A DNA stretch of 50,253 nucleotides from Candidatus Omnitrophota bacterium (lineage in GTDB: Bacteria > Ratteibacteria > UBA8468 > B48-G9 > JAFGKM01), in the NCBI GenBank assembly GCA_016928555.1, contig JAFGKM010000038.1, forward strand, positions 1 to 50,253, in the 5' to 3' direction. Position numbers and translations under genes: made by a program. The notes beneath the pieces were generated by a model, which worked only from the letters and a program-made list of their open reading frames with translations, was not told the DNA's origin and made no database searches. Of the stretch, positions 1 to 50,253 are shown one piece after another (position 1 is the first letter of the stretch; the number at the start of each line of letters is the position of its first letter).

Positions 1-3000
1 AAAACGCAGGCAACGGCAAAAGAAATAAAACCATTCATAATATTTTATCCGAACAAAAACTTCGCAAAGTATTCCATAAATGCAATCATATCATATGTTT
101 CAATACCTCTTGCCGAGAGTGAAATCAAACAGGCGACGGCAGGACATATTGCTTCGGAAGCGGAGATAATAAAACTTTACGATGAAAAATTCAAGGCTTT
201 CCATGGGTTCAGCGAAGAAGAAGTAAAAAAAATAAAAAACGAAGTCCGGTTGGAAAAGGTGCTTGCCCCTTATCTTCCCATCAAAAATAGCGGAGAGGGG
301 ATTTTTACACTGACGACATCACAGTATCGTTTTCAAGACTCAATTTTCCCTGTATCGATAAAAATTTTAGGAGAGGAAATACTTTCAGATGCAATAACGC
401 TGGATATTTCTCTGGCAGAAGGCAGTATTAACCCGGAATCGGACAAGCCGCGGTTTAAATGCAGTGAAAGCGAAGTAATTCTTGAGCAGGATATAAATTA
501 CGGAGAAGGATTGAAAGTAAGCATTAATGGAATTCTCTCTTACGACGGTATGATGATATTTTCAATTAAATTTTCTGCGCCGGAAGCCGTAGAGATAAAA
601 AGTGTTACGTTCAGGGTGCCTCTCAGCGCGAAAATTGCAAAATATGCAAGATACGGCAGTTTCGGCGATATCGTTCCCGGCAGCAAGCCCGCCCAGTATA
701 GTGGAAGACGTTACGAATCCATAGATTATGGGTTCGGTCCCATACCTCCTGCCGGAGAAAAGGTAGAGGTAAAGTATGCGCTCCTCTCCGGCAGATGGAA
801 AAACGGATGGAATCCGAGGATATGGGATGAAAATCATCCTGTTATATGGGAATGGACGCAGGAAAGAGGATTGCACCTGGCTGAGCTCTGGGTGGGAGAC
901 GAGCAAAAGGGACTCAGGTGGATAAGCGAAAGTCCAAGGGGCTGGCATTACGAAAAAAACGATACGACATGCATGCTTGAAAAAAAAGGAGATTCAATAC
1001 TGGCAAGCAGAATGTTCATAACAAAGCCGTTAAGAATTCAGGGAGAAAGAGAAATACAGTTCGCAATTCAGGCTCTTCCGCCCAAACATGTGAGAGAGGA
1101 CTGGTTCACATTAAAGGTTGCTTCCCCACTGTTCAATAAAGAACTTGCCGGGAAAATATATGAATCACTCGGCGAAGAAGAGAGAAAATTCCCTGTTTTT
1201 GACTATCGCAAAACCGGTGAATTATCGCCATCCTTCCCTCACAACTGGTGTATAGGACACGGAACACCAAGGGCCGAAAACCCCGATGCTTTCAGGAAAG
1301 ATTCTGCAATACTTGAGTATTTCGGCCGGCGTCTTCTTCCATACATGGCACCAACACACATAGCAGTCAACACTCCGGAAGGTTATTTCTATACAGTTAA
1401 AACGGAAGAGTGGGCAATCAAACCCCGTTACGCGTGGCTTGCAAAATCAATAGACCCTGCTGAAATACGCGGCTCAATAGTCAAGGTATGCGTAAACAGT
1501 TTTTATTCGGAATTCATGGCGTCTGATATAGGAAAATTTATTGATGATTACGGAATCAGCGGTCTTTATTTCGATAATTGCACTCCGGGAGGATGTGTAA
1601 ACACTGAACACGGATGCGGCTATAAAAATGACACCGGTGAGATAAGACCTACCGTTCCTTTTTTTGCGCTGAGGAAATACTTCATGATGGTCAGGAATGA
1701 ATTCCTTAAAAGAGGGAAAGAACCCCTGATATTCTGTCACGCAGGTGTTCTCCCTTCCGAACTCTCTTTTGTTGACTGCGTCCTTTCCGGAGAAGGGCTG
1801 TACGGGCTGGACCTTTCTGAAAACGTTTCATTGGAAGAATTCAGAGCTTACATGATAGGGCCAAACCAGACGGGGGCAGTATATTTCTTCCTGCCGCAGG
1901 CGCTTGGAGTCGATCCTAAAGAAGCTATGAAAGAAGAAACAGTCCGCAGGTCACTGGCTATGACGCTTATTCACGGGACGCAAATCTGGCCCGGTTTCTG
2001 CCATATGGGGCCGGTGGCCAAATCCAGAGAAGTATTGGGAAGGCTGGAAGAGGAAAAAGTCAGGTTTTTACCTTACTGGGAGTGGATTGATATCAACACG
2101 GAACTCAATAAAAAAAAGGTTTATGCTTCTATCTATCTGCAGTCAAGCCGGGCTGTGCTGGCAATATCCAATCTTTCACAAGATGATATAGATGTATCAA
2201 TCCCGCGTGCATTGATAGAAGCCGTTTTTCCGGGACTGCAGTCAGTTAAGGACGTAATGGACTATTTCCCTGTAGATGTGGACAATGAATATCTACTGTT
2301 AAGATTACCAGGGAAAGATTTTCGCCTTCTGCTGCTGGAAAACAATCTTGTTGTAACTGACGGTCAGGAAAATACCGGCGGCTGGAAAACTTTCCGAAGG
2401 CCAGGTGAAAATGCCGCTGTTATGCACCTTTCCGAAGAAGAAGCGCGGTCAGGTTCTGATTCTCTCAAGGTGACAATCCCTGTTACAATGCAAACACAGG
2501 GGGTGCAACGTGTAATTAAGGTAACTCCCGGGCAACGTTATCGAATAACTGCATATGCAAAAGGAGAAGGAGAGATACAGATTTCTGCCGAAGGGCAGAG
2601 TGGATGTATTGACGGAAACCCTGTTAAACTTACATCGCAATGGCAAAAACTGAGTGCCAGTTTATATGTAAAAGACAGCATTCTTGCTCCGTCAGTTATC
2701 AATGTTTTTGGAAGCCCATGGCATCCTGCCAATCTTGAAAAGGAACACAAGTCTTTTTCTTTTTTCATTGATGACTTCCAGGTGGAACAGGAACCGGTTC
2801 TAACTTTCCCTGAGGTTAATATTCCAGCCATGAAATTCAGTGCGGTAAATTATTGTTTGAAAGTGCCAAACGCCGCAATTATAAATGACCCGTCCGGAAT
2901 TTCCTTTGTTGAAACAAGAAATGGGTTTGATTTTGTCCGGAAGATACCATATCCTCAGACATCCAAGCCTGTATACATATACCTGAAGCTTTTTGTGGAA

Positions 3001-3276
3001 GAGAAAGACTCCAGGACTGTAATCAAGGTCGTTTCTTATCAGCCGGGGCAGAAGGGAGAGCCCGTTTTCTGTTCAAGAATATCCTCTGTAAAGGAATGGG
3101 TATGGCTTAAAACCGGGCCCTTCACGCCGGGCGAGATTGCTGAAAAGGAATTTGCTGTTTCATATTATGGCTCTGCACCAAAAGCAAGATTAAGCGCTAT
3201 TGTTGTAACTACCATGGATAATCTGACAGAGCAGGAAATGGAAGATGCCCAAATGTATAAGGACGGTTATCAATAA
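1..3276 (+). CDS. large glycoside-hydrolase-like protein (GH123/DUF6067-like) with C-terminal carbohydrate-binding-like region; 5'-truncated by window edge
   Basis: Frame 1 is open from base 1 (KTQATAKEIKPFIIFYPNKNF...) into the listed ORF, whose 'start' at 250 is an internal TTG; motif WVGDEQKGLRWISESPRGW; C-terminal beta-rich FFIDDFQVE segment. Confidence 0.6.
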   Translation, partial: KTQATAKEIKPFIIFYPNKNFAKYSINAIISYVSIPLAESEIKQATAGHIASEAEIIKLYDEKFKAFHGFSEEEVKKIKNEVRLEKVLAPYLPIKNSGEGIFTLTTSQYRFQDSIFPVSIKILGEEILSDAITLDISLAEGSINPESDKPRFKCSESEVILEQDINYGEGLKVSINGILSYDGMMIFSIKFSAPEAVEIKSVTFRVPLSAKIAKYARYGSFGDIVPGSKPAQYSGRRYESIDYGFGPIPPAGEKVEVKYALLSGRWKNGWNPRIWDENHPVIWEWTQERGLHLAELWVGDEQKGLRWISESPRGWHYEKNDTTCMLEKKGDSILASRMFITKPLRIQGEREIQFAIQALPPKHVREDWFTLKVASPLFNKELAGKIYESLGEEERKFPVFDYRKTGELSPSFPHNWCIGHGTPRAENPDAFRKDSAILEYFGRRLLPYMAPTHIAVNTPEGYFYTVKTEEWAIKPRYAWLAKSIDPAEIRGSIVKVCVNSFYSEFMASDIGKFIDDYGISGLYFDNCTPGGCVNTEHGCGYKNDTGEIRPTVPFFALRKYFMMVRNEFLKRGKEPLIFCHAGVLPSELSFVDCVLSGEGLYGLDLSENVSLEEFRAYMIGPNQTGAVYFFLPQALGVDPKEAMKEETVRRSLAMTLIHGTQIWPGFCHMGPVAKSREVLGRLEEEKVRFLPYWEWIDINTELNKKKVYASIYLQSSRAVLAISNLSQDDIDVSIPRALIEAVFPGLQSVKDVMDYFPVDVDNEYLLLRLPGKDFRLLLLENNLVVTDGQENTGGWKTFRRPGENAAVMHLSEEEARSGSDSLKVTIPVTMQTQGVQRVIKVTPGQRYRITAYAKGEGEIQISAEGQSGCIDGNPVKLTSQWQKLSASLYVKDSILAPSVINVFGSPWHPANLEKEHKSFSFFIDDFQVEQEPVLTFPEVNIPAMKFSAVNYCLKVPNAAIINDPSGISFVETRNGFDFVRKIPYPQTSKPVYIYLKLFVEEKDSRTVIKVVSYQPGQKGEPVFCSRISSVKEWVWLKTGPFTPGEIAEKEFAVSYYGSAPKARLSAIVVTTMDNLTEQEMEDAQMYKDGYQ

Positions 3277-3308
3277 AGATAATCCAAACATGGAAAGGAG
3301 ATGAGATA

Positions 3309-3740
3309 ATGAACCAGAAATTAAAACTGGCAGTATTGGTGATTGTTATTGTTATAGCGATAGGTTTTATGATAAAACAGTTTCAGCCTAAGAAAATTTC
3401 AACTCCGCCCGATACTGTAGAAGAAATCTTGGTAGATGTCAAGGCAAACAAACTTTTCTTAAAATCTGTTAAGATCGGAACAGGTGCATATCCGACAACC
3501 TCTCCGTTCAGCGAGGGAAATAATGCTTATCTTGCAGTTCAGTGTGCCGATTGCAAGGCGCTATTTGCAGTTCAAGGTCAACCTCCAATGGAGGGACCGT
3601 TCGATCTGGAAATTTGGACTCCCGCATGTCCTGTATGCGGCAGTAAAAATTTTCTTCCTAAACCTGAGTTCCCTGCAGGAAAGAAAAGCGTGGATCTGCC
3701 CGGACCTGTACATGTAGTAAAGTTGCCACTGAAAAAATAG
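3309..3740 (+). CDS. membrane-anchored small protein with zinc-ribbon-like cysteines
   Basis: N-terminal TM LAVLVIVIVIAIGFMI; CADC and CPVCG pairs; SD aaaggag upstream. Confidence 0.55.
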   Translation: MNQKLKLAVLVIVIVIAIGFMIKQFQPKKISTPPDTVEEILVDVKANKLFLKSVKIGTGAYPTTSPFSEGNNAYLAVQCADCKALFAVQGQPPMEGPFDLEIWTPACPVCGSKNFLPKPEFPAGKKSVDLPGPVHVVKLPLKK

Positions 3741-3801
3741 TAAAGATATTCAGATTGCGGAATAATTTTAACGAATTTGAATATTTTAAGTGAGGTAGAT
3801 T

Positions 3802-4842
3802 ATGATTCGCATGGGAATTATCGGATGCGGGGCAATGGGCTCCAATCATGCTCGTTATCTTAATGAGTTAACTTCTGACGGAATGATCATTTCTGCTGCG
3901 GTTGATATTGACAGAAGTAAAGCGGAAAAGACCGTTAAATATCTTAAGAATGCGAAAGCATCCACTGATTTAAGGTCTGTTCTTAATGAAATGGATGCTG
4001 TTCTGATAAGTCTTCCTCACAATCTGCATCACTCTGTAGGTATGGAGTGCTTGAAGGCAGGAAAACATGTCCTTATGGAAAAACCATTAGCAATGACGGA
4101 GAAAGAATGTTTGGAACTGATAGAAACTGCAAAAGAATACAACCTTATTCTCATGACTGCATACTGTGTTCGCTATCATCCGCTGGTGGTGAGGCTGAAA
4201 GAACTTCTGGATGCACAGGCATACGGAAAACTTTTCAATATATCCGTTTGGACCGAGCAATATACAAACTGGACCTTGCACTTTCCCCCTGAAAGTCGTC
4301 GCGGCAGTGCTGCCGTACTCGGCGGAGGGCAATTGTTTAGCCACGGTTGTCACTATATAGATATTCTTCTGTGGTACCTGGGTGCACCGGAAAAAGGATT
4401 TCATTTGGGAACAAACTACGGTACTCCGTGGATGGAAAAAGAAGGTACCAGTCATGTGGCAATCAAGTTTGAGAATGGTACTATGGGATATCATTTTGGC
4501 ACATGGGGAGCAAAGGGAAGCAAACTATGCTATTCAATCCATGCCCACTGTACCGAAGGAATGCTGGAAGCTGACATAACAAATGGCAAATTGAGACTTA
4601 TAACCGTAGGCAAGGGTGGCTGGCGCAGGCAAAAAAAAACACTTCTTATGGAATATCCCAGGGCAGAATTCAAGAAATATCATATGCTTGAAATAAAACA
4701 TTTCTTGGATTGTGTGAAAACCGGCAGAAAACCGCTGACAGACGCTAGAAGCAGTCTTCAAAGTTTAAGAGTTATCTGGCGGTTATACGAAGCCGAACAA
4801 CTGGGGGTAGTGGCTGACCTGCGCGGTTTGGGTTTAAACTAA
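3802..4842 (+). CDS. Gfo/Idh/MocA family oxidoreductase
   Basis: N-terminal Rossmann IGIIGCGAMGSNHARYL, EKPLAMT motif. Confidence 0.9.
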   Translation: MIRMGIIGCGAMGSNHARYLNELTSDGMIISAAVDIDRSKAEKTVKYLKNAKASTDLRSVLNEMDAVLISLPHNLHHSVGMECLKAGKHVLMEKPLAMTEKECLELIETAKEYNLILMTAYCVRYHPLVVRLKELLDAQAYGKLFNISVWTEQYTNWTLHFPPESRRGSAAVLGGGQLFSHGCHYIDILLWYLGAPEKGFHLGTNYGTPWMEKEGTSHVAIKFENGTMGYHFGTWGAKGSKLCYSIHAHCTEGMLEADITNGKLRLITVGKGGWRRQKKTLLMEYPRAEFKKYHMLEIKHFLDCVKTGRKPLTDARSSLQSLRVIWRLYEAEQLGVVADLRGLGLN

Positions 4843-4969
4843 ACCTGACAAAGAGTACAGGAGATGTAAAAGTGATATAATAAATCCGGCAAAATCCAGA
4901 TTGTAATGGAATGATACACATTAAGAATAGATAGATTAAAAGAGATGCAGCACTTGGCGAAAATAATAT

Positions 4970-6040
4970 ATGACTCAACTGGAAAAATTTACTGCTACAG
5001 TTCGGCATGAGCCTCATTCAGATTTTCTCTTTCATGCCAGTTTCACACCTGAACTGGCAAAAAGAATCAGAGAAAAATATGGATTGTCAGACAACGGAGA
5101 ATTACGCCCGCTTTTTGGAATGTATGAAATGTTTGTCGTTCAGCCCAAAGAACCTGAAATAACAACTGCTACGGATTTTTCAAAGTATTTTGTAGATGTT
5201 GAAAAACCAAAAGGTTCTTTCATAAACAGAATTGGAGTTCTGGAGATCCCGGCGCATTTTTATCATTTTACCGGATATATAAGCCCTTTGCGCAACGTAA
5301 GAAAATTCAACGAACTTGAAGAGTTTTCTTTTCCGCCTGCGGAAGGTTTTGATGCATCGGGCATGAAAGGAAAAGTGAAGAAGGCGCACGAGGAAGGTAG
5401 AGTAGCTATGACATGGACAGGCCACATGTATGAATATGCATGGCAGGTGAGGGGATATGAACAATTTTTATTGGACATGGTTGATAATCCCGACTGGTGC
5501 GATTATATCCTTGACAGGTTCATGGAGAGAAATTTAAATATAGCCGTACTGGCCGCTAAAGCCGGCGTGGATATCATTACAACCGGTGATGATATTGCAA
5601 ACCAAAATTCTCTCATGTTCTCAAAAAGCATGTGGCGGAATTTTATCCGTGACAAGTGGGCAAAAGTCTATGCTGCGGCAAGAGAGATTAAACCAGATAT
5701 TAAGATATGGTATCACAGTGACGGCAACGTCATGGAAATTGTTCCGGAGATGATAGAAATAGGGTTGACCATTCTGAATCCAGTCCAGCCGGAATGTATG
5801 GATTTGGTAAAGTTGAAGAAGCAGTATGGAAAACAACTGGTTTTTGACGGCACAGTTGGAACACAGACAACCATGCCTTTTGGCTCTCCTGAGGAGGTAA
5901 AGAGAGTTGTAAGAGAAAGAAAAAAGGAACTCGGCTATGACGGAGCTTTAATACTTTCGCCAACGCATGTTTTGGAACCGGAAGTACCCATTGAAAATAT
6001 AGAAGCCTTTATTTCTGCATGCAAAGAGGATAAATTTTGA
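4970..6040 (+). CDS. uroporphyrinogen decarboxylase (UroD/MtaA superfamily) family protein
   Basis: Family-like features: GDDIANQNSLMFS, WYHSDGNV, ILNPVQPECMD. Confidence 0.8.
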   Translation: MTQLEKFTATVRHEPHSDFLFHASFTPELAKRIREKYGLSDNGELRPLFGMYEMFVVQPKEPEITTATDFSKYFVDVEKPKGSFINRIGVLEIPAHFYHFTGYISPLRNVRKFNELEEFSFPPAEGFDASGMKGKVKKAHEEGRVAMTWTGHMYEYAWQVRGYEQFLLDMVDNPDWCDYILDRFMERNLNIAVLAAKAGVDIITTGDDIANQNSLMFSKSMWRNFIRDKWAKVYAAAREIKPDIKIWYHSDGNVMEIVPEMIEIGLTILNPVQPECMDLVKLKKQYGKQLVFDGTVGTQTTMPFGSPEEVKRVVRERKKELGYDGALILSPTHVLEPEVPIENIEAFISACKEDKF

Positions 6041-6082
6041 CTTTCTCAATGTCAACCTTAAACCCACAGAGAGAAAAAAATA

Positions 6083-7138
6083 ATGCTGACTCCTAAGAAA
6101 AGAGTTGAAGCGGCTATAAGAGGCGAAAAGGCTGACAGAATACCTTTTACCATTTATGAGAATAAACTGCCGCAGTGTAGTGTTGAGAGACAACTAAGGA
6201 ATGAAGGACTTTGCTTAGTGAATAGAAATTATAACGTAATTACAGCTTATTCTCCTAATGTTGTTCACGAATCATACGGCTATTACGAAAACGGCACGCG
6301 TTACAACAGGGATGTTTTTAAAACTCCGTTTGGCAAACTTTTCAGTGTACACAGGCCATCTGGAATTACATCATGGTGCGTCTCCCGCCTTTTTAAAACC
6401 CCGGAAGACTATAAGAAATTGTTGTTCATGGCAAAAGATGAGGTATTTAAACCGTGCTATGAGCGATTCCTGGCTGCAGAAAAATTGGTCGGTGAAGACG
6501 TAATATTGCGTGCAAACATCGGGTTAACTCCTTTGCATCGTGTTATAACACACTGGATGGGCGTGGAAACATTTGCCATAGAATGGGCGGACCGCAGAGA
6601 TGAAATAGAGAAATTGTGCGATGCGCTGACCGAAAAATTACGTATCATATTTCCGATTGTAGCCAAATCTCCCGCTCTGCATGCAAACTTTGGAGGCAAT
6701 GAAACCGGCAATGTTATGGGGAGAGAACGGTTTCAAAAATATGTTATTCCTCTTTATAACGAAGCAGGTGAAATCTTCAAAAAAAACGGCAAATTTCTCG
6801 GAGCACATCTTGACGGGAATAATAAAGTGTGGGCTGATCTTGTTGCTGACAGCGGCCTTGACTATATTGAAGCTTTTTCCCCTTCGCCGGATTCCGATAT
6901 GACGATTTCAGATGCCTTTAAGGTGTGGAACAAGAAACTTCTCTGGATAAACTTCCCATCCTCTCTTCATCTTGCCACGCATGAAAAGATCAAAACAGAA
7001 ACAAGAAAGATTATTGGAGAATCTCTGCCTGATAAAAGACTTATAATAGGAATTACGGAAGATATTCCTGAAGAAAGATGGCAGGGAAACCTGCTTGCCA
7101 TGTCTGAAGTTATAAATAAAGGCAGCCTTGATTTTTGA
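6083..7138 (+). CDS. UroD-superfamily protein
   Basis: MLTPKKRVEAAIRGEKADRIPF N-terminus and GAHLDGNNKVW motif. Confidence 0.75.
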   Translation: MLTPKKRVEAAIRGEKADRIPFTIYENKLPQCSVERQLRNEGLCLVNRNYNVITAYSPNVVHESYGYYENGTRYNRDVFKTPFGKLFSVHRPSGITSWCVSRLFKTPEDYKKLLFMAKDEVFKPCYERFLAAEKLVGEDVILRANIGLTPLHRVITHWMGVETFAIEWADRRDEIEKLCDALTEKLRIIFPIVAKSPALHANFGGNETGNVMGRERFQKYVIPLYNEAGEIFKKNGKFLGAHLDGNNKVWADLVADSGLDYIEAFSPSPDSDMTISDAFKVWNKKLLWINFPSSLHLATHEKIKTETRKIIGESLPDKRLIIGITEDIPEERWQGNLLAMSEVINKGSLDF

Positions 7139-7270
7139 CTGCTTGATATTGTATCCAAATTTTATTATTCCCATGGACCGCTGTATCTTACTGCAAATTA
7201 CCAAGTGATAAATTTTTCAACCATAAAAAATTATGCCGGTTATCCTCTTTTTCATCCTCATCCCCCCAAC

Positions 7271-7291
7271 CCTCTCCCTTCAAGGGAGAGG
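7271..7291. repeat. C-rich palindromic element (family E): CCTCTCCCTT-C-AAGGGAGAGG
   Basis: 10-bp perfect arms; similar C-rich hairpins at 14262-14311, 42797-42819 and 47427-47443. Confidence 0.7.
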
Positions 7292-7338
7292 CAACCTGGT
7301 GTGTTTTTAATTTTTGAACGACAGGAAAAGATATCAAT

Positions 7339-7367
7339 TTGATTGTTTTTTTTCAATGGTGTATAAT
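7339..7367 (+). promoter_or_regulatory. sigma70-like promoter for gapA: TTGATT-17-TATAAT
   Basis: -35 at 7339-7344, -10 at 7362-7367, 17-nt spacer. Confidence 0.6.
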
Positions 7368-7488
7368 TATCGGATTAAACAAAGTCAGGGAAAAGCGGCA
7401 AAGCATTTTGGAATCGTGCTTCCTGAAAAACACAAAAACAAAATCCGGACTCGCCGCCGCTTGTCTGTTCGGAATTATGGAGGACAAC

Positions 7489-8493
7489 ATGGTGAAGATA
7501 GGAGTTAATGGCTTCGGAAGGATAGGAAGGCTGGTTTTAAGGGCGGCGCTGGAAAAAAAGTATCCCGGGATAGAATTCGTCGCATTCAACGATATTGCCG
7601 ACGCAAAAACCCTTGCGCATCTTTTCAAGTATGATTCCAACTACGGCATATACCCCGGGGATGTTTCCGCAAAAGACAACGCGGTGGTTGTTGACGGCAG
7701 AGAATACAAGGTTTTTGCAGAAAGAGACCCGAAGAACCTGCCGTGGAAGAGCCTGGGCGTTGACATAGTCGTGGAGTCAACCGGGCTGTTCACGGATGCC
7801 GCAAAAGCAAAAGCCCACATTGAAGCGGGAGCGAAAAAGGTGCTTATTTCCGCTCCGGGAAAGGGCGAAGACGTAACTATAGTGCTGGGCGCAAATGAAA
7901 AGGATTACGACCCGGCAAAACACAATATAATATCAAACGCTTCCTGCACCACAAACTGTCTCGCTCCGCTGGCAAAGGTGCTTGTTGACAGCTTCGGGGT
8001 AAAGATGGGGCTGATGACAACCATACACGCATATACGAACGACCAGAAAATAATGGACGCTCCGCATAAAGACCTGCGCAGGGCGAGGTCCGCGGCTCTG
8101 TCAATGATACCGACAACCACGGGGGCCGCCAAAGCCATCGGCAAGGTCATCCCCGAATTAAACGGCAAGATGAACGGTTTGGCAATAAGGGTTCCCACTT
8201 CAACGGTATCTCTCGTAGACCTGGTAGTCACTCTTGAAAAAACAACCGATGCGGACACGATAAATGCCGCTTATAAGAAAGCGGCCGAAGGAAGCTTAAA
8301 GGGGATTCTTCATTACTGCGACGAACCTCTGGTATCCAAAGATTTCGTAAAGAACCCGAATTCCTGCATATATGATGCCGCGGCAACATATATCGTAGGA
8401 GACATGGTAAAGGTGCTTGGCTGGTACGACAACGAATGGGCATACAGCTGCAGGGTTGTCGACCTTATCAAATACATGGTGGAAAAGCAGTAA
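7489..8493 (+). CDS. gapA: glyceraldehyde-3-phosphate dehydrogenase, type I
   Basis: [14 protein letters not shown] and [12 protein letters not shown] motifs; SD GGAGG at 7479-7483 before ATG 7489 (listed ORF start 7339 is too far upstream). Confidence 0.97.
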
Positions 8494-8508
8494 ATTTCGG
8501 AGGAACCA

Positions 8509-9693
8509 ATGGAACTGAAGACCATAGAAGATGCGGGGTATGCCGGCAAACGCGTATTTCTCAGGGTTGATTTTAACGTTCCGATTGAAAAGGGCGAAGT
8601 AAAGGACGATACGAGGATAAGAGCGGCCCTGCCCACGATAGAATACCTGCTGAAGCAGGGGGCGTCCCTCGTAATTTCTTCCCATCTCGGCAGGCCGAAA
8701 GGAAAAGCTGTGCCGGAAATGAGCCTGAAGCCCGTTGCGGAAAAACTAAGCAGTCTGCTGGGCGGAAAGGAAGTCGGGTTTGCTTCCGACTGCATGGGAG
8801 ACGAAGTAAAAAAATCCGCACAGAGCCTTAAAGCCGGAGAGATGCTTCTTCTTGAGAACCTTAGATTCCACGGAGAAGAAGAGGAGGGCGATGAAGGATT
8901 CGCCCGCCGGCTCGCTTCTTTGGCCGACTGTTACGTAAACGACGCATTCGGAACATGCCACAGGAAGCACGCGTCAATATACGGAATAACCAAACTTTTT
9001 GACAGCACAGCCGCGGGATACCTTATACAAAAAGAGGTTTTCGCACTGTCAAAACTTCTTGAAAATCCGGAAAAGCCGTTCCTGATGATTCTGGGGGGAG
9101 CAAAGGTGGCGGACAAGATAGGGATGGTCAAAAACCTTCTCGGAAAGATAGACACTCTTATAACCGGCGGAGTAATGGCGTACACATTCGTCCAAGCAAA
9201 AAACTGGGAGATAGGCGCATCAAAGGTTGAACACGACGCCGTCCCTCTTGCCAAAGAAATTATAAAAGAAGTAAACAAGCGCCATCTTGAATTCCATACT
9301 CCGCTGGACCATATTATCGCCGACAGGATTTCAGCAGATTCCCACCATTTCGCCACGGAAAGAGGAACCGTCCCTAAAAACTGGATAGGCGTTGACATAG
9401 GACCCCAGGCGGTGGAAGAATACATTGACTGCATAAAACGGGCGAAAACCATATTCTGGAACGGCCCCATGGGCATATATGAAATTGAAGAATTCGCAAA
9501 AGGCACGGAGGCTCTTGCAAAGGCAATCGGAGAAGCAGGGGTTTTTTCGGTCATAGGAGGGGGAGATTCCATAGCGGCGGTAAACAAAGCGGGCGTTGCC
9601 GACAGAATATCGCATATATGCACGGGAGGAGGAGCATCGCTCGAGTTTTTGGAAAAGGGGACGCTCCCGGGGATAGAGGTATTAAAAAGGTAG
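8509..9693 (+). CDS. pgk: phosphoglycerate kinase
   Basis: RVDFNVP, SHLGRPKG, GGGDSIAAV motifs. Confidence 0.97.
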   Translation: MELKTIEDAGYAGKRVFLRVDFNVPIEKGEVKDDTRIRAALPTIEYLLKQGASLVISSHLGRPKGKAVPEMSLKPVAEKLSSLLGGKEVGFASDCMGDEVKKSAQSLKAGEMLLLENLRFHGEEEEGDEGFARRLASLADCYVNDAFGTCHRKHASIYGITKLFDSTAAGYLIQKEVFALSKLLENPEKPFLMILGGAKVADKIGMVKNLLGKIDTLITGGVMAYTFVQAKNWEIGASKVEHDAVPLAKEIIKEVNKRHLEFHTPLDHIIADRISADSHHFATERGTVPKNWIGVDIGPQAVEEYIDCIKRAKTIFWNGPMGIYEIEEFAKGTEALAKAIGEAGVFSVIGGGDSIAAVNKAGVADRISHICTGGGASLEFLEKGTLPGIEVLKR

Positions 9694-9711
9694 AGGTGCG
9701 ATTTATCGCAC
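9690..9711 (+). repeat. REP-like element: GTAG-AG-GTGCGAT-TT-ATCGCAC
   Basis: 7-bp perfect arms preceded by GTAG; overlaps pgk stop TAG (9691-9693). Confidence 0.7.
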
Positions 9712-9761
9712 GGCTTTTAAATAATAGCGGTACCGTTGACTTACAAGGAGAGCAAAATCCG

Positions 9762-10511
9762 ATGAAGAAAAGTCTGATTGCGGGAAACTGGAAGATGTAT
9801 AAGACCCCGAAAGAATCCGTTGAATTCGCAAAGGAACTAGTAAAAAACACGGGCTTTCACGATGACAGGGATATTCTTATCTGCCCTCCTTTCACCTCTC
9901 TGCTTCAGGTATCAGAAGTTGTTTCGGGAACGGCGCTAAAACTCGGAGCGCAGAATGTCTGCTTTGAAGACGAGGGGGCATTCACCGGGGAGATATCAAC
10001 AGGGATGCTGAAGGAAACAGGGGTTGAATATATAATCTGCGGCCATTCGGAAAGAAGGAATATTTTCGGAGAAACCAATTTTGTCGTAAACAAAAAAGTC
10101 AGGAAAACGGCAGAGGCAGGCATTAACCCGATTTTGTGCGTAGGGGAAAAACTTGAAGAGCGCGAAAGCGGAAAAGCCTTTGAAGTTATAAGCTCTCAAG
10201 TCAGGGAATCTCTTGAAGGATTTAAACAGCCCGAGATGATTGTTGTCGCTTACGAACCCGTATGGGCGATAGGAACGGGAAAGACAGCAACACCCGAGCA
10301 GGCCGAGGAAGTTCATGCCTTCATAAGAAACTTGCTTGCGGAACTTTTTGATAAAAACCTGTCGGAGAGTATAATAATACTTTACGGGGGAAGCGTAAAG
10401 CCCGACAACATAGATTCAATAATGCTTCAGAAGAACATTGACGGGGTGCTTGTGGGCGGAGCAAGCCTGAAGGTGGATTCTTTCACAAGGATAATTGATT
10501 ATAAGGCGTAA
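9762..10511 (+). CDS. tpiA: triosephosphate isomerase
   Basis: AGNWKMYKT, GHSERR, YEPVWAIGTGK motifs; SD aaggag. Confidence 0.97.
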   Translation: MKKSLIAGNWKMYKTPKESVEFAKELVKNTGFHDDRDILICPPFTSLLQVSEVVSGTALKLGAQNVCFEDEGAFTGEISTGMLKETGVEYIICGHSERRNIFGETNFVVNKKVRKTAEAGINPILCVGEKLEERESGKAFEVISSQVRESLEGFKQPEMIVVAYEPVWAIGTGKTATPEQAEEVHAFIRNLLAELFDKNLSESIIILYGGSVKPDNIDSIMLQKNIDGVLVGGASLKVDSFTRIIDYKA

Positions 10512-10520
10512 ACATTGAAA

Positions 10521-10568
10521 AAATCCCCCCATACCCCCCTTTGCAAAGGGGGGATTAAGAGGGGATTT
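10521..10568. repeat. palindromic element family A (AAATCCCCCCATACCCCCCTTTGCAAAGGGGGGATTAAGAGGGGATTT)
   Basis: Near-identical copies at 17506-17555 and 21646-21693; related tandem pair at 27670-27769. Confidence 0.85.
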
Positions 10569-10582
10569 GAAGGAGAGAAAAA

Positions 10583-10894
10583 ATGTACTTATTCTTACTG
10601 ATTTTTCACATTATTATTTCCCTGCTCCTCATTGGAGCGGTGCTTTTACAGTCGGGAAAAGGCTCATCTCTTTCAAACATATTCGGAGGGGGCGGGATGG
10701 AGACTGTTTTCGGCGCTGAGACTTCAATAATTTTGAATAGAATGACTTCAGTACTGGCAATAATCTTTATAGTGAATTCAATACTTCTTGCCACTTTGCC
10801 CGGCAAACTGACAACAAGAAGCGTTCTAAAAGAAGCCGTCCAGAAAGAACAGCCTGCCGCCCCTCCCGTTCTCCCCGTAATTCCGGAAGAATGA
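10583..10894 (+). CDS. secG: preprotein translocase subunit SecG
   Basis: Two TMs, LIGAVLLQSGKGSSLSNIFGGGG. Confidence 0.92.
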   Translation: MYLFLLIFHIIISLLLIGAVLLQSGKGSSLSNIFGGGGMETVFGAETSIILNRMTSVLAIIFIVNSILLATLPGKLTTRSVLKEAVQKEQPAAPPVLPVIPEE

Positions 10895-10936
10895 CAAAAC
10901 GACCGAGAAATTTTACGGAGAATTCCGCGGGCACAA

Positions 10937-11680
10937 ATGGATAGACTTATAACGCTTCCCTCGAAAGGTACTGCTGTTTTCGTCGGAGATACGCACGGCG
11001 ATTATAAAAGCGCGAGGGTAATCGTCAAAAACTTCATCGGAAAAAAAGATTACTATGTTATTATGCTGGGGGATTACGTTGACAGGGGAGAAGATTCGCA
11101 AAAAAATATAGAGTTCCTGATTGAAACCCAGAAAGAGCATCCCAACCTCATCCTGCTTGCAGGCAACCATGAAATGTTTCCCTTGAGAGAATGCAGTCCC
11201 GCCGACTTCTGGGATTCCCTTGATAAAGAAAACTTTGAGCGCTATAAAAACTTTTTTCTGAACCTGCCTTTTGCGGTATCCGGCAGGGGCTTTATCGCTC
11301 TCCACGGAGCTCTCCCCGACATAGAAAAAATTGAGGATATAAATGATATTAAGCCGTGCGGCGCCGGATGGACAAGGATATTCTGGGGCGATTTCAGGGA
11401 CAAAGAGGGCGATTACCTCGGTGATTTTCTCGGGAGACCGAAGTTCGGCAGGGACTATTTTACGAGAGTCATGGAAAAAATAGGCAAGAACGTGCTCATC
11501 CGAGGACACGACCCGGCCGCGCCGGAGAAGATGTACGGCAACAGGTGCCTGACTATATTCACGTCTTCCGCCTTCGGCCCCAAAAAAAGAAAAATAGCGG
11601 TGTGCAGTCTGGAGAAAGAGATGCGCACCATAGACGATATGGAAATAATATCTTTGGACCTTCAGGAGATTTCAATATGA
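10937..11680 (+). CDS. PPP-family serine/threonine protein phosphatase (metallophosphoesterase)
   Basis: GDTHGD, GDYVDRG, LAGNHE signatures. Confidence 0.88.
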   Translation: MDRLITLPSKGTAVFVGDTHGDYKSARVIVKNFIGKKDYYVIMLGDYVDRGEDSQKNIEFLIETQKEHPNLILLAGNHEMFPLRECSPADFWDSLDKENFERYKNFFLNLPFAVSGRGFIALHGALPDIEKIEDINDIKPCGAGWTRIFWGDFRDKEGDYLGDFLGRPKFGRDYFTRVMEKIGKNVLIRGHDPAAPEKMYGNRCLTIFTSSAFGPKKRKIAVCSLEKEMRTIDDMEIISLDLQEISI

Positions 11681-12549
11681 GAGCGCCGAATTTCGGAGGA
11701 TATAAGCTTGACGAGGTTATCGGAGGAGGGATGTACACAAAAATATACAGGGCATCCTCTTCCCTTGCAAGGCCCATATACGGACATACCGTGGCGATAA
11801 AACTTCTTTATCTTAAAGGCACTCCGCGGGAACACGGAAAATTGATAAGCCAGTTTGAGAGAGAAGCCGAAATAGCCATAGGGCTGAACCATCCCAATAT
11901 AGTAAAGGTCCACAACTTCGGAAAGTATAACAACCAGTACGCGATAATAATGGAGTACGTGCACGGAAACAATCTTAAAGAAATACTGTACAAAAAAGAC
12001 AAACTTCCCCTTGATATTCTGGTCCGGATACTTTATGAAGCCGGGCAGGGGCTTGCGCACATTCATAATAACAACATCGTGCACAAGGACGTAAAACCTG
12101 ACAACATACTTGTTTCGGCTGATTTCAACACCGTAAAGATGACGGATTTCGGGATAGCCAAGCTTCCCAAAAGGCTGTGGCAGAAAGATATCTTTCCGAA
12201 GGGGGGGACGGTAACAAAATACGGGACTATCTCTTACGTGGCCCCCGAACAGACCGAAGGCAAAGCTGATTTCCGTTCGGACATATACAGCTTCGGGGTT
12301 ACAATAGACGAAGTAATAACGGCAAAACTGGAAACACCTGACAACCCCGAAAAAAACATGGATGATTATTTTAAGCGGATAGACGTGCGCAGTTACAGGA
12401 AGAACATAGGCAAACAGCTTATTTTGTGCAATGATTTCATAATACCGCACGGACTCAAGGATATCATCAAAAAAGCGACTAACAGGGAGAGCTTGTTAAG
12501 ATACTCCTCCATGGAAGAATTGCTCAGGGATTTGAATCAATTTTCATAA
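11677..12549 (+). CDS. eukaryote-like serine/threonine protein kinase, apparently soluble
   Basis: VAIKLL, HKDVKPDNIL, TDFGIAKL, APEQ motifs; ATGA overlap with the phosphatase stop sets start at 11677. Confidence 0.88.
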   Translation: MRAPNFGGYKLDEVIGGGMYTKIYRASSSLARPIYGHTVAIKLLYLKGTPREHGKLISQFEREAEIAIGLNHPNIVKVHNFGKYNNQYAIIMEYVHGNNLKEILYKKDKLPLDILVRILYEAGQGLAHIHNNNIVHKDVKPDNILVSADFNTVKMTDFGIAKLPKRLWQKDIFPKGGTVTKYGTISYVAPEQTEGKADFRSDIYSFGVTIDEVITAKLETPDNPEKNMDDYFKRIDVRSYRKNIGKQLILCNDFIIPHGLKDIIKKATNRESLLRYSSMEELLRDLNQFS

Positions 12550-14456
12550 TGAGGACTAAAACAATCGCGCTTGTTTTTTTAATTTTGTGCCTTGCGGGAT
12601 GCCGCTTTCAGGCAGGGGGTAAAAACCCTTCCGACGACACTATCGTTCTTTCAACCGGAACGGACCCCAAGTCATTCAATCCCGTAATAGCTAAAGAAAC
12701 CAGCACGACGGCAATTACAGGCTTTATATTCCAGGGTTTGACGGAAACCGACGGGGTAACTCTGGAAGTCAAGCCTTGCCTCGCAAAAAGATGGGAGCAT
12801 GACGGGAGCGGCAGGATATGGAGATTTTTTCTCAGGGAAGACGTTAAATGGAATGACGGGAATGATTTCACCGCAGACGACGTTATATTCACCTTCAACC
12901 GGCTGATATACAACCCGGATATTCCAACCAGCAGCAGGGACGTCCTTAATATTGACGGAAAACCCTTTAAGGTCAGAAAAATAGACGCACATACGGTAGA
13001 ATTCGCTCTCCCCGATAAATTCGCACCTTTTCTTCAGTTGATGAGCCAGGAGATACTCCCCCGGCATAAGCTTGCATCCGCCGTTGAAGAAGGAGTTTTC
13101 AACAGCCGCTGGGGCGTAAACGAAAAGGTTGAAAATATCGTGGGGACGGGGCCTTTCATGCTTGAGGAATACAGGCCTGCCGAATGGATAATACTGAAAA
13201 AAAATCCGCTGTACTGGAAAAAAGACGGGGCGGGAATTTCTCTGCCCTATATTGAAAGAATTGTTTTCCTGATAATAGCCGATACCAATATGGCCGTCCT
13301 CAAATTCAAAACGGGAGAGATAGATTTGATACCGGTGAGAGGGCAGGATTATCCGGTACTGAAGCCTTTTGAGAAAGAACATGATTTTACGATATACGAG
13401 ATGGGGCCTTCCATGGGTTCCGAATTCATCGCCTTTAACCAGAACATACAGGCGCCGGCTTCCATGCATAAGAAAGAGTGGTTCGGTAACAGGAATTTCA
13501 GGAGAGCGGTGGCACATTCAATCGACAAAAAAAGCATTTCAAAAAACGTTTACGGCGGATTCGCCATACCTCAATACGGGCCGATGAACGTTTCCTCGGG
13601 ATTTTTCAACAATCCGGAAATAAGAAAATACGCATACGATATTGAAAAAGCGGGGGAGATATTAAGACAGGAAAGTTTTTACAGAAAAAACGGGGCGCTT
13701 TTTGACAAGCGGGGCAATCCGGTGGAATTCACTATCATCACAAACAGCAATAACTTTGAAAGGATACAGATTGCAAACATAGTACAGGACGACCTTAAGA
13801 AGCTCGGGATGAAAGTAAACCTTCTGCCCGTGGAATTCAATACCATGGTGACGCAGATAAGCGTCACAAGAAACTGGGAATCGGTTATAATCGGACTGAC
13901 CGGAGGCATAGAGCCTCACGGAGGGAAAAACGTCTGGCATACGGACGGCCAGCTGCATATCTGGAACATGGAGCCGGATGAAAAGAACGTCGCCTCATGG
14001 GAAAGGAAAATCAATTTAATATTTGAAGAGGGCGTAAAACGGCTGGACCCGGCAGGCAGGAAAAAACTATATGACGAGTGGCAGGAAATAACGGCAGAAG
14101 AACTGCCGCTGATATATACGGCAAGTCCCTCGGCCATGAGTGCGGTGAGAAACCGCTTCGGGAACCTCAAGCCGACCGTATACGGAGGAGCTCTGCATAA
14201 CATAGAGGAGATTTACATAAAGGGAGACGAAGAGAAAAGGTTGAGATTGCCGCTGAATATTCACCCCCTCCTTTTATCCTCCCCCCTCGAGGGGGAGGAA
14301 GATAGGTGGGGGGGCAATCTTTTCCGGCTCGCAATGACAATAAGCGTCATTTCACGATTTTTAAAGAAAAATGGAAACGTACAGATTGAGGATATATTAC
14401 TCAAAAACAGGGATTGCAAGGTTTATATCAGAGAAAAACCTGCAGAAGATTATTGA
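12549..14456 (+). CDS. ABC-type peptide/nickel substrate-binding lipoprotein (SBP family 5)
   Basis: Lipobox LAGC; SBP_bac_5 signature region GTDPKSFNPV..., FRRAVAHSIDKK; C-terminus is read-through of repeat DNA. Confidence 0.88.
   Translation: MRTKTIALVFLILCLAGCRFQAGGKNPSDDTIVLSTGTDPKSFNPVIAKETSTTAITGFIFQGLTETDGVTLEVKPCLAKRWEHDGSGRIWRFFLREDVKWNDGNDFTADDVIFTFNRLIYNPDIPTSSRDVLNIDGKPFKVRKIDAHTVEFALPDKFAPFLQLMSQEILPRHKLASAVEEGVFNSRWGVNEKVENIVGTGPFMLEEYRPAEWIILKKNPLYWKKDGAGISLPYIERIVFLIIADTNMAVLKFKTGEIDLIPVRGQDYPVLKPFEKEHDFTIYEMGPSMGSEFIAFNQNIQAPASMHKKEWFGNRNFRRAVAHSIDKKSISKNVYGGFAIPQYGPMNVSSGFFNNPEIRKYAYDIEKAGEILRQESFYRKNGALFDKRGNPVEFTIITNSNNFERIQIANIVQDDLKKLGMKVNLLPVEFNTMVTQISVTRNWESVIIGLTGGIEPHGGKNVWHTDGQLHIWNMEPDEKNVASWERKINLIFEEGVKRLDPAGRKKLYDEWQEITAEELPLIYTASPSAMSAVRNRFGNLKPTVYGGALHNIEEIYIKGDEEKRLRLPLNIHPLLLSSPLEGEEDRWGGNLFRLAMTISVISRFLKKNGNVQIEDILLKNRDCKVYIREKPAEDY
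14244..14336. repeat. nested palindromic element: AGATTGCC ... CTCGAG-centred C/G hairpin ... GGCAATCT ... CTCGCAATGAC
   Basis: AGATTGCC/GGCAATCT inverted arms around TCCTCCCCCCTCGAGGGGGAGGA; related to elements at 37412 and 41347 and to the C-rich family. Confidence 0.7.
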
Positions 14457-14946
14457 ACGGACATTGAGAAGGGCAGATGTTCCTTTGAAATATACCGAAG
14501 GTTTCAGCCCCCATCCGAAAATAAGCTTCGGGCATCCTCTGCCCGTCGGCGTTTCGGGCGAAAGCGAGTGCTTTGACGTGTATCTTGCCGGAAAATTCGA
14601 CATCCCGGGATTTATGGATAAAAGCGGGGAATTCCTCCCCGAGGGGGTCTCCTTTACTTACGCGGAGCGGATAAGCAAAGACGCTCCTTCCATAAACAGC
14701 ATGGAAACCTATGCACGTTATACATTGGAAGCAAACAAAGAACTTCATCCCGAAACACTGCAGGAGTTCGGAAGGATACTCAATATTGATAAAAACAGGG
14801 CGGTTTTACTTATAAAAATAAACAATTTCAGCCACAAAGGCCTTACGGGACTGTTGATTGACGGGACGATAAGCAGTATAAGGCGGAACATTTCGCGGGA
14901 GAAACAGGAAAATGAACAAAGAATACAGAATGCTGATAAGCAATGA
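14371..14946 (+). CDS. TIGR03936-like (DUF2344) radical-SAM-linked protein
   Basis: RIYYSKTGIARFIS...TEGFSPHPKISFGHPLPVGVSGESECFDVYL; adjacent to rng as commonly seen. Confidence 0.85.
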   Translation: METYRLRIYYSKTGIARFISEKNLQKIIERTLRRADVPLKYTEGFSPHPKISFGHPLPVGVSGESECFDVYLAGKFDIPGFMDKSGEFLPEGVSFTYAERISKDAPSINSMETYARYTLEANKELHPETLQEFGRILNIDKNRAVLLIKINNFSHKGLTGLLIDGTISSIRRNISREKQENEQRIQNADKQ

Positions 14947-16360
14947 ACAATTTCTGACGCGGGCGGCAATTATGTCGGGCGGAAGGGTGGAATATCTTTT
15001 TGTGTCCAGGCAGGATACCGGCGCCTGCGTCGCCAATATTTACAAGGGGCGGATTGAAAGAATCGTAACCGGGCTCAATGCGGCTTTTGTCAATATAGGG
15101 GAATCACGCAACGGATTTCTCCCTTTCGGCAAGGACGAACCGCTGTACCGCATGCCCGAGCCTGAAGAAGCGGGTTCCAAACAGCCGCAAACAACCCGCA
15201 GAACGGGAGAAGAACTCATAGTGCAGGCTGTAAGGCCGGGTACATCCGAAAAAGGGATGAAGCTGACAACAAAAGTTTCCATACCCGGAAGGTACATTAT
15301 CCTCATCCCTGATTCTTCGCTGAGGACGCTCTCAAAAAAAATAACGGACAGGAAAGAAAGAGAACGGCTTCTGAATATTGCGAATAAAAGGATTTTTGAC
15401 AATACGGGCTTCATAATACGCACGGCCGCGGAAGGAAAAAACGAAGGCTATATCATAAGGGAGCTCAAGATTCTGCTCAGCATATGGAGCAAAGCGAAAA
15501 GACATGCCAGGATGAAAAAAGCGCCTTCGCTCGTCTGGAAAGAAGAGCCGGTTTATATAAACGCAGTCAGGGACTATGTAACATCCGATTTTAAGCAGAT
15601 TATCGTTGACGATGAAAGAACGTATAGGGAGGTAAAGAGATACGTCAATCTCTTTCTCCCCGAAATGCGCGGGAAGGTTCTTCTGCACAAGGAACGGATT
15701 CCTCTCTTTTTGAAACACGGCCTTGAGAAGGAAATAGAAAATTTTCTTGCAAAAAAAGTTTCACTTCCGTCGGGAGGCTCTCTGATAATTGAAGAAGGGG
15801 AAACCCTGAACGCGATAGACGTAAACAGCGGCAGCAGCGACAAATCCGGCATCAGGGAAACAATCCTGAACGCTAACCTTGAAGCCGCCGAGGAGATACC
15901 GAGGCAAATAAGAGCGAGGAACCTTTCCGGCCTGATAGTCGTTGATTTCATAGACATGAAACACCAGAGGGAAAGAAGAAAAGTTTTTAAAACGCTGAGC
16001 GACAACCTTGAGATAGACAAGGCGCAGACGAAGATTCTTTCAATATCAAAACTCGGAATAGTGGAGATGAGCAGGGAAAAAACCGACTTTAAACTTTCTG
16101 ACCTGCTTCTGGAAAAGTGCGAAAGGTGCAAGGGAACCGGCTACGTGAAGAATGTGTTTTTTTCCGCACTAAAATTGAGAAACGAGGTGCTGTCACGCAT
16201 CGCAAAAAACCCGGGAAGGAAATTTACCGTTGAATCGTCAAGCAATATTTACGAGTTTATCAACGGCAATAAGCTTCTGAGCGAAATGCTGAAAAAACAC
16301 AGAATACGCTTAAGGGAAGTCCATGCATTCAGAGAATCGGAGTTCAAGATTATAGACTGA
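14912..16360 (+). CDS. rng: ribonuclease G (RNase E/G family)
   Basis: S1-like N-terminus, AIDVNSGS, CERCKGTGYV zinc-link motif. Confidence 0.92.
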   Translation: MNKEYRMLISNEQFLTRAAIMSGGRVEYLFVSRQDTGACVANIYKGRIERIVTGLNAAFVNIGESRNGFLPFGKDEPLYRMPEPEEAGSKQPQTTRRTGEELIVQAVRPGTSEKGMKLTTKVSIPGRYIILIPDSSLRTLSKKITDRKERERLLNIANKRIFDNTGFIIRTAAEGKNEGYIIRELKILLSIWSKAKRHARMKKAPSLVWKEEPVYINAVRDYVTSDFKQIIVDDERTYREVKRYVNLFLPEMRGKVLLHKERIPLFLKHGLEKEIENFLAKKVSLPSGGSLIIEEGETLNAIDVNSGSSDKSGIRETILNANLEAAEEIPRQIRARNLSGLIVVDFIDMKHQRERRKVFKTLSDNLEIDKAQTKILSISKLGIVEMSREKTDFKLSDLLLEKCERCKGTGYVKNVFFSALKLRNEVLSRIAKNPGRKFTVESSSNIYEFINGNKLLSEMLKKHRIRLREVHAFRESEFKIID

Positions 16361-16396
16361 TACCGGTTTGATTTCATACATGGAGCTTTGCGTCAG

Positions 16397-16472
16397 TCCG
16401 CCAAAGTTTTAGTGGCGGATTGCCTGCGCCGGCCGGCTTCCTCAACGTACTTCAGTACGTCTTGTCGCCGGC
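16397..16472. repeat. palindrome cluster: TCCGCCA/TGGCGGA hairpin plus GCCGGC...ACGTACT-TC-AGTACGT...GCCGGC
   Basis: Perfect 7-bp arms for both hairpins, read directly from sequence. Confidence 0.65.
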
Positions 16473-16635
16473 CTCCTCAGTTCTTGCAAACAGCGCTTCG
16501 GTCAACGGTCTCGCCGACTCGACCTTATAGCTATGCGGCGCTCCTTCCTCGTCGCACCAGCTCCCCCGCTCTCTGGTGAGCTCAAATAGGTATTACTATA
16601 CGATTGACGTCAAATTTGTATAAACCCGCTTTGAT

Positions 16636-16664
16636 TTGACACAACCGGAGTTAAGTTATATATT
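16636..16664 (+). promoter_or_regulatory. sigma70-like promoter TTGACA-17-TATATT upstream of iolB-like gene
   Basis: -35 16636-16641, -10 16659-16664. Confidence 0.65.
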
Positions 16665-16688
16665 ATTGGGAATATTTGGAGAATAAGT

Positions 16689-17471
16689 ATGGCTAAGAGA
16701 TATAAAGTAAACGGTTTTCACGGATATCAGAAGATAGTTGCGCCGGAAAATTCAGACTTGAAGAAAATCAATCTCGCCTTCATCAAAAATCCGGAAAGCG
16801 GCAAATATGAAGGGTTGACTGCCGGCGAGGAGAGTGCCTTTATCCTGACTCAGGGAAACATACGGTTTTTCCTTGAGGGCAAACTGCTCGGTGAATTATC
16901 AAGAAAAAACGTTTTTGACGAACCTCCTTCCGGAGTCTACCTGCCGCCTTATTCGAATTATTCAATTGTATTCGTAAAAGAAAGCGAAATATGCGTGGCA
17001 AGCTGTACGGCTGCGGGGAAAAACAAGGCAAGGCTGATTGAAAAAAGGGATGTAAGGGTGAAAAGGGTGGGGGAAGAGCCGTTTTTGAGGAGCATGAACG
17101 AAATCATGCCCGAAGATTTTCCCGCGGAAAAACTTATAATTGGCGAAACCATAACCGATCCGGGAAACTGGGCGAGCTACCCGCCGCATAAGCACGATAC
17201 CGACAAGCCGAATGAAGAAACGGTTTTTGAAGAATTATATTATTTCAAGATAGCGCCGAGGACGGGATTCGGCTCAATAAGGATTTTCAGCAATCCCGAA
17301 GACAATATTTTTCTGATAAAAAACGATGAGGTTGTTACGATACCCAGAGGATATCACCCCGTTTCCGTCGCCCCTAAGCATCAGTTGTACTATCTTTGGG
17401 TTCTTGCAGGCGAAACAAGGAAACTGATATCCTTCGTACATCCCGATTACAGATTCAACGGCAAACCGTAG
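16689..17471 (+). CDS. 5-deoxy-glucuronate isomerase family (IolB-like)
   Basis: Cupin ASYPPHKHDTDKPNEETVFEELYYFK...GYHPVSVAPKHQLYYLWVLAG. Confidence 0.85.
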   Translation: MAKRYKVNGFHGYQKIVAPENSDLKKINLAFIKNPESGKYEGLTAGEESAFILTQGNIRFFLEGKLLGELSRKNVFDEPPSGVYLPPYSNYSIVFVKESEICVASCTAAGKNKARLIEKRDVRVKRVGEEPFLRSMNEIMPEDFPAEKLIIGETITDPGNWASYPPHKHDTDKPNEETVFEELYYFKIAPRTGFGSIRIFSNPEDNIFLIKNDEVVTIPRGYHPVSVAPKHQLYYLWVLAGETRKLISFVHPDYRFNGKP

Positions 17472-17505
17472 AATAAGTCTGAGGGCAATTCAGTTCCCTC
17501 TCACA

Positions 17506-17555
17506 AAATCCCCCCATTCCCCCCTTTGACAAAGGGGGGACTTAAGAGGGGATTT
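17506..17555. repeat. palindromic element family A
   Basis: AAATCCCCCCATTCCCCCCTTTGACAAAGGGGGGACTTAAGAGGGGATTT. Confidence 0.85.
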
Positions 17556-17575
17556 CAGAACGAGGAGGAGCAAAA

Positions 17576-18400
17576 ATGGAATATCTGGACAGGATGTTTT
17601 CTCTAAAAGGAAAAACGGCTGTTATAACGGGAGGAGCGGGAATACTGGGCGGCGAAATATCCCGCGGACTGGGACGTGCCGGCGCAAAGATTATCATATG
17701 CGACCTGAAGAATGCAGGAGAGGCGGCGGCGGACCTCGGCAAAGAAAATATCGAGGCTGACGGTTTCTTTATAGACGTTCTCAAAAAAAACGTAATAGAG
17801 GAGGCCGCGGCAGGCATTATTGACAGGCACAAAAGAGTGGATATTCTCATAAACGCCGCCGGCGGCAATCTGAAGGAAGCAACGACGTCAGCCGACCTTT
17901 CATTCTTCGACCTGCCTCTTGCGGCGATGGAAAAAGTGATCGCCCTGAACCTTTTCGGCGGCGCAATACTTCCCTCGCAGGTATTCGGGAAAGAAATGAT
18001 AAAAAATTCGGACGGAGGGACAATAATCAACATCTCTTCCATGAACGCTTTCCGTCCCCTCACGAGAATACCGGGGTACTCCGCCGCAAAGGCGGCCGTG
18101 AGCAATTTTACGCAGTGGCTCGCAGTCCATCTCGCGCAGGAATACAATAAGAAGATACGCGTCAACGCCATAGCTCCGGGTTTTTTCCTGACTACGCAGA
18201 ACAAGTATCTGCTTACAGACGAAAAAGGCGGGCTTACGCAGAGAGGACAGTCTATCATAAATCACACCCCGATGGGGAAATTCGGGGAACAATCGGACCT
18301 GGCGGGCATCTGCATATACCTCGCCTCGGAAGCTTCGGGCTTTGTCACAGGAACGGTGATACCGGTGGATGGAGGGTTCAGCGCATTCTCCGGCGTATAG
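17576..18400 (+). CDS. SDR family oxidoreductase (possible D-mannonate oxidoreductase-type)
   Basis: TGGAGILGGEISRGLG, YSAAKAAV, PVDGGFSAFSGV. Confidence 0.85.
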   Translation: MEYLDRMFSLKGKTAVITGGAGILGGEISRGLGRAGAKIIICDLKNAGEAAADLGKENIEADGFFIDVLKKNVIEEAAAGIIDRHKRVDILINAAGGNLKEATTSADLSFFDLPLAAMEKVIALNLFGGAILPSQVFGKEMIKNSDGGTIINISSMNAFRPLTRIPGYSAAKAAVSNFTQWLAVHLAQEYNKKIRVNAIAPGFFLTTQNKYLLTDEKGGLTQRGQSIINHTPMGKFGEQSDLAGICIYLASEASGFVTGTVIPVDGGFSAFSGV

Positions 18401-18432
18401 GAAAAAACAAGTTACAAGTGCCGTTTTCTGTC

Positions 18433-18457
18433 ATTCTTGCGGACAGTAAGCAGGAAT
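18433..18457. repeat. degenerate GTCATTCYTGC...GCAGGAATC palindrome (family D-like)
   Basis: ATTCTTGC/GCAGGAAT arms with one G-U pair. Confidence 0.4.
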
Positions 18458-18535
18458 CTTAAATAGAAACAAAATCATGAACCCCTCACTTTGAAAGTTT
18501 AGTATTAGAGGGTTCGGGGTAAAGGAGAAAAGGAA

Positions 18536-20029
18536 ATGAACGGAAAAGCTGATATAGGCGTAATCGGAATGGAAGTAATGGGAAAGAACCTGGCGTTGAA
18601 TATGGAAAGCCGGGGGTATACCGTTGCGGTGTTCAACAGGACGGAATCAAAAACAAAGGATTTCATTGAGGGGCCGGCCAAAGGGAAAAACTTTGTTCCT
18701 TCGTATGAACTTCAGAACTTCGTATCATCACTTAAAACGCCGAGAAAAATAATGCTGATGGTCAAGGAAGGCGCGCCGGTTGACGGATTCATAGAAAAAC
18801 TTCTTCCGCTTCTTGACAAGGGAGACCTCGTCATAGACGGCGGAAATTCCTTCTTTAAGGATACCATCAGGAGAAACTCTGAACTGACGGAGAAGGGCAT
18901 CCTATTTATAGGAACGGGAGTTTCCGGAGGAGAAGAAGGCGCCCTGAAGGGCCCGGCAATCATGCCCGGGGGACAGAAAGAAGCTTATCAGCTGGTTGAA
19001 AAGATTTTCACGGACATTTCGGCAAAAGCGGAAGACGGAAAGCCCTGCGTAACCTACATAGGACCGAACGGCGCCGGGCATTTCGTGAAGACAACGCACA
19101 ACGGAATAGAATACGGCGACATGCAGTTGATAGGGGAATGCGCATCGGTATTCAAGAAAACGGGAATGAACGCCGAGGAAATCGCCGGAATCATGGAAAA
19201 ATGGAACGGGAAAAGCGATATCCTCCGCTCCTACCTCATAGAGATAACCGCCGACAGCATGAAGGAAAAGAACAAGGCGGGAGAAGGCTATCTGGTGGAC
19301 ATAGTGGCGGACATCACCAGAATGAAAGGCACGGGGACGTGGACCATACAGAGCGCTCTGGAATTGCTCGTACCGGTTCCCACCATAGCATCGGCCGTCT
19401 TTTCCAGAGAGATGTCGCAGGATAAGGACCTGCGCCTGAAAATGGGAACCATACTCAACATTCCCGAAGCGGAAAAACTGCCGGAAGACAAACAAAAATT
19501 GATAGATATCGCTCACGACGCCCTCTACATAGCCAAGATATCGTCCTATGCCCAGGGGCTGGCTCTCCTGCAGGCGGCGTCGCGGGAATACAAGTTTGAG
19601 CTGAACCTCGGAGAGATAGCGCAGATATGGCGCGGCGGATGCATCATACGCGCGCAGTTCCTTGACGAAATAACAAAGGCTTACAAGGAAAACCCCAGCC
19701 TGCCGAACCTTCTGGCATCTCCGAAATTCTCCGATTTCGTCAACAAGAACCTGTGGAAGCTGGCACGGTTCATTGAGATAGCGCATAAATCAGGAGTTTC
19801 GGCGCTCGGCATGGCATCCTCTTACGACTACATACTGCAGATTGCCTCGCCCGTTATGGTATCTGCACAGGTTTCCGCTCTGCAGAGGGATTATTTCGGC
19901 GCGCACGGGTACTTCAAAATCGGAGGGGAAAAACAGCCGGAGATAATAACCAACAGCGAAAAGAAGATGAGAGAATTCCATACTGAATGGATGCTCCCGG
20001 GCAGGCCGGAAAAAGAAATAACCAAATAA
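18536..20029 (+). CDS. gnd: 6-phosphogluconate dehydrogenase (decarboxylating)
   Basis: IGVIGMEVMGKNLALNMESRGY, GPNGAGHFVKTTHNGIEYGDMQ, WRGGCIIRA. Confidence 0.96.
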   Translation: MNGKADIGVIGMEVMGKNLALNMESRGYTVAVFNRTESKTKDFIEGPAKGKNFVPSYELQNFVSSLKTPRKIMLMVKEGAPVDGFIEKLLPLLDKGDLVIDGGNSFFKDTIRRNSELTEKGILFIGTGVSGGEEGALKGPAIMPGGQKEAYQLVEKIFTDISAKAEDGKPCVTYIGPNGAGHFVKTTHNGIEYGDMQLIGECASVFKKTGMNAEEIAGIMEKWNGKSDILRSYLIEITADSMKEKNKAGEGYLVDIVADITRMKGTGTWTIQSALELLVPVPTIASAVFSREMSQDKDLRLKMGTILNIPEAEKLPEDKQKLIDIAHDALYIAKISSYAQGLALLQAASREYKFELNLGEIAQIWRGGCIIRAQFLDEITKAYKENPSLPNLLASPKFSDFVNKNLWKLARFIEIAHKSGVSALGMASSYDYILQIASPVMVSAQVSALQRDYFGAHGYFKIGGEKQPEIITNSEKKMREFHTEWMLPGRPEKEITK

Positions 20030-20087
20030 TAAACGTTCTATGAAGAAAGGCAATCTTCGCATGACGCTTCATAACAGACAAAACTAA

Positions 20088-20178
20088 GTGTTTGAGGAAA
20101 TGGGAAGCCCAAAAAACATGGGGCCGCTTCCGCCCCTTCCAGCCTCTAAAGAGCTGGCTTTCCCTCTTTCCCAAACAC
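20088..20178. ncRNA. candidate structured RNA/branched palindrome of unknown class
   Basis: Outer GTGTTTG/CAAACAC, inner GGGAAGCC/GGCTTTCCC, two terminal hairpins GGGGC/GCCCC and CCAGC/GCTGG. Confidence 0.4.
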
Positions 20179-20254
20179 AAGTTTTAAAGCTGTCATTACG
20201 CTAATTGTGCTCAGACTGCTTTCTCCATAACCGTAAGTGAGAGAGAGGTGAATT

Positions 20255-21568
20255 ATGAAAAGAAATGCGGTGATAGCGCAGAGCGGCGGTCCGACTTCGG
20301 TCATAAACAACAGCATCCGGGGAGTCATAGACACCCTTCAGAAATCAGAAAAGGTTGACAGGATATACGGGGCGAAAATGGGCATCCTGGGGGTGCTGAA
20401 AGAGGAGCTGTACGATATCTCGGCGCAGAAGCGCAAACAGATAAGACTCCTATCCTCAACTCCGTCGGCAGGCGTCATAGGAAGCTGCAGGTACAAGATT
20501 AAAAGCGACGAGGATATGGAGCGCGTCGTGGAAATTTTTGAAAAGCATAACGCCGGTTACTTTTTCTACTGCGGCGGAAACGATTCCATGGACACAGCAA
20601 ACAAGGTAAGCATCCTTGCAGCGAAGAAGGGGCTGGACATTATTTCCACCGGCATAGTGAAAACGATAGACAACGACGTCGGGGGGAAGCTTCAGGATAA
20701 CGGGACGTTCGCCGTATGCGACCACAACCCCGGCTACGGGAGCGTTGCAAGATACACAGCGACAAACATACTGGAAGCCAACGAAGAAAACAGGGCAAGC
20801 TATACGAGCGACCCGGTGCTGGTTATAAGCTCCATGGGCAGAAAAATCGGATTCATAACCGCCTCGGCAAGACTGGCAGACCCGGAAAGAAAGATGCCTC
20901 TGCTTATCCTGCTTCCGGAAGCGCTGAACAAGAACAAGCCGGAAGAGAACCTTGAATTCATAACGGCAAGAGTAAACGAGAAAATCTCCGGATACGGCAG
21001 ATGCATAATTGCGATAAGCGAGGGGCTGGAAATCGGAGACCTTGACATTCTCTGCGACAATTTCGGGCACGCCCAGTTCGGCGCCTCGGGCAAATCCGTT
21101 GAACAGGCGTTAATAAACTACCTGAACGGCTTGGACAGAAAAGACGCATCGGGACGTTCAAAAAGCCGGCTTATATGCAAAGGCATCGCAAGGTGCGAAA
21201 AACCCGGTACAAAGCAGAGAAGAGAGCTTGCGACAACCTCTTCCGTAGACCTTGAAGAGGCCTATCAGGCTGGCGTATACGGCGCAGGCATAGCGCTGGA
21301 AGGGCAGGGCGGATATATGTCCACCATACTGCGCAAACCGGGAGCAAAATACGAAGCGGTTTACGACAAGGTTGAACTCGGGATAGTTGCAAATGCGGAC
21401 AGGAAATTTCCGGAACGGTGGATTGCCGAAAACAGGGTGGACGTCACCGACGAATTTATAAAGTGGGCTCTGCCTTTAATCGGCGGACCGCTCCCTGAAT
21501 TTGCTCGCTTTGAAGAAAAATTCGCTCCGAAAAAGTGCAAAGACTATATACCCGCGGCGAACCGGTAA
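20255..21568 (+). CDS. 6-phosphofructokinase, PPi-dependent type
   Basis: SGGPTSVINNSIRG; GGNDS (Asp) and IVKTIDND (Lys) match PPi-type rather than ATP-type residues. Confidence 0.85.
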   Translation: MKRNAVIAQSGGPTSVINNSIRGVIDTLQKSEKVDRIYGAKMGILGVLKEELYDISAQKRKQIRLLSSTPSAGVIGSCRYKIKSDEDMERVVEIFEKHNAGYFFYCGGNDSMDTANKVSILAAKKGLDIISTGIVKTIDNDVGGKLQDNGTFAVCDHNPGYGSVARYTATNILEANEENRASYTSDPVLVISSMGRKIGFITASARLADPERKMPLLILLPEALNKNKPEENLEFITARVNEKISGYGRCIIAISEGLEIGDLDILCDNFGHAQFGASGKSVEQALINYLNGLDRKDASGRSKSRLICKGIARCEKPGTKQRRELATTSSVDLEEAYQAGVYGAGIALEGQGGYMSTILRKPGAKYEAVYDKVELGIVANADRKFPERWIAENRVDVTDEFIKWALPLIGGPLPEFARFEEKFAPKKCKDYIPAANR

Positions 21569-21594
21569 ATAAAAGTATTTTTTATTATATAATT

Positions 21595-21616
21595 GTAGCG
21601 GTGCGATTCATCGCAC
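21595..21616 (+). repeat. REP-like element: GTAGCG-GTGCGAT-TC-ATCGCAC
   Basis: Same GTAG+hairpin as 9690 and 41506-41546. Confidence 0.75.
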
Positions 21617-21625
21617 AAAAAACCG

Positions 21626-21639
21626 TGGCATAAATGCCA
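21626..21639. repeat. TGGCAT-AA-ATGCCA palindrome (variant REP hairpin, degenerate)
   Basis: 6-bp perfect arms; same stem core as 41392 and 42736. Confidence 0.5.
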
Positions 21640-21645
21640 GTTACC

Positions 21646-21693
21646 AAATCCCCCCATACCCCCCTTTGACAAAGGGGGGACAAGAGGGGATTT
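21646..21693. repeat. palindromic element family A
   Basis: AAATCCCCCCATACCCCCCTTTGACAAAGGGGGGACAAGAGGGGATTT. Confidence 0.85.
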
Positions 21694-21712
21694 CAAGGAG
21701 GAAAAGAACACG

Positions 21713-22750
21713 ATGGATTTTGTTAAACTGACTGACGAGCAGATAAAACACGACCCGGAACAACAGCTGAAAAATTTCAAAAGGACAAAAGACTTCCTCG
21801 TTGCGATTGACACCGACGGCTGTGTCACCGACAATATGAGCGGCAAGCAGATGCTTATTTTCCATCCGCAGTACATGGAATTCTACCAGCTGTGGGATAT
21901 GGAATCGTATTTCAGGGAGGTTGCCGAATACTACAACCTTTTTTCGGTTCAAAGGGGATGCAACAGATTCCTTGCCATTCAGTACACGCTCAGGGCGCTC
22001 CACCTGCGTCTGGACGCCCGGAAGGCGGCAGAGGAAAACAACGTTGAAATTCCCGCTCAGGAACCTCTGGACAAGTACATTGAATACTGCGAAAAAAATA
22101 AGCTCGGCCTCGGCAATCCGAGCCTTGTAAAATATCTCAACACCATGCCCAAAGATCTTTACCTTTATAAGCTTCTGGGCTGGAGCGAAGCGGTCAACAG
22201 AATGTTCCCTTACATAAAGATACCTCCTTTTGAAAACGTTGAGGAGTGTCTGAAAATAATGGCTGAAAAAGCGGACGTTATGGTTGTCTCGCAGACGCCT
22301 TACGAAGACCTCGTAAACTTCTGGGGAGATAATAATCTTCTTAAATATATAAAAGCGATAGCGGGCCAGGAGATGGGCAAAAAGGGACATCACATAGAGA
22401 CTGTAAAAAAAGCCTGCGGATATGCCGAATCAAACATACTTATGCTCGGAGACGCCGACGGCGACCTGAAGGCCGTAAAACAAAACAACGGGCTCTTTTA
22501 TCCCATCCCGGCAGGCATTGAAAACGAGGCATGGAAAAAATTCCCGGGATATTTTGAAAAGTTCATAAATAGCGCTTACGCCGGCGAAACTGAAAAAATG
22601 CTGATTGAAGAATTTTCCGCAGTACTCCTGAAAACCCCGCCGTGGGAAGAGAAAGGGTACGTGCACGCGGACGCATACAGGGTAAAACAGGAGACGAGGA
22701 AACATCTTTACAAAAAACTTCACCCTGCCGGCAAATTACTGGTGTTATAG
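21713..22750 (+). CDS. HAD-superfamily hydrolase with large helical cap, function unknown
   Basis: AIDTDG motif I, VVSQTP motif II, GDADGD motif IV. Confidence 0.75.
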   Translation: MDFVKLTDEQIKHDPEQQLKNFKRTKDFLVAIDTDGCVTDNMSGKQMLIFHPQYMEFYQLWDMESYFREVAEYYNLFSVQRGCNRFLAIQYTLRALHLRLDARKAAEENNVEIPAQEPLDKYIEYCEKNKLGLGNPSLVKYLNTMPKDLYLYKLLGWSEAVNRMFPYIKIPPFENVEECLKIMAEKADVMVVSQTPYEDLVNFWGDNNLLKYIKAIAGQEMGKKGHHIETVKKACGYAESNILMLGDADGDLKAVKQNNGLFYPIPAGIENEAWKKFPGYFEKFINSAYAGETEKMLIEEFSAVLLKTPPWEEKGYVHADAYRVKQETRKHLYKKLHPAGKLLVL

Positions 22751-22771
22751 AGAAGAAGATACGGGGGATAC

Positions 22772-22824
22772 GGGGTCAACTCTTGACACTTGACAAAATG
22801 TGTCAAGTGTCAAGAGTTGACCCC
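22772..22824. repeat. perfect inverted repeat, 24-bp arms, 5-nt loop
   Basis: GGGGTCAACTCTTGACACTTGACA-aaatg-TGTCAAGTGTCAAGAGTTGACCCC. Confidence 0.95.
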
Positions 22825-22833
22825 ATACAGAAA

Positions 22834-24105
22834 ATGTATAAAGGAAAAGAAAACAGGGAAAAACCATTTACGGAAGAGGAACTTAAGGATATATGCGGGG
22901 AAAGCCTGACAGCGATAAAGGATTTTTCCGGCAAAAAAGTTCTGGTAATCATCCCGGATACCACGCGCTCCGGACCTACGGATCTTCTCTTCCGATATAT
23001 TCACGAAACGCTTTCGCCTAATGCAAAGAGTGTAGATTTTCTCATAGCTTTGGGCACACACCCTATCATGTCGGAAGACAAGATTGATTCCTTTCTGAAC
23101 ATTAACAAAAAAGACAGGGAAACGAAGTATAAAAATTCTTCCATCTTCCAGCATCATTGGGACAAGCCGGAAGAGATTGCTTATATAGGAACCATCTCAG
23201 CGTCAAAAATCAGGGAGATTTCAAACGGACTGCTCTCTGAAGAAATCCCCGTAACCATAAACAGTAAGGTTTTTGAATACGACGAGGTAATACTTGCGGG
23301 CCCTGTATTCCCGCACGAAGTGGTGGGCTTTTCCGGCGGATACAAATACCTGTTTCCGGGAATATCAGGCCCCGATTTTCTGCATAAGTTCCACTGGCTC
23401 GGCGCTCTCATCACCAACCCGAAAATCAACGGCACAAAAGACACGCCAGTGCGCCGCGCCCTCAACGAAGCCGCAAAACTGCTGAAAATCCCCCTCACGA
23501 TCGTATGCTACGTCGTGCAGAAAGGCGGCGTTTACGGATTTTACGCCGGAGACGAGGAGGCATGGTCAAAGGCGGCAGACCTTTCCTCACAGCTGAATAT
23601 AAAATACGTGGACGGGCCTTTCAAAACCGTACTTTCCATAGCGCCTGAAATGTACGAGGACATATGGACGGCCGGAAAGTGCATGTACAAGCTTGAGCCC
23701 GTGGTTGCGGACGGCGGCACGCTGATAATATACGCCCCGCACGTAAAAGAGGTTTCGCACACGCACGGGCATGAGATTGAAAAAGTCGGGTACCATACAA
23801 GGGATTACTTTCTGAAACAGAAGGAGTGCTTTGAAAATGTATCCGGGTGCATCCTCGCCCATTCAACCCACGTCAAGGGTATAGGGACATTTGACGGCGG
23901 AACCGAACGCCCGAGGGTAACCGTCGTGCTGGCAACGGGCATTCCGGAAGAGACCTGCAGGAAGATAAACCTCGGCTACCTGGACTACAGGACAATCGAC
24001 ATTGAAGAATATAAAAAGCGCAAGGACACCCTCGTGGTTGAAAAAGCCGGCGAGGTGCTGTACCGCCTTAAAGACGGTAAAATCCCCGACATAGACAAAC
24101 TTTAA
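22834..24105 (+). CDS. lactate racemase domain (LarA/DUF2088) protein
   Basis: IIPDTTRSGPTDLLFRYIHETL...IALGTHPIMSEDKI; listed N-terminus before MYKGKENREK is translated intergenic repeat. Confidence 0.8.
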   Translation: MYKGKENREKPFTEEELKDICGESLTAIKDFSGKKVLVIIPDTTRSGPTDLLFRYIHETLSPNAKSVDFLIALGTHPIMSEDKIDSFLNINKKDRETKYKNSSIFQHHWDKPEEIAYIGTISASKIREISNGLLSEEIPVTINSKVFEYDEVILAGPVFPHEVVGFSGGYKYLFPGISGPDFLHKFHWLGALITNPKINGTKDTPVRRALNEAAKLLKIPLTIVCYVVQKGGVYGFYAGDEEAWSKAADLSSQLNIKYVDGPFKTVLSIAPEMYEDIWTAGKCMYKLEPVVADGGTLIIYAPHVKEVSHTHGHEIEKVGYHTRDYFLKQKECFENVSGCILAHSTHVKGIGTFDGGTERPRVTVVLATGIPEETCRKINLGYLDYRTIDIEEYKKRKDTLVVEKAGEVLYRLKDGKIPDIDKL

Positions 24106-24106
24106 A

Positions 24107-25498
24107 ATGGTCAACTTCAAAAAAAAACATCCTGATTTCAGGGTGTATGAAAAATCTGCAAACAGAACGGAAGGCGGAGAAACAATACTGCTTGCGGAAA
24201 AAGACAACAAAAAGTTTGTGGTTTCAGGCAAAGAGGATTTCCGCTTTCAGCCTGCAGAAGAGAGTGCGGCTTTCCTGCGCGGCCTCTTCCCGTGGCTCAG
24301 GGCAAAACCCTGCGGCCTTAAGAATTCCTTCGGTTTCGGAGACCGGCTGGGCACAGCCACGCCCGGGCACATAAGAGCGCTTAAAAACCATGATTTCTTC
24401 CCCGTTTTCGCACAGCAGTCGGTGAGGGAGATAGAACGGACGGGACGTTCCTTTCAAAAAGTCATGGATGCCGCAGCAACCGGCTGTTTTCAAGAAGGAT
24501 ATAAAGGCGGATTCGGAGCCGACGCGGACCATATAAAAGACCTGAACAATATGCAGAAAGCTCTGTCTGCCGGCTTCACCTTTTTCACGCTGGACTCCTC
24601 GGACAAAATCCGCAATCCGGAAAAACTTAAAGGCGCGGAAAGGCAGAAAATTCTTCAAAAATACTCGCAGGAATATGAAAAAGCATACCTCGGCAGAAAA
24701 TACCCCTTCGGAGGAATAGCGTACGAATTTACAAAGGACGAACTCCAAAACCTTGTGCTCACCTATGCGGAGAGCATTGACTACATAGAGGAGTGTTACA
24801 GATTTCTTAAAGCGCGCTCTTCATCCTTTGATTTTGAGGTATCCGTAGACGAAACGCCGATACCGACGACGCCTCTTGCCCATATACTCATAGCGGACAC
24901 ACTGCGGGAAAGGGGAGTGGAGGTCCAGTCCCTTGCCTTCCGGTTCCCCGGAAGTTTTGAAAAAGGCATAGATTACAAGGGCGATGCGGAATTATTTGAA
25001 AGAGACCTTGCGGCGCATCAGTCCATACGCGAAAAAGCGGGGAATTACAAGATATCGCTTCATTCCGGAAGCGACAAGTTCTCCGTATACCCCGCCTTCA
25101 AAAAAATACTCGGGGACAAAATACACGTGAAAACCGCAGGAACAAGCTGGGTGGAAGCGGTAAAGGTCATAGCCGAAAAGAATTTCCCGCTATTTCTTGA
25201 AATTCTTGAATGCGGGATAACTAATTTTGAAAAACACGCCGCATCCTATGAAATCTCCGCAAAACCGGAACTGATTGATATGAAAAACCTGAAGAACACC
25301 GAAGTCGCCGCATTGTTTGCGGACAACAACATACGCCAGGTCGTCCACATAAGCTACGGCACAATCCTCTCTGAAGAAGATTCGGCGGGAAGGTTTATCT
25401 ATAGGAACAGGTTCTTTGAGGTTTTGAATAATAACGAGGAATTATATTACGGCTTTCTGGAAGCTCATTTGGGAAAACATCTTGAACTGCTGAAATAA
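24107..25498 (+). CDS. tagaturonate epimerase family (UxaE-like)
   Basis: NSFGFGDRLGTATPGHIRAL, FGADADHIK, TLDSSDKI. Confidence 0.8.
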   Translation: MVNFKKKHPDFRVYEKSANRTEGGETILLAEKDNKKFVVSGKEDFRFQPAEESAAFLRGLFPWLRAKPCGLKNSFGFGDRLGTATPGHIRALKNHDFFPVFAQQSVREIERTGRSFQKVMDAAATGCFQEGYKGGFGADADHIKDLNNMQKALSAGFTFFTLDSSDKIRNPEKLKGAERQKILQKYSQEYEKAYLGRKYPFGGIAYEFTKDELQNLVLTYAESIDYIEECYRFLKARSSSFDFEVSVDETPIPTTPLAHILIADTLRERGVEVQSLAFRFPGSFEKGIDYKGDAELFERDLAAHQSIREKAGNYKISLHSGSDKFSVYPAFKKILGDKIHVKTAGTSWVEAVKVIAEKNFPLFLEILECGITNFEKHAASYEISAKPELIDMKNLKNTEVAALFADNNIRQVVHISYGTILSEEDSAGRFIYRNRFFEVLNNNEELYYGFLEAHLGKHLELLK

Positions 25499-25501
25499 AA
25501 T

Positions 25502-26746
25502 CTATTCAAAACGGCTCGCCCATCCCGGCTTCGTCCACCTGAAAATGGTCAGCTCGGCATCCGACACCCCGGGCTCTCCCGGGGGATGCTGAGTCCTCAA
25601 AGCAGTATCATAGTGGACCATTCCGTTGTTGCTCACGACAATCTCGTTCGCCACAATGTCTCCGTAAATCTGTGCATTGTTTGAAACGACAATCTTGCCA
25701 TTGGGCGCATAAATAACTCCGACGATTGTGACCGAATTGTTTTCAATGGATTGCGTCTCGTTTGAAAGAATATATATTGCCAGGTTGGAAGCGCTCGGAG
25801 GGCTGTTAATATCCGAGCCGTTGCTCAGAATAATCTTGCTGCCTATGTATATCTCACTGACTCCGTTGAAAGTAAACGTGGTATTGTTATTCATTTTAAA
25901 AACCTGTTCAATGTACAGCCGCACATTGCCTGTCACGATAACGCTTGAGTTATTGTTCAGTTCAATATTCTTAAGCCTGTAGCTGCCCCCGGAGATTGTT
26001 ATGGAATTGTTATTATTAACCTGAAGATTGCCTCCGCTCAGCGTGTAGTTGCCTGAAGGCTGTATGCGGGAATCCCCATGCACGGGATAAGGAAGGACTT
26101 CAAGGTCGTCAGGCACATCAATCTGTGGCAGTTCTATTTCGGGAGCTGTATAATTCTTATTCCCCGTAATTCCATTGGAAGGGTCATAAATATCCGCAGG
26201 TTCTCCGGTGCTTACCGACGCATCCCCTCTCACTATTCCGTTGTTGTAAACCATAACGGAGTTGTTGCTTCTGACATCCCCGTCATTTCCCATGTTTGAA
26301 CCGCCGTACGGACCAAGCGCCGAATTGTAACTGTCAACAAAACCGTTATTCCATATGGTCACCCTGATACTCCCGAATATCCCGTGAGAAAATATGCCTC
26401 CACCGCCGCCATAGCCGAGCGTCAGTTTGACCGTTTCGCTTATATTGTTTACGGTCCCCGTGGAAATAACGTTTATGTCCTCATCCTCTTCCTCCAGCAC
26501 CACTGAAAATGAGCCGTCTCCCATATAAACAGGGGTTTCTTCAGGGTCCCATGTGATATCATCCGCAAGGTGCGCATACGCCCTGTATGCGCCGGCCTCG
26601 GCGAGATAAAAGGCCTTCTCTCTGTTCAGCCGCCTCCCCGCTCCTATTCTCTCCAGCCCGCCGAGGTATAATATGCCCAGGCCGATTATAACCATAATAA
26701 CTATCAATATCGCGGTTATCGGCAGAAGATACCCTTTATTATTCAT
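25502..26746 (-). CDS. PilX/DUF7305-type large minor pilin-like protein with Asn-rich repetitive passenger
   Basis: N-terminal TM GYLLPITAILIVIMVIIGLGILYLGG...EKAFYLAEAGAYRA; repeated NNxSxxIxG units; ATG at 26746 (ORF extension to 26812 is repeat DNA). Confidence 0.7.
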   Translation of the reverse strand: MNNKGYLLPITAILIVIMVIIGLGILYLGGLERIGAGRRLNREKAFYLAEAGAYRAYAHLADDITWDPEETPVYMGDGSFSVVLEEEDEDINVISTGTVNNISETVKLTLGYGGGGGIFSHGIFGSIRVTIWNNGFVDSYNSALGPYGGSNMGNDGDVRSNNSVMVYNNGIVRGDASVSTGEPADIYDPSNGITGNKNYTAPEIELPQIDVPDDLEVLPYPVHGDSRIQPSGNYTLSGGNLQVNNNNSITISGGSYRLKNIELNNNSSVIVTGNVRLYIEQVFKMNNNTTFTFNGVSEIYIGSKIILSNGSDINSPPSASNLAIYILSNETQSIENNSVTIVGVIYAPNGKIVVSNNAQIYGDIVANEIVVSNNGMVHYDTALRTQHPPGEPGVSDAELTIFRWTKPGWASRFE

Positions 26747-26772
26747 ATGCGTATTATCCCTTTTTGTCGTGG

Positions 26773-26797
26773 ATCCCTGCCTACAACATGCAGGGAT
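26773..26797. repeat. palindrome ATCCCTGC-ctacaacat-GCAGGGAT (family D)
   Basis: 8-bp perfect arms; CAGGGATGACA also at 41461. Confidence 0.75.
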
Positions 26798-26808
26798 GAC
26801 AGAAAACG

Positions 26809-27303
26809 TCAATTCCTCAGCCGCACAAGAAACTCGTTCTCCAGCAGTTTGCCGGCTTTTTCAACCTTGATATTTACGTTCACCGTATTAGTAAGTTCGG
26901 GATACTCGTAAAAATAAATTTCCGCCAGAGTATCCACGACAACCTCTGTCTTATCATTCTTGATATCTTCCAGAATAAGCTTACTGCCGCTCTTATAAAA
27001 TTCCTTTTCCCAGTTCATCTCCGGATCTTCATATCTGGCATTGATTCTTGCGCCTGCTTCCGGATCGCTGTCCTCCATTATATCCGATATTAAAAACTCG
27101 TTTGCCTCTTCCAGAATTGATTTAACCGTTAACGCCGCTATGTCCATATCCTCCTGCAGGGCTTTAATCTGTCTGCTTGTAAACCAGTCTCTGTACGCCG
27201 TATAAAGAAGAGTAGTTACCGCAAACAACCCTATAGCCGCGATAACAAGGACTACCATCAGCTCTATGAGGGTAACTCCTTTTCTGCAAATAACCTTTTT
27301 CAT
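26809..27303 (-). CDS. type IV pilin-like minor pilin (PilW-like)
   Basis: Prepilin N-terminus RKGVTLIELMVVLVIAAIGL. Confidence 0.75.
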   Translation of the reverse strand: MKKVICRKGVTLIELMVVLVIAAIGLFAVTTLLYTAYRDWFTSRQIKALQEDMDIAALTVKSILEEANEFLISDIMEDSDPEAGARINARYEDPEMNWEKEFYKSGSKLILEDIKNDKTEVVVDTLAEIYFYEYPELTNTVNVNIKVEKAGKLLENEFLVRLRN

Positions 27304-27306
27304 GCT

Positions 27307-27666
27307 TTACCTGTCGTATATATATGTGCTTAGAGAGACCTCTCCGCCCTGGCCCCATTCCACCAGCACGTTAACGCTTTTGAAAATAACATCGTCTTCA
27401 TTCACGATTTCAACGGAAGTAGTTCTCTCTCCGGTTAAATTGCCGATTGCAACATCTTCCTCCTCAACTCCTTCTTCTACCGAAGAATAGGCCAGCCCTT
27501 TTATTTTTTCCATTTTTTCAACGGCGGCCCATGTGGCGTACCTTTCAAGACGGGCGTTATAAAGATTCTTGCGGTTGGCAAAATAAAAAAAGGAGCTTCC
27601 TATCAATCCTATGGCAAGTATAATTGTTGCTATCAAAACCTCGACAAGAGTAAAACCTCGCTTCAT
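27307..27666 (-). CDS. type IV pilin-like minor pilin (PilV-like)
   Basis: Prepilin N-terminus MKRGFTLVEVLIATIILAIGLIG. Confidence 0.75.
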   Translation of the reverse strand: MKRGFTLVEVLIATIILAIGLIGSSFFYFANRKNLYNARLERYATWAAVEKMEKIKGLAYSSVEEGVEEEDVAIGNLTGERTTSVEIVNEDDVIFKSVNVLVEWGQGGEVSLSTYIYDR

Positions 27667-27669
27667 CTT

Positions 27670-27769
27670 AAAATCCCCCTTGAATCCCCCTTTTTAAAAG
27701 GGGGAGAGATTTATTCCTTTCTCCCTCTTCACCCCCCCCTTTGGCAAAGGGGGGCAGGGGGGGATTTCA
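27670..27769. repeat. tandem pair of family-A-like palindromes
   Basis: aaatcccccttgaatccccctttttaaaagggggagagattt and cccccccctttggcaaaggggggcaggggggg; directly upstream of pilV-like start on minus strand. Confidence 0.75.
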
Positions 27770-29083
27770 TCACTGGCCGATTCTTTTTTTCTCTTCCTGT
27801 GCTATGGCGCCCGCCTGTTCGCTTGTAATAATCCTCGGGGTAAGGAACATCACAAGGTCGGTCTTCGCCGTCTGGTTGTCTGTCCTGCTGAACAAAAACG
27901 GAAGAATATCTCCGAGTATGGGAACCTTGCTCTTTCTTTTTGTGGTGTCCTGCCGCAACAGCCCGCCTATAACGAGAGTTTCTCCGTCTTTCACCATAAC
28001 CTTGGTTTTCGCCGTCCTCTCATTTGTATCTACAGCATCCGCAAAAACCGTTGACTTTACCGCCGAACTGACCGTCGGCTCAACGTCGAGTATTATGTAT
28101 CCTTCGGCATTTATGTGGGGGGTGACCTTCAAGCTTACGCCGATATCGCGGTATTCATACTCGGTAACCACTCTTCCCGCTTCCGGCGTCTCGGTAACCT
28201 TCGGGGACACCGCCATGTTCTTGGTTATTTTTATAATAGCAGGGGAGTCGTTCAAAGCGGTTATCCTCGGATTGGCAAGGATATTCGCCTCTCCCTTTTC
28301 CTCGAGGATTCTCAGGTTTGCCGTAAGCTCGGCAAGGGAGATTGTCCCGAGAGTGAACTGCGGATTCTCGGTTGACGTCGTAAGAGTGCCTCTCCTCGGA
28401 CCGACTACGTCCCTCGTGTAGCTTGCATCCAGAGGGTAAGAAGTATCAACCGCAGGGCCGAAAGCGCTGGCTCCGACGTTCCACCTTATGCCGAGGTCCT
28501 TTAAGGTATCGGTCGAAAGCTCCACAAGAACAGCCTCTATTGCAACCTGAGAAACGATTTTATCAAGCGCCTTTATAATGTCTCCAAGCTCCGCCAGCAA
28601 TTCCGGGTTTTCCCGGACTGTAATGCTGTTCGTCCTGCTGTCTACGGCAATCTGCCCGTTTCCGCTTATCAGTGTTCCGAGAACCTTGCCAAGGTCTTCC
28701 GCCCGGGCATACTGCAGAAAAAACGTTTCGCTCCTGAACGGCGAGATAACGCCGGAGGATTCCTTTACAATGTATGTCTCCGTATCGGCAATCTTTTCCC
28801 TGTAAAGTCCGTTCGCTTTCAGAATGGCGTCAATCGCTTCCTCCCCCGAAACGTTTTCAAGATAAGCGCTTATAAGCTTTTCACCGAGCTCCGCGCCGGT
28901 TATCATCCTTACCCCCGTCATTTTGCTCAGGCTTTGAAGGACGTGGCTCAGCTTTGCCTGGTAGAAAGTCAGTGTAACATTCTCCCCTCCGGCCGGCAGA
29001 ACGGCTCCGGACGGAATAAGGAATACTCCGAGAAAAACCAGCGTTATTAATGCGGAACGCAGTTGTTTTTTCATTTTTATCAT
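27770..29083 (-). CDS. pilQ: type IV pilus secretin PilQ
   Basis: Secretin core VAIEAVLVELSTD...ANPRITALNDSPAIIK...LVIGGLLRQDTTKRKSKVPILGDIP-like. Confidence 0.9.
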   Translation of the reverse strand: MIKMKKQLRSALITLVFLGVFLIPSGAVLPAGGENVTLTFYQAKLSHVLQSLSKMTGVRMITGAELGEKLISAYLENVSGEEAIDAILKANGLYREKIADTETYIVKESSGVISPFRSETFFLQYARAEDLGKVLGTLISGNGQIAVDSRTNSITVRENPELLAELGDIIKALDKIVSQVAIEAVLVELSTDTLKDLGIRWNVGASAFGPAVDTSYPLDASYTRDVVGPRRGTLTTSTENPQFTLGTISLAELTANLRILEEKGEANILANPRITALNDSPAIIKITKNMAVSPKVTETPEAGRVVTEYEYRDIGVSLKVTPHINAEGYIILDVEPTVSSAVKSTVFADAVDTNERTAKTKVMVKDGETLVIGGLLRQDTTKRKSKVPILGDILPFLFSRTDNQTAKTDLVMFLTPRIITSEQAGAIAQEEKKRIGQ

Positions 29084-29087
29084 CTCC

Positions 29088-29570
29088 TCATTTTTTTATT
29101 TCAAGGGGAAGCATGGTATCCCCGCGCTTAATAATAACTTTGTCCTCCATCACTTTGTAAACTTCATACTCTCCTACAAGTTCTCCTTCTCCTTTAACCT
29201 CGTCGCCTATGATGGCGACGGGAGACTTGCCGTCAAAAATTATCCCGGACACGATTAATTCCGGAGTTTTTTCCTCATGCGCCGGTTCTCCTTCCGTTTC
29301 CTGCACTGTGCTCGGGGGAGGTATCAGAGAAACGAACGGGTCTTTCTTCGGACCTGCATTCCGGCGGATTTCCGCAGCCGGCAGGACGTCAAGCTTTTTT
29401 TTCAGCTGATGCAGGTTTTCCTCCACCTTGGTTATATCCAGAACCTTTGCGGCAGACGCCTCCGATGCCCTGGCGGAATCGCCTTTTTCCGGTTCTCCGC
29501 ATAACAGAACACAGGTTACGGCCAAACACAATATCAGATTAACTTTGAGTTTTTTTAACATCTCCGGCAT
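29088..29570 (-). CDS. PilP-like pilus assembly protein
   Basis: Position between pilO-like and secretin; DPFVSLIPPPS ... ELIVSGIIFDGKSPVAIIGDEV. Confidence 0.65.
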   Translation of the reverse strand: MPEMLKKLKVNLILCLAVTCVLLCGEPEKGDSARASEASAAKVLDITKVEENLHQLKKKLDVLPAAEIRRNAGPKKDPFVSLIPPPSTVQETEGEPAHEEKTPELIVSGIIFDGKSPVAIIGDEVKGEGELVGEYEVYKVMEDKVIIKRGDTMLPLEIKK

Positions 29571-30120
29571 CCTTTTTGAGTCCGCGGAAAATCAAATCGT
29601 ACAGCGGCTGGCCGTCCTCTCCCGAGCCGCGGCCGACAACGCCGATTTCCCTTATCATAAGAAATCTCCTGTTGCCCTCAACCTCGTCCACGAAATAAAG
29701 CACGTTATTAAAACTTCCGGAAAACCTGACCTTCCATCCGTAATATCTTTTACCCATCTGGGCTTCCCTTGAAGAACCGCTTTTGAGAACGGATGTTTCA
29801 AGAAGTTCAAGATTGGTTCTTTTCGCCGTATCCGCAATATAATTGTAAAAAGTAAGGCCCGCGTCAACTCCGCCGGCGTCAAGCCACTCAAAATTGTTTG
29901 ATTTGACTGCGGCCTGCCTTATTGTATCGTTCAAAGATTTGAGAAAAGACGGAGAGGAGGTTATCTTTATCAAAGTATATTCCACTTCCGACTTTTCAAC
30001 CCTGTATTTTTCTATCTTGGCCCTCTGCGGGATAAATACAAAACGGTAAACAGCGCCCGCTATCAGCACGTAAGACAAAATCATCCACACAAGATACTTT
30101 TTAATCAGATGCGCCAGCAA
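29539..30120 (-). CDS. PilO-like pilus assembly protein
   Basis: Single N-terminal TM, position in pilMNOP order. Confidence 0.65.
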   Translation of the reverse strand: MLAHLIKKYLVWMILSYVLIAGAVYRFVFIPQRAKIEKYRVEKSEVEYTLIKITSSPSFLKSLNDTIRQAAVKSNNFEWLDAGGVDAGLTFYNYIADTAKRTNLELLETSVLKSGSSREAQMGKRYYGWKVRFSGSFNNVLYFVDEVEGNRRFLMIREIGVVGRGSGEDGQPLYDLIFRGLKKDAGDVKKTQS

Positions 30121-30715
30121 TTTTTTTCACGCTCCTTTTCTGCTTCAATTCGCATTCTATCTCAAAAGACACGACCTGCCTTCTTTCCCTTTCCACCTTT
30201 ATGACTTCTTTAAGGTAAACCGCGCCGAACATGGAACCGCTCCCGAGGTTTCTCACAAACCTGTCAATCGCCGCCCGCTCGTCGGCAATATCAGGGAATA
30301 CGTATCCCTTTATCGTTATAGCCACCGTCTCTTTTTTCTCGTCGGCCGGCGATGAAAACTTTTCAAGCCATATCCCGGCGGGAACGTTGCGGGCGGTAAA
30401 GGCAAGTATCGGCGCCCAAAAAATTTTCCCACGGGACTCCTCCGCGAAAAAATCCATCTTTTTCAGCAGGCGCACGCTCTCTTTCTCCCTTGCCTTTATG
30501 TATTCAACTTTTTCGCTCTCTCCGGAAATCTTTTCCTCTATGGTCTTTATTTCACGGCGCATATGCCTGATATTCAATTCATTCCTCAAAAAATTCATTG
30601 CCAGAATCATCAGCAGGAAAGCAAGCCCCGCAAAATATATGATGAAAAGATTGACGACCACCCGCTGTTTCCTGAATTTCGCAAGCCGCGCCTTTATTAT
30701 ATTAAGTTCAATCAT
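30101..30715 (-). CDS. PilN-like pilus assembly protein
   Basis: IELNIIKARLAKFRKQR...TM; ATGA overlap with pilM stop. Confidence 0.7.
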   Translation of the reverse strand: MIELNIIKARLAKFRKQRVVVNLFIIYFAGLAFLLMILAMNFLRNELNIRHMRREIKTIEEKISGESEKVEYIKAREKESVRLLKKMDFFAEESRGKIFWAPILAFTARNVPAGIWLEKFSSPADEKKETVAITIKGYVFPDIADERAAIDRFVRNLGSGSMFGAVYLKEVIKVERERRQVVSFEIECELKQKRSVKKIAGASD

Positions 30716-31725
30716 TTGATTTTCCTGAGAACAAGCCCCAGACAAACCGCGAACATTATGCCTTTCTTTTTAATTTCCTCCGGCAGTGAATATGTTTTTA
30801 CCTCGGACAAATTCTCAAGCGGATTCCACAGAGCCGCATCAATTTTTACATTCTGTCCGACCGTTTCAAGCAAACCGGGAAACACCGAAGCGCCGCCGGT
30901 TAAAAACAGCCTTTCAGGGGACTTTCCCGTTTTAGCCCTGAAATACTCAATGCTTGCCTGCATCTCCATCAGCAGTTCTTCAATGCCTTCGGCTAAAATT
31001 TTTTGAACATCTTCCCTGTTCTCTTCCTTATTGCTGTATATCTCCGCCTCTTCCTGCGAGATATGCTTCCCTGCGGCGACAACACCCGTCAGATTCCTGC
31101 CTCCGAACGGGATATCCCTTATCAGAGCAAACCCGCCTTTTTCCGAAAGGATAAAATTGGAAGTTTTGTGCCCGATGTTAAGGATAAAAACAACGCCGCC
31201 CTGTTTTTTATTCAGGAAACTGAAAGAGTTGAAAACGGCGAGTGCGTCATGGTCTAATATAAGCGGCCTGAGCCCCGCCCTGTGCAGAGCCGCCGTGAAA
31301 AAATCGCACTTATCCTTCTGATAACCTGCAAAAAGAACCGTCCTGCCTCCTTCTTTGCCGGGAAGCAAGAGATAATCATATTCCATGTTTTTAGCACCGC
31401 CCGGAGTTACCTGCATAAGTTCCAGCTGAACTGCGGATTTCACCTCGGATTCGGGAAGTTTCGGGATGTCAAAATAGTGAATCACAGCTCCGTCTCCGCT
31501 TATGCCTGATACGGCCCTCTTTTCCCTTATACCTCCGTCATGCAGAAACTTCTTCAGAGATTTCACAAAAACATCCTGTTCGCGTTCAACAAGACTGCTC
31601 CTGAAATCGGAAAAAGGGTTCGGAAAATACCCTATCTTTTTTATGAACAGCCTTCCGCCCCTCTCGCTTCCTTCAATAACCTTTACATAGCAGGAGCCGG
31701 CATCGACCGCTACAATGTGTCTCAT
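30712..31725 (-). CDS. pilM: type IV pilus assembly ATPase-like protein PilM
   Basis: VAVDAGSCYVKVIE, LNIGHKTSNFIL, LTGGASVFPGL. Confidence 0.85.
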   Translation of the reverse strand: MRHIVAVDAGSCYVKVIEGSERGGRLFIKKIGYFPNPFSDFRSSLVEREQDVFVKSLKKFLHDGGIREKRAVSGISGDGAVIHYFDIPKLPESEVKSAVQLELMQVTPGGAKNMEYDYLLLPGKEGGRTVLFAGYQKDKCDFFTAALHRAGLRPLILDHDALAVFNSFSFLNKKQGGVVFILNIGHKTSNFILSEKGGFALIRDIPFGGRNLTGVVAAGKHISQEEAEIYSNKEENREDVQKILAEGIEELLMEMQASIEYFRAKTGKSPERLFLTGGASVFPGLLETVGQNVKIDAALWNPLENLSEVKTYSLPEEIKKKGIMFAVCLGLVLRKIK

Positions 31726-31807
31726 GTCATCTGCCTTTTTTCAAAAATAAGTCCGTTTTAAAGAACCGGGGCCGTTTTGTGCAAACAGCCCCCCGTCCTT
31801 AAAATTG

Positions 31808-32221
31808 TCACAGCCCGTCATAAGTTATCGTTGCGCCTGCCGCATTCGTATAAGTCATCGTCACCGTTATGCCTGCGGCATCCCCCGCCCCGACAGTTTC
31901 CGCGGTAAATCCCGCGGCGCTTGCGGCGGTAACTTCATAGGTTGTGAAATACTTATTGCCCGTCGGGTCAACCCCGAGGTTGGTTGTCAGGTCGGCCATG
32001 TCGTCTTCCGGGCCGTAATACGAATTGTGCTCGGCATAATAGACTCTCTGTCCGGTCAGAACCGAACCGAGAAGAGCCGCTCCCTCGGCCGCCCTTGCCC
32101 TCTTGACCTGTCCCCTGAAAATCGGGATTGAGATGGCCGCAAGGATACCGACTATGATGACAACCGTCATCAATTCTATCAGCGTGAAACCTTTCCTGTT
32201 GCTTCTGACTTTCCTGAACAT
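31808..32221 (-). CDS. pilA: major type IV pilin (PilA/GspG-like)
   Basis: RKGFTLIELMTVVIIVGILAAISIPIF; SD aaggaggg. Confidence 0.88.
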   Translation of the reverse strand: MFRKVRSNRKGFTLIELMTVVIIVGILAAISIPIFRGQVKRARAAEGAALLGSVLTGQRVYYAEHNSYYGPEDDMADLTTNLGVDPTGNKYFTTYEVTAASAAGFTAETVGAGDAAGITVTMTYTNAAGATITYDGL

Positions 32222-32319
32222 TTTTACGTCCCTCCTTTTTTTGTTGTTGCGCCTGTTTTATTTTTCTGACTTACAATCTCCGCTCTTTTCCTGCACACCA
32301 CCTCCTTTTGCCGAGACAT

Positions 32320-33549
32320 TCACTTCATTGCGGCCGCCATGTTGAATATAGGCAGGTATATCGCAATTACGACTATTCCCACAATCACGCCCAGCCCTAT
32401 TATCAACACCGGCTCTATAATTGAAGCAAGTATGCTCAACGTAGCGTCAACCTCATCACGGAAAAACCGGGCTGTCCTCGAGAGCATCTCTTCAACCTTG
32501 CCCGTCTCCTCACCTACAGTTACCATCCTTACAAGTATTAAAGGAAAAATTCTGTGTTTTTTCATCTCGCTTCCCACAAGCGAACCCTTTATCACTCCCT
32601 CGCGCACCTTATGCACCGTCTGTTCAATAACCCTGTTGCCCGCTGTTTTTGAGACGATTTCAAGGGCGGAAACAATCGGGACTCCCCCCGTAAGAAGAGT
32701 GGAAAGCGAACCGGAAAATCTTGAAAGGCTCAATTTCAGCATCATGTTTCCGAAAAGGGGAGCCCGCAGTTTCGCCATGTCAATATTCTTCCTGCCGGCA
32801 GGCGTCTTCCCAAAGAAAAACAGGAAGATGCCGAAAAGCGCCAGCCCGATTAAAATAAAGGGCAGGGCGGCTATAAGAAAACCGCTGATTCCCAGGACAA
32901 CAAGCGTGAATTTTGGCAGAGGCGCCCCGAAATCGCTGAAAATTTCCCGGAATTTCGGAAGAAGGTAAAGAAAGACAAAAGATACGACGGCTATAAAAAA
33001 CACGACCACCACCGCGGGATAGCTGACCGCCTGCCTTATCTTGCTTCTTAGCACAATCTGTTCCTCAAGGTTTGAAGCAATCTCGGCCAGAACCTCGGCA
33101 AGGTTCCCGCTTTCCTCCCCTGAAGTAACCAGCGCAACGTAGAGGGGGGAAAACACCCTCGGATATTTTGAAAGAGACCTTGAAAAATTACTACCTTCCT
33201 GAATATCTCTCCGTATCTTTTTCAATACCTGCGAAAAATGGCGGTTGGATGTCTGCATACTGAGGTCTTCCAGAGTTTCAACGATTGGAACCCCGGCGGA
33301 CAGCATGGCAGAACACTGCCTTGTGAATATAGCCAGTTCCTTAAGGCTTATCCTCCTCCTTGTGGAAACAGGCGCATTTTTTCTCGCTTCCCGGAATGCC
33401 TCCTCTTTCTGTCCCGCCGGACGGACGTCCACGGGGAAGAGGTTCTGGCCTCTCAACCGCGTCAAAACCGCAAGGTTTGAAGCCGCATCAAGTATGCCCT
33501 CTATCTTCTGCCCGCCCGCATCCCGCGCCGTATACTGGTATCTCGCCAT
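32320..33549 (-). CDS. pilC: type IV pilus inner-membrane platform protein PilC (GspF family)
   Basis: MARYQYTARDAGGQKIEG, FTRQCSAMLSAGVPIVE. Confidence 0.93.
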   Translation of the reverse strand: MARYQYTARDAGGQKIEGILDAASNLAVLTRLRGQNLFPVDVRPAGQKEEAFREARKNAPVSTRRRISLKELAIFTRQCSAMLSAGVPIVETLEDLSMQTSNRHFSQVLKKIRRDIQEGSNFSRSLSKYPRVFSPLYVALVTSGEESGNLAEVLAEIASNLEEQIVLRSKIRQAVSYPAVVVVFFIAVVSFVFLYLLPKFREIFSDFGAPLPKFTLVVLGISGFLIAALPFILIGLALFGIFLFFFGKTPAGRKNIDMAKLRAPLFGNMMLKLSLSRFSGSLSTLLTGGVPIVSALEIVSKTAGNRVIEQTVHKVREGVIKGSLVGSEMKKHRIFPLILVRMVTVGEETGKVEEMLSRTARFFRDEVDATLSILASIIEPVLIIGLGVIVGIVVIAIYLPIFNMAAAMK

Positions 33550-33555
33550 GTTTTT

Positions 33556-35235
33556 TTAGACGACCGTTTTACTCAAAAATTCGTCAACCGTAGTTATCCC
33601 GTCAAAAACTTTCTTGAGAGCCGCATCCTTCAGAGAGCGGAATCCTTCCTTTGCGCACAACTCCCTCAGCGCCTCTTCTCTTCCGCCTTCAAGAATGCTT
33701 TTTTTAATCTCCCTGACGTTGACCTTCAAAACTTCAAATATCGCAATCCTTCCGAAGTATCCGGTGAAATTGCAGTTACTGCACCCCGTTCCCTTATATA
33801 TTTTTCTGCCTGCCTTCAAAGGAATGCCCATGTTTTTGAGGACTTCAGCACCTTCGGCATCCTCATGCTTGCAGAACTTGCATATCCGCCTGACAAGCCT
33901 CTGCGCTATAGCAAGATGCAGGGCTTCTGCTATAAGGTAGTTGGGAACACCCATATAATTGAGCCTTGAAACGGTAGAAATGGTATCGTTGGTATGCAGG
34001 GTGGAGATGACAAGATGCCCCGTCAGAGCCGCCTGTATTCCTATCTGCGCGGTCTCCAGATCCCTCATTTCCCCCACCATTATAATATCCGGGTCCTGCC
34101 TCATCATTCTCTTAAGTATCTCGGCGAAGGTAAGCCCTATCTTTGGTTTAATCTGCACCTGATTTATGCCGTTCAGCTCATATTCAACGGGATCTTCTAT
34201 CGTTATGATATTTTTGTCGGGGGAATTTATGAAATTGAGCCCCGAATAAAGAGTCGTGGTCTTTCCCGCGCTTGTGGGTCCGGTTACTATTATCATTCCG
34301 TACGGTTTCAGCAGGCCTTCCTTGAAGGTTTTCTCGTCTTCAGGTTCGAAACCCAGGGTATCAAGCGTTTTTACAAGCGATCCCCTGTCAAGTATCCTCA
34401 TAACAACTTTTTCGCCGTATATCGTGGGAAGCGTAGAAATTCTTATATCTATCCCGCTCGGGCCTATTTTAACCTTGGTTCTGCCGTCCTGCGGCAGGCG
34501 CCTCTCCCCGATATCAAGGTTAGATAGAATCTTCAGGCGGCTCACAATCCCTGCATAAGAAGCTTTGGGCGGCGGGGGAAACTGCTGTAAAACGCCGTCG
34601 ATGCGAAAGCGTACGGAAATCTTCTCCTCCTGCGGTTCAAGGTGTATATCCGTGGCTCTCTTCCCGACAGCCTCAATGAAAAGGGAATTTACAAATCTTA
34701 CGATGGGAACATCCTCTGCGGCAACGCGCAGTTGATTCAGGTCTACCGATTCTTCCGCCGTCTCCATATCTTTCAGGGCGGAGGCGGTCTTTAACAAATC
34801 TGCAGACTCAACGTAGTGTTTTTCAAGATACTGCTTTATCTGGGACTCTTCCGCTTTTACAACCTTTATCCTGCTGTTGGTCATCCTCCTGACGGTATCG
34901 ATGGCCATGATATCCGCAGGGTCGGACATTGCAACAACCAGGCGCTCATTTTCCAGGGCGATAGCAAGAACGTTGTACTTCCTCGCAATGTTTTCCGGTA
35001 TAAGCTTGACCGCATCCTGTTTTATCCCCTTAAAATTCTCAAGGTTTACAAAATCCGCTTTTTTCTGCTCGGTAAGGCACTCGAGTATCTGTTCGTTAGT
35101 TACAACCTTGCTGCCGACAAGAATCTCCCCGAGGAATTTTTTCTCAGCCGCCTGCCGGATAAGAGCATCTTCAAGCTGTTCAAGGGTTATAACTCCCCTG
35201 TCAAGAAGTATCTGCCCAAGCTCTTTTCTTTCCAT
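33556..35235 (-). CDS. pilB: type IV pilus assembly ATPase PilB (GspE family)
   Basis: GPTSAGKTTTLYSGL Walker A, RMMRQDPDIIMVGEMRD, zinc-binding C..C. Confidence 0.95.
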   Translation of the reverse strand: MERKELGQILLDRGVITLEQLEDALIRQAAEKKFLGEILVGSKVVTNEQILECLTEQKKADFVNLENFKGIKQDAVKLIPENIARKYNVLAIALENERLVVAMSDPADIMAIDTVRRMTNSRIKVVKAEESQIKQYLEKHYVESADLLKTASALKDMETAEESVDLNQLRVAAEDVPIVRFVNSLFIEAVGKRATDIHLEPQEEKISVRFRIDGVLQQFPPPPKASYAGIVSRLKILSNLDIGERRLPQDGRTKVKIGPSGIDIRISTLPTIYGEKVVMRILDRGSLVKTLDTLGFEPEDEKTFKEGLLKPYGMIIVTGPTSAGKTTTLYSGLNFINSPDKNIITIEDPVEYELNGINQVQIKPKIGLTFAEILKRMMRQDPDIIMVGEMRDLETAQIGIQAALTGHLVISTLHTNDTISTVSRLNYMGVPNYLIAEALHLAIAQRLVRRICKFCKHEDAEGAEVLKNMGIPLKAGRKIYKGTGCSNCNFTGYFGRIAIFEVLKVNVREIKKSILEGGREEALRELCAKEGFRSLKDAALKKVFDGITTVDEFLSKTVV

Positions 35236-35387
35236 AAGTAGTATGTTAAGAAGTCCGCATACTGTTTATAAATTTGCTGTTTTATATAGATAAGACTTTA
35301 GTCCTATTGTACATAAATATTAAAAAAAGTCAATTTTTTTCTTAACATTGTCAACAATTTCCTGAGAAAGGATATATTCGCAAAATA

Positions 35388-35396
35388 TGGTATAAT
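35388..35396 (+). promoter_or_regulatory. extended -10 promoter TGGTATAAT upstream of ligA
   Basis: TGnTATAAT consensus, 17 nt upstream of ATG 35414. Confidence 0.5.
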
Positions 35397-35401
35397 TATG
35401 A

Positions 35402-37405
<2,004 letters not shown>

Positions 37406-37411
37406 TCTTTT

Positions 37412-37445
37412 GTCATTGCGAGGAGCAAAGCGACGCGGCAATCTC
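37412..37445. repeat. GTCATTGCGAG...GGCAATCTC repeat (family C)
   Basis: Reverse-oriented 34-nt relative at 41347-41380. Confidence 0.8.
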
Positions 37446-37478
37446 GTTTTTAATGCATCATTACAAAAAACATTAACC

Positions 37479-38369
37479 ATGAAAACACCAACAGAACTGG
37501 CCGACTACTTCCTACAGCACCTGCGGGTGGAACGCAACCTTTCCAAAAACACCGTTGGCGCATACTCCGCAGACCTTAAAAAATTCAGAGCCTTCATGGA
37601 ATCCGACAACTATAGCCTCAACCGTGTGGACAGCGAAAAAATCACCGCCTTCATCCTCTTCCTGAAAAAACAAAACCTCTCCTCTTCAACAATAGTCAGA
37701 ACCCTTTCCTCCGTCAGGAACTTCTATAAATTCCTGGCCGGGCATGGTTTTATAAAAATAAATTCACTCCCTCTCATAGAATCGCCGAAGGTGCACAGAC
37801 ACCTGCCCGAAGTTCTTAGCAAAGACGAGATAACCCTTCTGATAAAAGACCTCTTCGGCACGAAGGACGGCATCCGCAACCTCGCGGTAATTGAACTCAT
37901 CTACGGGGCGGGCTTAAGAGTTTCCGAGATAACCGGCATAAAAACCGGGGACATAAATTTTGAAAACAACCAGATAAAAATCACGGGCAAAGGCAACAGG
38001 GAGCGCATTGTTTTCCTGAACAGAAACTCCCTTGCCGCCGTAAACTCCTACCTTGCGGTGCGCGCCAAAAAGCTAAGGAACTCCGCCTCTCCGTATCTCT
38101 TCGTAAACAGCAGGGGCGGAAAGATTTCAAGGCAGTCCATCTGGAAGCTGATAAAAAAAATGAGCGCCGTCTCCAAGCTTGATAAAAATGTTTTTCCCCA
38201 CACCTTCAGGCACTCATTCGCCACCCATCTTCTTGAAAGCGGGCTTGACCTGCGAATAGTGCAGGAGCTCCTCGGCCACAAAACCCTTGCCACAACAGAG
38301 ATTTATACCCACATAAACAAGTCGCAGATTAAGTCCGTCTACAAGAAATTCCACCCCCGCTCGCTTTGA
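37479..38369 (+). CDS. XerC/XerD-like tyrosine recombinase
   Basis: Catalytic GAGLRVSE, HTFRHSFATHLL, LGHKTLATTEIYTH; ORF before 37479 is repeat DNA. Confidence 0.9.
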   Translation: MKTPTELADYFLQHLRVERNLSKNTVGAYSADLKKFRAFMESDNYSLNRVDSEKITAFILFLKKQNLSSSTIVRTLSSVRNFYKFLAGHGFIKINSLPLIESPKVHRHLPEVLSKDEITLLIKDLFGTKDGIRNLAVIELIYGAGLRVSEITGIKTGDINFENNQIKITGKGNRERIVFLNRNSLAAVNSYLAVRAKKLRNSASPYLFVNSRGGKISRQSIWKLIKKMSAVSKLDKNVFPHTFRHSFATHLLESGLDLRIVQELLGHKTLATTEIYTHINKSQIKSVYKKFHPRSL

Positions 38370-38440
38370 CAACACCGGCCAAAGAGGGTATAATGTTTCC
38401 GAATACAGCCCCACTAAGACTCGCCAAAAGGGGGTACGTA

Positions 38441-39856
38441 ATGAAAGGAACAAGATTCCTTGCAATTCTACTGCTGTCTTCCTTCATCTTTTTTGCTAAT
38501 CTGTTTTGTCAAAGCAAGACTGAAACAGAGCATCTCGTCCGTATAAAAGTTGAAAAAGGCGATTATCTAATCAGGGTATGCAAGAAATACCTTGAAAACC
38601 CTGAAAAATGGCCTGAAATCGCCAAAATCAACAAGCTGAAAAATCCCGACGTCATACTCCCCAGCCAGGTACTCCTGTTCCCCGCAAGCATGATGAAAGG
38701 AACCCCTGTCTCCGGCACGGTGACCTTTCTGAAAGGCACCGCTGATTTCAAGACGCAGGACAAAGAAGAGTGGATTCCGCTTAACACCGGCGACAAAATA
38801 AAGGAAGGGTCTCTCATAAGAACAGGAGCTGAAAGCAGTATGGAAATAAAGTTTGAAGACGGCAATGTTTTCATGCTGAAGGAAAACACCACGGTAGGAT
38901 TTCAAACCGCCCGCAAAACAGGGGATAACTATTCAAAGTATAAGATGTCTCTCAACATGGGGAAATTGGTTTCCAACATCCAGAAAACGGAGAAGCAGGA
39001 GACTGCCGTCCAGATAGAATCCCCGACCGCCGTGGTCGGCGTCAGAGGAACGGTCTTCCGGAGTTCGGTTGATGAGAAAGGAACATCCCAGATTGAAGTG
39101 CTTGAGGGTTCGGTGGTCGTTGAGGGAGAAAAAGGAAAGGTGGAGCTTAAAAAAGGGGAAGGCACCATCGTGGAAAAAGGCAAGCCGCCCACGCCTCCGC
39201 AGAAACTTTTAGCACCGCCTGTTCCCGTGGAGCTTTCCGATTCTATTTATACCAGGCTTCCCATCAACCTCTCGTTTGATGCGGTTGAAGAAGCCGTCTC
39301 CTACAAGGTGGCTCTGGCTAAAGATAAGGATATAAAAGATATCGTGCGCGAGAAAGTAATCGCGCCGCAGGAAACCTTTGAAATCCGTGATGTTGAAGAC
39401 GGAACATATTTCATACAGACTGCAAGCATTGATAAACGGGGTTTTGAAGGCATGCCTTCGGAAACATTCAGGGTGCGGATACGGCTGAACCCCTCGGCTC
39501 CATTCATTGAAATACCCCGGGACGAAGGAATATACACGGGAACGTCCTTAACATGCATATGGCTGAAGGTGCCCGATGCATCCGGATACAGAGTGAGAAT
39601 TACAGAACACATTCAGACGGGGAAGCATACGGAAACAACCCGGGTAGTGCTGGACAAAAGCGATATTTCGGCAACAGAATATACCATAGAGAATATCCCT
39701 TTAAAGAGATATTACTTCCAGGTCAGAGCCGTTGCGGCTGACGGATATCAGGGAGAGTGGTCGGAAATTATACATTTTACTCTGAAGATGCCTCCTCCGC
39801 AGCTCTCGCCCGGAACTCCGGAACCGCTTGAGAAGGAGCAAAATGAAGACAAATAA
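38441..39856 (+). CDS. secreted LysM + FecR domain protein with Fn3-like C-terminus
   Basis: Signal peptide; LysM VEKGDYLIRVCKKYLENPEKW; FecR LIRTGAESSMEIKFEDG. Confidence 0.82.
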   Translation: MKGTRFLAILLLSSFIFFANLFCQSKTETEHLVRIKVEKGDYLIRVCKKYLENPEKWPEIAKINKLKNPDVILPSQVLLFPASMMKGTPVSGTVTFLKGTADFKTQDKEEWIPLNTGDKIKEGSLIRTGAESSMEIKFEDGNVFMLKENTTVGFQTARKTGDNYSKYKMSLNMGKLVSNIQKTEKQETAVQIESPTAVVGVRGTVFRSSVDEKGTSQIEVLEGSVVVEGEKGKVELKKGEGTIVEKGKPPTPPQKLLAPPVPVELSDSIYTRLPINLSFDAVEEAVSYKVALAKDKDIKDIVREKVIAPQETFEIRDVEDGTYFIQTASIDKRGFEGMPSETFRVRIRLNPSAPFIEIPRDEGIYTGTSLTCIWLKVPDASGYRVRITEHIQTGKHTETTRVVLDKSDISATEYTIENIPLKRYYFQVRAVAADGYQGEWSEIIHFTLKMPPPQLSPGTPEPLEKEQNEDK

Positions 39857-40640
39857 GAAAAAAGGGATAGTCAGCCTTTCATTTCTTATTATGACTTTCA
39901 TTTGTCTCTATTTCAATACACAGACAGAAACTGCTTCCATGGAAATAACCTGCAAAGACGGTTCAGTTATGATTTTGATACCGGCGGGAGAGTTTGTCAT
40001 GGGCAGTCCCGAGGGAGCAGGGGATACCGACGAGACTCCTCCGCACACCGTTTACCTTGACGCCTATTACATAGACAAGTACGAAGTTACAGTCGGGCAG
40101 TACCGCAAATTCTGCCAAGAGACAAGGCAGCCCATGCCCTGCGCCCCCAATTGGGAACAGACGGACAGCCATCCCATAGTCAACATAACGTGGGAAGAAG
40201 CCTCGGCATATGCACAGTATTACGGCAAGCGCCTGCCCACGGAAGCGGAGTGGGAGAAGGCATGCAGGGCAGGCAGTAATACAAAATACTCCTTTGGAGA
40301 TGAGGACTCGCAACTCTGGGAATACGCCTGGTATGAAGCAAATTCAGAAAAGAAAACCTACCCCGTCGGACAGAAAAAGCCCAATGCATACGGACTCTAT
40401 GATATGCACGGCAACGCATGGGAATGGTGCAGTGATTTCTACCGAGCGGATTATTACACCGGCAGTCCAGCCGCCAATCCGCAGGGACCCGCCTCAGGCC
40501 GTCATCATGCAATGCGCGGCGGCAGCTGGTTCAATAACCCTTCCCATTGCCGTTGTGCCTACCGCGACTGGCAGGAGCCCGACTACTGGTACGGCCCCTT
40601 CGGCTTCCGCTGTGCCATTTCCGCCCCCGCCCCCCAGTAG
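39843..40640 (+). CDS. formylglycine-generating enzyme (SUMF1/FGE-sulfatase domain) family protein
   Basis: MILIPAGEFVMGSPEGAGDTDETPPHTVYLDAYYIDKYEVT; HAMRGGSWFN; GFRCA. Confidence 0.9.
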   Translation: MKTNKKKGIVSLSFLIMTFICLYFNTQTETASMEITCKDGSVMILIPAGEFVMGSPEGAGDTDETPPHTVYLDAYYIDKYEVTVGQYRKFCQETRQPMPCAPNWEQTDSHPIVNITWEEASAYAQYYGKRLPTEAEWEKACRAGSNTKYSFGDEDSQLWEYAWYEANSEKKTYPVGQKKPNAYGLYDMHGNAWEWCSDFYRADYYTGSPAANPQGPASGRHHAMRGGSWFNNPSHCRCAYRDWQEPDYWYGPFGFRCAISAPAPQ

Positions 40641-40681
40641 CACTTTTCCAAACCGCTCTCTTAATCTAAAAAATACATGTA

Positions 40682-40711
40682 TTGACAAAGGTGCATCATA
40701 AGTGGTACACT
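40682..40711 (+). promoter_or_regulatory. TA-operon promoter TTGACA-18-TACACT with overlapping AATACATGTATT palindrome (40672-40683)
   Basis: Consensus boxes and SD AGGAGGT (40718-40724) before ATG 40732. Confidence 0.65.
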
Positions 40712-40731
40712 CAACACAGGAGGTAAATAAT

Positions 40732-40959
40732 ATGCCGACAAAAAATCCAAGAGTGAATGTGGTCCTTGAACCGGAACTTTATAAAACGGTATCTCTGCTT
40801 GCAAAGGAAGAAAAGATTTCCTTATCCGCTAAAACGAGAGACCTCGTAAAAGAAGCAATAGAAATCTATGGAGATATCTATTGGGATAAAATTGCAGAGA
40901 AAAGAGAAAAAAGTCTTAAGGGCAGAAAAAGCCTTTCTCACAGGGATGTATGGAAATAA
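40732..40959 (+). CDS. ribbon-helix-helix-type antitoxin
   Basis: MPTKNPRVNVVLEPELYKTVSLLAKEEKISLS; paired with downstream toxin. Confidence 0.75.
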   Translation: MPTKNPRVNVVLEPELYKTVSLLAKEEKISLSAKTRDLVKEAIEIYGDIYWDKIAEKREKSLKGRKSLSHRDVWK

Positions 40960-41240
40960 TGAAATATACGCTCATCTACCATCCGGACATAAAGAAAGAA
41001 GACCTGCCGCCTATTCCTGCCAATATTAGACAAAGAATTAAACACGCGATAGAAACCAGACTTTTGAATGACCCTGTAAAATTCGGTGTTCCATTGAGAA
41101 GAAGTTTAAAAGGATCCAGAAAATTGAGAGTAGGGGACTATAGAATAATCTATCGGTTGAAAAAAAACACTATTCTCATATTAAAAATCGGCCACAGAAA
41201 AGAAGTTTATTACCAATTCGAGAAGCGTGCAATCTCCTAA
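40950..41240 (+). CDS. RelE/ParE-type toxin (start 40950 or 40959)
   Basis: KLRVGDYRIIYRLKKNTILILKIGHRKEVY. Confidence 0.85.
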   Translation: MEIMKYTLIYHPDIKKEDLPPIPANIRQRIKHAIETRLLNDPVKFGVPLRRSLKGSRKLRVGDYRIIYRLKKNTILILKIGHRKEVYYQFEKRAIS

Positions 41241-41346
41241 AACTGAAGGCTATCGCCACCTTGCAGGGTTCCTCATACAGATATCACGTTATACGAGATC
41301 AACTTAACCTTTCCCCAAAAAACTGCGCAAAGGATAATTAGTGGTT

Positions 41347-41380
41347 GAGATTGCCGCGGGACTTTGTCCCTCGCAATGAC
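41347..41380. repeat. family C repeat, inverted: GAGATTGCCGCGGGACTTTGTCCCTCGCAATGAC
   Basis: Relative of 37412-37445 with GGGAC/GTCCC hairpin. Confidence 0.8.
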
Positions 41381-41388
41381 AAAAGGCG

Positions 41389-41414
41389 TTAGTGGCATGA
41401 ATGCCACCGCTACA
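41389..41414 (-). repeat. REP-like element: TTAGTGGCATGAATGCCACCGCTACA (revcomp GTAGCG-GTGGCAT-TC-ATGCCAC)
   Basis: Exact 26-nt copy at 42733-42758. Confidence 0.9.
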
Positions 41415-41476
41415 GTTATGGATCTCTGCTAAGTTTATCCCTGTATGTATTAGACAGGGACAGGGATGACAAAAAG

Positions 41477-41546
41477 CGCAGGCTGAAGACCTGCGGCTAC
41501 CATTAGTGCGACTTGCCTCGTTCTACGGGGTGAATCGCACCGCTAC
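41477..41546 (-). repeat. composite REP: CGCAGG..CCTGCGGCTAC + CATTA + GTGCGA..ATCGCACCGCTAC
   Basis: First 32 nt match 42707-42738 with one mismatch; end overlaps aroC stop codon. Confidence 0.85.
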
Positions 41547-42691
41547 TTCAAGTTCAGCCACTTTTTGTCGAGGCGGGCGAGGGAGTCGTAGGCGCGCGCC
41601 ATGTAGAGCGAATCAAGGACGGCGGCGGCCATCATCGCCTCGGCAACCGCGTAGATTCTCGCCACCAGAGTAGGGTCCCTTCTTGTAATGGGCTTCAACT
41701 TCTCCTCTTTCATCTTCTTCATGTTGATGGAGGTCTGTTCTATTGAGATTGTGGGAGTCGGCTTTACCGCAATTCTTACGACGATATCCTCTCCGTTTGA
41801 GAAGCCGCCAAGCACTCCGCCGGCGTTGTTCGTTCTGAATCTGACCTTGCCGTCTTTGGTCATGTACGGCTGGTCGTTATTCTCGGAACCTTTCATGTTC
41901 CCCACCCTGAAACCTGCGCCGAACTCTATGCCTTTTATTGCGCCGATACTGCAGATTGCATGGGCGATTACGGCGTTAAGTTTATCAAATACCGGCTCGC
42001 CGAGTCCGGGCGGAACATTATGTACAATCAGTTCAACGATGCCGCCCGCCGTGTCCCCTTCGTCCTTTATTTCAAGGACTTTCTTCTCCATCTTCCTTGC
42101 CGCTTCAAGGTCGGGGCAGTTAATCTCGTTCTTCCTGTAGTTTTTCTTTATCTCCGCCCATGTCATATCCTTTGCCTTTATCCCCATGCATTCTTTCGTG
42201 TATCCGATAATCTCTATCTTTTCTCTCTGCAGGATGAATTTGGCAACGGCGCCGCCGGCAACCCTTCCCACGGTTTCCCTGCCCGACGCCCTTCCGGCGC
42301 CGCACCAGTCCTGCGCCTCGCCGTATTTCAGAAAGAAAGGATATGCCGCATGGCCGGGCCTGAATATGTCCCTGTATGCCCTGTACTGTTCAATGTGGAC
42401 CTTCTGTGTGTCAACGTTGTAGATGATTATCCCCACGGGCGCGCCGGTAGTCACGCCGTCCTGCCCGATGCCGGCGAAGATTTCGCACTGGTCGGTCTCT
42501 TTTCTCGGGCTGTTGAGTTTGCCGTGGCCGGGTTTGCGCTTGTCCAGTTCGTTCTGGATTACGTCCCTTGTCAGTTTTAATCCGGGCGGGACGCCGTCAA
42601 CGATAACTGCAAGTGCGGAGCCTTTTCCTTTTCCGTAGGATTCCCCGCAGGTTGTAATGCGGAATATTCTTCCGAAAGTGTTTCCTAACAT
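41543..42691 (-). CDS. aroC: chorismate synthase
   Basis: MLGNTFGRIFRITTCGESYGKG, GRASGRETVGRVAGGA. Confidence 0.97.
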   Translation of the reverse strand: MLGNTFGRIFRITTCGESYGKGKGSALAVIVDGVPPGLKLTRDVIQNELDKRKPGHGKLNSPRKETDQCEIFAGIGQDGVTTGAPVGIIIYNVDTQKVHIEQYRAYRDIFRPGHAAYPFFLKYGEAQDWCGAGRASGRETVGRVAGGAVAKFILQREKIEIIGYTKECMGIKAKDMTWAEIKKNYRKNEINCPDLEAARKMEKKVLEIKDEGDTAGGIVELIVHNVPPGLGEPVFDKLNAVIAHAICSIGAIKGIEFGAGFRVGNMKGSENNDQPYMTKDGKVRFRTNNAGGVLGGFSNGEDIVVRIAVKPTPTISIEQTSINMKKMKEEKLKPITRRDPTLVARIYAVAEAMMAAAVLDSLYMARAYDSLARLDKKWLNLK

Positions 42692-42706
42692 AGTTTTCCT
42701 CCTCCT

Positions 42707-42757
42707 CGCAGGCTAAAGACCTGCGGCTACCATTAGTGGCATGAATGCCACCGCTAC
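42707..42757 (-). repeat. composite REP: CGCAGG..CCTGCGGCTAC + CATTA + GTGGCAT..ATGCCACCGCTAC
   Basis: Direct-orientation relative of 41477-41546. Confidence 0.85.
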
Positions 42758-42796
42758 AAACGCCCCTCACAATGGATGCTTTCACCCCCACCTGCA

Positions 42797-42819
42797 TCCT
42801 CCCCCATCAAGGGGGAGGA
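42797..42819. repeat. C-rich hairpin TCCTCCCCC-ATCAA-GGGGGAGGA (family E)
   Basis: 9-bp perfect arms. Confidence 0.8.
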
Positions 42820-42836
42820 ATAAAATATGCAGGGAC

Positions 42837-44111
42837 TCACTCCATTTTTATGTTTGAGCCGAGGCTTTTCATTAAATCAACGAAACAGGGGAAGGTCACG
42901 CTGACCGCTTCCGCAGTCGTTATTTTAGTAGCGCCTTCCGCAATCAGTCCCGCAAGAGCCAGCGACATGATTACCCTGTGGTCGTAATACCCGTTGACCT
43001 GCGTTCCTTTCAGGGCGCTCTTGCGGATTATCAGCCCGTCCTTCATCTCCTCCACCCCGGCGTTCATCTTTGTAAGTTCTTCCGCCATGACCTTTATCCG
43101 GTCGGTCTCTTTTATCCTTGCGTGCGCAACGTTGTAAAGTCTGGTTGCCCCCTCGGCAAAACAGCCAAGGACAGCCATGGCGGGCAGGGCGTCCGGGGTG
43201 CTGTTCAAATCCAGCTCAGCGCCGCGCAGTTTCCCGCCTTTAATCCTTATGCCTTCTTTTTCTACCGTAATATCCGCACCCATCTTTCTCAGATGGCCAA
43301 CAACCGCCTTGTCGCCCTGAACGTCGTTGATATCCAAGCCTTTCAGCAGGATATCAGATTCCGTGATTGCTCCTGCCGCGAGAAGGAAGGTGGCGGAACT
43401 CCAGTCTGCAGGTATTGCCTTCTTAAACGGCCTGTATGCCTGATTTCCCTTGACCTTAAAATGCGTGCACTCTTTGTTTCTTTCGTATTTGATTCCCTGT
43501 TCGTCCAGCCATCTCAGAGTCATCTCTATGTAGGGAATCTCGTGAACATTTATTACGTCAATTTCGGTATCCTCATCCGCGAGAGGCGTTGATATTAAGA
43601 GAGATGAGACGTACTGCGAGCTTATCCCGTCAACCTTGGTCCTGCCGCCTTTTATTCTCCCCCTTATCTTTATGGGAGGATTGCCGTTTTTCCTTATGGA
43701 TGCCGCCTCCGCCCCGAGTATATTCAGGGCATCCAGAAGGGGCTGGACAGGCCTTGTCCTCAATGACTCGTCGCCGTCAATGACGACCTCAAAATCGCCG
43801 AGAGAGACGACGCCTGTAATAAGATTGGTGGATGTCCCTGAATTCGCCATGTCCAGAGTCTTAAGAGGGTTGCAGGGTTTCCCGTGAAAACCCCTGATTA
43901 ACCAGTTATCCCCGGAGGAATCTATCCCCGCCCCGAGCTCCCTGCACGCATTGACGGCCGCCATCGTATCAGCGGAGTTCAACGGGTTTTTTAGCTCGGA
44001 AACGCCTTCTGCCAGAGAACCGATAACCACGCCCCTGATGGTATGGGATTTTGAACCGGGAATAACAGCTTCCCCTTTCAGTTTTTCCGTCTTTTCAACC
44101 GTTAAATTCAT
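42837..44111 (-). CDS. aroA: 3-phosphoshikimate 1-carboxyvinyltransferase (EPSP synthase)
   Basis: PGSKSHTIRGVV, ANSGTSTNL, DHRVIMSLALAGL. Confidence 0.95.
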   Translation of the reverse strand: MNLTVEKTEKLKGEAVIPGSKSHTIRGVVIGSLAEGVSELKNPLNSADTMAAVNACRELGAGIDSSGDNWLIRGFHGKPCNPLKTLDMANSGTSTNLITGVVSLGDFEVVIDGDESLRTRPVQPLLDALNILGAEAASIRKNGNPPIKIRGRIKGGRTKVDGISSQYVSSLLISTPLADEDTEIDVINVHEIPYIEMTLRWLDEQGIKYERNKECTHFKVKGNQAYRPFKKAIPADWSSATFLLAAGAITESDILLKGLDINDVQGDKAVVGHLRKMGADITVEKEGIRIKGGKLRGAELDLNSTPDALPAMAVLGCFAEGATRLYNVAHARIKETDRIKVMAEELTKMNAGVEEMKDGLIIRKSALKGTQVNGYYDHRVIMSLALAGLIAEGATKITTAEAVSVTFPCFVDLMKSLGSNIKME

Positions 44112-44117
44112 CGTTAG

Positions 44118-44146
44118 AAAATACCATAAAAAACAACGGAAGGCAA
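44118..44146 (-). promoter_or_regulatory. aroA promoter TTGCCT-17-TATTTT with extended -10 TGG; implies TSS at or next to ATG
   Basis: -10 at 44118-44123, 6 nt from start codon. Confidence 0.5.
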
Positions 44147-44175
44147 GGCTTACAGACGTTTGAGCACAACAAATT

Positions 44176-44204
44176 TTGTTAAGTATTCTTTTTTAATATA
44201 TAAT
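44176..44204 (+). promoter_or_regulatory. aroB promoter TTGTTA-17-TATAAT; implies TSS at or next to ATG
   Basis: -35 44176-44181, -10 44199-44204, ATG 44212. Confidence 0.6.
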
Positions 44205-44211
44205 CTTTCAT

Positions 44212-45297
44212 ATGAAAAACATCAGGGTAAGGCTGGAGGAAAACAGCTATATTATTTACGCGGGTTATCTCCTTAAAAAACTCGGCGGCGCGCTGGAGGG
44301 GAAGAGGTACGGGAAAAAGGTTCTGCTTCTGACCGACTCCAATGTCTTTCCTCTCTACGGCCGCGCGGTTGAGAAAGCCGTTGCTGAAACAGGCAGAGAA
44401 ATTGTCCACGCGCTATTAAAGCCTGGCGAAGCGGAAAAAAACTTCAAAAAAGCCCATGAAATCGTAGAGTGGTGCGCAAAAAACAGGATGGGCAGGGACG
44501 ATACGCTGATGACGCTTGGAGGAGGAGTTGCAAGCGACCTCGGAGGATTTGCGGCATCCATCTACATGAGAGGGATAAACTTCGCCGCCGTTCCCACAAC
44601 ACTGCTGGCGCAGGTGGATGCATCGGTAGGCGGAAAGACGGGAGTAAACCTGCCGTTCGGGAAAAACCTCGTGGGAAGCTTTTACCAGCCGTCGTTTGTC
44701 TATATTGACTTCAAAACGCTGGGTACACTGCCGGAACGCGAGATAAAGCAGGGGATTGCCGAGATAATAAAATACGGGGTGATAAAGAGCAGGAATATCT
44801 TCAATATGATGAAAAACACTCCCCCTGGCAGGATAAAAAAACATCTGCCCGCGCTCATTGAAGAGAGCGTTATGATTAAAAAAGTTGTCGTGGAAAAGGA
44901 CGAGAAAGAGAGGACGGGGTTGAGAGAGATACTGAATTTCGGGCATACGGTGGGGCACGCGGTGGAAATCGCGCACTTCCCGCAATTCAACCACGGCGAG
45001 TCGGTTGCGCTGGGGATGGTCGGAGAAAGCTATCTTTCATGGAAGCTGGGCATGTGCAAAAAAGATGTTTACTCCGGCATAAAAGAGGTTGTCGGAAAAC
45101 ACCGCCTGCCGTTTTCGTTTGCAGGGATAAAAACGGACAAGATGCTTGACTTTATGAAGTACGACAAGAAAGCCAGGCAGGGAAACATCAGATTTGTCAT
45201 GGTTAAAAATATAGGAACGGTTAAAACGGGAGTGGTGATAAAGGCAGAAGATGCGGTAAAACTTTTAAAGGAGATGATAAGGGATGAAAAACCTTGA
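44212..45297 (+). CDS. aroB: 3-dehydroquinate synthase
   Basis: GGGVASDLGGFAASIYMRGINFAAVPTTLLAQVDASVGGKTGVN. Confidence 0.96.
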   Translation: MKNIRVRLEENSYIIYAGYLLKKLGGALEGKRYGKKVLLLTDSNVFPLYGRAVEKAVAETGREIVHALLKPGEAEKNFKKAHEIVEWCAKNRMGRDDTLMTLGGGVASDLGGFAASIYMRGINFAAVPTTLLAQVDASVGGKTGVNLPFGKNLVGSFYQPSFVYIDFKTLGTLPEREIKQGIAEIIKYGVIKSRNIFNMMKNTPPGRIKKHLPALIEESVMIKKVVVEKDEKERTGLREILNFGHTVGHAVEIAHFPQFNHGESVALGMVGESYLSWKLGMCKKDVYSGIKEVVGKHRLPFSFAGIKTDKMLDFMKYDKKARQGNIRFVMVKNIGTVKTGVVIKAEDAVKLLKEMIRDEKP

Positions 45298-46360
45298 CGA
45301 TATCCGGAAAAAGATAGATGCAATAGACAAGACAATTCTTGAACTGCTCAATACCAGAGCCCGGCAGGTAAGGGAAGTGGCGGAGGTTAAGAATATGAAT
45401 AAACTTCCGACCTTTGACCCTTCGAGGGAAAGGAAGATTATAGACGACCTCGCCGCAAAAAACAAGGGTCCCCTCACAAAAGAAGACATTGAGCTGATAA
45501 TGGGCACGGTATTCAAGATATACAGGGGGATGTTCCGGCCGGTGCGCATTGCATATTTCGGGCTTGAAGGAACGTTCACACATCAGGCGGCAATAAAGAA
45601 ATTCGGGGAAAAGAGCGAGTACCTGCACTGCAAAACAATAGACAACGTCTTCAGGGAAGTGGAGAAGGGCAGGGCGGATTACGGAGTTGTCCCCGTGGAA
45701 AATTCCACCGAGGGCGTCATAACGCACACACTTGACATGTTTGTTGAAAGCAGTCTTAAAATAACGTCGGAAATACTCCTTGATATACACCACTACCTGC
45801 TTTCAAAGGAAACTTCGCTGTCAAAAATAAAGAAGGTCTTTTCGCATCCCCAACCGATAGCGCAGTGCTGGACATGGCTCATGGACAACCTGCCCGAAGC
45901 CAAAATCGTGGAAACCGAAAGCACGGCGGAGGCGGCAAAAAGGGTAAAGACGGAAAAAAACGCCGCCGCGATAGGCTCGCAGGCCGCTGCGGAAATCTAC
46001 AAGCTGGGAATTCTTGCCGAGAAGATAGAGGACTACAACGAAAACATCACAAGGTTTCTTGTAATAGGCAATTCCTTCTCCAGCAAAACGGGGCAGGATA
46101 AAACATCCATTCTTCTGTCAATAAAAGACAAGGTTGGGGCACTGCACGACATACTCCTGCCTTTCAGGGAAAACCGCGTAAATCTCACAAGGATTGAATC
46201 GCGGCCGAGCAAAAAGAAGGCATGGGACTACATATTCTTCTTTGATTTCATAGGGCACAAGGACGACGCCCGGATTAAAAAGACACTCCTTAAACTTGAG
46301 AAGGAAAGCGCCTTCCTGAAAATCCTCGGGTCTTATCCCATAGGCGGAAAAAACGTATAG
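45284..46360 (+). CDS. pheA: bifunctional chorismate mutase/prephenate dehydratase
   Basis: N-terminal CM helix region; PDT AYFGLEGTFTHQAA, VPVENSTEG; ACT ESRPSKKKAWDYIFFFDF. Confidence 0.95.
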   Translation: MKNLDDIRKKIDAIDKTILELLNTRARQVREVAEVKNMNKLPTFDPSRERKIIDDLAAKNKGPLTKEDIELIMGTVFKIYRGMFRPVRIAYFGLEGTFTHQAAIKKFGEKSEYLHCKTIDNVFREVEKGRADYGVVPVENSTEGVITHTLDMFVESSLKITSEILLDIHHYLLSKETSLSKIKKVFSHPQPIAQCWTWLMDNLPEAKIVETESTAEAAKRVKTEKNAAAIGSQAAAEIYKLGILAEKIEDYNENITRFLVIGNSFSSKTGQDKTSILLSIKDKVGALHDILLPFRENRVNLTRIESRPSKKKAWDYIFFFDFIGHKDDARIKKTLLKLEKESAFLKILGSYPIGGKNV

Positions 46361-46374
46361 GAGCTAACAATACC

Positions 46375-47397
46375 ATGGCTGATATAGTGATAATGAGTTC
46401 CTCTGCTACTCAAAAGCAGACCGGCGCCGTAATAAAGAAGATAAAAAAGATGGGGTTTGATATAAACCTCAGTAAAGGCGCGGAGAAAACCATAATAGGC
46501 ATAATCGGAGACACCCGCGGCATATCCGACGAAGTCTTCAGGATAATGCCGGGCGTGGGGCAGGTAATAAGCATATTAAAAAGCTATAAGCTCGGAAGCA
46601 GGGAATTCCATCCGCAGGATACCGTGATAAAAACACGGGGCGTTGAGATTGGCGGCGGAAACCTGACAGTCATCGCCGGACCGTGCTCGGTTGAAAGCAG
46701 GAAACAGCTTTTGAAAACCGCGGAGTTTATCAAAAAGTCCGGAGGAAAGGTTTTGAGGGGCGGAGCTTTCAAGCCGAGAACTTCTCCCTATTCCTTCTCG
46801 GGTCTTGGATTTGAGGGCCTGCAGATTCTCAGGGAAGCGAAGGAAAAAACAGGGCTTGCCGTTATAACCGAGGTGCTTTCAACGGAAGACGTTGACGGAA
46901 CCGCGGAGATAGCCGACATCCTCCAGATAGGGGCGAGAAACATGTTCAATTACCGCCTGCTTCAGAAAGTCGGGGGAAGCAAAAAGCCCGTCCTGCTGAA
47001 AAGGGCTTTCTCGGCGACAATAGCGGAGTTTCTAAACTGCGCAGAATATATCCTTAAGGAAGGAAATAAAAACGTCATTCTCTGCGAAAGAGGCATACGG
47101 TCGTTTGATTCCGAATTCACGAGAAATACTCTTGACCTCTCGGCAGTCGCCGTCCTGAAGAAAGAATCACATCTGCCGGTGTTTGTAGACCCCAGCCACG
47201 GAACGGGAAGAAGGGACCTTGTAACTCCGATGTCAAAAGCGGCCGTCGCCGCGGGCGCCGACGGACTGATGATAGAGGTGCACCCCCGGCCGGCCGAAGC
47301 TCTTTCGGACGGATTTCAGTCGCTGACGCCGGAGATGTTCGCGCAGTTTATGGACGAAATAAAGCCTATAGCGCGGGTTATGCACAAAAAACTTTAA
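46375..47397 (+). CDS. aroF: 3-deoxy-7-phosphoheptulonate synthase (DAHP synthase, AroF type)
   Basis: [45 protein letters not shown]. Confidence 0.96.
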
Positions 47398-47426
47398 CAA
47401 TTTTGACATGCCCCCTCACCTTTTCC

Positions 47427-47443
47427 CTCTCCCCCCGGGAGAG
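47427..47443. repeat. C-rich hairpin CTCTCCC-CCC-GGGAGAG (family E)
   Basis: 7-bp perfect arms within CCCCTCACCTTTTCCCTCTCCC context. Confidence 0.65.
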
Positions 47444-47489
47444 AGGATTAAAGTGAAAAAATTTATGCATCAATATAAGGGAGGAGACG

Positions 47490-48593
47490 ATGAAGAAGCT
47501 GAAAGTGGGAATAGTGGGGACGGGAGGGATAGCGCAGGCGGCGCATCTACCGTCATTCAAGAAGCTGGAAAACGTTGAGGTAACGGCCATTTGTGACGTT
47601 AATGAAAAAAAGCTTGCGTATGCGGCGAAAAAATTTGAAATCCCGCATACCTTTACGAAAGCGGAAGACCTGCTTGAGCAGGACATTGACACTGCGGTCA
47701 TATGCACTCCGAATGCGTTCCACGCTGAATATTCCATAAAAGCTATGGAAGCAGGCAAGCATGTGCTGTGCGAAAAACCCGTCTGTATTACGAGTGCAGA
47801 TGCGGAAAAAGTTTTTAAAACTGCCGAAAAAACCGGGAAGAAATTCATGGTTGCTTTCCCGAGGAGATTCTCCGGCGAAGCGAAGGTTCTGAAACCAATG
47901 ATAGAAAACGGCGACTTCGGCGAAATATATTACATGAAAGCCGCATGTCTCAGAAGGCGCGGCATACCGGGACTCGGGACATGGTTTACGGACAAGGAAC
48001 TTGCGGGAGGCGGTCCGATGATGGATATCGGTGTTCATGTTCTCGACATGGTAATATACCTTGCCGGCGCTCCGATGCCCGAAACGGTAATTGGTTCGGT
48101 ATACAGCAAGTTCAGGGATAAAGCCACAGACGGCGGATGGCCCCCTCAGGAAACAAGGATAGGAGACAAAAACACCGGCAGAATGGAGGTGGAGGAGCTC
48201 GCATCCGGATTTGTAAAACTTGCCAACGGAGCCACGCTCTTCGTCGAGGCCAGCTGGGCGGGAAATTCAACTACAGGGCTCAATGCAAGCCTGTTCGGCA
48301 CAAAGGCAGGGGTTCAGATGCCGGACCCGCTGAACGAGAAAAACCCGATAAGGATATTCTCGGAAAGCAGGGGAATATTGACGGATGTAATCCCGAACAT
48401 GCCTGACTCCGAAATGTATCAGGAAGAAGTAAACCATTTTGTGGAGTGCATAACGAAAGACAAGTCTCCCATAACAAAAAAAGAGGAGATACTCTCGGTT
48501 GTCAGAATAATTGAAGGGATTTACCGGTCAGCGGAAACAGGAAAACCGGTGATTATGAAAAATAATGGAGTGCAAACAAAAAGAAGAGTTTAA
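47490..48593 (+). CDS. Gfo/Idh/MocA family oxidoreductase
   Basis: VGIVGTGGIAQAAHLPSFKKL, CEKPVCITSADAE. Confidence 0.93.
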   Translation: MKKLKVGIVGTGGIAQAAHLPSFKKLENVEVTAICDVNEKKLAYAAKKFEIPHTFTKAEDLLEQDIDTAVICTPNAFHAEYSIKAMEAGKHVLCEKPVCITSADAEKVFKTAEKTGKKFMVAFPRRFSGEAKVLKPMIENGDFGEIYYMKAACLRRRGIPGLGTWFTDKELAGGGPMMDIGVHVLDMVIYLAGAPMPETVIGSVYSKFRDKATDGGWPPQETRIGDKNTGRMEVEELASGFVKLANGATLFVEASWAGNSTTGLNASLFGTKAGVQMPDPLNEKNPIRIFSESRGILTDVIPNMPDSEMYQEEVNHFVECITKDKSPITKKEEILSVVRIIEGIYRSAETGKPVIMKNNGVQTKRRV

Positions 48594-49137
48594 GAAACCG
48601 CGGTATAAACTTGAAAAGGGGCTTGTGCAGGTTTATACGGGAGAGGGCAAGGGAAAAACGACGGCCGCAGCAGGGCTGGCTTTAAGAGCCGCGGGCGCCG
48701 GGCTGAAGGTAGGTTTCTTCCAGTTTTTCAAAAAACCTTTCTCGGGAGAAATTGCAATTATGAAGCATGTAAAAAATATCCGTGTGCACAGCCTTGCGCC
48801 CATGCATCCGGGCTTCCGGTATTTTTCACGGGAAGATATGGAAAAATACAGAAAAAATTTCCAGAGATTGTGGACGGCCGGCGTGGCGGACGAAATAAAG
48901 AGAAACCGGTATGACGTTATAGTCCTTGATGAGATCCTTATCGGAATCAGGGATAAATTCATAGACGAGGAAAAGGTTCTGAAGCTGATTGACGGACGTC
49001 CTGCAAATTCCGAGATTGTCCTGACAGGAAGGCATATCACGGACAGAATTCTTGAGAGGGCGGACGTAATCACGGAGATGAAGAAGGTGAAACATCCCTT
49101 TCCCTCGGTAAAAGCGAGGCGGGGTATAGAATACTGA
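48565..49137 (+). CDS. cob(I)yrinic acid a,c-diamide adenosyltransferase (BtuR/CobO family)
   Basis: GLVQVYTGEGKGKTTAAAGLALRAAG; VLDEILIGI; LTGRH. Confidence 0.9.
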   Translation: MECKQKEEFKKPRYKLEKGLVQVYTGEGKGKTTAAAGLALRAAGAGLKVGFFQFFKKPFSGEIAIMKHVKNIRVHSLAPMHPGFRYFSREDMEKYRKNFQRLWTAGVADEIKRNRYDVIVLDEILIGIRDKFIDEEKVLKLIDGRPANSEIVLTGRHITDRILERADVITEMKKVKHPFPSVKARRGIEY

Positions 49138-49196
49138 AATGAAAAGGATTGATAACCGGCAGAACGCATACTTCCTGCGGAGGAAAAAAGACAAAA

Positions 49197-49697
49197 ATGG
49201 AAAACATCTGCGCAGAGGCATTAAAGGTTTTGAAAGAACGGCGGAGCGTGAGAAGATATCAAAAAAAAGGGGTTCCTGAAAGCGTAACCCTTGATATCGT
49301 AGACTGCGCAAGGTTCGCCCCCACGGCAAGAAACGTACAGCCGTGGAAATTTGCGGTTTTAACCGATGCGGCGGAAAGAAAAAAAATCGCGGGGATAGCT
49401 GAATACGGGAAGTTTATCGCCGATGCGCCCGTCTGCATAGCCGTCTTCTGCGAAGACACCAAATACTACCTTGAAGACGGGTGTGCGGCAACGACGTACA
49501 TACTGCTCGCCGCAAAGGCCTACGGGCTGGGAACATGCTGGGTGGCCGGAGACAAAAAGCCCTATGCCGAAGAAATACGGACTCTGATGAAAATGCCGGC
49601 CGGATGGAAACTTGTAAGCCTCATATCCATGGGGTATCCGGAAGAAACGCCCTCTCCCCGCAAGAAAACGCTTGACGAGGTTTTACGGAAGTTATAA
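49197..49697 (+). CDS. nitroreductase family protein
   Basis: KERRSVRRYQKKGVPES, APTARNVQPWKFAV; SD-like cggaggaaaaaag. Confidence 0.88.
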   Translation: MENICAEALKVLKERRSVRRYQKKGVPESVTLDIVDCARFAPTARNVQPWKFAVLTDAAERKKIAGIAEYGKFIADAPVCIAVFCEDTKYYLEDGCAATTYILLAAKAYGLGTCWVAGDKKPYAEEIRTLMKMPAGWKLVSLISMGYPEETPSPRKKTLDEVLRKL

Positions 49698-49698
49698 A

Positions 49699-50130
49699 TT
49701 ACCTTGCCCAGTCTGAAAGTGAAAGTACGAACTTCAGAACTTCAATAGCTTTCTCATCGTCGCTGGAAGAAAATATTATCGTGGTATTCTCGCCTTTGCA
49801 GGAGGCGGTTGTACCGTAAAGATACTTGATGTCTATATTTTCCTGCTTAAGCTTGTCCGCCACCTCCTGCAAAGCTCCCGGTCGGTTTTCAAGCGAAAGC
49901 ATGACAACCTGCCTCTCTTCAAACCTGTATCCTTTTTTTGACAGAATGCCGCTCAGCTTTTTATTGTCATCGGTCACGATATAGAAAGCAACGTCCCCGC
50001 CGAGCGTGTAAACGCAGATGTCCTCTATGTTCACGCCTTTTTCGGAAATCATCTTTGAAAGCTCTGCTATTGCTCCTACACGGTCTTTTGTCAAAACCTT
50101 CAGCTCGTTCTTCCTTATGACTTTCTCCAT
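49699..50130 (-). CDS. tandem ACT domain protein
   Basis: Two ACT-like repeats: KDRVGAIAELSKMISEKGVNIEDI and ENRPGALQEVADKLKQENIDIKYLY. Confidence 0.85.
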   Translation of the reverse strand: MEKVIRKNELKVLTKDRVGAIAELSKMISEKGVNIEDICVYTLGGDVAFYIVTDDNKKLSGILSKKGYRFEERQVVMLSLENRPGALQEVADKLKQENIDIKYLYGTTASCKGENTTIIFSSSDDEKAIEVLKFVLSLSDWAR

Positions 50131-50253
50131 AGACTGCCTCCTTTCCCATGCCTGCCGTCCCTCTGCCGGGGTATTGTCCGTTTTTATTTTACCTTTTTAC
50201 AAATATGTTTTAAACTGTATACGTAAAATCGGCATAAAAGAGAAGTGGTAAGT

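Follow-up and report, generated by a model that had tools for sequence, protein, structure and literature searches.

The locus analysed here raises the question whether a predicted solute-binding lipoprotein (SBP), whose gene directly follows the genes of a protein phosphatase and a Ser/Thr kinase, belongs to the signalling pathway of these enzymes or to a transporter. The earlier note on this DNA had proposed that the lipoprotein may act with a matched kinase/phosphatase pair rather than as part of a transporter. In the window, i.e. the whole analysed stretch of 50,253 nucleotides, the three genes lie within a larger cluster:

7489..10894, plus strand: gap, pgk, tpi and secG, belonging to the upstream portion of a conserved housekeeping cluster (Pfam SecG; synteny in relatives)
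10937..11680, plus strand: predicted PPP-family protein phosphatase of the archaeal/eukaryotic type (Metallophos; motifs GDTHG, GDYVDRG and GNHE)
11677..12549, plus strand: predicted soluble Hanks-type Ser/Thr kinase consisting of the kinase domain only (Pkinase; motifs)
12549..14219, plus strand: native part of a predicted SBP_5 oligopeptide-binding lipoprotein, Opp4A-like (SBP_bac_5; orthologue alignment)
14237..14340, plus strand: dispersed palindromic repeat replacing the stop region of the SBP gene (genome-wide copies)
14371..14946, plus strand: DUF2344 / TIGR03936 protein, next gene of the cluster (profile match; synteny)
14912..16360, plus strand: ribonuclease E/G family protein, next gene of the cluster (profile match; synteny)
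16689..20029, plus strand: KduI, SDR and gnd genes, belonging to the downstream portion of this cluster (profile match; synteny)

The three open reading frames and both of their overlaps are real: the stop codon of the phosphatase gene and the start codon of the kinase gene overlap in ATGA (11677-11680), and the kinase TAA ends on the base that begins the SBP ATG (12549). The phosphatase gene is not the start of the cluster, as gap, pgk, tpi and secG directly precede it on the same strand. An AGGAG sequence is present upstream of the kinase start, and since the SBP start has no such sequence close by, the SBP may need coupling to the kinase gene for its translation. In relatives the spacing varies from -32 to +56 nt between the phosphatase and kinase genes (most -4 to +7) and from -32 to +30 nt between the kinase and SBP genes (mostly -4 to +2), i.e. 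the exact overlaps are not conserved. Promoter and terminator scans returned weak consensus matches only. A single transcript for the pair and the SBP is likely in the families f1 and f2, from which a common function need not follow.

The SBP matches SBP_bac_5 (8.5e-81) and carries the lipobox LAGC, as described before. Its orthologues end at about residue 555-565, and its native end lies at ~residue 557 (~14219). The last ~78 codons of the open reading frame consist of the dispersed repeat and of read-through into the next gene. The palindromic repeat (~105 nt, 14237-14340) has near-identical copies at about seven loci, besides several shorter copies at other genome sites; past it, the SBP frame is read out of frame into the DUF2344 gene (start at 14371), giving an 86-base overlap. 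Due to the repeat and the out-of-frame reading the extended tail is probably not functional sequence. It is also because of the repeat that residues 558 onward match many genome sites: a query with the full 635-aa SBP gave 13 extra matches in the genome, which were rejected as paralogues since all of them fall in the C-terminal tail.

Further elements were detected in the window. Another family of palindromic repeats (AAATCCCC...GGGGATTT) occurs at 10521-10570, 17506-17557 and 21646-21695, in intergenic positions including the tpi-secG and KduI-SDR gaps. A near-perfect inverted repeat (22769-22827; 27 nt arms, 5-nt loop) is located just past an open reading frame ending at 22750 and inside the listed open reading frame 22642-24105, the start of which is uncertain. 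The minus strand carries a type II secretion / type IV pilus cluster (25502-35235) with genes for a secretin, PilN, PilM, T2SSF and T2SSE with MshEN.

The kinase was assigned to Pkinase (1.9e-39), and the motifs VAIK, HKDVKPDNIL and DFG noticed previously were found again. Among 24 aligned orthologues the Gly-loop, the VAIK lysine, the alpha-C Glu, the catalytic D and N, DFG and PE(Q) are kept. HKD replaces HRD in 24/24 orthologues, which sets the protein apart from the RD kinases; this is a subclass difference and does not exclude it from the Hanks family. The nearest solved structures by sequence are kinases of the Stk1/StkP/PknB type. The protein comprises a kinase domain only, with no sensor, and the maximum 19-residue Kyte-Doolittle means of the kinase and the phosphatase (0.77 and 1.06) are below the level of SecG (2.96). 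Thus, both proteins are predicted to be soluble, neither containing a segment of sufficient hydrophobicity to form a membrane helix, in agreement with the earlier remark that the kinase has no obvious transmembrane or sensor domain.

The phosphatase matches Metallophos (6e-19), and the motifs GDXHG, GDXXDRG and GNHE, present in 24/24 orthologues, place it in the PPP family. The motif (I/L/V)D(S/T)G, which Andreeva and Kutuzov found in every bacterial PPP that they examined, but in neither archaeal nor conventional eukaryotic PPPs (PMC535813), was detected in 0/24 orthologues; TSxxY stands in its place. The surrounding segment R.HDP...NRCLT.FTSxxY resembles the PP1 segment ending in SAPNY. Furthermore, W.DF and GR are invariant among the orthologues at the places of PP1 Asp208 and Arg221, and may correspond to these residues of the arginine clamp, i.e. 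an Asp and a downstream Arg. The equivalence to Arg221 is a matter of sequence alone, because the structure model (pLDDT 71, moderate confidence) is poor in the 147-170 loop. Where DP and RG doublets would be expected, the phosphatase has DF and mostly GRP or GRI. PP5 and PP1 were at or near the top in both sequence and fold searches. Judged by its motifs, the enzyme is predicted to carry archaeal/eukaryotic-type features and not to be a bacterial-type PPP.

An ApaH-like nucleotide hydrolase instead of a protein phosphatase seems highly improbable. The ApaH model does match residues 14-81, yet weakly, with 25 bits against a cut-off of 176. In ApaH the second Asp of GDXXDRG is altered (PMC535813), whereas GDYVDRG or GDYIDRG is intact in all 24 orthologues, and searches by sequence and by fold both gave PP5/PP1-like protein phosphatases as the top matches. 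Based on the motif test the identification as ApaH was rejected.

The distribution of the two enzymes was compared in 35 genomes of the phylum, 28 from the order and 7 from other families of the class. Orthologues of the kinase were found in 26 of the 28 genomes of the order, and those of the phosphatase in the same 26/35; neither was detected in the 7 genomes of the other families. Of the two genomes of the order in which neither gene was found, one is 77% and the other 63% complete. Since only draft assemblies were compared, single absences are weak evidence. The kinase and phosphatase genes are adjacent in 25/26 genomes, and in the remaining one (G026) they are located at the ends of two contigs. 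A contig scan with peptide patterns of the pair from close relatives returned only 5 loci. Co-occurrence and adjacency thus strongly support that the phosphatase and the kinase form a true pair, and this part of the earlier proposal holds.

Bacterial kinases are usually partnered by PP2C enzymes (PMC6213207), and a survey found no correlation between the numbers of kinase and PPP genes (PMC2887360), which makes the co-occurrence in 26/26 genomes notable. A search for PP2C_2 (confined to PF13672) detected no member in the 35 genomes and matched 7/14 control genomes, and SpoIIE-type phosphatases were detected in three f5 genomes only. Genomes of the order mostly encode two or three Hanks kinases; none was found in the f4 and f5 genomes.

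A second Hanks kinase gene lies beside a gene encoding a Metallophos_2 phosphoesterase (L182:4704-6326), followed by PRTase, carbamoyltransferase and UvrD genes. The second kinase and this calcineurin-fold phosphoesterase are adjacent in 23/25 genomes of the order; the phosphoesterase also occurs in f4 and f5, where kinases are lacking, and may have another role. A third Hanks kinase gene (L183:2277-6615) stands in a run with genes for a histone-deacetylase-domain protein, a homocysteine S-methyltransferase and a PriA 3'BD domain protein, which is kept in other members of the family.

The pair could in principle act in defence or as a toxin-antitoxin system, like modules of the KKP or type VII kind. 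The kinase matches PADLOC kinase models, e.g. PD-T4-6, as generic Hanks kinases do, but the phosphatase has no PADLOC match. KKP consists of two kinases and a PP2C (PF13672) phosphatase (PMC11341870), whereas one kinase and a PPP are encoded here, so that the locus does not belong to KKP, and its setting is a vertically conserved housekeeping cluster. A defence function was therefore rejected as exceedingly unlikely.

The association of the pair with the SBP has a different history. The SBP gene lies directly after the kinase gene in all 17 genomes of f1 and f2, often with overlapping ends, which makes selection for co-expression possible. Counter to this, the pair has also stayed behind secG, and secG and the SBP gene are co-located without the pair elsewhere. 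In f3, another family of the order, the SBP gene and the pair were found on different contigs in 7/7 genomes (e.g. G007:C2 vs G007:C9, the pair being contig-interior), and secG directly adjoins the SBP gene in 8/8. The f4 and f5 genomes keep the SBP without a kinase, and in the f5 genomes with upstream sequence (G031, G033) secG and the SBP gene are adjacent. The gene order gap-pgk-tpi-secG-SBP-DUF2344-(RNaseG)-KduI-SDR-gnd can be recognised in loci that contain the pair as well as in those that do not. Thus, the neighbourhood survey that the earlier note had suggested reveals homologous loci without the association of phosphatase, kinase and SBP_5 protein.

In a concatenated tree of the cluster proteins f1 and f2 form a clade (support 1.000) apart from f3 and f4/f5. 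Most simply, the cluster including the SBP gene would be older than the pair, which would have been inserted once between secG and the SBP gene in the ancestor of f1 and f2. Alternatively, an insertion in the ancestor of the order would need to have been followed by a precise relocation in f3.

In f3 the pair (L138:8093-9700) is located between an aldo/keto reductase gene and a convergent YgbB gene, with a Maf gene nearby; in the genus g9 (L144) a GH42 beta-galactosidase gene comes after it. These different locations argue that the position of the pair is not tied to its function. They bear on the possibility that the pair has a regulatory role in glycolysis, protein export or peptide uptake, the SBP being one regulated neighbour and the location in the cluster reflecting this role. 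Such a role would fit the insertion site retained throughout f1 and f2, but appears unlikely given the neighbours of the pair in f3 and g9.

The description of the SBP as an orphan is true inside the window, where no ABC transporter gene was found among the proteins scanned (those ahead of the last ~5 kb), but not genome-wide, because the genome, which is 94% complete with 1.95 Mb in 94 contigs, contains one oppB-oppC-oppD-oppF operon on another contig (C44:3265-7264). No binding-protein gene was found near this operon in the 12 kb of the contig examined, and the genome has exactly one SBP_5 gene. All parts of an Opp4 importer are therewith present, i.e. an SBP_5 lipoprotein, two permeases and two oligo_HPY ATPases. 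Among the NCBIfam models, the SBP matched Opp4A best and the permeases Opp4B and Opp4C, with 155, 275 and 267 bits, all below the equivalog cut-offs of 650, 450 and 350 bits.

The relatives share this layout of a single SBP_5 gene per genome and stand-alone opp operons. SBP_5 genes were detected in 29/35 genomes, one in each except for one gene split across two contigs, and oligo_HPY ATPases in 30/35. None of the 18 inspected loci of relatives carrying oppBC genes has an SBP gene beside them. Opp genes without an SBP were found in the MAGs G029 and G032, and an SBP without opp genes in G016, G018, G028 and G033. A distance-correlation (mirror-tree) analysis of the SBP against OppB/C/D, the kinase and the phosphatase did not separate the candidate partners and is regarded as uninformative, because the control pair OppB-kinase had the highest partial correlation (0.84). 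In the simplest reading the SBP serves the unlinked OppBCDF importer, presumably with a peptide as ligand.

The lipoprotein might instead sense an extracellular peptide and signal to the pair, comparable to the control of PknG by GlnH-GlnX in corynebacteria and mycobacteria. The kinase-SBP order kept in f1 and f2 would agree with this, and the control of a soluble kinase by a binding lipoprotein has precedent (PMC9769921; PMC6069109). In that precedent, however, the two are linked by GlnX, a four-helix membrane protein, and at the locus no gene for a membrane protein linking SBP and kinase was detected between or beside these genes. Direct contact is unlikely as well, because the SBP is predicted to be exported and held by a lipid anchor, the kinase lacks a membrane segment and a GlnX-like coupler is not encoded here. 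Taking furthermore into account the separate f3 loci, the f4 and f5 genomes with an SBP but no kinase, and an importer of the same Opp4 subtype without an SBP of its own, such sensing seems very improbable. A phosphatase-kinase-lipoprotein signalling module is hence not supported. Both kinds of counter-evidence named in the earlier note, i.e. homologous loci without the association and candidate permease genes elsewhere in the genome, contradict the proposal that the lipoprotein acts with the pair and not with a transporter.

Sequence and synteny together indicate a kinase/phosphatase pair, its insertion, an unlinked importer and no detectable PP2C. We consider it probable (roughly 0.85) that two unrelated functions, an antagonist pair inserted once and the binding protein of OppBCDF, are combined in one transcription unit. 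The kinase would be an active cytoplasmic enzyme phosphorylating itself and further targets, and the phosphatase would reverse these phosphorylations. The pair would have entered the older housekeeping cluster between secG and the binding-protein gene in the ancestor of f1 and f2, while the SBP would be exported, lipid-anchored and hand peptides to the importer encoded elsewhere. A capture of the pair into a glycolysis-SecG-OppA operon in f1 and f2 that links Ser/Thr phosphorylation to peptide uptake, with the SBP or its importer as input and the PPP replacing PP2C as kinase antagonist across the order, appears decidedly improbable.

The locus illustrates that a close gene overlap can hint at a pathway which comparative synteny fails to support. 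In addition, it provides an example of a bacterial order that retains Hanks-type kinases together with PPP (calcineurin-fold) partners while PP2C is undetected. EukaryoticPPP-like sequences have been reported from few bacterial groups, mainly Deltaproteobacteria and Firmicutes (Kerk et al. 2021, PMC8249667), which makes the kinase-paired branch a useful case for testing whether eukaryotic-like PPPs antagonise kinases in bacteria.

In comparison with known systems, the putative importer resembles Opp/Dpp importers of the Opp4 type in its oppBCDF gene order and in the best matches of the SBP, OppB and OppC, but differs in that the permease operon lies apart from the gene of the binding protein and the scores are below the curated cut-offs. 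With GlnH-GlnX-PknG the genome shares a solute-binding lipoprotein and a soluble Ser/Thr kinase, which occur there in one system; here no membrane coupler gene is present and the SBP_5 protein (Opp type) has a candidate permease of its own.

The pair resembles the Hanks kinase-PP2C pairs PrkC/PrpC, PknB/PstP and Stk1/Stp1 in the adjoining genes of a kinase and a putatively opposing Ser/Thr phosphatase. However, Metallophos is the only match of the phosphatase, which is a PPP and not a PP2C/PPM enzyme, and the kinase has neither a membrane segment nor a PASTA sensor as in PrkC/PrpC-type pairs. Finally, the phosphatase, the TSxxY of which resembles SAPNY, shares GDXHG, GDXXDRG and GNHE and an Asp with a downstream Arg at the expected clamp places with the EukaryoticPPP-like bacterial phosphatases, some variants of which, from a mixed bacterial/archaeal part of the tree, also have neither doublet (PMC8249667). 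It differs from that type in lacking the DP and RG doublets, in a shorter loop, in belonging to a lineage unnamed in the main text of PMC8249667 and in its tight pairing with a kinase.
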